Shown in pieces: positions 1 to 42,772 of a stretch of DNA of 42,772 bases. The notes under the pieces were generated by a model. It was not told the DNA's origin. It saw only the letters and a list, made by a program, of their open reading frames with translations, and ran no database searches. The position numbers and the translations under genes were made by a program. The DNA is taken from the IMG/VR virus record IMGVR_UViG_3300027759_000158, positions 1 through 42,772 of that record. One strand, 5' to 3'. This DNA comes from a virus. Numbering within the stretch: the first letter of the stretch is position 1; the number at the start of each line of letters is the position of its first letter.

Positions 1-3000
1 CGTAGGAAATCGGTTCAAGGAAAAGGTTGTTGATGTAGCTCAACGTGAGGTATCCGGATACAACGACAAGGTTAGCCCAGTCCATGAACCTAGCCTGGAA
101 TCCCTTGAGCCGGCTGTTACCTACGTCTAGGGAACCACGGATAAGATCTGCGACTTCTTCCTGCGCATCCTCGTTCAATCCTTCCTTCATCAACGCGACC
201 ATCATGTCGCTGAACTTCTTGCCGTCCGCTCCGAAGGCGCGGGCGATTTCTGCCTTCTTGACTGAAGAGTAGACGTAACGAGTGACAGTCTTGTCGATGT
301 CATCGTCCATGAATGCATCGGCGATGGCAGCTTCCTCGTCGGTAAAGGTGCGAGGGTCGGCATGATCTGGAAGGGTGGCTTGGCGGATTCCGGAGTCTCC
401 GAGCTTGACTTCGTCGAGGCGTCCGTTCTGCGCGCGCCAAGCCCAGTCTTCGGCCATCTTCTGGTAGTGGGCATCGTCCTTGGCGTCATGCTCCGCCTGT
501 AGGGCTGCAATCTGTTCATCGGCACGGTCGCGAGCGTCCTGCTGGTATTCAGCATCCGGCTTCACTCGGCGTCCTGCCTTCTGGTCTAGGTCTTTCTTGC
601 GAGCAGCCTCGGCATCTACGCCGGCGTTGATTTCATCGATTGCCTTGTTGAGAAGTCGCAGGTCGCGCTTCTGGTACATCTCCTTGGCTGCGTCGTAGAA
701 AGCCTGGAGATTCTCCTGGATCTTCTTGGAAGACCAGATGCGAGGGAAGTAGCCATCACCGGCGTCGCCGATATCCATGCCGGCTTTACGCTGGTAGTTC
801 AGCAAGTCCCTCATCATGCTGCGGAAATCAAGGACAGCCTGTCCAAGTTCGCCGGAAGGAAGAGGGTCTAGGCCGATGACGTAGCGGCGGAACTGCTTGT
901 CCCATTCCTTCCGCTGGTCGGCGTTCATCTTCGCGAATTCGTTGGCGAATCGGTTGATGATATTTGAATACTTGTTAGCGAACTGCGCGCGAATCTGCTT
1001 GATGCGCTGCGGAATCGAATTGCGGACAGCTTCCGTGACAGGCTTGCCGTCCGGACCGATGGTCGTGACTTCGGCGTCCGCGTCCGGTCCTGCCTTGGTG
1101 AATATAAGATTCGCCAATTTACGCATGGTAGGCGAATTGGGATTCTGGGAGACATGCTCCCACATCTTATCCGCTCGGCTGTCCAGGAACCGCATGGTGA
1201 CGATGGACATCGGGAATCGAGCGAGAACCTTGGCGCGATTCCACACGTCCTTCATCTGCTGCTTGGTCATCTTGCCGGCCATGCTCTTCGCCCAGGCGCC
1301 GAACTTGATGCCGGTCTTGACGATCAGCTTGGAGATGCGGTATGCCCAGGCAGACAAAGCCTGTGGGTTGATGGACAAGGCGCGGTTGCTTGGCTTGTCG
1401 TCCGGACCGAGCGTGTCTAGTTCCCATGCATCGAGAATCTTGGTGATACGCTCCATCAAGGTAACAGGATCGCCGTTAGCAGCTTCCTTTAAGTCGGCTG
1501 CCAGTTTCTTCTGTTTCTCGGTTACTGCACTCTTCGCAAGTTGCTTGGCCTTGTCTCTAGCGTACTTGGCTTCCTCGCGGAATGCAGGACCGGTCTTGGC
1601 GGCTAGCTTGTTGCCCTCTTCGGCGTCGCCCATGCGGACGGCGTCGAGGCGTTCAGCCAAAGCATCCCTCTCTCTATTAAGCTTACGAACCAAGTATTCT
1701 TGAACATCGGGAGGAGGAAGATCTTCTTTAGCCAAAGGTTCTCCGGTGACACCATCTTTAATTGGTTCATTGCCTTTGAACTGGTTGATTTGGCGATCAA
1801 GTTCACGAATCTTATCTTCGTAGAACTGGGCTAGTTCGGAGTTTGGTTGCGGCTTGTCCGGGTCGAACAGTCCTCCGCGATTGCGGCGCACCGGCGTAGT
1901 GATGTCCTTGGCCTGGTCTTCGGCATCCTGGCGAATCATGTCCGCCGCGGCGTTGGAAAAGTCGTTAGTCTTATTACCGGAATATTCCTGCCCATTGATT
2001 ACAAAGCGTTCATACTTACCATCGTGCCTCAAACGCAGAGTCTCGATAAATCCGCGCCAGCCATCTTTGGGCTTGTTCTCTATCGAGTAACTTTCGGTCA
2101 TGTTGCCGAGTTTGACGGTGACTCCGGTAGGGGAGATTGTAACAACAAGAGGAGCATAATTACCCTTCTGCTTCTCTTCCGTGGTGAAGCCGGTGTTATA
2201 AGCGATATCTGGATTGATGTCGCTTTGTGGTATAAGACCCTGCGCAAACAACGGATCGACATCCTTGTTCTTGATGGAAGGTCCGGTGGCATTCATCCAG
2301 GCAGGCCGGTTTCCGTCCATGATGTCTTTCTCCATCAACTTCGACAAAGGAGTTTCACCCTTTGGTGCGTAGTCACCCCTGTTCATCTGTTCCGTCGTTT
2401 CGGCGTCCGGCTTACCATAGTATCCTTCACCCGGCTTTAGCGTACGTTCGCTTGCCGCAATTGACTCGATTGAAGCAATGGTAGTTCCAAGCATAGACTC
2501 CATCTGCTTCTGCGAGATATTGAACGCCTTCATTACGGCGTCAAAGAACGTGCGAAGAAGGGTATGCTTGTATTCCGGGTCAGGGATGCTTGAAAGGATT
2601 CTTTGGACTTCCGGTTCAATGAGTGCGCCTACCATGAATTCAGCAAGATTTGACGCACGATAATCGATTCCCTCGTGCATAAGATCACCAGGCTTGAATC
2701 CTTTATCAGACTGCATCTTATCCGTGAACGCTACAAATGCACGACATAGGTTTCTCCACTCTGGATTAGAACCGTTCTTTGCGTAATCCCTGGCAACTTG
2801 AATTTCTTTCTCTGTCCTGGATTTCCCAACAAGCTTCTTTTGTCCTTTTGCTTTCTGCTCGGCTGTCGGCTCCATAGCTCTAGCCAATGCCTCGCGAAGG
2901 TCAGCCGGATATTTTGATACCGTAGCAGCATGTAGAATTTCTTCTACAGTAACAGCCTCTACGCTAACCCCTTCGTTCTGAAGGGCGCCGACGTAGATAA

Positions 3001-6000
3001 CCTCGTCGTATCTAAAAGGATGATCTCCATTTGGAAGATCGGTATTGTAATCAGTAACCTTATCAAGCGGCGCCCAATGTCCTCCATCGACATCTCCGCT
3101 AGTTACCTTTCGATCTAGCGACTTCTTATCTCCAACCTGTAGGATGATTTTAGCAATAGGAGCAAACACCCCATTCAAATCGATGATTTTCTGTAGAACC
3201 TGTCTTGCTGTTTTATTAGGTGCAAACCAGTCCTCACCTTCAAGCATGAAGTCGCCTAGCTTATCGTCGATATCTTCACGATTCTTGCCTTTTTCATCGT
3301 AGGAGAATGGCTTTCTTTCGTTACCAGTATCTGGCTGACTAGGTTTTCTTTGGTTTTTTGGTGCGTAATCTGCGCGGTTGTCGCTAGGCGTCTGCTCTTG
3401 GACTGGGGCGGCCGGCGTATCCTGGTAATCGTACTGCTCGTCTGGAGCGGTCGGGTCAATGGGGGCGACGCTCGGATCTACCGGAGCGTTTGGCTTGGCC
3501 GCCGGCTGACCGGACAGGATGCGTTCAATCTGCTCCTTGTTACTAGCGATACGGTCGTCCAGGTTCTTGGTCTTGCGACCTTCCTTGATGGCTTTCTCGC
3601 GCGCCTTCTGGTCGTTGATGACCTTGTTATGCAGTTGGCGGACGTCCTGCTTGAGGTTGCGGTTGAGGGCGTCAAAGCGGCGGTCGTTACGCGGATCGGC
3701 GGCAACAGGCGTACCAGACGGCTGGACTGGCGGGGTAGGCGCGCCGGACTTCTCCTTGCCCTTGAGGGCTTCCAGTCCCTGGCGTAGGCCAGAAACGAGC
3801 GACGGACGTGCGGGCTTTGCCCCGGGAGCGGGGGTTGCGGGGGCTGGGGTAGCAGGAGCAGGGGCAGGGGCTGGAGCGGGCGTAGCGGCTGCCGTAGGGG
3901 CAGGAGCAGGAGTCGGGGCAGGAGCAGGAGTCGCGTCAGCCTGCGGGGCAGGTGCGGCCTGTGGTGCAGGCGCAGGAGCAGGGGCAGGTGCGGCCGGTGC
4001 TGGTTGAGCGACTGGTGCAGGTGCTGCCTGGGCAACTGGAGCAGGGGCAGGGTCGCCAAGGAGCTGGGCGATGTTGGCTTTGATCTTCCTAATCTGCTCT
4101 TCTTTTTGGTCGGTCTTGTAATTCTTGGCCTTCATCTCCGCCAGCTTCTGCTGTTGCTCCAAGAGGAACTGGTAGGCGCGGCGTAGCTTGGACTTGGTGT
4201 CGCGATCCTGGTCATTGAACCGAGGGTCGTTGCGAGGATCGCTACCATCGTACGCGGGAGCGGGCGTAGGTGCGGGCGTGGCTGCCGTAGGCGTAGGCGT
4301 TGGTGCGGCTGCCGGAGCAGGCGCAGGTGCTGGGACGGCAGCCGCAGGTGCTGGCGTAGCGGCGGTAGGCGTGACTACAGGAGCAGGTGCGGCAGGTGCG
4401 GCTGCCGGTGCAGGGGTTGCAACAGGTGTAGCCGTAGGTGCAGGGGTTGCCTCAAGTTGAGCGGTGATGTCTCTGACTTGGTCGGTAGCAGCTTCAAATC
4501 CAGCGTTCTTACCATCAAGCGTAGCCTGCGCCAATCGGGCTGCTTCAAGCTTATCCGCGTTCTCTGGATCGTCTTTGAGGGCTGCATTGGCAGCCTCTAC
4601 TTCAAACTCGGCCTTTGCTTTTTCTGCTTCATAAGCAGATAGTACTTCATTGGCCGCGTTGAGTTGCTCTTGGAGGGCGATGGTAGGATCGACGGCAGGG
4701 TCAACAGCGGGAGCGGCAGCCGGGGCTGCGGCGGCAGCTGCCGGCGCGGGAGGTACAACCTCGCCGGCGATAGGTGCAGTAGGGGCGACCGGCGTAGGTG
4801 CTACAGGTGCAACCGGAGCGGCAGCGGGGGGAGGTTGAGCGGCAGCGGGCGGAGGTTGAGCAGCGCCAGCAGTAGGTGCAATTGGAGTAGGTTCATTGAC
4901 CATTCCAAGGCCGACCGTGTTGAGTCGAGCAGCGTCAGATGCGGCTGACCGACCATTCATACCTCCGGCTACAACATGACCGCCAACGTCTTCAGTACCA
5001 CCCATCGCTCCGCCAAGTAGCGCAGATAATAGGTAGTCCTGCGATCGACCCATGTCTCCTTTGGCTAGGTTTGCAGCAAGGGTAGTACCAACTTCTTCAA
5101 ATGCTTCCTTACCTCGTCCAATCAGCGCGCGTGAAAGCCACTTCTTTCCTCCAGGCAAAGCCTCCATTGCTCCGCCAAGACCAGTAACAGCAAGTCCTTC
5201 AACATTGGCTTCAAACCGAGCATCCTTCTTTCCTTGGACATATGCCTGGTCAAAGTTCTGCGGATCTTTCTGCGCTGCCTTAACCCATCCATCTACATCG
5301 GAAAGAACATCGACTCCGTTTTCTTCACCCCACTTTACGAGTTTCTCAAGGAGATTTGCGTCGTAAGAAGACCTAGCGGTATCAAGACCAGCTCCAGCAA
5401 GACCAGCCCACTTTGTAGCAGCCTGTCCGGCTCCGCCTCGTCGAGCTGCAGCAGCCATAACAGCGGCAGCTACAGCACCCCTTGCGGTTCCGGTTAGCGA
5501 TCCAGCAAAACCTTCCATAAGAACATCAACCGGAGCAGAAAAGAAAGCTTTGGTGGCATTCCATGTACCCTTGGCTTTATCAAATTCAGCCATTCCCTTG
5601 GTGGTACCTTGCGTAGACTTTAGAACTTGATTGGTATCATGGATTAGAAACTTTAACTTTTGAATTTCCTCGTCCAACTTAACGCCAACAACGCCAGGCT
5701 TAACACGTTGACCAAGTTCAACAGTATCATTTGGAGTAAGAGCGCGAAGATGGGTTCCAAACAACTTATTGAGATCATCTAGTTCAGCGTATTCATCTTG
5801 CGTAAAGCTTCCATATCCCATGCCCCACTTTTTGTTAAGTTCCTTTCTCCGCTCTTCAAGTCCTGGTTCACCTTGACTTGAGTAAAGGTTCTTGATGTTA
5901 AGTCGTCGTGCCAGTCCCTTATAAAGATCAGACTGGGTAGAACCAAACCAAGAGCGGGCAAACGAATCACCAATTGCATCAAAGAAAGGTTTGATAACAG

Positions 6001-6358
6001 GATCCTTTGGGCGGGTAGCACCAGTAGTGGTGTTGCCCATTCGGATACCAGGCTGCTGAAGGTTGGCATATCCTGGTGATTCAATGCCTTGTCCAAGTTG
6101 ACGTCCATCTCCTACCAATTCTTTAATTAACGAAACTCTATTCGGGTCAGTTACAGGGGTAACTGCTTGCGCGTTTGGCTGCTCGCCGGCAAAGGCTGCC
6201 GCTACGGTAGGCGCGCCGGTGACAGGCGTCGGCTTCTCGACCTGGACGACAGGCTGGTTGACGACAGGTTGCTCTGCCGGCGCGTCGAAGGCGTCGAAAG
6301 GATTTTCCTGCTTCTTGGGTGCAGGCGGGTCGAAAGCGTCGAAGGGGTTGGTTGCCAT
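1..6358 (-). CDS. Giant internal virion / polyvalent protein (C-terminus beyond window)
   Basis: The frame opened by the ATG at 6358 reads without a stop to the left edge, so at least 2,119 residues are present and the C-terminus is missing. Residues 4-10 and 19-25 are the repeat NPFDAFD. A Gly/Ala-rich helical region follows, then three Ala/Pro-rich linkers (about 493-568, 635-703 and 767-853) separate charged helical blocks. Two of those blocks start with DPRND(P/R)RF (near 706 and 886). Near 1139-1143 a zincin-like segment reads EEILH where active enzymes have HExxH. Further on lies a GYFPR segment (around 1870) of a kind I recall from other giant phage proteins. As last gene of the morphogenesis operon, in the position of T7 gp16, it is probably packaged and ejected into the cell. 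That role is inferred from position and size; no catalytic activity can be assigned. Confidence 0.85.
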   Translation of the reverse strand, partial: MATNPFDAFDPPAPKKQENPFDAFDAPAEQPVVNQPVVQVEKPTPVTGAPTVAAAFAGEQPNAQAVTPVTDPNRVSLIKELVGDGRQLGQGIESPGYANLQQPGIRMGNTTTGATRPKDPVIKPFFDAIGDSFARSWFGSTQSDLYKGLARRLNIKNLYSSQGEPGLEERRKELNKKWGMGYGSFTQDEYAELDDLNKLFGTHLRALTPNDTVELGQRVKPGVVGVKLDEEIQKLKFLIHDTNQVLKSTQGTTKGMAEFDKAKGTWNATKAFFSAPVDVLMEGFAGSLTGTARGAVAAAVMAAAARRGGAGQAATKWAGLAGAGLDTARSSYDANLLEKLVKWGEENGVDVLSDVDGWVKAAQKDPQNFDQAYVQGKKDARFEANVEGLAVTGLGGAMEALPGGKKWLSRALIGRGKEAFEEVGTTLAANLAKGDMGRSQDYLLSALLGGAMGGTEDVGGHVVAGGMNGRSAASDAARLNTVGLGMVNEPTPIAPTAGAAQPPPAAAQPPPAAAPVAPVAPTPVAPTAPIAGEVVPPAPAAAAAAPAAAPAVDPAVDPTIALQEQLNAANEVLSAYEAEKAKAEFEVEAANAALKDDPENADKLEAARLAQATLDGKNAGFEAATDQVRDITAQLEATPAPTATPVATPAPAAAPAAPAPVVTPTAATPAPAAAVPAPAPAPAAAPTPTPTAATPAPTPAPAYDGSDPRNDPRFNDQDRDTKSKLRRAYQFLLEQQQKLAEMKAKNYKTDQKEEQIRKIKANIAQLLGDPAPAPVAQAAPAPVAQPAPAAPAPAPAPAPQAAPAPQADATPAPAPTPAPAPTAAATPAPAPAPAPATPAPATPAPGAKPARPSLVSGLRQGLEALKGKEKSGAPTPPVQPSGTPVAADPRNDRRFDALNRNLKQDVRQLHNKVINDQKAREKAIKEGRKTKNLDDRIASNKEQIERILSGQPAAKPNAPVDPSVAPIDPTAPDEQYDYQDTPAAPVQEQTPSDNRADYAPKNQRKPSQPDTGNERKPFSYDEKGKNREDIDDKLGDFMLEGEDWFAPNKTARQVLQKIIDLNGVFAPIAKIILQVGDKKSLDRKVTSGDVDGGHWAPLDKVTDYNTDLPNGDHPFRYDEVIYVGALQNEGVSVEAVTVEEILHAATVSKYPADLREALARAMEPTAEQKAKGQKKLVGKSRTEKEIQVARDYAKNGSNPEWRNLCRAFVAFTDKMQSDKGFKPGDLMHEGIDYRASNLAEFMVGALIEPEVQRILSSIPDPEYKHTLLRTFFDAVMKAFNISQKQMESMLGTTIASIESIAASERTLKPGEGYYGKPDAETTEQMNRGDYAPKGETPLSKLMEKDIMDGNRPAWMNATGPSIKNKDVDPLFAQGLIPQSDINPDIAYNTGFTTEEKQKGNYAPLVVTISPTGVTVKLGNMTESYSIENKPKDGWRGFIETLRLRHDGKYERFVINGQEYSGNKTNDFSNAAADMIRQDAEDQAKDITTPVRRNRGGLFDPDKPQPNSELAQFYEDKIRELDRQINQFKGNEPIKDGVTGEPLAKEDLPPPDVQEYLVRKLNRERDALAERLDAVRMGDAEEGNKLAAKTGPAFREEAKYARDKAKQLAKSAVTEKQKKLAADLKEAANGDPVTLMERITKILDAWELDTLGPDDKPSNRALSINPQALSAWAYRISKLIVKTGIKFGAWAKSMAGKMTKQQMKDVWNRAKVLARFPMSIVTMRFLDSRADKMWEHVSQNPNSPTMRKLANLIFTKAGPDADAEVTTIGPDGKPVTEAVRNSIPQRIKQIRAQFANKYSNIINRFANEFAKMNADQRKEWDKQFRRYVIGLDPLPSGELGQAVLDFRSMMRDLLNYQRKAGMDIGDAGDGYFPRIWSSKKIQENLQAFYDAAKEMYQKRDLRLLNKAIDEINAGVDAEAARKKDLDQKAGRRVKPDAEYQQDARDRADEQIAALQAEHDAKDDAHYQKMAEDWAWRAQNGRLDEVKLGDSGIRQATLPDHADPRTFTDEEAAIADAFMDDDIDKTVTRYVYSSVKKAEIARAFGADGKKFSDMMVALMKEGLNEDAQEEVADLIRGSLDVGNSRLKGFQARFMDWANLVVVSGYLTLSYINNLFLEPISY

Positions 6359-6364
6359 TTAATG

Positions 6365-7720
6365 CTACTTCAGCACAGCTGCGGCAGCACCAACACCATA
6401 CTTCTCATCGAACTTCGTGGCAAGAGAAGGATTCTTCTTCAAGGCATCAATCGCACCTGCCGGAATGGCCGAGATATCAACCGTAGCCGGGGTGATGACA
6501 GGGGCCGGCGTAGAGCCAGCAGGTCCAGACCCGGCAGCGACGATGGCCGCCAGGGCTTCCGGAGCCTTAAAGCCTTCAAAGGTAATGGTTCCGTCTTCCT
6601 TCTTCTTCAAACCCCAGAATTGGTCCTTCGTGCCTTTGACCATGCTTCCAGTAATATTATGGTCGCTCTCGGACTTCTTCATAGCCGACATAACGTCCAG
6701 CTTGTCGCGGAGGATATACTCCATAGCGCGGTCCGTAAGGGACTTCTTCTGGGCAGGGTCTACCTGCTCCCAGGCGTTGGCTGAACCTAGGTTCTCGGCA
6801 AAGTCCTTGGCGTAGATTTCCTCGATTCCCTTGCGGACTACCAATTGCTTGGCCTGGTCGTTTAGACTTGTCCGGGCGGCGGTTGCGTCACCGTTAAGTT
6901 TATCAATATTGATAAGACCCTTAATGCGAAGGATGTTAGCATTGTTGAGCTTTGTCCGCTCTTCTCCGGTAAGGTTAGTAAGCTTGATCCTGGCCTGGCT
7001 TTCAGCGGTAGCGTTATTGGCAGCATTCTCAATCTTCCCGACGTTTGCTTCGGCAAGGTATTCAACGGCAACACCCTTCTGGCGAAGCAGGGCAATCTGG
7101 GCGTCGGTAAGGCGTCCCATGTTTGTTTCCCTGGTGCCGAGTAACTTAATCTTGGCTTGAGACTCTGCCGTATCCGTTGTGATTCGGTTCAAATCAACCT
7201 TGCCGGCTGGAGTCGTATCGACGATCTTGTAGTTACCATCAGCACCAAGCTGCGTAAGTACGCCTCCAGTAGAAGACGAACCGCCTGCAAGGGCTGCTGC
7301 GATAGACGTATTAAGCGATCCATCGGGATTAGTCGTCAATCGACGCATCATGTCACCCTTGTTGTAATCATCCAAGGCATTAGCCTGGCCTAGCAATGGG
7401 AGGGCGACATTGGGGTTGCCTGCGACAATGGCTTCGCGACCGCGATTCTCGTTAATGCCCTTGAAGATAGAAGCGACGGAGTTATCACGCGCAGCCCGCA
7501 TGGCTGCGATTTCTAGTTCGGAATACCCGGCAGCGCGAAGAGCAGATTCTCCAAGTGCCGTATTCTGATCTTCCTGTCCAGCCGCTCGCGCGTTGTTATA
7601 ACGAGCGGTTGATAGCATAGTAGCACCCTTGGCTTCAGCCTCTGGGTTGAACATCCCAGCCACGTTTTCGGCAGCCTTCGCCCAGTATGGGTCGCCCTGG
7701 ACAGATACTTTGTTAGACAT
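6365..7720 (-). CDS. Predicted internal virion protein, 451 aa
   Basis: Starts at an ATG overlapping the stop of the upstream gene (TAATG) and ends 6 bp before the giant gene. The sequence is Ala/Asn/Lys-rich and largely helical. It has an internal repeat of roughly 28 residues, one copy containing AESQAKIKL and the next AESQARIKL (near residues 185 and 240), suggesting a repeated helical rod. The C-terminal quarter has a Pro/Ala linker and a short end domain finishing GVGAAAAVLK. It sits where T7 has gp15, between gp14-like proteins and the giant protein, so an ejected core protein is the best inference. I recognise no enzymatic motif. Confidence 0.75.
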   Translation of the reverse strand: MSNKVSVQGDPYWAKAAENVAGMFNPEAEAKGATMLSTARYNNARAAGQEDQNTALGESALRAAGYSELEIAAMRAARDNSVASIFKGINENRGREAIVAGNPNVALPLLGQANALDDYNKGDMMRRLTTNPDGSLNTSIAAALAGGSSSTGGVLTQLGADGNYKIVDTTPAGKVDLNRITTDTAESQAKIKLLGTRETNMGRLTDAQIALLRQKGVAVEYLAEANVGKIENAANNATAESQARIKLTNLTGEERTKLNNANILRIKGLINIDKLNGDATAARTSLNDQAKQLVVRKGIEEIYAKDFAENLGSANAWEQVDPAQKKSLTDRAMEYILRDKLDVMSAMKKSESDHNITGSMVKGTKDQFWGLKKKEDGTITFEGFKAPEALAAIVAAGSGPAGSTPAPVITPATVDISAIPAGAIDALKKNPSLATKFDEKYGVGAAAAVLK

Positions 7721-8481
7721 TAGATTTTAAAGGGTTTGGGAAGACGGAAATTTAATCCGTTGTATCCTTGTGGTAGATTAAATCCAGAAAGGTCGATCAT
7801 CTGACCAGGGGCTTGTACTGGAGCAGCCGTGATTAGGCTAGGGGTTGCGGCAACCTCCGGCGCGGCATTCCACCATCCAGCACCAGCACCCATACCGACT
7901 ACGGATCCTGCCGTAGATAGTGCAGTACCTAGGGTCTTCAGACCTTCACCCTGGCGTGAAGCGGCTTCCAGTTCAATAGGAAGTACGTTAGACGAACCGC
8001 GCATAAAGTTTCCTACGGTGTTGAGTTGCTGTCCGGCCTTAATGTTGTTGATGGCGTTCTGGAACGTGACGTCATTGAACGACAAAAGGTTAGCCTTTGC
8101 TCGACCCTGCTGGGTTGCGTAGCCTAGGTTCTTATTGGCTGCCACGTCGCCCTCGGAAGCCATAACCGCGTTGACAGTCTGGTCGCCGGCTAGGTTTGCA
8201 CCAGTAGCCTCGATAGGCGCACGAACATCAGCCACGGCAGCATCAGAGGCAGCAGCACGTTGAGCAGCCGCGTCCGCCATGCCTTTGTCTGTGGCGTCCT
8301 TGCCGGACTTGTTAAGTGAGTCATCGACAACAGCATTAGCCTGGTCCTGGAATCCCTTCTGTCGGATACTTTCAGCGGTACGCGCACCAGCCATAGCCTT
8401 GGCTGCTCGACGAGCGCCTGCGGCTTGAGCGGCAGATCCTGCCGCCGTTAAGGCAAGGGCGAAGATTACTGGGTTGCACAT
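7720..8481 (-). CDS. T7 gp14-like internal virion protein with MC N-terminus
   Basis: 253 residues beginning MCNPVIFALALTAAGSAAQA, followed by a long Ala-rich helical stretch. The Met-Cys start followed by a hydrophobic Ala-rich segment recalls T7 gp14 (which starts MCW), a small internal protein thought to form the outer-membrane part of the ejection channel. The middle (about 25-150) is predicted helical; a Gly/Trp-rich segment lies near 200 and the C-terminus is loop-like. The start is 3 bp after the previous stop, and the stop shares a base with the next ATG. Assignment rests on the N-terminus and gene order. Confidence 0.72.
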   Translation of the reverse strand: MCNPVIFALALTAAGSAAQAAGARRAAKAMAGARTAESIRQKGFQDQANAVVDDSLNKSGKDATDKGMADAAAQRAAASDAAVADVRAPIEATGANLAGDQTVNAVMASEGDVAANKNLGYATQQGRAKANLLSFNDVTFQNAINNIKAGQQLNTVGNFMRGSSNVLPIELEAASRQGEGLKTLGTALSTAGSVVGMGAGAGWWNAAPEVAATPSLITAAPVQAPGQMIDLSGFNLPQGYNGLNFRLPKPFKI

Positions 8482-8484
8482 AGA

Positions 8485-8925
8485 TTAGAAACGGCCAGGG
8501 CCGCCGACTTCTTCGTATTGACCAGGTTTAATACCAAGTAGTTCGCCGACGGTAGGCTGGCGCTGGATGCGTTCCATTGGAGCATACTCATGGCGCATCA
8601 TATGCTGCGGAGCAATGCTCTGGATGCTGTCGCTAACAATAGGACCATCAAACTCTTCCTTGGAAATAGGAACCATTGGCATCTCCCTGGCAGGACCAAC
8701 CTGGCGGATACGCTGTCCAGTACGAGGGTCAAAAAGTTCAGAAATCTGACGAGCGGTCGCTTCAAATTGATTAGCGTATCGAGGATCGTTCTGACGAGGG
8801 TCGAACTGCGGTTGGGCTTGCCCCATTTGCGCGCCCAGTTGGCCGGCAGCGACAGCCTGCTGACCTGGAATGATGCCTGCGGCTTGTGCGCCGGCAATGG
8901 CCTGTTGAAATTGGGGAGTACACAT
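8485..8925 (-). CDS. Small virion-associated protein with MC N-terminus
   Basis: I start it at the ATG at 8925, giving MCTPQFQQ and 146 residues. This lies 4 bp after the preceding stop and matches the Met-Cys starts of both neighbours; a start 48 bp further upstream would overlap the preceding gene. Residues 1-40 are Ala/Gln/Gly-rich. Residues 42-50 read DPRQNDPRY, close to the DPRND(P/R)RF motif found twice in the giant protein, and a second FDPR occurs near 65. The C-terminal half is Pro/Met-rich and probably unstructured. Function unknown; location suggests an ejected or connector-associated component. Confidence 0.72.
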   Translation of the reverse strand: MCTPQFQQAIAGAQAAGIIPGQQAVAAGQLGAQMGQAQPQFDPRQNDPRYANQFEATARQISELFDPRTGQRIRQVGPAREMPMVPISKEEFDGPIVSDSIQSIAPQHMMRHEYAPMERIQRQPTVGELLGIKPGQYEEVGGPGRF

Positions 8926-8929
8926 AAAG

Positions 8930-9547
8930 TTAGTTTCCGACGACGCGGTTCTTGGTAGACGATCCAAGGCCAATGAATTCCTTGAACGGCTTTAGACCAG
9001 GACCGCCGGAGTAGTAACCAGCGTTCTGGGCAGCACCGAGCATTCCAGTAGTGTTGGCAAAGAGGTTAGCCACAGGGTTGAAAGCCTGCTGCTGTTCCAT
9101 GATACCGGCGGACCGGAGTGCGTTCTGGGCAGCCATCTCTGGGTCGGCAGTCATATTGACCTGCGAGATGAGGGCGTTACGTTGGTCTTCGACTGCCTGG
9201 CGAGCCTTGGTGGCTTCCGTGGTAGCACCTTCAGCTAGGGTCTGTCGGGCAAGGGCGTTGTCGCGCATCAGTACACCGCCCTGGCGAGCCTTCTCGCTGG
9301 ACTGGTCAAGGCCGGTGCGGGCAAGGCTGAATGCCAACTGGTCGCTGACCTGCTTGTACTGGTCATTAACCTGGGGGGTAGCAAAGTTCGTGTAAGCCTG
9401 TCCGCGACCCTTGAAGAATCCGTCATCAAACTTATCGAACTTTTGGTTGATGTTTCCAACACCCTGCTTGATGCGGTCCTGGCGCGCCTGCTCGTCCGCT
9501 CGCGCTTGAGCAGCTCCGCCGTCGCCGCCTCCTCCTCCGAAACACAT
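8930..9547 (-). CDS. T7 gp14-like internal virion protein, MCFGGGGG start
   Basis: 205 residues starting MCFGGGGGDGG, then a charged helical domain (about 15-150) with many Gln, Ala and Arg, and a Gly-rich end. The Gly-rich Met-Cys start followed by amphipathic helices is common in internal proteins or adaptors of podoviruses. It is the first of three successive genes starting Met-Cys. A 36-bp gap separates it from the GNAT-like gene upstream, and 4 bp from the next gene. Ejection-channel or core protein by synteny; no enzymatic motif seen. Confidence 0.75.
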   Translation of the reverse strand: MCFGGGGGDGGAAQARADEQARQDRIKQGVGNINQKFDKFDDGFFKGRGQAYTNFATPQVNDQYKQVSDQLAFSLARTGLDQSSEKARQGGVLMRDNALARQTLAEGATTEATKARQAVEDQRNALISQVNMTADPEMAAQNALRSAGIMEQQQAFNPVANLFANTTGMLGAAQNAGYYSGGPGLKPFKEFIGLGSSTKNRVVGN

Positions 9548-9583
9548 GTTATCGGACAGATCCTCCCATGTTCAGCTCTTGCT

Positions 9584-10075
9584 TCATACTTGAGTAGATT
9601 GTGTACTGGGCGGCGGCTTTGTCCAGCAATACAGATAGAACGCCTCTCCGGCCTTGCCGTAGTTGGATACTTCGCACTCCCTGGTCGCTCCGAGCAACTC
9701 AAGCCACCTGTGGGCGACGTCATGGGTAGCAAGGCTTCGACACTCAAGGCGATGCCACCCAGATGCGTCCAGAGATGGGAAGAATACCTTCTTGGCGAAC
9801 CGATGGGTAGATAGAGATATCTCGTCAAACCTGTCGGTTGCAAACATCCAAATCGACCAAACGCCGTTCCATAGAGGTACACCGCCGCATGCCACAACAG
9901 GTTCACCGTCGTTGGCATGTAGGATATAGCCAAAGTCCCCAAGGCGCAGGATATTGTTACCAAACGCCCAGGGATCGTCGGTCCATTGGGTGGCGTAAAT
10001 CTCCGCCTTGTCCTTCGCCCTCATGTTATGGACGACGTGCTGCACCCCCTCCGGATACAGTTCAGTCACTTTCAT
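9584..10075 (-). CDS. GNAT-fold internal virion protein (T7 gp13 position)
   Basis: 163 residues. The pattern resembles a GNAT acyltransferase: a strand pair around VVACGGVPLWNG (near 60-72), a middle helix, then RLECRSLATHDVAHRWLELL (near 109-128), which looks like the usual strand plus helix, then GATRE. The canonical acetyl-CoA P-loop (Q/RxxGxG/A) is not evident, so it may be a structural derivative. T7-like phages often have a GNAT-like protein (gp13 or internal virion protein A) directly after the nozzle gene, as here. The start overlaps the upstream gene by 14 bp. Confidence 0.72.
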   Translation of the reverse strand: MKVTELYPEGVQHVVHNMRAKDKAEIYATQWTDDPWAFGNNILRLGDFGYILHANDGEPVVACGGVPLWNGVWSIWMFATDRFDEISLSTHRFAKKVFFPSLDASGWHRLECRSLATHDVAHRWLELLGATRECEVSNYGKAGEAFYLYCWTKPPPSTQSTQV

Positions 10076-12746
10076 TGAAGTCGATATGTGCGATTAGGTT
10101 AGCCAACCGGGCGTAGCCGGCGGAATTACAGGTCAGACGTACTCCGACGTGCGTCCCCATCCCGGTAGCCTGGATGCGGCCAAGAGTAAAAGTAGGCTGG
10201 CTGACCGTGGCGATTAGGTCGCGGGCATTGGGAGACACAGGATCCATACCAATCTCGATAGCCCACTCGCCCTCACAGGTCATATCAATGCCGGACAGGG
10301 TCTTCATATGCGCCGGCTTGCCGCCGTCTAGGTAGGGTAGGATGACTTCCACAGGTGAGCTGTCATATAGGCTTCCGCTTACTCCTCCGTAGACGTAGAC
10401 GTACTGGCCCTCCTTGGCATATACCTTGCCGTCCTTGGTCGTGAATTCCGTGAAGGAATGACCAGGGGAGTAGGTGGACCAGGCTGCGACCTGGCTGCTA
10501 GGGAAGTAGGAGTAGACGTAGATCTTGTTACCGATAGCCAGCCAATATCGGCCATCGTTAGGTTCGATGACCGCAGCACAGTTGACCTTCTGGGTTTCAG
10601 TCAATCCGGCTACGTCGGCCAGGACTAGGTTATCAATGGGCGTACCGACGTCATTGACGACGGCGGAGTTGGAGCTGTCGCGAGCGCGGATGGATCGTAC
10701 GCCGGAGTCGGATAGGTAGAAGACGTCGATATCTCCAACGGAGATGACGCTCTTTTGGCCTAGCGCGCCGGTGTTAGAGAGAACCTGGCCTTGTCGGTTA
10801 TTGGCAGGATCGGTGTCGATGCTCCAGATTTGAACCGTGCGTCGGGAGAACGAAGCCACGTTGCCCTGGTATAGAGCGACAGCAGTAAGCACCTCATTTC
10901 CTCCAGAGTTGTTAGACATGTTAATGAATCCAGCGCCTACGCCGGACTGTCCCCACTTGGTTGGCTGGTTCACACCGGAGAAAAACAAGCTAGACGATGC
11001 ACCTACATGCGCCTTTGTCTTGTAGGTCAAGGCAGCGACAGGCTTTAGATTGGTTACGCGGGTCGCACCCCAATAAATCGGGTTGGCTGCGTCTAGGGTC
11101 TTGGTCGCAATGAGCGTTAGACTTTGATCTGCGTAGAACTGGCTAGTGACTGTGTAGCGAACAACCTTCTGCTTTCCGTCTTCAGCCGCAACACCACCAC
11201 CAAGACCAATAACGCTCCCGATGATTACATTTCCGGAAGTCTGGACGCTAATCGGCCTTCCGTTAGGAGTTGTACCAGTACCGGCCAATGCCGTGATAAT
11301 GACTCGTCCACCGGAAAGTGTAGCCGTGTATTCTGGCGTAGAAGAGTATGCGTTAATCTGGTCAACTACGGCCTGCATCAAGTTGCTGTGAGATACGCTC
11401 CAGTTCTTTTTGACGCCCATGATTTCAACCCCATCAACGGTAACAGACGTGATTCCGTTGGTAGTTCCGCCTGCAAGCGTACCCATCGTGGCGATGAACC
11501 TGGATGGGTTGTAAGGGCTTACCGCAATGGTAGCAGGATCAATAAGCTGATAAAGGTCATAAACTCCGGATGGATTAGCATCAAACTCGATTTGCACTAG
11601 CGTACCATTAGCCTCTGCACCCTTTTCAGCAGGAGCATAAAGGTACATGGAGTTAGTGTCATTCCCGCTGTTGTAGTCACGAAGATATGAATACGCAGAA
11701 TACTTATGGTTTAGTCCAGCCGTGGTGTTCTCGTTGATTACCTTTGCGATATTGAACAGCAGACTGCCCCAGTTTGAACCAGTCGTGTATGTTGGAGTAT
11801 AGGTATTATATTTAAGCCCAACAGTTCCCCCCCAACCTAGTAAGTCTAGGCCATCGGCAGCCGTTAGAGAAGACGCTCCGGCGCGGATGCTTCGGATTCC
11901 AGGGCATGATGCTGCGTCAAAATTGCGTCCATCCTTCCATAAGGAAGCCGGCTGGGCATAGCCTCCAGTAACAGCAAACGATCCTGCCGCCTTAACCTCA
12001 ACCTTTGGTTCGACGTACTCTTGGAGGGTAGTCATAGCCACAACGATGCCACCTTCGGTAGCACTAGGGCTGGACGTGTAAGATGGCGTGAAATTTACGC
12101 CTACAGGCGCAGTAACATCAATCCAAGGATTGACAGAACTGATCGTGTTAGAGGTAGTTGCGACCCATCCGGTAGTATTAGGCCCAGACGTTTCTCCATT
12201 GATCTGCCAAGTAATGGTAGAAAGGAATCCCTGCATCGGGTGGCTGCTTGCTGGAATCATCCAACTCCTTGTGGTGCCAACATAGAAGTCTGGGATAAAT
12301 ACTCCGTCTAGATATGGGATAATATCTCCATTGTCCCACTTTGCTAATACGAAAGTCTTACCTCCGTACAGGGTGCTGTATACGATATCTACCAAAGAGA
12401 TGTTATGACCGATTGCGACAAACTCTCCGGATGGATGCTTTAGGAACTTTGCCCATAAATCTCCAGCAACATATAATTCAGTATCAGATGTGTCTGAATT
12501 CCATCCATCCGTAAAAGTGTATACCCTATTAGCAGTAGCCTGTAGTCCGTGAAACGGACGATCAAAACGAGCAGAGTTAATAGCCTGGTTTGGGTTTACA
12601 GCCTCAAAAGCTTTACGCTTCTCAATCTCACCACCGCGAGAGATATGAGCATTGTTTAACACCTGGAGCGTACCAGGCTTGGCCGTAAGCGGATGGCGCC
12701 GCGTGTCGAGGCCGGCTGAAAAGTTCTCGACGACGATATATGACAT
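10062..12746 (-). CDS. Tail nozzle / large tail tube protein (T7 gp12-like position)
   Basis: 894 residues starting MSYIVVENFSAGLDTRRHP. The opening pattern, with a statement of frame strand, then GLDTRR, LNNAHISRGGEIEKRKAF, is typical of podovirus nozzle or stabilisation proteins that cap the short tail. The body is beta-rich with many Gly, Thr, Asn and aromatic residues, and a propeller-like segment around residues 590-760 (VASFSRRTVQIWSID, IDVFYLSDSGVRSIRARDSS). It follows the adaptor gene by 3 bp and precedes the GNAT-like gene, as in T7-like clusters. Confident as a tail structural protein, less so for the exact T7 equivalent. Confidence 0.82.
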   Translation of the reverse strand: MSYIVVENFSAGLDTRRHPLTAKPGTLQVLNNAHISRGGEIEKRKAFEAVNPNQAINSARFDRPFHGLQATANRVYTFTDGWNSDTSDTELYVAGDLWAKFLKHPSGEFVAIGHNISLVDIVYSTLYGGKTFVLAKWDNGDIIPYLDGVFIPDFYVGTTRSWMIPASSHPMQGFLSTITWQINGETSGPNTTGWVATTSNTISSVNPWIDVTAPVGVNFTPSYTSSPSATEGGIVVAMTTLQEYVEPKVEVKAAGSFAVTGGYAQPASLWKDGRNFDAASCPGIRSIRAGASSLTAADGLDLLGWGGTVGLKYNTYTPTYTTGSNWGSLLFNIAKVINENTTAGLNHKYSAYSYLRDYNSGNDTNSMYLYAPAEKGAEANGTLVQIEFDANPSGVYDLYQLIDPATIAVSPYNPSRFIATMGTLAGGTTNGITSVTVDGVEIMGVKKNWSVSHSNLMQAVVDQINAYSSTPEYTATLSGGRVIITALAGTGTTPNGRPISVQTSGNVIIGSVIGLGGGVAAEDGKQKVVRYTVTSQFYADQSLTLIATKTLDAANPIYWGATRVTNLKPVAALTYKTKAHVGASSSLFFSGVNQPTKWGQSGVGAGFINMSNNSGGNEVLTAVALYQGNVASFSRRTVQIWSIDTDPANNRQGQVLSNTGALGQKSVISVGDIDVFYLSDSGVRSIRARDSSNSAVVNDVGTPIDNLVLADVAGLTETQKVNCAAVIEPNDGRYWLAIGNKIYVYSYFPSSQVAAWSTYSPGHSFTEFTTKDGKVYAKEGQYVYVYGGVSGSLYDSSPVEVILPYLDGGKPAHMKTLSGIDMTCEGEWAIEIGMDPVSPNARDLIATVSQPTFTLGRIQATGMGTHVGVRLTCNSAGYARLANLIAHIDFNESD

Positions 12747-12749
12747 AAA

Positions 12750-13448
12750 TTAAACCCTGGTGCTAGGGGTGATTCGCGCGCCGTTTAGGAAACTTCCACC
12801 TTCATTGGGCATTCCTCCACCGAGAGTGAAGACGTCATTCTTGATGCCGCTTCCCTTTAGCTTGGTGAACAGTTCGTTGGCCGCACTCATCTTTCCTTGA
12901 GCGTCTTGGGACTTTGCGCGAGCAAGCAGTTCGGCAGCAGCAAACAGCACGATGAGGTTATCATCAAGCAATGCTACGTCCGAATCATTGACCATCTTCG
13001 GAAGCTTCTTGATCGCCTTGAACCGGACAACGCACTCGTTGCTAGAGGGCGTCGGCCAGACTTCAAACTGGTTACCCTCATAGTGGCGCCAATGAGTTGC
13101 TGGATCTTGCTTATCTCCATCCTGGTGATCGCTGGAGTTATACTGTTCGATGCCGATGCCGTACACCAGAGGACGCCAGGACGAGGAGTACTTGATACTA
13201 GCCTCGTTGATTCGACCGAAGTCTATCTCTGGGTCGAATCCGTAGTAACGCGATCCGTTTACCATTTGCTCGTCCCGCTCGATAAATGCGAACGGCCAGT
13301 CGAACTTTTCCCACAGCCAGGATTGGGTGCGATTAAGGATGTGATGCAACGCCGGCAGGGAGTTAACCCCCATCGATACGTTGGTGGATGCACCGATCTC
13401 TGCCCGCAGGGCATCGACCAGCGCGGAGAGCTGGGTGCCGCGAGCCAT
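12750..13448 (-). CDS. Head-tail adaptor (tail tubular protein A / gp4-like)
   Basis: 232 residues with an N-terminal helical domain (LVDALRAEIG, LHHILNRTQSWLWEKFDWPF) followed by a beta-rich middle (residues 60-150, many Tyr/Trp) and a C-terminal helix pair (VLFAAAELLARAKSQDAQGK). This helix-beta-helix layout with the WEKFDWPF aromatic patch is what podovirus adaptor proteins look like, forming the ring between portal and nozzle. It lies directly before the large tail protein. Start ATG is 3 bp after the upstream stop. Confidence 0.78.
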   Translation of the reverse strand: MARGTQLSALVDALRAEIGASTNVSMGVNSLPALHHILNRTQSWLWEKFDWPFAFIERDEQMVNGSRYYGFDPEIDFGRINEASIKYSSSWRPLVYGIGIEQYNSSDHQDGDKQDPATHWRHYEGNQFEVWPTPSSNECVVRFKAIKKLPKMVNDSDVALLDDNLIVLFAAAELLARAKSQDAQGKMSAANELFTKLKGSGIKNDVFTLGGGMPNEGGSFLNGARITPSTRV

Positions 13449-13451
13449 CGG

Positions 13452-13748
13452 TTACTTCTTCTTGGAGGTTTCTTCCGGCACTTCGACACCAACCTCTGCG
13501 AGGGTGGTAGGAAGCTTGGAGGTGACACCGGGGAAGAACTTGGCAATCACGGCTTCCGTGTAACGCTTGTCCAGAGCGGCGCGTTCCGCAGCCTGGTCGG
13601 TAGACGAGACGCGGGACTTCTTGATGTTGACGACAGCATCGTGGCCGTGGATGGCTTTGAGGATGGCGATTTCGGGAGCCGAGACTTCCTTGCGAACTGT
13701 GTTCTCAAGGGAGCCGGCGAGTCGGATTTCTACGTTGGCGTGTTCCAT
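13452..13748 (-). CDS. Small protein downstream of major capsid, unknown
   Basis: 98 residues, Ala/Val/Lys/Glu-rich. It reads as a short beta-helix protein with the segment SAPEIAILKAIHGHDAV (about 23-39), ending in ETSKKK. The APEI...L...HG pattern is similar to a small protein often found behind phage capsid genes, but I cannot assign it firmly. It is separated from the capsid gene by an intrinsic terminator, so its mRNA should be less abundant than capsid mRNA. Possible head decoration or head-completion role by position only. Confidence 0.7.
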   Translation of the reverse strand: MEHANVEIRLAGSLENTVRKEVSAPEIAILKAIHGHDAVVNIKKSRVSSTDQAAERAALDKRYTEAVIAKFFPGVTSKLPTTLAEVGVEVPEETSKKK

Positions 13749-13782
13749 CCATACATCGTGCCACGGCTTGCCATTGTTGCAA

Positions 13783-13817
13783 GCAAAAGGGGGTGGCTAC
13801 TTGCGTAACCACCCCCT
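13783..13817 (-). terminator. Intrinsic terminator after the major capsid gene
   Basis: Read on the minus strand, AGGGGGTGG (13817-13809) pairs with CCACCCCCT (13796-13788) around a 12-nt loop, followed by TTTTGCTT. This lies 22 bp beyond the capsid stop. It should reduce transcription into downstream tail genes and raise capsid mRNA relative to them. Confidence 0.8.
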
Positions 13818-13839
13818 GGGGGAGTCTATCGACTACCGA

Positions 13840-14886
13840 TTAGTCGGTGATTTCGTAGACGGCACAGCCGGTGAACTGCTTGCCGGTGAGGCCACCGGTC
13901 CAGGTCATGGCGCGGTACAGAACGTACTGGTCGTGCGGGCGGGCAGGATTGTGCTGCTTCTTGTCTTCGCCGTCCATCACCATGAGGTTGATGTTCGACT
14001 GGTCGATGAAGTAAGCACGATTCTGGAAGCCCAGGTCGTCGAGGGTCGGGTCGTACACGAAGGTACCGATACCACGCATGGTGATGCCAGCGAGGCCGAT
14101 GTCCGTGTCGGACTTGGAGAAACCTTCCTGGGTGTAGACACCCTTGGAAGTGATTTCCTTGTCGAGGTATTCCAGGAATCCGGAACCACAGAGGACGAGG
14201 GACGGCTTGCCGCCGAAGCGGGTGAGCTGTCGAACTTCCTTGCGGAGGAATTCGCTGACCTTCTGCTGGCCGGAAACCCAGACGACGGCGTTAGCGCCGA
14301 CAGCCGAGCGGTTGCGCCACTTGGCGTTGGTAGCACGGTCGATACCGCCGACGGTGCCGGTGGTGGGGTCGTCCGTGATCAACGACGTGATGCCAGGGAC
14401 GACTTTAGCGTCCTGGGTACCGTCGAGCCAGAGCATCTCGTTGAACGAGCGCGCCCAGCCTTCGGTCATGTCCTTGAGCTTTTCGTCGAGCAGGCCGGTG
14501 AGGACCGTGAGGTCGCGCTCCGAGTGCTTGGACGTGGAGGCGCCATTGGAGGAATCGACGACGGAAAGACCGTCGTGCTTCAGCTCGGTGAGCGTCAGCG
14601 AGATACCAGCATGGATTTCCTTCCAGGGGAAGGACGCGCGCTTCGTGTTGGCCGGGTTGGCGTACGAGACGGTGTCGTTGTGGGTGAAGCCAGCAATCGA
14701 GGTCGTGTAGTCAAACGTGACCGGGATGCTGATGTTACCCTTACCGCCGGGGAAAGTCTTCTGCTTGCCGGTGAGGGCTTTGAGCAGGGGCTTTTCCTGG
14801 ATGTTTTGGGCGAAGGCCGGACCCTTGACGTAGTAGTCGAGGGCCGACGCGGTGATGTTAGCGAGTTCAGCGTTAGTGAATGCCAT
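13840..14886 (-). CDS. Major capsid protein (HK97-fold expected)
   Basis: 348 residues from ATG at 14886 (MAFTNAELANITASALDYYV). It follows portal and scaffold and precedes a terminator and the adaptor, which is the expected slot. The sequence is Thr/Gly/Asp-rich, well mixed alpha/beta, with an N-terminal helix, a long central helix region (DLTVLTGLLDEKLKDMTEGW, about 125-144) consistent with the HK97 spine helix, and a beta-rich end (GGLTGKQFTGCAVYEI). Length is normal for a coat protein. The leader is CGCACAAAACCT with no Shine-Dalgarno. I assign it mainly from order and length; family membership within HK97-type coats is not determined. Confidence 0.85.
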   Translation of the reverse strand: MAFTNAELANITASALDYYVKGPAFAQNIQEKPLLKALTGKQKTFPGGKGNISIPVTFDYTTSIAGFTHNDTVSYANPANTKRASFPWKEIHAGISLTLTELKHDGLSVVDSSNGASTSKHSERDLTVLTGLLDEKLKDMTEGWARSFNEMLWLDGTQDAKVVPGITSLITDDPTTGTVGGIDRATNAKWRNRSAVGANAVVWVSGQQKVSEFLRKEVRQLTRFGGKPSLVLCGSGFLEYLDKEITSKGVYTQEGFSKSDTDIGLAGITMRGIGTFVYDPTLDDLGFQNRAYFIDQSNINLMVMDGEDKKQHNPARPHDQYVLYRAMTWTGGLTGKQFTGCAVYEITD

Positions 14887-14898
14887 AGGTTTTGTGCG

Positions 14899-15921
14899 TT
14901 AGCGGGTTTGCATTGCACCCATACGAACCGCCTCTAGGAGGCTGCGCGGCTGGGCCGTTGCGTGGGCGGACGACGTGGAGCTTGATACATTGGTGACAGG
15001 CCGACGCTGGGGTGCGAATCGGGAAAGCCGCTCCTTGATAGTGGAGTGGGCGCGCTCAACGAGCGCAAGAGCCTCCTCCGGAGTACTCGGCTTTTCCGCC
15101 TGCAACATCAGTTTGACCTGGTCGATGACCATCTCCTGTTTGGCGGACCAATCGGGATCCTTGACCCTCATCTGCTGTTCCCAGTTAACCACCGCAGAAT
15201 GGATGTTGCCGCGAGACTGTTGGTCGCGCTGCTGCATCGCATTTACCTGTTGCTGCTGATAAAGACCCTGCTGTGCTTTGAGCATAGCAAGTTCCTTGGC
15301 GCTTTCCTCATCGACGTAGCCCTCTTCAACCTTTTTCTGGATATCGGGGGGTAACGTCGCACCGACGAAAGCATCGAGCCGCGACTTGTATTCGCTGATC
15401 CTCTTGTGGGCTTCGACCGGATTGGTCTTCATTAGGGCCATGATATGGAACCCCTCTGCGACTTCTTCGGTTGATAGCCCATTCGACGACATGAAGGTAG
15501 TGACCTTTCGGAATTCATCCGATTCGGCGCGGTATGCATCACGCTCCGTGATCATCTCCTTCCAGCGAGGGTGGTTATGGAACGGCAGTTTCTTGTCTGC
15601 TTCCGGCGTGGACTTCTCCTTCGCTGTGTCGTCCAGACTAGGCGTAGGGTTTCCAGTACCTTCAGCGGATTTGCCGTTGGTTTCCGAGTTAGACGAATCC
15701 TCGTCAGCCGATCCTTGCGCCGCGCGTTTTACGGCGTCGAGCAGGGATTTAGGCTTCTTATTAGCGTCTTGGTCGCCCGACTCCGACGAGGAAGCCTGGC
15801 TGTTTTCTTTAGCGTCGCTCGACTCCGGTGCAGTTTCCTGTTCCGGAGTAGAAATGGGTTCTTGCACAGGAACATTGTCCTGCGTTTCGATGGCGTCGGT
15901 TGGCTCGTTTGGGTCGGGCAT
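14899..15921 (-). CDS. Capsid scaffolding protein
   Basis: 340 residues. The first 110 are acidic and disordered (many Glu, Asp, Ser, Gln, Pro), the middle (110-270) is helical and charged with a Gln-rich stretch near 217-227, and the end is basic (RLSRFAPQRRP, then MGAMQTR). Acidic disordered start, helical middle and basic C-terminal capsid-binding tail is the usual scaffold layout. Located between portal and capsid as expected. The gene ends 12 bp before the capsid ATG. Confidence 0.85.
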   Translation of the reverse strand: MPDPNEPTDAIETQDNVPVQEPISTPEQETAPESSDAKENSQASSSESGDQDANKKPKSLLDAVKRAAQGSADEDSSNSETNGKSAEGTGNPTPSLDDTAKEKSTPEADKKLPFHNHPRWKEMITERDAYRAESDEFRKVTTFMSSNGLSTEEVAEGFHIMALMKTNPVEAHKRISEYKSRLDAFVGATLPPDIQKKVEEGYVDEESAKELAMLKAQQGLYQQQQVNAMQQRDQQSRGNIHSAVVNWEQQMRVKDPDWSAKQEMVIDQVKLMLQAEKPSTPEEALALVERAHSTIKERLSRFAPQRRPVTNVSSSTSSAHATAQPRSLLEAVRMGAMQTR

Positions 15922-15952
15922 GAGATTACTATAGGGTATGATTTATCGGAAA

Positions 15953-18055
15953 TCAACCATTCGGATACTGAACGCCGTTGGCACGGATATCGCTAGGCGA
16001 AGCGGGAGCGGTCGGACCGTCTGCACCGGGTGCGCCAGGAGCAGGTCCGACGTTAGTTGCGCCGGCGCCACCTTGGAGGTTCGGGTCGGCAGCAGGGTCG
16101 CCGGCTGGTGCGAGTTGCTTCTGGGCGTTCATGGCGACGATGGAAGGTAGGGCTGCACGGATAGCGTCCGTGATGTCCATGCCATCGTCCATACGCTTGA
16201 GTGCTTCCTTCGCCATGAATTCGGGATTCATGCCAGGGATCTGCAACAGGATGGGGGCGATGCGTTCAAAGTTCTGCATCTGGATCGCCTTGTTTGGGCG
16301 ACCATTGGATCCGGCTTCGACTTCCAGCATCAGCTCGGATGCAATCTCATTGATGGCAAGCTGCGGCCAAACGGCGCCAGGTCCGGCAATCTTCATCACC
16401 GTTTGCTGGTCCATCTGCTCAAGCAGCACCTGTCCGGTGGTACGCGCCATCTCGCCCAGGAAGTCCTCAAGGTCGTCCACATTGGACGACAGGCTGGACA
16501 TACGGCTGCCCTCGGCGACGGATACTTCCGTGGCTGTGGATGCTGACGTACCGCCTAGGTTAGCTTCCTGGCTGCCAACCACCCGCATCATGTCATCCAG
16601 TAGCATGGACGTGTCGTACAGGCTAGGGTCGATGGGGTTGTGTTGGACCGGCTGGAGGATGGAGTTGACGGCCTGTCCGGGCGACAGGTTCTGAAGTTTG
16701 ATGACAGCGTTGGCCGGGTGGGACTGGAGGTTGGTGATGTCCTTCTCGGACAATGCACCTTCGTAGGTCGCGTAAAGTGGGCGGTTAGCGAACCGATGCT
16801 CACGCAAAGCCTGTCGCGCGCGGTTGTATTCACGCTGGACCGGCATCAACAGGCGGACGTCGGATGGAGGGATGACATCCTTTTCGGATTCAACCTCATT
16901 GAAGATCAGAGGGAAGAAAGGCCAGAATCGTTCCAGTTCAAGGTGGGGAGGTTCTGGTTCCTTGAGGAAGTCGTGGTATCCGTCGCACACGACATACAGC
17001 ATGCCGTCTTTCTTGGAGTAGATTTCCCACACCACGGCCTTGTGGCATTCTTCTTCGCCTTCGTTCTTATCTTCATAGGCCGTGTATTCCTTACCAAGGT
17101 CAATCTTGTAGATTTCCTTCACGTCCTCGACATCGAGGATAAACTCCTGGGCAATCCAGTCGGCGCCGACGAAACCGGACATCTGCCGGCACTTCGGATC
17201 CACGATGACCGTGTGGGACATCGGGAAGTCAAAGACAACGCCTTCCTTGATGATGACGTCCTGCTTTTCTTGGATGCTCTTGAGGAGCAATCGGAGCTGC
17301 TCCATCTTGGCATGGTCTTCGGAGAACTTCTCGTCGATGCGGTCAGCGGTAAGACGCTCAAGGGTAGACAACTGCTCGGTGATGTCGGTGATACGCTCCA
17401 CATCTTCCGGTCGCTTCTCCATGACCCGGTGGTAGCCAATCTTGACGTATCCAATTCCGTTCACGCATGTGCGTCGGACGAGCTGTTTCATTTGCCCCTT
17501 GAAGTTGGGCTGCTGTTCCTGGAGCTGGTGGTGAGCGACAATCTCCATCGTCTTCGCTACTCGGTCAAGCATACGGCGACGCTCGAAACCCTGCTGCGCG
17601 TCCTGGATCGTCTGCATCATCGTGGGATCCATAGGCTGACCAGTAGCCATAGAATTCTGCATGGACGTCTGGACGGCCTGGAATGAAGACATGTCACCTT
17701 CCCAAGTGGCAAAGTCTAAAGTCTCGCGTCGCTTGGCGACGAACTTGGGATTCTTGGCGTACAGGGCGGAGACTCGCTGGCCGACGTGACGCTGGACGAT
17801 GTTAGCGACGTATCGGTCATCGTTGTCGTTGGAAGACCATTGCTTGCCCATGTAGAAGTCCGTGTCTTCCTTCATTCGGTCGAATGACTTCTTCCAATGC
17901 TTCTTGGCGTTCTCGACCTTCTTGATGAGGGACTTGACGAGTGAGGCGCGAGAAGGGCCAGGCGCAACGGTGTCGCGCTTGATGCCGGTCTGCATCGGTT
18001 CTTCCGGCTGCATCGGATCTACAGGCATCGCCTCGCTCTCGTATTCGTTTTCCAT
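15953..18055 (-). CDS. Portal protein
   Basis: 700 residues, the dodecameric ring at the packaging vertex. Features seen: an N-terminal helical segment with DFYMGKQW (about 66-73), a clip/stem region rich in Glu and Lys (about 215-270), the segment LLMPVQREYNRARQALREHR (about 405-424), typical of portals with the long kinked helix, and a Pro/Ala/Gly-rich disordered C-terminus (about 645-700). P22-like portals share this length and the helical middle. It lies directly after the large terminase, 15 bp downstream, and precedes the scaffold gene by 31 bp. Confidence 0.88.
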   Translation of the reverse strand: MENEYESEAMPVDPMQPEEPMQTGIKRDTVAPGPSRASLVKSLIKKVENAKKHWKKSFDRMKEDTDFYMGKQWSSNDNDDRYVANIVQRHVGQRVSALYAKNPKFVAKRRETLDFATWEGDMSSFQAVQTSMQNSMATGQPMDPTMMQTIQDAQQGFERRRMLDRVAKTMEIVAHHQLQEQQPNFKGQMKQLVRRTCVNGIGYVKIGYHRVMEKRPEDVERITDITEQLSTLERLTADRIDEKFSEDHAKMEQLRLLLKSIQEKQDVIIKEGVVFDFPMSHTVIVDPKCRQMSGFVGADWIAQEFILDVEDVKEIYKIDLGKEYTAYEDKNEGEEECHKAVVWEIYSKKDGMLYVVCDGYHDFLKEPEPPHLELERFWPFFPLIFNEVESEKDVIPPSDVRLLMPVQREYNRARQALREHRFANRPLYATYEGALSEKDITNLQSHPANAVIKLQNLSPGQAVNSILQPVQHNPIDPSLYDTSMLLDDMMRVVGSQEANLGGTSASTATEVSVAEGSRMSSLSSNVDDLEDFLGEMARTTGQVLLEQMDQQTVMKIAGPGAVWPQLAINEIASELMLEVEAGSNGRPNKAIQMQNFERIAPILLQIPGMNPEFMAKEALKRMDDGMDITDAIRAALPSIVAMNAQKQLAPAGDPAADPNLQGGAGATNVGPAPGAPGADGPTAPASPSDIRANGVQYPNG

Positions 18056-18070
18056 TTGATGTATTTATGT

Positions 18071-19669
18071 TCAGAAGCCGCCCATCTGCAAGAGATTGCG
18101 TCGCGCCTCGTCCCACTTGCCGGATAGCTTGACCCAGGCTAGGGTGCCGCTCTTGGGGATATCTGATGGCTTTTCGTAGGTTCTGGCTGCACTTACCATG
18201 CTACTTAACAGCAGGCCGACCAGACCCATAGCGTCCACGAAGTCATCGTGTCTGGCGGATGGGAACTTGAGCATCTCGGTTTCCGCTTCTGCCCACCAGG
18301 GGGCGAACTTGGGGAAGAATACCTTGCCCATTGCCATGCGTCCACGGATCGCCTGTGCGCGGGTTTGCTTGTCCTTCACAGGGGTAATCTCCTCCACGAC
18401 CGTCCAGATGCCACGCTCCTGCTGGACTTTCCGTAGGAACGGACCGATGGACTGGGAGATATGCCCACGTTCCGCTCCCCACTTGGCAGGCTTGTGCCGG
18501 GACATCAAGTCGATCATGCCGTCGATGACCTGGTCCGTAGACGCTCGACGCCACCACACGTCCGGCAGAATCCACACGTTGTCTTCCTCGTCTAGGCCGA
18601 AAGGCATCAGCACGGTCTTGTCAGCCGTCTGTGCGGTAGACACGGCATGGTCGGATACGCAGTAGTATCGGAGGTTCTTGGGCAGTTCGTGAGGGTAGGG
18701 CTTTAACCAGTCCCTGCGGAAGAAGTCGCCGTCGTCGGGTGTAGGCTTGCCTTGGTACAAGGCCGAGAAGCCTTTGGCGTTCAGCCGGCGAATCTCGTTA
18801 AGGAAGTCCAATCCGTAGCGTTCCGGCCATAGGGCTTGACCCACAGGGCGATCCATAGGGTCGTTCTCCACGGCGATCGCCGGCAACGCCAGGATACGCC
18901 AAGCCTGTGCGTTCTCGTCGTTGTAGCAGGGATTCTTTGGGTCTGTGAGGCGACCCACTAGGTCATCCTCATGCCACCGGGTCATAATGATTACCACCCT
19001 GGCGCCGGCCATCAGTCGGGTCATAGCCACTTGAGTGAACCACTCCCACAGCTTGTCACGCTCACGCTTGGAGTCTGCTTCCTCGCGGTCCTTGATAGGG
19101 TCATCGATGACCAGTAGGTCAGCACCACGGCCAGTAAGGCCGCCACCCACTCCAACAAAGTTGGCTAGTCCGCCTTCCTCGGTCTGGAGCTTGTCTGATG
19201 ACTGGCTGCCGGTACGCAGCTTACAGCCAGGGAAGACCTGGCGGTAGGAAGGTGAACGCATAATCTCACGCACGGATCGTCCGAAGTCCTGCGCCACGTC
19301 TGCGTTGTAGGTAGCGAAGATGACCTGTCGGTATGGGTCTTTGCCCAAGAACCACGCAGGGAAACGCCGCGACGCCAGTTCTGACTTACCATGTCGAGGC
19401 GGCATGGAGATAATCAGACGCTGGTACAGACCCTTCTCAACCTGCTCCAGGGCAGCACATATAGTTTCGTGGTGCTTGACCGGCTGGTACCGGGACTTGT
19501 CCACGTTGTCTGGGTCTTCCGGGTCTGGCATGGTCATGCCGGTGAAAGAGATGAGCGACTCCCTCGCCATCTTGACGCGGAGCAGCCGCTGGGCGGCAGA
19601 CAACTGCGCCTCTACTTCGGCAATCTCGGCCTGCCTTCGCTTCTCGTCCGTCGTCGGTTTTTTAGCCAT
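18071..19669 (-). CDS. terL: Terminase large subunit
   Basis: 532 residues; ATPase and nuclease of the DNA packaging motor. Walker A is MPPRHGKS (89-96), Walker B LLVIDD (185-190), and a coupling-type segment TRWHEDD follows near 258. The C-terminal RNase H-like nuclease has its acidic motifs in CVSDHAVS (near 337) and RHDDFVDAMG (near 475). Length is normal. The start ATG shares one base with the preceding stop (TAATG), so it is translationally coupled to the 79-residue protein upstream. The small subunit gene is about 10 kb away (29614-30144), which is unusual. Confidence 0.95.
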   Translation of the reverse strand: MAKKPTTDEKRRQAEIAEVEAQLSAAQRLLRVKMARESLISFTGMTMPDPEDPDNVDKSRYQPVKHHETICAALEQVEKGLYQRLIISMPPRHGKSELASRRFPAWFLGKDPYRQVIFATYNADVAQDFGRSVREIMRSPSYRQVFPGCKLRTGSQSSDKLQTEEGGLANFVGVGGGLTGRGADLLVIDDPIKDREEADSKRERDKLWEWFTQVAMTRLMAGARVVIIMTRWHEDDLVGRLTDPKNPCYNDENAQAWRILALPAIAVENDPMDRPVGQALWPERYGLDFLNEIRRLNAKGFSALYQGKPTPDDGDFFRRDWLKPYPHELPKNLRYYCVSDHAVSTAQTADKTVLMPFGLDEEDNVWILPDVWWRRASTDQVIDGMIDLMSRHKPAKWGAERGHISQSIGPFLRKVQQERGIWTVVEEITPVKDKQTRAQAIRGRMAMGKVFFPKFAPWWAEAETEMLKFPSARHDDFVDAMGLVGLLLSSMVSAARTYEKPSDIPKSGTLAWVKLSGKWDEARRNLLQMGGF

Positions 19670-19908
19670 TACGCCTTGGGAGCGACAGGCCGAGCGGGAG
19701 GATAAAACTCCGTGTAGCCGGCAGGGATGGCTGCAAGCAGCTCTTCCTTGGTGGGCTTGTTGATGAGGGTCAGCGCAGTCTTGGCTTCAGCGACATACTT
19801 GTATTCGCCAATGATCAAGGCAGTCTTTTTTTCATCATTGATTAGAGCGTTCCAGCCGACAGGCAGAACGATGTCCTTGAGGACGATTGGGGTGGGTGGG
19901 TTTGCCAT
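19669..19908 (-). CDS. Small protein between fibre genes and terL, unknown
   Basis: 79 residues starting at the ATG at 19908 (MANPPTPIVLKDIVLPVGW), 7 bp after the previous stop; the longer possible start would overlap the Tyr-rich gene by more than 200 bp. The ATG follows TTTCCCT, with no Shine-Dalgarno. The chain is short, with Lys/Glu helices (EYKYVAEAKTALTLI, about 35-49) and a Pro-rich end. It lies in the slot where tail-fibre chaperones or small terminases sometimes sit, but no signature supports either. Confidence 0.68.
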   Translation of the reverse strand: MANPPTPIVLKDIVLPVGWNALINDEKKTALIIGEYKYVAEAKTALTLINKPTKEELLAAIPAGYTEFYPPARPVAPKA

Positions 19909-19915
19909 AGGGAAA

Positions 19916-21124
19916 TTAGATAGAACTTTTTGAAACGTAGTAGCCAGAACCTCCGTCAGAGTAAATGGCGTAATACCAATACTGGCCGAGTGCAGAATCG
20001 TAATAGGTTCCGTCTGCAAAGAAGTCTCCGTAAGACGAGTATACGCTTCCAATTGTGTTGTTGGAATTGCCGTATCCGTCAGCAATGTAGGCGTTCCAAC
20101 TATAGGAATATTGATAAGTTCCAGACGCCACATTATTTGCGTCAGAATCTTCTACATACCAAGTGCCACTTCCGTTGTCGGAAGTGTCGTAACTGTGATA
20201 CCAACCGGCAGGGTAGTAGCATCCGTATCCGTTGGTGCCTAGATACACGTCATAGGATCCACAGGATCCGTCCGTGTATTGCTCTCCGTATTGCCAAGCG
20301 GCATCAAAGTAAGTTCCGCGAGCATCTGTTCCGTTGGTGCTAATACAGACCTGGCCTATATACTGACCGCTACCAGGGCATCCTCCTCCGGCTTCATAGT
20401 AACCACCAGATCCGTTCCAGTAGTAGTCAGAGCCGTTGTAATTGGTGATGAATGTGCCGTAGGAATACAGGCCGTCGTAGAAGAAGTATTCACCGCAGTT
20501 TCCATCGGCCAACCATCGATTGTCGTTTCCGTCAAAATAGGTATTTCCGCTACCAGTAGGAACTTCTACATAGCTGTCCTCGGCATCTCGCACAAAGCTT
20601 CCATGTTCCGGGCATGGGTTGCAAGTGTCGCTGGTGTAGTATCCGTTGTTTCCATCATAATACACCTGGCAACAGCCTCCGTCGTAGATTAAAGCGCCAT
20701 TGGCTGGAGGGTTGTAATAATAACTATCACCCCCTATTTCAAAACCGCCAGTTCCGTTAGAATATGAATATGAAGAATAATATCCGACAGGTCCAAAGTT
20801 TCCAGATGAACCACAGGAGTTCCAATTTGTATAATACTCTCCACTATTGCTATTGGTGTAAAATCCGTAAGGTAAATAACAGTAGTTTGCACCATTTGAC
20901 GCACCTGTTCCAAAACCACTCCAATAAGATCCGCCGGCCCCATCGTGATACTGCTCCCACAGGGTAAAGCCTCCGGTAAACGCTGTCCCATTTGCATCGT
21001 AGTATGTTTGGCTTGCCACACCAGGGTCGGATTCAGACGCGCATACAGCCGTGATAAACGTCCCGGCTGGAGGATACGACGGAGCAGATCCTTGGAACGA
21101 TACGCCTGGGAAAGCGATGATCAT
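19916..21124 (-). CDS. Tyr/Gly/Cys-rich repeat protein, possible distal fibre component
   Basis: 402 residues with about 60 Tyr by my count (about 15%), many Gly, Ser, Asn and Asp and roughly a dozen Cys. It is built from degenerate repeats of some 25-35 residues that alternate aromatic strands with Gly/Asp turns, for example YYDGNNGYY, TYFDGNDN, DYYWNGSGGYY and TYYDSALGQYWYY. Cys pairs recur (SDTCNPCPEHG). The start overlaps the fibre stop by one base (TAATG), so it is probably made with the fibre. No signal peptide. A Tyr/Gly ladder fits a receptor-binding or surface-adhesive module carried on the fibre; that is inference from composition and neighbourhood. Confidence 0.8.
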   Translation of the reverse strand: MIIAFPGVSFQGSAPSYPPAGTFITAVCASESDPGVASQTYYDANGTAFTGGFTLWEQYHDGAGGSYWSGFGTGASNGANYCYLPYGFYTNSNSGEYYTNWNSCGSSGNFGPVGYYSSYSYSNGTGGFEIGGDSYYYNPPANGALIYDGGCCQVYYDGNNGYYTSDTCNPCPEHGSFVRDAEDSYVEVPTGSGNTYFDGNDNRWLADGNCGEYFFYDGLYSYGTFITNYNGSDYYWNGSGGYYEAGGGCPGSGQYIGQVCISTNGTDARGTYFDAAWQYGEQYTDGSCGSYDVYLGTNGYGCYYPAGWYHSYDTSDNGSGTWYVEDSDANNVASGTYQYSYSWNAYIADGYGNSNNTIGSVYSSYGDFFADGTYYDSALGQYWYYAIYSDGGSGYYVSKSSI

Positions 21125-22923
21125 TAGGCCAGGTTACCAGACAGCGACCATTGAGTGGCGTTAAGCTTGATGGCTACGGCAGTTCCGTAGTTCTTGGTGA
21201 TAGTGTAAAGGCTATCAGCAGAGAAGATTTGCGCGCCGTTCTGCGGGTAGAAATAGATGTTAGAGCCGGACATATTCACGAAGACGATCTGCGCGCCAGT
21301 CGGGAAAGGATTATGATCATCGTCATCAAGGTAGAACGCCGAGGACTGGCTTGGCGTGATGATGGTATTGGCATTTCCAGCCGTGATGACATAACTACCG
21401 TAGTAATCGACTACGCTGGTGTTGAGCTGGCTGTTGTTGGTAGCGGCGGCAGTTGCCTGGGTCGAACTGTCCGGGAAGGTGATGCCGGTGGCGCGAACCT
21501 GGGTCATACCGGTGACGTCCTGCACCGTGATAACGTCATGCTCGATCCACGCGGAGTGAGGCGTCCCACCCATATCTTCAAAGCCGATATACTCGTTGGT
21601 GAAGTAGGCCGTCTGGTTTGGCGTGTCGATGTGCTGGATCGTGACGGAGTCGTGAGCAATAGACACGCCCAGTTCGTTGGTAGACTCAAAGACCTTCAAC
21701 AGATCCGGCGCAACATTGACATAGTAAGGAATCTCACCGCTGACATTGATTCCGGTGTGACCGACTTCCGTGCCGCTGCTGTTGGAGCTGTTCCAAGCGC
21801 GTAGGGTAGTTCCGGCCAGGGAGTCGAGGTAAAGCGGGCGGGGGGTGGAGCTGCCTTGTTCGGTGGTCGTCAGCCAACCAGCCTGCCAGTTAAACTCGTA
21901 ACCGATGGAGCAGACCAGGCTGATGCCGTAGTTGCCACCGCGAGACGTGTCGAACTGACCCTTGCCGATGAACTGGCCGGACGTTCCGTCGAAGGTAATG
22001 TTGCCAACCATCGTACCACCAGACAGCGGTAGGTAAGAACCACTACCAACAACTTCCCACGCTCCGTCCTTGCGGCCATAGGAATATCCGTCGATTGGAG
22101 CGTCGGCGATGTATCCTTGGCTAGTGACAAAGGTTTCCGTGGCTAGACCAGTAGGATCAAAAGGCGTAGTAAGGTAACCTTGTGACGTGACAAAAGTTTC
22201 CGTGGCGTAGCCGGCAGGAACAGACGTGAGAAAGCCACGTCCATTCACCCAGGTCTGGGTGGCATATCCAGTCAGCGCAGAACTAGTGATGTATCCGGCA
22301 GGATTGTTGACCGAATACTTCCCATCCAACGCGGACTGAAGTCCGGTGACGTTGCTGATTGCGTGGGTGTGGTGATAACTGGCGTAATTAGCCGCCTGGA
22401 TCGTAGCAACGGCAGCTTCTGCCGTGTTGGCGTGGACTAGGGCTGAATTCTTCGCCTGTAGGGCGGTAATCGAGTAGCCTTGCGCCAACATCGCAAAGTT
22501 ATTTGACTGACTATTGGCGATAGCAGCAGAATCTGCGGCAGTTTCTGCGTCATCTCGCGCAGCAATCGCATCAATCGCATTTTGGGAGGTAAGAACAGCC
22601 TCCAGTTCGGCTACCTTGGCGTCACCAGCGTCGTTAACTAGGGCAATCTGGGCTGCGCCGGCAGCCTCAACGGCTTGTACAGGAGCGTCCGTGAGCAACG
22701 GTTCAACCTCCTCGGCAATAACAGCCAGATTCAGAGCAGTTGTGCGGATCTTGCCGTCATCTGCCTGGACTTCACCCAGCCGGGAGATGGTGGCGTTGAT
22801 TGCCGTGCGGGCATTGTTCAACTCCTGGTCGATTTTCTGACCTTGGTGGGGAGTGGTAGGGTTGCTTTGGCTAAAATCCGTGAAGGACCAGGTGCGGTCG
22901 AAAGGAGCAGGAGGCTGACTCAT
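21124..22923 (-). CDS. Tail fibre / receptor-binding protein
   Basis: I use the ATG at 22923 (MSQPPAPFDRTWSFTDFSQS), giving 599 residues; upstream codons run into a non-coding control region. Residues 1-60 resemble the virion-anchoring part. Then follow Ala-rich coiled-coil helices (60-180), the fibre collar HHTHAISNVTGLQSALDGK (about 190), and Gly/Tyr repeats with three related copies around GYATETFVTSQGYL (about 215-285). PLSGGTMVGNITFDG (about 308) and GITFPDSSTQATAA (about 490) are typical fibre segments, and a beta-rich end follows. First gene of the late operon, driven by an apparently leaderless promoter. Confidence 0.9.
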   Translation of the reverse strand: MSQPPAPFDRTWSFTDFSQSNPTTPHQGQKIDQELNNARTAINATISRLGEVQADDGKIRTTALNLAVIAEEVEPLLTDAPVQAVEAAGAAQIALVNDAGDAKVAELEAVLTSQNAIDAIAARDDAETAADSAAIANSQSNNFAMLAQGYSITALQAKNSALVHANTAEAAVATIQAANYASYHHTHAISNVTGLQSALDGKYSVNNPAGYITSSALTGYATQTWVNGRGFLTSVPAGYATETFVTSQGYLTTPFDPTGLATETFVTSQGYIADAPIDGYSYGRKDGAWEVVGSGSYLPLSGGTMVGNITFDGTSGQFIGKGQFDTSRGGNYGISLVCSIGYEFNWQAGWLTTTEQGSSTPRPLYLDSLAGTTLRAWNSSNSSGTEVGHTGINVSGEIPYYVNVAPDLLKVFESTNELGVSIAHDSVTIQHIDTPNQTAYFTNEYIGFEDMGGTPHSAWIEHDVITVQDVTGMTQVRATGITFPDSSTQATAAATNNSQLNTSVVDYYGSYVITAGNANTIITPSQSSAFYLDDDDHNPFPTGAQIVFVNMSGSNIYFYPQNGAQIFSADSLYTITKNYGTAVAIKLNATQWSLSGNLA

Positions 22924-22929
22924 GTGCGG

Positions 22930-22958
22930 ATAGTGTACCAGTCTGGCTGTAGATGCAA
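22930..22958 (-). promoter_or_regulatory. Promoter of the morphogenesis operon (leaderless type)
   Basis: On the minus strand TTGCAT (22958-22953), 17 bp, CACTAT (22935-22930), then CCGCAC and the fibre ATG. A start site 7 nt after the -10 would fall on the A of the ATG. Sequence-only call. Confidence 0.5.
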
Positions 22959-23376
22959 GAGATGGCGATGTAGGAGAAAGTTTTTTGCCTACACGGATTT
23001 TTCCGAGCGGGGGAGGATAGGAATTTTCGCGGGCGAGCGTGGGCGTGGGCGGGGGTGCGCCTGGGACGCGGGTGTGTGCGTACGCACAGCTGCGTGTGTA
23101 CGCCCAGGCTACGCACGCGGTTAGATCACGCGCCAGGTGACGCGTGACGCACGTTCCATCCTGCGGCGAAGGGTCGGACCGGTCCACCTCACCACGGCCT
23201 TGCCACGCCGTCCGACCCACCCGACCGACCGCAACCTTGCACCGCCACGCCATCGGGTCGCCACGCCTCGCCGAGGTGGGTAGGTTGGCTACCTGGTCGA
23301 GGCTTGTCGTCGTGTGCGTGACACTTGGGAGCGAGGCGGGGAAGGGGTGGGCAGAAAGGTCGTTGAAAAAATGTGG

Positions 23377-23407
23377 TTGACGCAACGCACACCCTCCACA
23401 TTGTCGG
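23377..23407 (+). promoter_or_regulatory. Promoter-like element, copy 1 (TTGACG ... CACCCTCCACATTGTCGG)
   Basis: TTGACG at 23377-23382 and the core CACCCTCCACATTGTCGG at 23390-23407, 47 bp before the first island gene. The core recurs at 25510 and 26318 with one or two differences, there directly joined to TTGACA; here 7 bp more separate the two parts. Confidence 0.5.
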
Positions 23408-23453
23408 AGATGTCGCAAGACAACCAACCAACAAACAACCAACGCCCACCGCT

Positions 23454-23681
23454 ATGAAAACCACCACCGCCCTCCGCTTCACTTTGCAAACCACGCAATC
23501 CGGTTTGTTCTACACGCCGCGCAACGACGCCGCGAAAAGCGTCATCCCGAAAGGTCGCAAATGCCTTCGCTCGTTTGAGATGGCGAAGCTAATCGAGGAG
23601 GGTGCGAAGGTTGAGCTTAACCTCAACCCTTACCTTGCCGTTGAATATTGGGTCGCCGTCAATCCGGTTGCCAACGCCTAA
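23454..23681 (+). CDS. Island protein 1, unknown, 75 aa
   Basis: Starts at ATG 23454 after the spacer CCAACGCCCACCGCT, giving MKTTTALRFTLQTTQSG. A basic middle (PRNDAAKSVIPKGRKCLRSF) precedes a short helix and a strand pair (VELNLNPYLAVEYWVAV). It may be a small alpha/beta nucleic-acid or protein binder; I recognise no family. First gene of the plus-strand island, directly behind promoter-like copy 1, so it is the first made. The Thr-rich N-terminus continues the C/A-rich character of the leader into the coding sequence. Confidence 0.7.
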   Translation: MKTTTALRFTLQTTQSGLFYTPRNDAAKSVIPKGRKCLRSFEMAKLIEEGAKVELNLNPYLAVEYWVAVNPVANA

Positions 23682-23721
23682 CCCTTTCCCACCCACACCA
23701 CACCCAACCCACACCACCGCT

Positions 23722-23925
23722 ATGAAACTCACCCCCGACCAGCTCAAAGCCCTCGCCGAGGAGGCTATGCATCTCGCCTTCGTCCACCTCGCCGACGGCC
23801 TCGACCCCGACGCCGCGCACGACCTCGGCGGCTTCTTCGGCTACCAAACCGAAGCCCTCGCCGACAGGGTCCAGGCCGACCTCCTCAACGCCGCCCAGCT
23901 CGCCAACGACCACGTCAACGGCTAA
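23722..23925 (+). CDS. Island protein 2, acidic helical, 67 aa
   Basis: ATG 23722 follows CACCCAACCCACACCACCGCT. The product MKLTPDQLKALAEEAMHLAF continues as an acidic, Ala-rich, two- or three-helix protein ending HVNG. It is rich in Asp and Glu (ADGLDPDAAHDLGG). No family recognised. High GC, strong preference for C in third positions, as in the other island genes. Confidence 0.7.
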   Translation: MKLTPDQLKALAEEAMHLAFVHLADGLDPDAAHDLGGFFGYQTEALADRVQADLLNAAQLANDHVNG

Positions 23926-23965
23926 CCCTTCCCACACCCAACCCACACCCAACCAACCCACGCCA

Positions 23966-24280
23966 ATGCCTACCACCGCCCAGCGCACCGCCGCCCTCGT
24001 CCGCTACATCAACAACCACGACAAAGCCCAGGGCCGCCCCCGCGGCTGGTCCAATCGCACCGCCGCACCGGACGACCTCAATGTGCGGGTGTCGCCCCAC
24101 CACCTCGGCGGTCGTGTCTTGCTCGCCGACATTGACAACCACACGCCTTGCTCGCCCTTCGCCGTCGTGACCGAAGACGAGGCGGCGACCGCCAAGGAAT
24201 TCACCCTTGAGGCGGACCTTACGGATGACGATTGCGTCACGCACCGCGGCACCACCTTCGTCGTCGTTTACCTCGGCTAA
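23966..24280 (+). CDS. Island protein 3, unknown, 104 aa
   Basis: ATG 23966 follows a spacer made of CCCACACCCAACCCACACCC-like repeats. The protein starts MPTTAQRTAALVRYINNHDK and has a basic patch (RPRGWSNR) near residue 24, then alternating strands (VRVSPHHLGGRVLLADID) and an acidic end with DLTDDDC. A small mixed alpha/beta fold is likely; no known family. It shares the MPTT opening with the next gene. Confidence 0.7.
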   Translation: MPTTAQRTAALVRYINNHDKAQGRPRGWSNRTAAPDDLNVRVSPHHLGGRVLLADIDNHTPCSPFAVVTEDEAATAKEFTLEADLTDDDCVTHRGTTFVVVYLG

Positions 24281-24316
24281 CCTTTCACCCAACCCAACCC
24301 ACAACCGCCCACACCT

Positions 24317-24652
24317 ATGCCCACCACCACCCTCCTTCGCATCGCCGTCCGCTTCGCCAGGGCGAGCGGCAAGCCTTGCACCGGTCGAGACGCCAAGCGC
24401 ATCGACGAGGCTTTGCTCAACGGCTCGGCCGAGCTTGTTCACGGCTGCGACTACGCCGTGAACCACACGACCCACTTTGAACCTCAAGCCCTCACCGGTG
24501 AGGTAGAGGTCGTCTTTGAGGTCGAGGTCGCCAACTACCCCCGCGGCCGCCTCACCACCGCCGACCTCCTCGCCGACGAGGTAGCCGACCAGGTCGGTTG
24601 CTTCACCCCCGAAGCCTATGAGGTCCAGTCCACCACGACGACCCTCGCCTGA
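24317..24652 (+). CDS. Island protein 4, unknown, 111 aa
   Basis: ATG 24317 follows CAACCGCCCACACCT. Starts MPTTTLLRIAVRFARASGK; a long strand segment VEVVFEVEVANYPRG occurs near residue 62, then an acidic helix (TADLLADEVADQVG). Two Cys only. The N-terminal RIAVRF stretch resembles that of island protein 1 (LRFTL), perhaps a shared strand. No family recognised. Confidence 0.68.
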   Translation: MPTTTLLRIAVRFARASGKPCTGRDAKRIDEALLNGSAELVHGCDYAVNHTTHFEPQALTGEVEVVFEVEVANYPRGRLTTADLLADEVADQVGCFTPEAYEVQSTTTTLA

Positions 24653-24691
24653 TCTTCCCAACCCACACCCAACCCACACCACACCACAACG

Positions 24692-25447
24692 ATGAAAGAC
24701 ACCACCACCACCGCCCTCCTCGCCGCTCTCTCCGCCCTTCGGGACGAAGCGAGCAAGCGGGTGGAAGCCGCCCAGGCAAGCCTCACCGCCGCGCAAGCCC
24801 TCCCCAAGGGCAAGCGAGGTAAGCGTGACGCCGTCACCCAAGCCGACGCCAACCGGACCGCCGCCTGGGGTTTGCTCAACGAGATTAAAGCGAAGATTAG
24901 GGAGGCGATGAAGGGCGACGCAAGGGCCGCCGTAGAGGCCGCCCTCGCCACGCTCGACCACCGCGACGCCGACCCGATCTTACGCCAAGCCCTCGCCGCT
25001 CGGCACGACAAGCGACGCCAGGCCGCTATCCACCCCGACGACACGGCGCACGGCGTACACGTCCGCGTGTCGCTTGACCGGTTCGGCTTGCCCAACTATA
25101 TCGAGCTTTCAATGCTCGCCACGCCCGACGAACATCGCAAGACGGTCGAGATGTGGCTGGCCAGGGCGACGACCGACGAGCAAAAGGCCGCGGCCCAGGT
25201 TTACCTCGACAACCCCGAAGCGCACCCGCTCGACCACTTCGGATCGTCGGTCACTATCTCGCTCGGCCACGGCGACACCCGCAACACCTACGGCGTGAAC
25301 GGCTCGACCTTCTCCACCCACAACGACGACGAGGCGGCCAGGCTGCGGACCCTTCACGATGTGGCGTGGCACCTGCGGTCCGCCCTCAACGACGCCGACC
25401 TCCCGAAGCAAGAGGAGCTTGAGAAGATCCTCGACGGCGAAGTGTAA
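24692..25447 (+). CDS. Island protein 5, unknown, 251 aa
   Basis: ATG 24692 follows CCAACCCACACCACACCACAACG. Residues 1-110 are a charged Ala-rich helical region (EAAQASLTAAQALPKGKRGK). The middle is beta-rich (VHVRVSLDRFGLPNYIELSM, about 129-148) and the end has GHGDTRNTYGVNGSTFSTHN near 193-212 and a final helix. One of the two largest island proteins. A helical arm plus globular domain could bind nucleic acid or a host protein; no catalytic motif is clear. A hairpin follows the stop (25460-25483). Confidence 0.72.
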   Translation: MKDTTTTALLAALSALRDEASKRVEAAQASLTAAQALPKGKRGKRDAVTQADANRTAAWGLLNEIKAKIREAMKGDARAAVEAALATLDHRDADPILRQALAARHDKRRQAAIHPDDTAHGVHVRVSLDRFGLPNYIELSMLATPDEHRKTVEMWLARATTDEQKAAAQVYLDNPEAHPLDHFGSSVTISLGHGDTRNTYGVNGSTFSTHNDDEAARLRTLHDVAWHLRSALNDADLPKQEELEKILDGEV

Positions 25448-25459
25448 ACCCACCGGTCG

Positions 25460-25483
25460 GGGTGGCGTCGCAAGGCGTCACCC
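25460..25483 (+). terminator. Hairpin after island gene 5, possible weak terminator
   Basis: GGGTGGCG (25460-25467) pairs with CGTCACCC (25476-25483), 8 bp including one G-U. No T-run follows (next is TGCCCACC), so termination is uncertain. It lies before promoter-like copy 2, so it could insulate the two sub-units. Confidence 0.4.
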
Positions 25484-25503
25484 TGCCCACCCTCTTTCCA
25501 CAC

Positions 25504-25532
25504 TTGACACCCTCCACCTTGTAGGACATCAA
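25504..25532 (+). promoter_or_regulatory. Promoter-like element, copy 2 (TTGACA-N17-CATCAA)
   Basis: TTGACA (25504-25509) is followed by CCCTCCACCTTGTAGG and then CATCAA (25527-25532), 17 bp from the -35-like box. The methyltransferase promoter (35260-35232) has the same CATCAA at the same spacing. It lies 21 bp before the ATG of island gene 6. Confidence 0.55.
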
Positions 25533-25552
25533 CCCTCTACCAACCCAACGCC

Positions 25553-26302
25553 ATGACCACCGCAACCCTCACCCTCGCCTCGACCTTCCTTCACGTCACG
25601 CCGACCTCGGCAAACGTCAAGACCGGTCCGATCCTCGTCACCACCACCTCGGCCCTCACCTGCCCCGACGCCTGCCCTTTCAAGCGCACCCGCAACGGCG
25701 TGAAGGGTTGCTATGCCGACGGCGGCCCGCTCGCTATGCATTGGCAAGCCGTCACCCTTGGCAAGCGAGGCGAGCCGTGGGCCGACGCCCTCCTCACCCT
25801 GGCCGACGAGCTACGCCGCAAGGGTAAGGGAGCGACCTGGCGACACAACCAGGCGGGCGACCTGCCCGGCCAAGGCGACGAGATTGACGCCGCTGCGGTG
25901 GCCGCCCTCGTCAAGGTCAACGCCGCCGCCTCGGCGCACGGCTTCACCTACACACACAAGCCGCTCGTCGGATCTACTCAAGCCGACGCAAACCTCGTCG
26001 CCGTCCAGGCTGCCAACGCTGGCGGCTTCACGGTCAACGCCTCGGCCAACAACCTCGCCCAGGCTGACACCCTCGCCGCCCTGGGTGGTGTGCCGGTGGT
26101 GGTGGTGGTACCTCACGACGCACCCGACACCCTCGCCACGCCGAGCGGTCGCAAGGTGGTGGTCTGCCCTGCCCAACGACGTGACGACGTGACGTGTGCA
26201 AGCTGTCGCCTTTGCTCTCGGTCCGACCGCTCGGTGATCGTCGCCTTTCGCGCACACGGTGCCAGCTATCGCCGAGCCGAAGCCGCGGCAAAGGCCGCTT
26301 AA
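25553..26302 (+). CDS. Cys-cluster phage protein of the DUF7227 type
   Basis: 249 residues from ATG 25553, leader CTACCAACCCAACGCC. The N-terminal part has TCPDACPFKR...GCYADGGPLAMHW (about 36-64), with Cys37, Cys41 and Cys53. The middle is beta-alpha-like with WRHNQAGDLPGQG (about 97-109), FTYTHKPL and VNASANNLAQAD. The end has CASCRLCSRSDR, a second Cys group. I recognise this from many phages and some bacteria as the DUF7227 family, function unknown. Two Cys groups suggest a metal or Fe-S site; related folds include TIM-barrel-like proteins with similar Cys groups, but that is conjecture. Confidence 0.85.
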   Translation: MTTATLTLASTFLHVTPTSANVKTGPILVTTTSALTCPDACPFKRTRNGVKGCYADGGPLAMHWQAVTLGKRGEPWADALLTLADELRRKGKGATWRHNQAGDLPGQGDEIDAAAVAALVKVNAAASAHGFTYTHKPLVGSTQADANLVAVQAANAGGFTVNASANNLAQADTLAALGGVPVVVVVPHDAPDTLATPSGRKVVVCPAQRRDDVTCASCRLCSRSDRSVIVAFRAHGASYRRAEAAAKAA

Positions 26303-26311
26303 CTTTACCCC

Positions 26312-26333
26312 TTGACACCCTCCACCTTGTCGG
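26312..26333 (+). promoter_or_regulatory. Promoter-like element, copy 3 (TTGACACCCTCCACCTTGTCGG)
   Basis: TTGACA (26312-26317) then CCCTCCACCTTGTCGG, identical to copy 2 over 19 of its 22 bases without a break and differing only at TAGG/TCGG. A weak -10 (CACACC) lies 17 bp on. It precedes island gene 7. Confidence 0.55.
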
Positions 26334-26365
26334 TCACACCTTCACCCACACCCACCGCCTACCAT

Positions 26366-26593
26366 ATGAAAACACCCGCCAACATTGCCGCCGCCTCACG
26401 CCTCGCCCGCCGCAGGGAGGAGCGCCTCCGAAAGGAAGCCGAGGTAGCCACCCGCCACGCCTCGCGCCTCGCCCGCAACCAAGCGGTCCGAGATTATCGC
26501 AAGGCGAAAGCCGACGGCACCCTGCCACCGGTCACACCTCCTTCCGACATGCCCGACGTCGGCGGGTACGATCTCAACGGCAACCTCCTTTGA
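26366..26593 (+). CDS. Island protein 7, basic helical, 75 aa
   Basis: ATG 26366 follows CACCCACACCCACCGCCTACCAT. The first 50 residues are strongly basic and helical with Arg and Lys (SRLARRREERLRKEAEVATR), and the end is Pro/Gly/Asp (SDMPDVGGYDLNGNLL). Likely to bind nucleic acid or an acidic partner. No family recognised. Confidence 0.65.
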   Translation: MKTPANIAAASRLARRREERLRKEAEVATRHASRLARNQAVRDYRKAKADGTLPPVTPPSDMPDVGGYDLNGNLL

Positions 26594-26630
26594 CCCTATG
26601 CCCTGCCCATCGCATCGCCCCTTCCCACCC

Positions 26631-26735
26631 ATGCACCTACCCAACCCCCGCCGCTCCCTCTTCGCCTATGCCCTCGCCCTTGTCGGGCGTTGGTTGCCCG
26701 CTCGCGTCCTGCTCGCCCTCAACCGCAAGCGCTAA
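26631..26735 (+). CDS. Island protein 8, tiny, 34 aa
   Basis: ATG 26631 follows CCCCTTCCCACCC, the same C/A-rich spacer as its neighbours; an in-frame ATG at 26598 would give 45 residues. The peptide MHLPNPRRSLFAYALALVGR continues WLPARVLLALNRKR: a hydrophobic stretch between basic ends, so it may be a small membrane-interacting protein. Found by reading the spacer; too short for standard calling. Confidence 0.45.
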   Translation: MHLPNPRRSLFAYALALVGRWLPARVLLALNRKR

Positions 26736-26773
26736 CCCCTCACCCACACCCAACCCATACCCAACCCACACCC

Positions 26774-27130
26774 ATGATCGAAGTCACCATCACATGCAAC
26801 ACCGGCAAGACCTGGACGACCAGGTTCAACGGTGATCACCAGTCCGCTGTCCGTTCCTTCCTCGGCCAGGTCTTTACCGACGAGGATGACACGACCGGCA
26901 GCGAGACGAAGCACCGCGTCGTCAGCGTCATCACTAACCCGGTCACCGTCGACCAGCCGGCTGTCACCGTCGAGCTGCTACTCTCGCGGGCGGAGTTTAT
27001 CCTGGCCACGTTCCGCGCCGACTATCAGCGGGGCGAGACGGAGGACATGCGAGAGAAGTATCTCGACGAGATCCGCGACGAGATCGACAAGGCTGCCGCC
27101 GTCGTCTCCTTCCTCAAGGCTAACATCTAA
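26774..27130 (+). CDS. Island protein 9, unknown, 118 aa
   Basis: ATG 26774 follows CCCAACCCATACCCAACCCACACCC. N-terminus MIEVTITCNTGKTWTTRFNG looks like a beta hairpin, then an acidic patch (FTDEDDTTGSETKH), then strand VTVELLLSRAEF and a long charged helix (RGETEDMREKYLDEIRDEID). No family recognised. Its third-position bias is less extreme than that of genes 1-6. Confidence 0.7.
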   Translation: MIEVTITCNTGKTWTTRFNGDHQSAVRSFLGQVFTDEDDTTGSETKHRVVSVITNPVTVDQPAVTVELLLSRAEFILATFRADYQRGETEDMREKYLDEIRDEIDKAAAVVSFLKANI

Positions 27131-27143
27131 CCCACCCACGCAC

Positions 27144-27353
27144 ATGACCCAACCAACCGACAACGCCCAGGTCCGCAAGGATCTAGAGGATCACCTCCGT
27201 CTCTGCCAGCGCCGCGTCCTCGACGCGGACCGGTACGGCACGATCACCCAACGCGAGGAAGCCGAGGGCTGCCGCCTCGACGCAATGGCGACCCTTGTCG
27301 CCTTCAACATCCGGACCATCCGCATGGTCCCGGTCACCCACATCCGCGCCTAA
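27144..27353 (+). CDS. Island protein 10, small helical, 69 aa
   Basis: ATG 27144 follows CCCACCCACGCAC. MTQPTDNAQVRKDLEDHLRL continues as a charged helical protein with Arg, Asp and Glu, ending RMVPVTHIRA. No family recognised. The next gene starts directly after its stop (TAACATG), so genes 10 and 11 should be coupled. Confidence 0.68.
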   Translation: MTQPTDNAQVRKDLEDHLRLCQRRVLDADRYGTITQREEAEGCRLDAMATLVAFNIRTIRMVPVTHIRA

Positions 27354-27354
27354 C

Positions 27355-27672
27355 ATGAGCAAGCCCAAGCTGGCCGGCTTGTCCTTCGACGGATGGGTGA
27401 GCAAGTACACGCCTATGATCAACCACCTCTCACCCGGTGCTGCCTTCGACGGCTTGATGTTTGAGACGCATGGCAATGAGCTTGCCCTGGTCCTCTCCTA
27501 CGCCAACGGCGCGATGGGCAGATCCTACCGCCGCAAGGTGTGGACGCTGGTCGAGGATGACGAAGGCCAGGCCGTGATCGTCGAGGGGTATCACTTGGTC
27601 AACCGCCTCGGTTACTTCCTCACGGTCAAGGCTGCCGCGGCTGGCGTCCAGTATAACGTCACCCTGGACTGA
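27355..27672 (+). CDS. Island protein 11, unknown, 105 aa
   Basis: ATG 27355 lies one base after the previous stop. MSKPKLAGLSFDGWVSKYTP begins a mixed alpha/beta protein with LVLSYANGAMGRSYRRKVW (about 45-63) and a final stretch RLGYFLTVKAAAAGVQYNVTL. No family recognised. Last gene of the island; an intrinsic terminator starts 24 bp after its stop. Confidence 0.7.
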   Translation: MSKPKLAGLSFDGWVSKYTPMINHLSPGAAFDGLMFETHGNELALVLSYANGAMGRSYRRKVWTLVEDDEGQAVIVEGYHLVNRLGYFLTVKAAAAGVQYNVTLD

Positions 27673-27695
27673 CCGGTCGGACCTGTCGGTAACCT

Positions 27696-27726
27696 GCCCC
27701 GCCTTAACTGGCGGGGCTTTTGTTTT
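27696..27726 (+). terminator. Intrinsic terminator ending the plus-strand island
   Basis: GCCCCGCC (27696-27703), loop TTAACT, GGCGGGGC (27710-27717), then TTTTGTTTT. A textbook terminator for plus-strand transcripts; it overlaps the stop region of the convergent rusA gene. Confidence 0.9.
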
Positions 27727-28168
27727 ACTGTATCCAGTCGGGGAAGCGGGCGGCTGGTGGTGGGGATAAGGATCGGTCGTCGTCGTGCAGCGTCATGACC
27801 AGTCCACCCTTGGCTGCCCATGTCTTCGTCACCACTAGGGTCGAGACGGTGGCGTCATCCTTCAGTAGGCCGGCGGCCATCACCGCGTCGAGGGCGAGCT
27901 TGGCCAGGTTGTCGGCGTCGGGTCGGAAGGTGTGGGGCAGGCCATGCCGGTCGGCTTTAGGGGTAGCCAGGTCGAAGCGTAGGACGGCGGCGATGGCTGC
28001 CCCTTGGATCTGGCCGTGCGCTTCGACGGCGAGCTTGGCGGTGGACTGGATAAGATCCTTCCACCTTTTCGCGTTGGCGTCGGCGGTCGAGATGACCCTG
28101 CCCCGGATGAACCTGGGCCTGGGTTGTGGGCGGGGGTTGCCTTCGACGTTAAGCAGCACGATGTCCAT
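27725..28168 (-). CDS. rusA: RusA-type Holliday junction resolvase
   Basis: 147 residues. The family signature is clear: an N-terminal GNPRPQPRPR loop (10-19) and PDADNLAKLALDAVMAAG (83-100) with Asp84, Asp86 and Asp94, then KDDATV with Asp104/105. RusA proteins are dimeric endonucleases that cut four-way junctions, here probably resolving replication or recombination branches before packaging. Convergent with the plus-strand island. Its promoter puts the start codon almost at the transcription start. Confidence 0.92.
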   Translation of the reverse strand: MDIVLLNVEGNPRPQPRPRFIRGRVISTADANAKRWKDLIQSTAKLAVEAHGQIQGAAIAAVLRFDLATPKADRHGLPHTFRPDADNLAKLALDAVMAAGLLKDDATVSTLVVTKTWAAKGGLVMTLHDDDRSLSPPPAARFPDWIQ

Positions 28169-28173
28169 GCGTA

Positions 28174-28202
28174 AGCCTACCCCTTGCGCTGTCCTGGGTC
28201 AA
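28174..28202 (-). promoter_or_regulatory. rusA promoter, near-leaderless
   Basis: On the minus strand TTGACC (28202-28197), 17 bp, TAGGCT (28179-28174), then TACGC and the ATG. The predicted transcript begins within or next to the start codon, like the fibre promoter. Confidence 0.5.
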
Positions 28203-28598
28203 CCCTTCCCCTCGACTATAGGGACAGCGAGGCGACGCCCTTCCCCAAAGGGATAGGGCCAAAGCCCGAGGATGGCCTATTAGTCTTAATACAAGGGGTA
28301 TCCTCGCTTCCTCGCCAGTCCATAAGTGACTGGTGTTTCGTTACTTATGGACGAGGAAGGGGGGTGCGCGTTTTCTCAAAACCCTTGAGGAAGGGGGTGG
28401 TAAATCTGCTTAACCCCATATCAAACAACAACTTAACCTAGTATCCTCGACGCCTTGAGGAAGCGGGGAAAGGGGGGTGGTAAAACCCCTTCCCCATCCT
28501 CGCCTTTCTCCCACTAACTGGAGGACATTCTGATCGTGCGCTTCGCGCACTAGCTTTGCTCCTGGTTCTGCCGGTGGGAGGTACAGGGCAGAGATGAA
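28203..28598. other. Non-coding region with several hairpins and a duplicated motif
   Basis: No gene found. Hairpin A: GTCCATAAGT (28318-28327) pairs with ACTTATGGAC (28343-28352), with outer CTTCCTC/GAGGAAG extending it by 7 bp across a 4-nt bulge. Hairpin B: GGGGAA-A-GGGG (28465-28475) pairs with CCCCTTCCCC (28486-28495). Hairpin C: GTGCGC-TTC-GCGCAC (28536-28550). CCTTGAGGAAG followed by GGGGTGGTAAA occurs twice (28383-28404 and 28453-28484). Candidates are an RNA, terminators for the minus operon ending at 28599, or a replication origin. Confidence 0.6.
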
Positions 28599-28874
28599 TC
28601 ATTCCCAGTCCGAGAAGTCTATGTCCCTGGCTGCCTCTTCGACCGCGTCGACCAGCTCCGAATTATCGCAAATCTCCACCTCCTCGCCGGCGGAATTAGT
28701 GCATGAAATGATGTTCGTCTCCTCCCAATCAATCTCCCAATGGCCGCACTCCTCGGTCTGCCTACGGCCACCCCAATCATGATCAAAGGAGTCGTCTACC
28801 CATTGCACCTCAATCTCCAGGACGACGTCGTACGTCTCGCCCTTGTGGCGCACAACCATCTCTCGCTCGCTCAT
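28599..28874 (-). CDS. Highly acidic small protein, 91 aa
   Basis: By my count 28 of 91 residues are Asp or Glu against about six Arg/Lys, with five Trp. Segments such as WVDDSFDHDWGG and EEAARDIDFSDWE carry clustered negative charge. Start ATG overlaps the preceding stop (ATGA). Such composition occurs in DNA-mimic anti-restriction proteins (T7 Ocr is one), but also in other small phage proteins; the function is unknown. Confidence 0.75.
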   Translation of the reverse strand: MSEREMVVRHKGETYDVVLEIEVQWVDDSFDHDWGGRRQTEECGHWEIDWEETNIISCTNSAGEEVEICDNSELVDAVEEAARDIDFSDWE

Positions 28875-29044
28875 GGGATTGCCTTCCCTTCTGCGATTGC
28901 CTTGTTTCGGTCACGCCGGAACAACTCCGCCCACCTCTCACGGTGCAGCTTAACCTTGTGTTCAATCACTTCCTTCTCCCAGGGCGTGAGCAGCTTCAGC
29001 CCAGGCTTCGCCTTTGCTTCCTTCGGTGTCTTTGCGGCCTTCAT
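28871..29044 (-). CDS. Small basic protein, 57 aa
   Basis: Reads MKAAKTPKEAKAKPGLKLLT and continues as a Lys/Arg-rich helix (EHKVKLHRERWAELFRRDRN), ending GKAIP. Coupled by ATGA overlaps on both sides (at 29044 and 28874), which supports it despite its short length. Basic charge suggests nucleic-acid contact; no family known. Confidence 0.7.
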   Translation of the reverse strand: MKAAKTPKEAKAKPGLKLLTPWEKEVIEHKVKLHRERWAELFRRDRNKAIAEGKAIP

Positions 29045-29250
29045 CGGTCGTCCTCCTGATCGCGTATGCCGAAGGTGTCGTTGCGCACCAGCTTGAATTG
29101 GTCCGTCGTCATATGCCGGATGACGCCGTCATGGTCCAGTACGACCGCAAAGACGTCGTTTGAAAATGAACCGCCGTCGCGGACGTAGATCAGCATGCCA
29201 TACCCAAGCGGCGTCTCGACCAGGATGGGGTTGCGGAATTCGTGAATCAT
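29041..29250 (-). CDS. Small protein, 69 aa, unknown
   Basis: MIHEFRNPILVETPLGYGML starts a small mostly beta protein with DVFAVVLDHDGVIRHMTTDQ, an arrangement seen in many unassigned phage proteins. Linked to its neighbours by ATGA overlaps. Confidence 0.72.
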   Translation of the reverse strand: MIHEFRNPILVETPLGYGMLIYVRDGGSFSNDVFAVVLDHDGVIRHMTTDQFKLVRNDTFGIRDQEDDR

Positions 29251-29621
29251 GGCACAATCCTGGCGTCTGGTGTGATAGCGTTGCCGGTCATAATGGCGTC
29301 ATTCAGCCTGGATATCTCGCCGGCGAATGAAGCCGCGCGATGGATCTCCTCGTCCAGCTTTCGGTCCAGGTAGTCGCAGTTATTCTTCAGCCGCTCCACC
29401 TCGGCCTTGAGGTAGGTGTTTTCCATTTGCAGGTCGCCCACTTCCTTCTCCAGATCACCGACGGTGTCGGTGAAGCCGGCGTCGGCAGCGAGCGTGGCGT
29501 CGTAGATGACCTTGAGTACGTCCTTATGCAGGGCGGACTGGAAGGCGTTGCGTTGGTCGGTCACCCGGCCAAGCTCTATGCGGAGCGTGACGGTCGGGTC
29601 GTGGGGTTGTTCGTTACTCAT
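29247..29621 (-). CDS. Coiled-coil protein, 124 aa
   Basis: Between residues 45 and 100 a clear coiled coil runs with leucines and acidic/basic heptads (VGDLQMENTYLKAEVERLKN). It follows the small terminase gene with an 8-bp overlap. The ATG is preceded by CTCCCACCCAACA. Possibly a structural or regulatory partner of the small terminase; only the coiled coil is seen. Confidence 0.75.
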   Translation of the reverse strand: MSNEQPHDPTVTLRIELGRVTDQRNAFQSALHKDVLKVIYDATLAADAGFTDTVGDLEKEVGDLQMENTYLKAEVERLKNNCDYLDRKLDEEIHRAASFAGEISRLNDAIMTGNAITPDARIVP

Positions 29622-30144
29622 TGTTGGGTGGGAGAATGATAGCGTCTTCGACGCTCTTTAGCTCGTTGGCTACCTGCTTCATGGATTCAAGCTGCTTGCG
29701 TCCCTTATCGACCAGGTCAACCAGCTCGGATACGGACATCTCATGTTGATCCTTCTTGCCTCGGTTGCCGAGGTGGATGGCAGCGGCGATGGCCGACAGC
29801 CCATGCCCGCTTGCCTCCAGCGTCCATCGCGCCGCCTGGAAGCGGACCTGTGGTGGCGCGGACGGATCGGTGAGCAGGGATTGCATCACCTGCCACGCCT
29901 GCGTCGCGCCACCGGTCTTGATGTCCATATCTCGCTTCAGCTCGATTGCCTCGCGGACCTTGTGGGAGGCCAACTGGGAGTTTCCATCGGCGTAGCCGGC
30001 GGTCTTACCGGCCTGCACGGCATTGCCGCCATTGGCGACGTATGCGGCGACGAAGGCTTCCTGCTGTTGGTTCAACACGGGATCTGCGTCGTGGCGGATG
30101 ACCAAGCCGCCTTTCCATTGGTCCTTATCGTTTTGCTTTGGCAT
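29614..30144 (-). CDS. terS: Terminase small subunit
   Basis: I start it at ATG 30144 (MPKQNDKDQWKGG), a 20-bp overlap with the upstream gene; a longer start at 30216 would overlap by 92 bp. It gives 176 residues. The typical small-terminase helix-turn-helix segment is LNQQQEAFVAAYVANGGNAV followed by AGKTAGYADGNSQLASHKVR (about 24-65). A helical oligomerisation part follows and the C-terminal region is acidic. It recognises the packaging site and feeds TerL. Unusually, terL is about 10 kb away. Confidence 0.88.
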   Translation of the reverse strand: MPKQNDKDQWKGGLVIRHDADPVLNQQQEAFVAAYVANGGNAVQAGKTAGYADGNSQLASHKVREAIELKRDMDIKTGGATQAWQVMQSLLTDPSAPPQVRFQAARWTLEASGHGLSAIAAAIHLGNRGKKDQHEMSVSELVDLVDKGRKQLESMKQVANELKSVEDAIILPPNNE

Positions 30145-30550
30145 CTTGTTTGGTCTGTTTCCAGTTAAAGCCGTTCTCAATGCACCAGCGGTGAACATTG
30201 ACGTGAGGGACGCCAAGCTTGAAGGCTACGTCGCCCTGGGTCTTGCCTTCAGCGGCAGCCCGGACAATCACATCCTCCCACTTGGATTTGTCGTACCTGC
30301 GACACTTGCGGGCGCGTACCTTCTTGAATCCAATCCCAAGGATCTCCGCCCAGCTTTTGATGGTCGTGATGGAGAAGCCTAGCTTCCTGGCTACGACCGG
30401 CATGCAATGTCCAGCCTCGGCCAGGCGACGAAGGTCCGCCCTGTATTCGCATATCCTGGCGGCGCGTGATGCGAACATCAGCCTTCCCCGAAAGGACACG
30501 GCTCCGCGGTTTTGAAAGCGCAGGATTGGGGACTGGATGATCTCGCTCAT
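30125..30550 (-). CDS. Helix-turn-helix DNA-binding protein, 141 aa
   Basis: Two HTH-like units: LRRLAEAGHCMPVVARKLGF with ITTIKSWAEILG (about 40-73), and IVRAAAEGKTQGDVAFKLGV with PHVNVHRWCIENG (about 94-127). Both resemble the homeodomain-like/RNA-polymerase-sigma-type HTH found in small phage regulators. The start overlaps the upstream stop (ATGA). A regulator or packaging-site binder is likely, given that terS follows; the partner site is unknown. Confidence 0.78.
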   Translation of the reverse strand: MSEIIQSPILRFQNRGAVSFRGRLMFASRAARICEYRADLRRLAEAGHCMPVVARKLGFSITTIKSWAEILGIGFKKVRARKCRRYDKSKWEDVIVRAAAEGKTQGDVAFKLGVPHVNVHRWCIENGFNWKQTKQDAKAKR

Positions 30551-30981
30551 TGGGCTGCATTAAGGGTGGCTGCCTTACGCATCTTACGCTCCGGCACGAA
30601 GTCGATGCGGTAGCCGTAGCGGGAGAAGCCGGTCATGCCTAGGTTATAGGCAAGCCAAGTCTCACCTAGGTTGGGCATCCTGCCGAGCTTGATGATCAAC
30701 CTGGCTCGCAGGTAGGACAGCCAGGAGGTGGCGTACTGGCGGGCGATGAGAGGGTCGGACGCCTTGGAGTAAGGGTAGGTGGGCAGGCCGGCTTTGCGTC
30801 GCGCCTCGGAGCAATCGGACCAAGCGGAGCGATGAAACTGGAATGGTCCTTTCGCTAGACCGAAGTCCCCTGGCGGGGTGGCTGCTCCTCGGCCAGAGGA
30901 TTCAATATGTTCGACGGCATCGACCCATCGCGTAGGCATTGGGGCGAAGGCCGCAGAGGCTAATAGTAATTCGGTAATCAT
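30547..30981 (-). CDS. Lytic transglycosylase / lysozyme-like protein
   Basis: 144 residues. SLT-like features: catalytic Glu27 within IESSG, GPFQF (about 46-50) in the place of the usual GLMQ motif, and AYNLG near residue 113 (AYNAG type). The N-terminus (ITELLLASAAFA) is a short hydrophobic segment that may be a signal or membrane anchor. The leader CTTCCCAACCGAC precedes the ATG and is shared with the gene at 40535. It could be the endolysin or an entry enzyme; no other muralytic gene is visible in the window. Confidence 0.82.
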   Translation of the reverse strand: MITELLLASAAFAPMPTRWVDAVEHIESSGRGAATPPGDFGLAKGPFQFHRSAWSDCSEARRKAGLPTYPYSKASDPLIARQYATSWLSYLRARLIIKLGRMPNLGETWLAYNLGMTGFSRYGYRIDFVPERKMRKAATLNAAQ

Positions 30982-31008
30982 GTCGGTTGGGAAGCCGACG
31001 GTGACGCC

Positions 31009-31197
31009 TCACTTACCCTTGGCAATCTTCTTTTTTCCAATGGTTTTCTTTTTCCTAGCTCGACCAGTACCGGAGATGGGCAACCCGCCCGCATCTCCGT
31101 ACTTCTTGATTCCATTCTCGACGATCATGCGGCATCTATCCCACAGGGATACGTTGTCTCGTCCGTCGTCTGCTTGGCGTATGATGTTGCGGCTCAT
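31009..31197 (-). CDS. Small basic protein, 62 aa
   Basis: Starts in an ATGA overlap with the primase-helicase stop. MSRNIIRQADDGRDNVSLWD begins a short helical part with a dense Lys/Arg tail (TGRARKKKTIGKKKIAKGK). Likely binds DNA, RNA or an acidic partner. No family recognised. Confidence 0.68.
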   Translation of the reverse strand: MSRNIIRQADDGRDNVSLWDRCRMIVENGIKKYGDAGGLPISGTGRARKKKTIGKKKIAKGK

Positions 31198-33452
31198 GGC
31201 TTTCGGATGACTGTACGAGAGTCTTTGTCATATTCAAACTCTTCCCACGCGGCTGGGTCATATGCGCCGGAGTTAATCTCCGCCCCAGCTTCGTCGGTAG
31301 CGATAGGTCCGGTCGGTAGATCCAGCCACTTCTTCTCCTTGCCCCCCCTTGCGGCAGCCGCTGCCAGTACCTTCTGGAGGAGCATATCGTCAACCAGGTG
31401 GGCAAACTCACCTGGGCCAATGGATCGCAGGATGGTGGGTAGCTCGCCTCGCCGGCGGTACAGGCCAGACTTGGCATTCTTGCCCTCGATTGAGTAGGGA
31501 TGCCCTGCCCTGGCGGCCAGGGTGACGGCGGCGACAAGCCAAGCCTGCCGCTCTAGGAAGTTAACGTCGTTGAACTTGTCCTTATCGGTGACGTCGATGA
31601 GCGTACCTATCTCGGTACGCAATAGCGTACGCTCGGTGTCGAGCATCTCCGGGTTGTTGGCCTTGATGATGGCGGCCTTCCATAGATGCTTACGGCGTGG
31701 CACCAGACCCATGCCCTTCATGCGGCGGTCATAGTCGGACGCATGCCATACCCCGATAGCTCCTCGGAACGCACCCAGTAGGGCAGACGAACCGCGTACC
31801 TGTGAAGCCATCTGCTCGGCATTGCGGATTGGCTCGTCACCCTGCTTCTTGATGTGGTGGATGACGATGAGGGCTGCTCCTAGCTCGCCGCCTACCTGGC
31901 TTGCGACGCGGATGAATTCATTGATGACCGTGGCGCTGTTCTCTTCGCCGTGCAACACGCTGTTAAGGGTGTCGATGACCACCAACTGGAGGTTGGGGAT
32001 CTGTCGCAGTAGGGCAAAGAATTCCAGCCACTTGCGGGAAGGCTTTGACTCTTGGGTCTTCGGGTCACGCTCGACGAGTGCGAAAGCACCGCCGGAGTTG
32101 ATCGAAGGCAGGATGATAAGGTCGTCGCCGGCTTCGCGTCGCCGGCTGCCGTCGGCGTCCATGTCGGCTAGTCGGATGTGCAGCTCGTCCTTGTCGTCCT
32201 CGGTAGTGAGGATGACGACCGCACCCTTGCGCATCACAGGCATACCACACCAGGTATCGCCGTCGCGTCGAGCGGTGATCTTCAAGGCCAGGTCGAGGAC
32301 CATGAAGGTCTTGCCGGCTCCGCCCTCGGCTACCAGTAACTGGTGCTTGGCTGCCTGTAGCCAGTTCTGGACGAGGAACTGGCGTTCCGGGCGGGGAGAC
32401 AAGCTCCACCTGTGGGCTGCCCATACCGCCAGTCCCTTGCCATCCTCTAGCATAGGCTTCTCTGGTTCGGGCATAGGTCCGTTATTGTGGATGTCATTGC
32501 GGAGCAGGCCAAGCCACTCGGTGTCGAACCTAGCCTCCGGCCAGGGCGGAGTCATATGCGCTTGCATCCAGCCGTAGGTGGCAAGCCTGGCGGCATCGAG
32601 TGTCATCTTGCCGATGCGGGCGGTGTGAATGTAATGGCCGGCAACGCCGTTGAATGCAGACCACCGCGTCGTCCCTTCGCCACCTGCGGCGACGTCTGCG
32701 GTGAGCATCTCAACGGCGGGCGTATGCAGCTTGGGCATAAGCGGATCGACAGGTGCTTCCTTGATTGCCCACTCCGAGTCTGGCATCCTGGCAGAGGAGG
32801 ATAGTGGCATGTCCACCTTGGCGGTCGGGTCGTCACGCTCGATGGTGACTAGGCGACGGACGCCGGACTTGCCGTGGATAGATCCAGCCAGGCGGATGGG
32901 TTGGTGTGCGCGTCCGTAAGGGTTGCCGTCTACGCCCAGCCCAAACTGGATATCTCCGCCGGCCTTGCGGGCGATGAAGTCTCGGATGGCTACGACGTGG
33001 GCAACCTCAAGGCCATCGACCTGCCAGTAGGCGTGACGCTTGGGCGTACCTTCCTCGGTCGTGCCACCAGACAGCACGACCAAGGCGGCCTTGCCGAAAT
33101 GCTGCTCGACGAAGGCGAGCTTTGCCTCGGTGTTGCCGGTGTCGAAGTCGGCGCACACGGTGCGGAAGACATCGCAATTCTCGGCTGTACCTCGCGTGTC
33201 CTTCAAGGTGCAAGGGACGATGAAGGTGGCAACGTCGTGCTGCCCCCATCGGGTGGCGTGGAAGATTGTCGATAGGACGACACGCTCCCAACCCATATTC
33301 TCTGGGTCGAGGAAGATGTCCTCACGGAAGACGCCCTCGCGTGACGTACCCTTCTCGCCGATGCCCCGGAGGCAGATGAATCCCTTCGCCTGTTTGCCGA
33401 ACAGCAAGTCGAGATGCCGAGCAACGGCATCGTTATCAACGATCAGGTCCAT
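31194..33452 (-). CDS. Primase-helicase (primase-like N-terminus, RecA-like C-terminus)
   Basis: 752 residues. The N-terminal part (1-250) resembles RepB/AEP-type primases: CADFDTGN (about 89-96) supplies acidic residues, VVLSGGTTEEGTPKRHAYW (about 113-131) has the basic/strand segment and GRAHQPIRLAGSIHGK (about 165-180) the third motif. The C-terminal half has Walker A EGGAGKT (near 370), VVIDTLNS (near 490) and IVIHHIKKQ (near 528), as in RepA/AAA_25 helicases. The protein should unwind and prime at the fork. No DNA polymerase is present here. Confidence 0.86.
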   Translation of the reverse strand: MDLIVDNDAVARHLDLLFGKQAKGFICLRGIGEKGTSREGVFREDIFLDPENMGWERVVLSTIFHATRWGQHDVATFIVPCTLKDTRGTAENCDVFRTVCADFDTGNTEAKLAFVEQHFGKAALVVLSGGTTEEGTPKRHAYWQVDGLEVAHVVAIRDFIARKAGGDIQFGLGVDGNPYGRAHQPIRLAGSIHGKSGVRRLVTIERDDPTAKVDMPLSSSARMPDSEWAIKEAPVDPLMPKLHTPAVEMLTADVAAGGEGTTRWSAFNGVAGHYIHTARIGKMTLDAARLATYGWMQAHMTPPWPEARFDTEWLGLLRNDIHNNGPMPEPEKPMLEDGKGLAVWAAHRWSLSPRPERQFLVQNWLQAAKHQLLVAEGGAGKTFMVLDLALKITARRDGDTWCGMPVMRKGAVVILTTEDDKDELHIRLADMDADGSRRREAGDDLIILPSINSGGAFALVERDPKTQESKPSRKWLEFFALLRQIPNLQLVVIDTLNSVLHGEENSATVINEFIRVASQVGGELGAALIVIHHIKKQGDEPIRNAEQMASQVRGSSALLGAFRGAIGVWHASDYDRRMKGMGLVPRRKHLWKAAIIKANNPEMLDTERTLLRTEIGTLIDVTDKDKFNDVNFLERQAWLVAAVTLAARAGHPYSIEGKNAKSGLYRRRGELPTILRSIGPGEFAHLVDDMLLQKVLAAAAARGGKEKKWLDLPTGPIATDEAGAEINSGAYDPAAWEEFEYDKDSRTVIRKP

Positions 33453-33453
33453 G

Positions 33454-35217
33454 TCAGACCTTCTCTTTAAGCTTCGCCTCTACGCGGATAATCCCCTCTG
33501 CAATCCAGGACATGCAAGGCACGGCCATCGAGTTGCCAGCACACTTATACTGCGGTCCGTCCGGTGCCTGGCCGGCGGGCTTACCCTTCCAAGGGATGTT
33601 GGTCCAGTTGTCGGGGAATCCTTGAAGCCGCATGCATTCATTGACGCTCAACCTACGCACGACCATCTCGACCGCAACATGGGGCGACTGGTCGCCGCTA
33701 TCCTTGGTCAAGGTCGGGAAGGTTTCGGTCGAAGGATCTGCCCCGCCCTTGCGACGCAGGTTCCCCGGCTGGAAGGCAACAGCAGGAGCGCCATGCCCAC
33801 CTGCGGTACGGAGCGGAACATGCACATCGCCGGTGAGTGTCTGATTATACAGGTCAACGCCTTGCGGCTGCACGACTAACGCATCAGCCTCGACACGCTC
33901 ATTGCCGGTCTTTGAGAACGGTGCGCCGCTTGATACGGTTGGAGAAACCTTTGAGCAATGCACGGCAAGCGGTTCCGTGTCTCCGCTCTTCGTGTTAGCC
34001 TTTAGCGTGGGGCAAACCTTCTGCTCGGTGATCTTGTCGTTAAGGCGAAGCTCGCTTGCTTGGACGATGAATGGGTCTTGTTGGGCAAGGTGGATTGCAG
34101 TAATCTCGTCGATGGCTTCGGAGGAAGAACCTCCGCGGCTCCCCTTACAGGTAGTAACCGTTGGTGCAACGATAGGCTGGGCAAGCCATTGATCTGGAGA
34201 TGTTGCGATTGTAAATGTCTTCTCCTCGCTGCCCAGGAAGCCCTTGCCTGCACCCTTGCCTGGCGTACCGCCCTGCTCACCAGTCTCGACCGGCGAACCG
34301 CCACGAATCTTGAACATCATAGGAGGTATACCGATGGCGTGTGGGCCGCGAGCTACCACGGTATCCATCACCTCTGACTCCCCGATGTGCGGTTCGTATA
34401 GAGCGTTCTCGCCTTGATTGAAGGCGGCCCTGTCGATCACGACAGGCATAGGCTGAAGGACGGCGGGGAAGCGGTTCTTCTCTGGCATCGTCTGCCCCTT
34501 TGCGAGTACGGCGTCGAGCGTCTGGCTTACTTGTCCTCCATCCCACCAGCATCCTGCTCCGACTCCTCCGGCTCCGACAGGGCTACCCTCTCTAGAGCTT
34601 TCTGCAACATTGGCGGAAGGCTTTTTCCTCGTTTGCTTGCCCTGCGCAATATACCTCTGCAAGCCTTCGCCGATAGATAAAGCCTCTGCGGCAATTCTCC
34701 AGTCTCCAACACCTGTGACAGGGTCGCGGTGGGCCAAGACGAACACTCGCCGACGCCGCTGTGGCACTCCGAAGTGTTCAGCATTGAGAACCCGGTAGGA
34801 CCACCCATAGCCGAGCTGCCCCAGCGCCCCAAGGAAGGCACCAAAGTCCCGTCCTCCTCCGCTTGAAAGCACTCCGACAACATTTTCCCACAGGATATAT
34901 CGGGGACGTAGGTGGTCAGCCAATCCAAGAAAGGTGAGGCAGAGATTGCCGCGGGGATCTGCGAGTCCTTTCCGCAGGCCGGCAACGGAGAAGGACTGAC
35001 AGGGTGTTCCTCCGACCAGAAGGTCGATTGAACCGGGTTCGATTGGCCAGGATTTGTATTGGGTGAGGTCGCCATGATTTGGTGTGTTGGGAAAGCGGTG
35101 CTTCAGTACAGCTGAAGGGAAAGGCTCAATCTCGCTGAACGCAACAGGCGTCCAGCCGAACTTGTGCCATGCGTTGGTAGCGGCTTCGATGCCAGAGCAG
35201 ACGGATACATACTTCAT
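33454..35217 (-). CDS. C5 cytosine DNA methyltransferase
   Basis: 587 residues. Motif I SVCSGIEAA (5-13), FSEIEPF (27-33), motif IV GGTPCQSFS (69-77) with catalytic Cys73, ENV (111-113) and QRRRR (153-157) are all present; GNSMAVP near 563 is motif X. The middle (about 200-510) is a long variable region for target recognition. It may protect phage DNA from host restriction. A second long ORF lies inside it in another frame. The promoter is TTGACC-N17-CATCAA and the leader CCATCCCAACCT. Confidence 0.95.
   Translation of the reverse strand: MKYVSVCSGIEAATNAWHKFGWTPVAFSEIEPFPSAVLKHRFPNTPNHGDLTQYKSWPIEPGSIDLLVGGTPCQSFSVAGLRKGLADPRGNLCLTFLGLADHLRPRYILWENVVGVLSSGGGRDFGAFLGALGQLGYGWSYRVLNAEHFGVPQRRRRVFVLAHRDPVTGVGDWRIAAEALSIGEGLQRYIAQGKQTRKKPSANVAESSREGSPVGAGGVGAGCWWDGGQVSQTLDAVLAKGQTMPEKNRFPAVLQPMPVVIDRAAFNQGENALYEPHIGESEVMDTVVARGPHAIGIPPMMFKIRGGSPVETGEQGGTPGKGAGKGFLGSEEKTFTIATSPDQWLAQPIVAPTVTTCKGSRGGSSSEAIDEITAIHLAQQDPFIVQASELRLNDKITEQKVCPTLKANTKSGDTEPLAVHCSKVSPTVSSGAPFSKTGNERVEADALVVQPQGVDLYNQTLTGDVHVPLRTAGGHGAPAVAFQPGNLRRKGGADPSTETFPTLTKDSGDQSPHVAVEMVVRRLSVNECMRLQGFPDNWTNIPWKGKPAGQAPDGPQYKCAGNSMAVPCMSWIAEGIIRVEAKLKEKV
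34527..35075 (-). CDS. Embedded overlapping ORF within the methyltransferase gene
   Basis: 182 residues in a frame shifted relative to the methyltransferase on the same strand, open over 549 bp. Start ATG 35075 is preceded by TTCCCAACACACCAAATC, the C/A-rich leader type used by true genes here. The product has FWSEEHP near residue 19, TATLSQVLETGELPQRLYLS (about 117-136), then AKACRGILRRASKRGKSLPP (about 137-156). I recognise this GILRRA.KRGK..PP pattern from products annotated in many phages at this same position inside dcm-like genes. So dual coding is likely real rather than a shadow. Function unknown. Confidence 0.7.
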   Translation of the reverse strand: MATSPNTNPGQSNPVQSTFWSEEHPVSPSPLPACGKDSQIPAAISASPFLDWLTTYVPDISCGKMLSECFQAEEDGTLVPSLGRWGSSAMGGPTGFSMLNTSECHSGVGECSSWPTATLSQVLETGELPQRLYLSAKACRGILRRASKRGKSLPPMLQKALERVALSEPEESEQDAGGMEDK

Positions 35218-35231
35218 AGGTTGGGATGGCT

Positions 35232-35260
35232 TTGATGGATTGATACAAAGTGTCGGTCAA
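35232..35260 (-). promoter_or_regulatory. Promoter upstream of the methyltransferase
   Basis: TTGACC (35260-35255), 17 bp, CATCAA (35237-35232), then about 14 nt to the ATG. Same -35 and -10 words as other predicted promoters. It starts 8 bp inside the intergenic gap after the nuclease gene. Confidence 0.55.
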
Positions 35261-35267
35261 CGAAAAT

Positions 35268-35834
35268 TTATGGTGAAGTGATGGTATGACCCTTGGTCTT
35301 CCCGACCCAGCAAAGACAACCTTCGGTGATAGAGTCTAGACTGGACATCTGCTCGGCTGGCACGATGTAGGACATCCGGCTAGATCCACGGAAGTAGCCG
35401 AGGTTTGCGTCGGTGATGACGTCCTTACGTTCAGCCCAGCCAACGAAGGTAACGGTCTGCTCGTCGTACCGTACGCGCATAAGGGCGTAGATATCGATGG
35501 CTTCCTTGGTCGTCCACTTGCCGTCTATCTGGTAGGCAGGGACGAGGAGGTGTGGGTTTTCGTGGTGACTAGACTTAACCTCAATCAACTGGCCGTTGGC
35601 GGCGACGAAGTCTGGCGTCCCGCTCCTGGCGTAGACGGTGTCGTCGCGTTCAAGGTCGAAGATGCGGGAGAAGCCAATCTCTCCGAGCAGCCCAACTAGG
35701 TCGGCGACAATACCGGACTGCTTGCCCGCCTTCTGGTCGGGTACGCCAGCTATGCGGTTCGATTCGCCCCTCGCCCTGGCTTCAGCCTCGGCGTTGCGCA
35801 TCGTGATCTCGTCAAGCTTGATAGACAGGGTCAT
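35268..35834 (-). CDS. PD-(D/E)XK-type nuclease, 188 aa
   Basis: Motif: Glu52 in LLGEIGF, then SGTPDFVAANGQLIEVKSS with Asp75, Glu85 and Lys87, the canonical PD-...-E-x-K core. The rest is alpha/beta with MRVRYDEQTVTFVGWAE near residue 118. The flanking genes suggest roles in recombination or restriction; directly next door is the C5 methyltransferase, so it might cleave unmodified DNA or branched DNA. Cleavage specificity cannot be seen. A T7 endonuclease I-like role is the other option. Confidence 0.82.
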   Translation of the reverse strand: MTLSIKLDEITMRNAEAEARARGESNRIAGVPDQKAGKQSGIVADLVGLLGEIGFSRIFDLERDDTVYARSGTPDFVAANGQLIEVKSSHHENPHLLVPAYQIDGKWTTKEAIDIYALMRVRYDEQTVTFVGWAERKDVITDANLGYFRGSSRMSYIVPAEQMSSLDSITEGCLCWVGKTKGHTITSP

Positions 35835-35835
35835 C

Positions 35836-36615
35836 TTACCAAGCCCAGGTCTTCGGAGGCTCGACCGGCGCGGCGACCTGTTCGGCTACGCCGTGGCAAC
35901 GCTTCTTGTAGTCGCACCACTTGCACTTGAAGTCATCGACGCCTCGACCGATGCGGCCAAGTTGTTCGGGGTTGTCTGTCTTCACGATCCGCACGGCCCT
36001 GTCGATGTAGGTCTGGGCGTCTCTGGCATTGAATGGAACCATCTCGACATGGATTTCGCCGGTGTCTCGGTTGATGGCCGTGAACAGGCACGACAGCAGG
36101 TCTTTGTAGGCCATGTAGATCTGGACCTGGGCGTAGTACACAGGCTTGGAATCCTTCAGCCCCTTCTTCACCACGTCGCTCCAGCTCTTCTCGCCCAGGG
36201 CTTTGCTTTCCCACAGGCATGGGTAGAACACGCCGGCTAGGGCTGGACCGTCGTTGATGATGCCGTCTAGATGCCCCTTAAATTTGTCGTTGGCGTCGGA
36301 GATTCCGAACTGCTTGCCGTCAAGTTGGTGGGTCTGGAGGTTGAAGCCGGCCATAATGAGATACTCTGCGACGCGGCTTTCGCCGTCATGGCCCATGTCA
36401 AAAATGCGTAGGGTGTTGGCTTTGAATTCTGCGCCTTCGTCCTTTGGCGTCATGTGGAATTCGTACGCTAGTCGTCGCTCGCATTCGTCGCCGATGCGTG
36501 ACGCTCCTAGGTACTGGCGTGGGGCTTGCTTTCCCCGGTGTGCCTTGGTTGCTGCGTCGATCAAGGCTTTGATGCCTTCGGCAATCTCGCAGGGTTGGGT
36601 TTCTGGTTTGAACAT
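35836..36615 (-). CDS. Cas4/RecB-family Fe-S nuclease
   Basis: 259 residues. Cysteines Cys45 (GDECERRL) and Cys231, Cys234, Cys240 (CKWCDYKKRC) match a 4Fe-4S cluster arrangement. Nuclease residues: Asp117 in KGHLDG, Glu136 and Lys138 in WESKA. Members are 5'-3' exonucleases that process ends for recombination or replication. Lies 1 bp downstream of the SF2 helicase gene, so the pair probably acts together. No CRISPR array or Cas1/2 is here, so a spacer-acquisition role is not supported. Confidence 0.88.
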   Translation of the reverse strand: MFKPETQPCEIAEGIKALIDAATKAHRGKQAPRQYLGASRIGDECERRLAYEFHMTPKDEGAEFKANTLRIFDMGHDGESRVAEYLIMAGFNLQTHQLDGKQFGISDANDKFKGHLDGIINDGPALAGVFYPCLWESKALGEKSWSDVVKKGLKDSKPVYYAQVQIYMAYKDLLSCLFTAINRDTGEIHVEMVPFNARDAQTYIDRAVRIVKTDNPEQLGRIGRGVDDFKCKWCDYKKRCHGVAEQVAAPVEPPKTWAW

Positions 36616-36616
36616 G

Positions 36617-38272
36617 TTAGATGGAAAGTATCTTGGCTTTGATGAAACGCTCGCGCCACTTCCAAGTTAATGAGCAGGTTGCTCTGTACTTGGTTAGGCC
36701 GACGGAAGAGAATGCATCTAGCCCCAACTGGGCAAGCTGCTTGTCGGAGGGCGGTTCAGTCAGCCAACGCTTGCTCTTCCTGGCGGCGTCCTTGTCGCCA
36801 TGCTCCCGGAGGTAGTCGTCTGCCGACGCGACAGCCTGTAGCCGGTCGTCGGTTACGGAGATGAGGGTCGCACCAGTCGCACCATCCTTACCGCCGATGG
36901 CGTACTGCTTGCCGTCGTGCTGGACGACGCAGGCCCAGGCGGTCATAGCCGAGGCGATGGTAACGACGCCGTCCCAGAATGACTCCCACCGGAAGGGGGA
37001 CATCTCCAGGATCTCAACCTCGGTGAGGGTAAAGTTGACTAGGTCGCCACGCTCATCGGCTTCCTTCTGGCGACGCTCTACGCCGTCGAAGATATGTTCA
37101 CACGCAGGGCATACTGCCACCCCCAGGGGGACTTCCATCTTGCAGGATGGGCAGACCTTCGTCCTGGCTTCACCCTTGACCGGCTCCAGCACGACATCGG
37201 TATCCAGTCCGCCGTGGGTAAGAATGGAGTAGCCGAAGTCTAGTACGATGCAGTCGGACTTGATGACTCCAGGATGCTTCTCTGGGTCTACCTTGCGCAG
37301 GCCACGACCAATCATCTGGATCATCGTAGACTTGAATGAGCAGGGGCGGAGGAGCAGGACGCAGCTCACGGTCTGGCAGTCGTAACCCTCGGTAAGGACG
37401 GCGACATTGACCAGTACTTGGGTGCGATCCTTCTCAAAGTCGATTAGGGCGCGGCGTCGGTCGCCGTCAGACAGGTTGCCGTGGACGATGTCGGCCTTGA
37501 TGCCGGCGTCGCAGAAGGCTTGGGTCACATGCTCCGCGTGTTCGACGGTGGAGCAGAAAGCTATGGTCTTCCGGCTTCCTGCCTTCTCACGCCACTCGGC
37601 GATGACACGCTCGGTGACGGCTGACTTGTCCATGATCGCTTCCACCTCGGCCATGTCAAAGTCGGCGACAGTACGCTTAACGCCTGCCAGTTCGGAGCGT
37701 AGCCCGCAGTCGATGACGAACACGCGTGGGCGGACCAGGTTGCCAGCCTCAATCAGCTCTTTTATGGAGATGACGTCGGCTACATTGGAGAAGACGGCGG
37801 CGAGGGCTTTCTTGTCGGCGCGTTGAGGGGTAGCCGTCACGCCCAGTATGCGGACGGAGGGATTCAGCTCCCTCGCCCTGGCGACGATGCGGATATATGA
37901 TTCGGCTGCGACGTGGTGGGCTTCGTCGATGACGAGCAGATCCACAGGCGGCATAGTGGCGAGGTTGTCTTCCCTGGCTAGGGTCTGGACCATCGCAAAG
38001 GTGACGCCATCAGACCAGCGTTTGCGGTCGGCGGCGTAGATGTCGGTCGGTGTGTCGGCGTCGATACGCCGATAGGTGGCGCGGTTCTGGGCGACTAGTT
38101 CGTCGCGGTGCTGGAGGACAATGGTCTTGCCCTTGCCTGCCGCTTTGATGGCGGCTGACAGCATGACGGTCTTGCCAGCTCCGGTAGGCGCAACACCGAG
38201 GGTGTTGCCCTTCTGCGTGAGGGCGTAGTTGACCTTGTGAACGAAGTCCACCTGCCTAGGTCGGAGCTTCAT
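36617..38272 (-). CDS. SF2 DEAD/DEAH-type helicase with zinc motif
   Basis: I start at ATG 38272 (MKLRPRQVDF), which forms an ATGA overlap with the small ORF upstream; 551 residues. Motifs: I APTGAGKT, II DEAH, III TATP, V LTEGYDCQ, VI QMIGRGLR. A Cys4 zinc motif (CPSCKMEVPLGVAVCPAC, about 377-394) follows the helicase core. The pattern resembles RadD/UvsW-type repair helicases that remodel forks or promote branch migration. Likely partner of the adjacent Fe-S nuclease. Confidence 0.92.
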   Translation of the reverse strand: MKLRPRQVDFVHKVNYALTQKGNTLGVAPTGAGKTVMLSAAIKAAGKGKTIVLQHRDELVAQNRATYRRIDADTPTDIYAADRKRWSDGVTFAMVQTLAREDNLATMPPVDLLVIDEAHHVAAESYIRIVARARELNPSVRILGVTATPQRADKKALAAVFSNVADVISIKELIEAGNLVRPRVFVIDCGLRSELAGVKRTVADFDMAEVEAIMDKSAVTERVIAEWREKAGSRKTIAFCSTVEHAEHVTQAFCDAGIKADIVHGNLSDGDRRRALIDFEKDRTQVLVNVAVLTEGYDCQTVSCVLLLRPCSFKSTMIQMIGRGLRKVDPEKHPGVIKSDCIVLDFGYSILTHGGLDTDVVLEPVKGEARTKVCPSCKMEVPLGVAVCPACEHIFDGVERRQKEADERGDLVNFTLTEVEILEMSPFRWESFWDGVVTIASAMTAWACVVQHDGKQYAIGGKDGATGATLISVTDDRLQAVASADDYLREHGDKDAARKSKRWLTEPPSDKQLAQLGLDAFSSVGLTKYRATCSLTWKWRERFIKAKILSI

Positions 38273-38544
38273 GGTAGAAGAAAACCGTCCGAGAGAAACC
38301 ATCGTTGAGAGGGCCGGACGGTCGAAAGGGAAGACTCCCTCGTACCTTTCGGCAGAGGAGGGAGCCGTTGTAGTTTCCCGCTAGAGCGGAAAGTGGGGGG
38401 TGGCGGGAGAGGCAAACCCAACATCTGCGTCACCGCTGCGAGCGTAGACGGAAGTTGCTGGACCGACGGCCAGGTTGTCGTCTCGCTCTCACCCTTGATG
38501 TTAAGGAGCAAAAGGACAAACGTCCCTTGATGAGATGCTGACAT
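38269..38544 (-). CDS. Small ORF with start codon in a hairpin, 91 aa
   Basis: ATG 38544 gives MSASHQGTFVLLLLNIKGES and ends in an ATGA overlap with the helicase ATG, which supports coding. Pro-rich second half (LGLPLPPPPTF). No family recognised. Its first codons lie inside the 3' arm of the 60-nt inverted repeat at 38521-38580, so its translation may depend on whether that RNA hairpin is open. A TTG further upstream is less plausible. Confidence 0.5.
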   Translation of the reverse strand: MSASHQGTFVLLLLNIKGESETTTWPSVQQLPSTLAAVTQMLGLPLPPPPTFRSSGKLQRLPPLPKGTRESSLSTVRPSQRWFLSDGFLLP

Positions 38545-38580
38545 ATTATTCTCGTTTGTCAGCATCTTAATCAAGGGACG
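38521..38580 (-). promoter_or_regulatory. Large inverted repeat, possible translational or attenuation control
   Basis: Minus-strand arm CGTCCCTTGAT-TA-AGATGCTGACA (38580-38557) pairs with TGTCAGCATCT-C-ATCAAGGGACG (38543-38521); 22 paired positions with a 1-2 nt internal mismatch and a 13-nt loop. The AUG at 38544 sits at the loop-stem junction. TTTGTCCTTTTG follows the stem, so partial termination is also possible. Confidence 0.7.
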
Positions 38581-38596
38581 CCTGGATGGTGTCCGA

Positions 38597-39190
38597 TTAG
38601 AACGGATTGGAGGAAGACGGAGTCTTCACCCAACCCGGAGCAGCCGTCGGGGCAGGGGCAGAGAAGGCCGCAGAGCGAGCCTGTTCCACCACGCCAGACT
38701 GTCCGGCAATCAGCTTCTGGAAGTCACGGTAGCCACCGGAGGCGGCGTTAGGCGACAGCCATTCACCGACCTTGTTCTTGTCAGCGTACGCAGGGTCGGT
38801 GTTCTTCTCGACCTTGACCTTGATGGCGACGCGCTGGCCGTCCATGAAGTTCATGATTGCAAGAGTATCCTTGCCGGTGAACGCCTCGTAGGACTTCGGG
38901 TCAGCGACCTTGAAGTGACCGCTAGACTCGAAGATGCGGGTAATGGACGTGATGCCCATCTTGCGCCACTTCTCGCCGTTGCGGTCGTCCTGCACGTCGG
39001 GGATCATGTCGAAGACCTTGCGACCTTCGTGTTCACCGCCGATGACCGTGAGCGTCACCGGGTAGTAGGTGCCGCCGCTGGTCTTCGACTGCTTCGCGCC
39101 GGCGACGGTGATCAACGCCCACGCCAGGGTGCCGTTGGGGATGAGTTCCGGGGCCGAACCGGCGCCGGAGGTGGGGGAGAACATGCTCAT
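38597..39190 (-). CDS. SSB-like protein
   Basis: 197 residues. N-terminal beta-rich domain (TLAWALITVAGAKQ, YYPVTLTVIGGEHEGRKVFD) looks like an OB fold, then a basic middle with a disordered Ala/Pro tail and the terminal SSSNPF, a possible interaction tip like the IPF end of SSB. It lies directly downstream of the Sak4-like ATPase; such ATPases act with an SSB for single-strand annealing. No classical SSB family signature is certain; similarity to DUF669-type partners is possible. Confidence 0.75.
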   Translation of the reverse strand: MSMFSPTSGAGSAPELIPNGTLAWALITVAGAKQSKTSGGTYYPVTLTVIGGEHEGRKVFDMIPDVQDDRNGEKWRKMGITSITRIFESSGHFKVADPKSYEAFTGKDTLAIMNFMDGQRVAIKVKVEKNTDPAYADKNKVGEWLSPNAASGGYRDFQKLIAGQSGVVEQARSAAFSAPAPTAAPGWVKTPSSSNPF

Positions 39191-39198
39191 ATTATGTA

Positions 39199-40071
39199 TT
39201 ACTTGGTGTTGGTATTGGGGGTGATAGAAGCGGGGATGGTGCGGACGAGGTTGGTATCGACGCGCTTACCGGAGCGGATCTTCTTGATGAGCGCACCGAG
39301 GTCGGGGGCTTCAAGGATATCAAGGCGACCAGAGCGGTCCTTGGCGGGGTATCCCCACGGATTCTGCTGCTGGCAGCAGAAGGCGCGGTACATCGAGCCG
39401 TCCTCGTTCTTGAAGTTCTGGAGGGTGATTACCTGGTCAAAGATACCCGGAAGCTCGCGGCCAGTCTTGCTGCCCTCGATCTGCGGATTCCACGACACGC
39501 GCTTGAGGTCATCGACTTCCTGGTCGAGGATGCCCGACAGGATGATAGACTTGTTGGAGTGCTGGAGGTGGGTCAGCCAGCGGATCATCTCCTGGCCGAG
39601 CAGACCATAGGCGCCGCGGGTGTCGGGCTTGCCTTCACGATTGAACGTCTCCGGCTGAACCTTCGCCCACTTGAAGCACTCACGACCGGCGACCGTGATG
39701 GAGTCGATGAAGATCGTGTCGTACTTGGCGAGGTCGATATTGGAGAAGGCGGTCGAGACAGCCTCATGGACCGGCTTGGAGTACGGACCGGTGGCGTCGC
39801 TCGGATCGTGGCCGCCGACATACAGAGCCAGGGCGCGGGCGATTTCCCAAGGGTACTTGCCAAAGGACTGGGCGACATCGCGGACGTCGATGACGTCTGC
39901 CGGCCAGTCCTGGATGGCGAGGGTGCCGGCTTCCAGGTCCACGAAGAGGGTCGTCTTCGGGTCGAGGGTGCGAGCCTGGGTGGTCTTGCCCACGCCGGCG
40001 GGGCCGAACAGGGCGATGTTGATCTTTGGTACGGCCTTGAGGCGGTCGTCTGCCTTGATGATTTTGATCAT
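39199..40071 (-). CDS. Sak4-like RecA-type recombinase / ATPase
   Basis: Start at ATG 40071 (MIKIIKADDRL), 290 residues; longer upstream frames overlap the previous gene. Walker A GPAGVGKT (23-30), Walker B FIDSI (near 129) and a loop with GLLGQEMIRW (near 161). These are features of Sak4/AAA_24 single-strand annealing proteins of phages. Leader CCCAACCCAACCAC. Works with SSB-like protein encoded next. Confidence 0.86.
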   Translation of the reverse strand: MIKIIKADDRLKAVPKINIALFGPAGVGKTTQARTLDPKTTLFVDLEAGTLAIQDWPADVIDVRDVAQSFGKYPWEIARALALYVGGHDPSDATGPYSKPVHEAVSTAFSNIDLAKYDTIFIDSITVAGRECFKWAKVQPETFNREGKPDTRGAYGLLGQEMIRWLTHLQHSNKSIILSGILDQEVDDLKRVSWNPQIEGSKTGRELPGIFDQVITLQNFKNEDGSMYRAFCCQQQNPWGYPAKDRSGRLDILEAPDLGALIKKIRSGKRVDTNLVRTIPASITPNTNTK

Positions 40072-40088
40072 GTGGTTGGGTTGGGAGA

Positions 40089-40535
40089 TTAAGAAACGAA
40101 GGTGAACTTGGGGTCGCTGTACTTGACGGTGCGGGCGTCGAGCAGCTTGTCGCGTAGGGCGTTCTCGGTGACAGCCTGGAACGTCTTCTCTGGCACGGAG
40201 AATTCGATCTTGAACATACGCTGGACCTGGTCGTAAGGCAGGGACCGGGCGACCAGTTCCAACTTGGGGCTGTCCCACTTGACGGTGGCGCGAACCTCGG
40301 ACGTGAGCTTGACGCCCTCGGACTCAAAGGTGTGCTGGCCGTGGGTCTTGCCGTCCTGTTCCAAGGCGAACTTGATCACGTCGGCGAACCGGGTGGTCAG
40401 TTCCGACTGGACGTCGGCAAGTCGAGCCTTGGCGGCTTCGACGATGTTGTTCTGAATGGAGGCGGCGTCTCGGAGTTCCGAGACATCCATCTCCGTGAGA
40501 GCCTTAACGGCTGCTGCGGACTTTTTGTTTTTCAT
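40089..40535 (-). CDS. Protein preceding Sak4-like gene, unknown, 148 aa
   Basis: MKNKKSAAAVKALTEMDVSE starts a basic/helical part (about 1-60), followed by strands (VKLTSEVRATVKWDSPKLEL) and a helical end with VPEKTFQAVTENALRDKLLD. Proteins of this kind and size often lie just upstream of Sak4-like genes in phages, but I do not know the role. The start overlaps the HTH gene by 32 bp; leader CCCCCAACCGAC. Confidence 0.75.
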   Translation of the reverse strand: MKNKKSAAAVKALTEMDVSELRDAASIQNNIVEAAKARLADVQSELTTRFADVIKFALEQDGKTHGQHTFESEGVKLTSEVRATVKWDSPKLELVARSLPYDQVQRMFKIEFSVPEKTFQAVTENALRDKLLDARTVKYSDPKFTFVS

Positions 40536-40788
40536 GTCGGTTGGGGGAAAGCTTCGTCTCGGCGTTGGGGGCGGAGTTCAGCAGGAAAGAGTTGAGATCG
40601 ATGACACGGCCATCGCGCTTGGCAAGGTCCATTAACTGGACGATGCGGTGAGCCGGAAGGCTGTCGCGTTCGGACCACTTCTCAATGGTCTTAACGGATA
40701 GCTTGTAGCCGGATGCGTTGAGTTTACGCCAGAGATTGATGCGACCGCCGAAGTAGGCGACCAGCTTTTGAATGTCGAGTTTGATGTC
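40504..40788 (-). CDS. Cro/CI-type HTH regulator
   Basis: I use the GTG at 40788 after the leader GGACCCAACACC, giving 94 residues; the upstream TTG at 40842 falls in the promoter. HTH: LVAYFGGRINLWRKLNASGY with KLSVKTIEKWSERDSLPAHR (about 10-50). Length and compact HTH resemble small phage Cro-like proteins, which control early operons. Promoter TTGACG lies directly upstream, so autoregulation is plausible. Confidence 0.75.
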   Translation of the reverse strand, partial: DIKLDIQKLVAYFGGRINLWRKLNASGYKLSVKTIEKWSERDSLPAHRIVQLMDLAKRDGRVIDLNSFLLNSAPNAETKLSPNRHEKQKVRSSR

Positions 40789-40813
40789 CACGGTGTTGGG
40801 TCCGATGGAAAGG

Positions 40814-40842
40814 GGTATGCCTACTGGGTGTAGGTGCGTCAA
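40814..40842 (-). promoter_or_regulatory. Promoter upstream of HTH gene and recombination operon
   Basis: TTGACG (40842-40837), 17 bp, CATACC (40819-40814), then 25 nt to the GTG. -35 box agrees with TTGAC(A/C/G) elsewhere in the window. Confidence 0.55.
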
Positions 40843-40883
40843 TCACCACTTCAAATTTACTATGCTTTTTTTAAAAGCTACTA
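40843..40883. other. AT-rich gap between holin and HTH genes
   Basis: Strikingly AT-rich compared with surroundings. GCTTTT-TTT-AAAAGC forms a small hairpin (about 40864-40878), and GGTGAT occurs on both sides on the minus strand. Could be an UP element, operator for the HTH product, or weak terminator of the lysis cassette. Confidence 0.35.
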
Positions 40884-41198
40884 TTACCCCTTTAATTTAT
40901 CACCCTTGCCCTTCACCCACAGGATTGAGAAGTCAACGATCTGGGAAGCAGAGGCGCCGGCAATGCCGACGCATGCATCTCGTAGACCTTGCGTCATAGA
41001 GACATCCTTCAGCCCCTGGCCGACAAACCATGCGACAATGCCGGCGGCCAGTACATACCGAGCGGCCTTGCCCCACGTCATCCCAGGAGCGGTAGACAGC
41101 AGCAGCCTAGCGATCATGCCGGCCATACCGATAATGGCAGCCCACAAGCCTCCGTTCTGGAGCTGCTCTAAAAGGCCGTATTCTTCTGTTGGTTTCAT
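40884..41198 (-). CDS. Holin candidate
   Basis: Start at ATG 41198 in an ATGA overlap with the previous stop; 104 residues. Three hydrophobic stretches: GLWAAIIGMAGMIARLLL (about 18-35), AARYVLAAGIVAWFVGQGL (about 45-63), and a third around CVGIAGASASQIVDFSIL (about 76-93). Basic end KGKGDKLKG. The mid pattern with an amphipathic last helix and charged tail matches class-I-like phage holins. Its role in pore formation is inferred from location in the lysis cassette. Confidence 0.75.
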   Translation of the reverse strand: MKPTEEYGLLEQLQNGGLWAAIIGMAGMIARLLLSTAPGMTWGKAARYVLAAGIVAWFVGQGLKDVSMTQGLRDACVGIAGASASQIVDFSILWVKGKGDKLKG

Positions 41199-41359
41199 CT
41201 TTTTACAGTCATCAGCAACATTATATTTGCGCATGAGTAGCATCCCCACATGACGGCTAGGGCAGGTCGTCCGGCGCAGAAGCAGGCGATACTGGCAGAC
41301 AGGTACGCGGCTGATGCGATACCTGGGACGATGATCGTCGTAAAGAATTCTACATTCAT
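41195..41359 (-). CDS. Small membrane protein, 54 aa
   Basis: ATG 41359 gives MNVEFFTTIIVPGIASAAYL and continues with two hydrophobic stretches (IIVPGIASAAYLSASIACFC and ALAVMWGCYSCANIMLLM). ATGA overlaps link it to both neighbours. May be an antiholin or second holin component; no family known. Confidence 0.7.
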   Translation of the reverse strand: MNVEFFTTIIVPGIASAAYLSASIACFCAGRPALAVMWGCYSCANIMLLMTVKR

Positions 41360-41616
41360 CGGCGGTAACCCATCCTCCATAGGGCTTCTGCGATGATAGT
41401 AGCTGTGGCTGCTACGCTCTTCTCTCCTGCGTATGGATTCGCAACGTGCAGAAATTCGTGGACGGCAGAATCCAGCATTTCAAATGCAGGCTGACGAGGA
41501 TCTAAAGTTACCTCTCCGGTAACCTTGTCGGCCTGGCCGAAGTCCGTGGAGTTAGCATTGGTGGGCGGATGTTCGCCCAGCTCCTTAAAATTAATTTTGA
41601 TCTTTGGTCTTTTCAT
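41356..41616 (-). CDS. HExxH mini-protein (predicted zinc metallopeptidase-like)
   Basis: 86 residues. HEFLH within SAVHEFLHVANPYAGEKSVA (about 51-70) is a zinc-binding motif, and Glu73-region helix (TIIAEALWRMGYRR) follows. Lengths are small for an active peptidase, but such short HEFLH proteins occur in phage lysis or late regions. Substrate unknown. It overlaps the preceding lipoprotein gene by 26 bp. Confidence 0.78.
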   Translation of the reverse strand: MKRPKIKINFKELGEHPPTNANSTDFGQADKVTGEVTLDPRQPAFEMLDSAVHEFLHVANPYAGEKSVAATATIIAEALWRMGYRR

Positions 41617-42292
41617 TGGCTTTGTCTCGGACGTAATCCCACAGCAAGTATAGACCTAGTAGGCATGCGACGCCGAGTGTACCTCCGGCGATATAGTTCC
41701 AGTATGGGCTGTCCACCACGAAGGGGAATGCCCCAATCGCGCCGCCACACAGAAGCAATGGGACGCCGGTACGCGGACCGACCAAGGCAGTCACCACTCC
41801 GCCGATAACCGCCAACGCTACTCCGGCCATACTCCATATGTCCTTCTCCCCTTGCTTGATTTTCTCGGTCAGTTCTTCAATCCGCTTGTCCTTTAGGTCT
41901 GAAATTCTCTTCGCTTCAGCCTGGTCCGCTTCCAATTTTTCCCATGCCTTGTTGACCGCCGTTGCCAAAGTACGCCCAAAGGCCATTTGCTTGGCGTAGT
42001 CAATGTCGCTACCCTTGGCCGCGCGCGCCATACTGAATGCTACGTCGTTTTCTGGGACAGGTGGGAGGTATGACTGGGCTAGTCGAGATTCAGCTACCAC
42101 TACCTTTGGCTTGTCCGCGTTCCGTTCAATGGCGACCAGGGCAGCGCCTACCCTATGATCGGTCTTATCCAAGTCTTTGCCCAGGGTGGTGACTGCGTCG
42201 GCCTTGGTCGGCGCCGGCGGCTGGACAGGCAGTTCTGGCGTGGACGAGCATCCTGCCAGCGTAAGCAATACGACTGACAGGGCGTACCGCAC
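41591..42292 (-). CDS. Lipoprotein with coiled coil and C-terminal membrane segments, spanin-like
   Basis: Starts at GTG 42292 right after the previous TAA. Signal MRYALSVVLLTLAGC with the lipobox LAGC and Cys15. Residues 80-140 are an acidic/basic helix (EKLEADQAEAKRISDLKDKR), a coiled coil. The last 90 residues include three hydrophobic stretches (WSMAGVALAVIGGVVTALVG, LLLCGGAIGAFPFVV, IAGGTLGVACLLGLYLLW). Outer-membrane lipoprotein linked to inner membrane recalls spanins that fuse membranes during lysis of Gram-negative hosts. Several TM segments are unusual for a u-spanin, so the call is tentative. Confidence 0.72.
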   Translation of the reverse strand: MRYALSVVLLTLAGCSSTPELPVQPPAPTKADAVTTLGKDLDKTDHRVGAALVAIERNADKPKVVVAESRLAQSYLPPVPENDVAFSMARAAKGSDIDYAKQMAFGRTLATAVNKAWEKLEADQAEAKRISDLKDKRIEELTEKIKQGEKDIWSMAGVALAVIGGVVTALVGPRTGVPLLLCGGAIGAFPFVVDSPYWNYIAGGTLGVACLLGLYLLWDYVRDKANEKTKDQN

Positions 42293-42430
42293 TTACTTCT
42301 TTTTGGATTTGCCCTTGAGAGCGTCGAGGATATCCACGGCCTTATCGACCTTGGATGAGTTGGCATTCTTTACGCCGGCGGCAAAGCCACAGGCAAATCC
42401 GATGACCAACGTGATGAAGGCGAATAGCAT
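42293..42430 (-). CDS. Tiny membrane protein, 45 aa
   Basis: Reads MLFAFITLVIGFACGFAAGV, a transmembrane segment, then a charged tail KVDKAVDILDALKGKSKKK. The stop (TAA) is directly joined to the GTG of the lipoprotein gene. Possibly an anchor or holin-like accessory; too short for a firm call. No stop or gap disrupts the reading. Confidence 0.6.
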   Translation of the reverse strand: MLFAFITLVIGFACGFAAGVKNANSSKVDKAVDILDALKGKSKKK

Positions 42431-42452
42431 AGTCCAACCATTGTCCTCAAGA

Positions 42453-42772
42453 CTAGGGTTTGGTCAACCGTTTCAGCCACCTATAGACTTTGCCCAGTTG
42501 CTGGGCATTGGCCGAAGACTTGATTCGGTTAGCCAGGTAACAAACCACCACCACATTGCCCCTTATGTAACCTTTGGAATTATCGACCCGGTCAATGGTA
42601 GGGGAGCTGTCGATTGGAGTGCCGTCTACACCCCTCTTAAAGGTTATGCCCAGTACTGGGCATACTTTGCCAATCGGTATGTCGGAGGGCTTTAGATCGA
42701 ATTCTAGGCCAGACCGGGACGCCCTCTGTTTGGCTAGGCCGAGAAGGTATCTCGCCGGATTTGCGGTCCGGT
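42453..42772 (-). CDS. HNH endonuclease, N-terminus cut by window edge
   Basis: Open to the right edge. In-frame sequence runs RYLLGLAKQRASRSGLEFD, then VCPVLGITFKRG, SPTIDRVDNSKGYIRGNV, and CYLANRIKSSA before the stop at 42455-42453. The CPVLGI...DR.DNSKGY..GNV pattern is the phage HNH/recombination-endonuclease type. Possibly an embedded homing-type or packaging-related nuclease. A plus-strand reading of the same DNA looks less protein-like. Confidence 0.85.
   Translation of the reverse strand, partial: RTANPARYLLGLAKQRASRSGLEFDLKPSDIPIGKVCPVLGITFKRGVDGTPIDSSPTIDRVDNSKGYIRGNVVVVCYLANRIKSSANAQQLGKVYRWLKRLTKP

Follow-up and report, generated by a model that had tools for sequence, protein, structure and literature searches.

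The window analysed here (42,772 nucleotides, the whole of positions 1 to 42,772 of the IMG/VR record IMGVR_UViG_3300027759_000158) raises the question of what a run of eleven small plus-strand genes represents when all other substantial genes identified lie on the minus strand, including the ORF at 2-6358 that continues beyond the contig end. The island is confirmed as real and much as the initial annotation described it: 11 ORFs fit the span (23454-27672, Table 1), flanked by a tail-fibre gene and a RusA gene that both lie on the minus strand. Its GC content per kb is 0.63-0.66, compared with 0.47-0.62 in the rest of the window, and C occupies 63% of its fourfold sites (G 20%), compared with 36% in the structural genes and 47% in the replication genes, in agreement with the GC-rich codons noted earlier; the island coding strand is enriched in both C and A. 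Only g6 belongs convincingly to a known family (DUF7227, PF23872; E 1.4e-77, 260.7 bits, curated cut-off 27), the other ten proteins being unrecognised, as had been claimed. Coding support varies across the island, from g4 and g7, which lack homologues in the relatives examined, to the conserved g8, where substitutions relative to L002, L085 and L097 fall mostly at third codon positions.

Table 1. Features of the island and related elements in the window.
Feature	Position	Strand	Remarks
Divergent intergenic region, tail-fibre gene (minus) / island (plus)	22924..23453	.	69-81% conserved in L002, L085, L097
Diverged promoter-like element copy, TTGAC... CCCTCCACATTGTCGG, island start	23377..23410	+	
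g1 leader, G-poor, C/A-rich	23411..23453	+	
g1, 75 aa	23454..23681	+	homologues: L097 (41%), L120 (43%)
g2 leader, G-poor, C/A-rich	23682..23721	+	42-nt G-free run 23677-23718
g2, 67 aa	23722..23925	+	homologues: L097, L164
g3 leader, G-poor, C/A-rich	23926..23965	+	G-free run 23922-23961
g3, 104 aa	23966..24280	+	homologue: L097 (44%)
g4 leader, G-poor, C/A-rich	24281..24316	+	G-free run 24277-24306
g4, 111 aa	24317..24652	+	no homologue in relatives examined
g5 leader, G-poor, C/A-rich	24653..24691	+	39-nt G-free run 24652-24690
g5, 251 aa	24692..25447	+	homologues: L002, L085, L097 (35-39%)
Promoter-like element TTGACACCCTCCACCTTGTAGGACAT	25504..25529	+	49 nt upstream of g6 start
g6 leader, G-poor	25530..25552	+	
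g6, 249 aa, DUF7227 (PF23872)	25553..26302	+	profile match; predicted TIM-barrel-like fold
Promoter-like element TTGACACCCTCCACCTTGTCGGTCAC	26312..26337	+	54 nt upstream of g7 start
g7 leader, G-poor	26338..26365	+	
g7, 75 aa	26366..26593	+	no homologue in relatives examined
g8, 45 aa	26598..26735	+	87-93% identity in L002, L085, L097
g9 leader, G-free, C/A-rich	26736..26773	+	44-nt G-free run 26732-26775
g9, 118 aa	26774..27130	+	L002 76%, L085 69%
g10 leader, short (13 nt), C-rich	27131..27143	+	
g10, 69 aa	27144..27353	+	75-76% in L088, L090, L092
g11, 105 aa	27355..27672	+	L116 50%, L085 62%; no G-free leader
Terminator-like hairpin and T run, island end	27696..27727	+	hairpin itself 27696-27717
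Diverged promoter-like element copy TTGACGCACCTACACCCAGTAGGCATACC, upstream of replication operon	40814..40842	-	

The same slot, with both flanks, is found in 15 of the 79 terminase-relative loci examined, most of the remaining loci being truncated. L088, L090 and L092, with terminases 99, 98 and 96% identical to that of the window, have only one of its eleven island genes, g10 in each case, while L097 (94%) has four. Four each are also found in L002 and L085, where the islands are incomplete, one in L116 and L120, and none in the other islands compared. The 157 island ORFs called form 82 families, 51 of them singletons, and gene order changes too, with g1-g2-g3 of the window corresponding to g3-x-g2-g1 in L097. 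Gene turnover in the slot far outpaces that of the core genome. Judged from these comparisons, the contents of the slot are exchanged nearly gene by gene at a conserved position; the earlier suggestion of a transferred cassette holds only in this altered sense. Homology ends lie within 8 nt of non-coding sequence in 81 of 127 cases, compared with 26.8 expected, although this may simply reflect fast divergence of the spacers. No recurrent inverted repeats were found at the spacers.

Nearly every island gene is preceded by a C- and A-rich leader of 20-45 nt that is nearly devoid of G, with A at -6, frequently CCCA at -9 to -6, no Shine-Dalgarno (SD) sequence and hardly any RNA structure. The spacers had been called uniform, which is correct and even understated: G averages 7% in the leaders and 27% in island coding sequence, and 7 of 11 leaders have at most two G per 30 nt, a scarcity matched by just 0.19% of island coding 30-mers. 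Mean start-region folding energy (MFE) is -3.1 for island leaders, -16.1 for island coding sequence, -8.4 for late starts and -8.9 for replication starts, and anti-SD pairing of -4 kcal or better upstream of the start was found for none of the 11 island genes and for 3 of 88 in related islands. Among the 88 leaders from 11 related islands, a pool skewed towards G-poor leaders (but not towards CCCA at -9) because the automatic gene caller preferred ORFs with a leader and overlooked some genes, 62 have at most two G, compared with 27 of 213 late-gene starts of relatives; A occupies -6 in 62 of the 88, compared with 80 of the 213, and MFE is 0 in 59. Of 71 G-poor leaders, 30 carry CCCA at -9 to -6, compared with a mean of 3.8 and a maximum of 10 over 1000 shuffles.

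The same type of leader stands before homologous genes and before genes of unrelated families, and a few replication genes are also preceded by C-rich leaders. The signal is weaker in more distant relatives (13 of 36 in L100, L103 and L111, and 1 of 18 in L138, L142, L143 and L146). A scan of viral contigs with the leader pattern returned 23 stretches, with at least three leaders on one strand only in L258 and L265. A small search of the open-access literature found no description of such a leader. Judged by eye, a G-quadruplex or i-motif role of the spacers looks unlikely, there being too few CCC runs in the leaders of g1, g6 and g7.

A second element, TTGACACCCTCCAMCYTGTNGG, lies upstream of some leader-bearing genes, at a distance of 43-57 nt from the start codon. 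There are 11 such sites, spread over 8 contigs (window included) and in front of different gene families. A relaxed search expression gave 23 matches, of which 12 fit this context and 11, in other contexts, were discarded as chance matches; one candidate from the element scan, L083, proved to be a chance match inside coding DNA. In the window the element precedes g6 and g7, and a diverged copy precedes the replication operon at 40842 on the minus strand. Since this copy precedes the replication operon, the island is probably expressed early, a reading that rests on a shared element corresponding to no recognised promoter. The initial annotation had proposed an early module with its own promoters. 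The shared element and the C-rich leaders of a few replication genes favour the early module, with timing itself inferred; of the promoters, sigma-70 sites are not supported (0 matches in the region; shuffles 0.5), but a conserved non-sigma-70 element is present. The proposed terminator is present as a hairpin with 8 of 8 GC pairs followed by a T run, although terminator-like matches over the whole region (3 found, 4.1 in shuffles) are not above chance. Nine of 15 relatives also have a hairpin with a T run close to where the island ends, though the sequences differ.

Taking together the observed position, strand, gene turnover, reordering, common leader and common promoter-like element, we favour, with a probability of about 0.68, the reading that the island represents what this phage carries in a hypervariable slot for early accessory genes, each with an autonomous SD-free start. 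The slot is fixed between the tail-fibre and RusA genes in this phage group and runs opposite to the remaining genome; its transcription would be early, driven by promoters within or close to the TTGACACCCTCCAMCYTGTNGG element and extending as far as the hairpin at 27696. Each leader would act as a stand-alone, SD-independent ribosome entry site through its G-free, unstructured RNA, with A at -6 as a positional cue and possible contact with ribosomal protein S1. In both E. coli and Flavobacterium, A at -6 and absence of structure increase initiation that does not depend on an SD (PMC6847099). Recombination at spacers would shuffle the slot, and because every gene comes with a start signal of its own, set in a spacer of nearly uniform kind, its loss, gain or movement would be harmless to its neighbours. 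The passengers would be accessory genes differing from phage to phage, plausibly aimed at the host or its defences, and a putative role of island genes in host takeover or counter-defence is plausible.

A reading of the island as one dedicated multi-gene system for host takeover or counter-defence, inherited whole, draws on the grouping of small unknown genes into a single opposed operon, whose element is likely early, and on archaeal viruses, where small early genes with a common regulatory sequence include anti-defence genes (PMC11065993). However, one of eleven genes is common at 96-99% terminase identity and the order is shuffled. Because the island genes are not co-inherited, they do not make up a single multi-gene system, and the earlier view of this island as the likeliest home of a new system finds no support in that form: the genes are scattered among relatives, an outcome that the annotation itself had named as refuting. 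Neither did 10 window proteins and 119 island proteins match any family described as anti-defence in Pfam and PHROGs, libraries that are poor in such families. Inheritance as a single system is quite improbable overall, and as far as this group is concerned a fixed unit is refuted, though individual genes may yet target defences.

The leaders themselves could have other explanations. A classical rut site is untranslated RNA with C in excess of G, and the C-rich, G-poor composition of the leaders agrees with Rho-utilisation-like or other transcription elements acting in polarity or antitermination rather than as translation starts. This is unlikely, as CCCA and A-6 are fixed relative to the start codon, which is expected of initiation and not of Rho loading, and g8 and g11 directly adjoin the preceding gene without any leader. 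Pairing of the leaders with 16S rRNA, as suggested for C-rich ribosome binding sites obtained by in vitro selection, would fit the efficiency of such sites in a reconstituted system and the C-rich 5' UTRs of some phages, although the same source also reports poor function in E. coli (PMC3310771). The longest match, however, barely exceeds composition-matched shuffles (7, 10, 6 and 27 of 100 reach the observed value, one figure for each of four 16S genes; these belong to three genomes, not those of the phage's host), and this reading is considered unlikely. It is highly improbable that the leaders are a by-product of strand-specific composition and unconstrained spacers: the island coding strand is indeed rich in C and A, but G makes up 20% of its fourfold sites as against 7% of the leaders, equally G-poor stretches are rare in its coding sequence, and the signal is position-specific and common to homologous and unrelated genes.

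Both hypervariable slots and start-associated elements have been described before. In Cluster K mycobacteriophages, the SAS/ESAS elements, which are linked to translation starts, are likewise conserved directly upstream of many small-gene starts of different families, as the island leaders are; the SAS is GGGATAGGAGCCC, half of the copies being accompanied by inverted repeats (PMC3203893). Unlike it, the island leaders are G-free, C-rich, longer and without a hairpin, with no fixed sequence except CCCA/A-6, and, nearly G-free as they are, no GGGATAGGAGCCC-like sequence was found before island starts. Early small-gene clusters of archaeal viruses also combine a start-proximal conserved signal with quickly changing, likely early small genes, and anti-CRISPRs are shown among them, but there the element is a TATA/BRE promoter for each gene (PMC11065993), whereas the per-gene element of the island looks translational. 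The PeSL cassettes of T4-like phages are similar in having repeated intergenic elements amid intense gene shuffling, each PeSL combining an early promoter and a stem-loop (as cited in PMC4503421). The island leaders, by contrast, are unstructured, no stem-loop per intergenic element was found, and the promoter-like element precedes some genes only. Folding recombination sites of the integron type were not found between the genes, the spacers being unstructured and lacking a recurrent inverted repeat. Similar in composition are the C-rich, non-SD ribosome binding sites from ribosome display, known from in vitro selections and E. coli tests with 16S pairing suggested, in an account that also notes C-rich 5' UTRs in some phages (PMC3310771). 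The C-rich region of this (Barendt) type is present in the island (54% C in the 11 leaders), but the C/A-rich leaders recur natively over one slot and 16S pairing is unsupported.

Should the leader prove to be a genuine start signal, it would be a natural, repeated case of SD-free initiation in C-rich form, and early accessory genes could be told from late genes by sequence alone. We suggest only tentatively that the G-free C/A-rich start (CCCA at -9 to -6) may be a common plug, a modular SD-free cassette by which early accessory genes are swapped singly, usable for mining host-directed proteins. Leader and promoter-like element together are a possible bait for hundreds of unknown early phage proteins in screens for host inhibition and counter-defence, paralleling the use of a regulatory motif in archaeal viruses (PMC11065993).

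Among annotated phages the closest are Microcystis phage Mae-Yong1326-1, at 49% for the terminase and 46% for the capsid, and Rhizobium phage RHph_N65, at 45% and 40%. Terminase relatives in genome contigs are no more than 42% identical and come from mixed phyla, and the candidate host contigs G124 and G126 were found to be non-phage or unrelated. A calibrated leader pattern matches 12 times among 11 phage sequences, a density of 61 per Mb with none in the control. In no genome from the phyla of G008 (80 genomes scanned), G001 (39) and G002 (40) does its density go beyond about 17 per Mb; it exceeds its own control in several Pseudomonadota-side genomes, for example G360 (38 versus 3).

The g5 and g6 proteins were also compared by structure. 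The AlphaFold model of g5 (pLDDT 85) has no significant match in the PDB; its single viral match is weak (A0A6J7WJX8, E 8e-6), and a search for relatives with the g5 alignment found nothing beyond the three contigs already known. For g6 the predicted fold is TIM-barrel-like, with radical SAM enzymes closest in the top VIA rows (Z at most 6.8), and its invariant C37, C41 and C53 are spaced unlike the CX3CX2C of radical SAM cluster cysteines. Judging from the predicted model, DUF7227 probably forms a TIM barrel that is radical-SAM-like but divergent.

The minus strand of this complete virus record (42,772 bases) carries the structural genes, among them terminase, portal and capsid, and the replication genes, among them RusA, AAA helicase, cytosine methylase and DEAD helicase. 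The island of eleven plus-strand genes (g1 to g11) that the initial annotation placed between two minus-strand operons is confirmed, divergent from the structural operon and convergent with the replication operon. Its 3' end is marked by a hairpin and a T run, and hairpins of a different sequence occur near the same site in 9 of 15 relatives. The coordinates of the island, its flanks and its signals are collected in the table.

Features of the island and its surroundings in the window
Feature	Position	Strand	Remark
Island	23454-27672	+	11 ORFs, between structural and replication genes
Left flank, tail-fibre gene	start near 22923	-	
Right flank, RusA	27725-28168	-	PF05866, E 4.7e-15
g6 (DUF7227)	25553-26302	+	
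G-free run	23677-23718		42 nt
G-free run	23922-23961		40 nt
G-free run	24652-24690		39 nt
G-free run	26732-26775		44 nt
Promoter-like element	25504 and 26312	+	TTGACACCCTCCACCTTGTNGG
Diverged form of element	23377-23410	+	
Diverged copy of element	40842	-	before first replication gene (looser scan)
C-rich leaders	40075, 40535, 40842	-	before first replication genes; leader-like TTAATCTCCCAACCCAACCACATG at 40075
Palindromic segment	23060-23140		rich in GTACGCAC/GTGCGTAC
Non-coding region	28170-28600		repeated GAGGAAGSGGGG and GGTGGTAAA-like blocks; inverted repeat around 28320

Most island genes in the window are preceded by a G-free run of C and A. The 30 nt before the eleven starts are 54% C, 31% A, 8% T and 7% G, G making up 27% of the island coding sequences, and seven of these leaders contain no more than two G, compared with 0.19% of 30-mers from the island coding sequences. 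Good anti-Shine-Dalgarno pairing was found for none of the eleven leaders, whereas 1 of the 14 late genes and 5 of the 15 replication genes in the window show it. The island start regions are nearly unfolded (mean fold energy -3.1 kcal, versus -8.4 for late starts, -8.9 for replication starts and -16.1 for island coding sequence). The 88 leaders of 11 related islands include 62 with at most two G; among late-gene homologues in the relatives the figure is 27 of 213 distinct starts. There is also a positional signal: A stands at -6 from the start codon in 62 of the 88 leaders versus 80 of the 213 late starts (in the window, 8 of 11 island genes, 4 of 13 late genes and 4 of 14 replication genes), and 30 of the 71 G-poor leaders have CCCA precisely at -9 to -6 (mean 3.8, maximum 10 in 1000 shuffles). 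The leader signal fades with distance, to 13 of 36 in loci L100, L103 and L111 and 1 of 18 in L138, L142, L143 and L146. A leader-pattern scan of viral contigs also returned loci L258 and L265, each with at least three C-rich leaders on one strand. In some genomes of the phylum of genome G008 (G360, G333, G325 and G313), CCCA-H5-ATG is well above a reversed control (e.g. 38 vs 3), a hint that some bacteria have a C-rich start context of a weaker kind.

Judged by their sequence, the leaders resemble sites of translation initiation that do not depend on a Shine-Dalgarno sequence. For E. coli and Flavobacterium johnsoniae, initiation is described as enhanced by A at -6 and -3 and by a lack of structure, and expression from a T4 leader as falling by about 40-70% when A-6 was changed (PMC6847099). 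C-rich start regions are described as efficient in a reconstituted system and present in some phages, yet working poorly in E. coli (PMC3310771). Compared with non-host 16S, the leaders showed no pairing clearly in excess of shuffles. Going beyond the sequence facts, we infer that each leader would act as its gene's own start within a near-uniform spacer, and that a gene so equipped could be swapped while its neighbours stay intact, in keeping with the gene turnover at this site.

This turnover can be followed in the slot between the tail-fibre gene and RusA. A terminase scan gave 98 relatives, and 80 of them were retained; both flanks are present in 15 of 79 new loci examined (L088, L090, L092, L097, L100, L103, L111, L116, L118, L120, L138, L142, L143, L146 and L150), the others being mostly too short. 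The flank-to-flank distance ranges from 993 to 6,897 nt among relatives and is 4,801 nt in the window. Island genes do not travel together in this phage group: L088, L090 and L092 (terminase identity to the window 99%, 98% and 96%) share only one of the eleven, g10 (75-76%). L097 (94%) has four, L116 and L120 one each and the remaining nine two-flank loci none, while the incomplete islands of L002 and L085 have four each. An automatic caller, which missed some genes and included a few doubtful ORFs, gave 157 ORFs from 21 islands or pieces, falling into 82 families, 51 of them singletons. Gene order is shuffled too, window g1, g2, g3 corresponding in L097 to g3, another gene, g2, g1. The window and L002 share two homologous blocks: one begins at the g5 stop and reaches just past the g7 start, the other spans the interval between the g7 stop and the g10 start. 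Of the 127 block ends in ten islands, 81 fall no more than 8 nt from non-coding sequence, against an expectation of 26.8, a count that takes in both directions of each pair and part of which fast spacer divergence would explain.

The slot is conserved in position, and its gene content is not. The initial annotation's view of a possible early, counter-defence or transferred module, perhaps a new system, holds in part: position and strand stand and an early role gains support, whereas the genes change among relatives and are not kept together. Conserved slots in which small genes change fast are a known kind; as far as we have searched, the undescribed part is the shared G-free C/A-rich start signal, of which a limited literature search found no earlier description. 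In the more distant relatives L142, L143 and L146 only about two genes occupy the slot, including a homologue (L142:14656-15021, L143:14299-14664, L146:4487-4852, reversed-locus coordinates) of window 30547-30981, whose place in the window is on the opposite strand and outside the slot.

The promoter-like element before some leaders does not fit the sigma-70 pattern in the window. When 2.9 million viral contigs were scanned with an exact degenerate pattern, the element turned up in four contigs of the phage group and at one chance site. A looser scan of 26 sequences gave 11 sites, spread over 8 contigs and placed 43-57 nt upstream of the starts of different genes, and 11 further matches in unrelated contexts. 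Mainly because the element also precedes the replication operon, the island is probably transcribed early. The palindromic segment, in the divergent intergenic region and kept in form in L002, is a possible operator; the non-coding region beyond RusA may be an origin of replication or have a regulatory role.

The expectation of mostly unrecognised genes and one DUF7227-type protein was borne out by Pfam and PHROGs profile searches, in which g6 alone among ten window proteins has a family. For 119 related-island proteins, Pfam matched five (GP88 in three, DUF7227 in one, DUF1281_C in one) and PHROGs nine families, one described as DNA ligase and the rest without description. The predicted structure of g5 (good model, pLDDT 85) matched no known fold. 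Foldseek gave no significant match for the confident g6 model (pLDDT 90, pTM 0.89). Radical SAM enzymes (QueE, viperin, pyruvate formate-lyase activase, spore photoproduct lyase and lipoyl synthase) lead the VIA rows for g6, with Z 5.9-6.8, scores too low to be relied on by themselves. DUF7227 has three N-terminal and four C-terminal invariant cysteines (37, 41, 53, 205, 215, 218 and 221 in g6), which would fit one or two metal clusters, and from its model looks like a divergent radical-SAM-type TIM barrel. The L100 and L103 islands carry GP88 (PF17338) in place of DUF7227, and both families touch phrog_1392.
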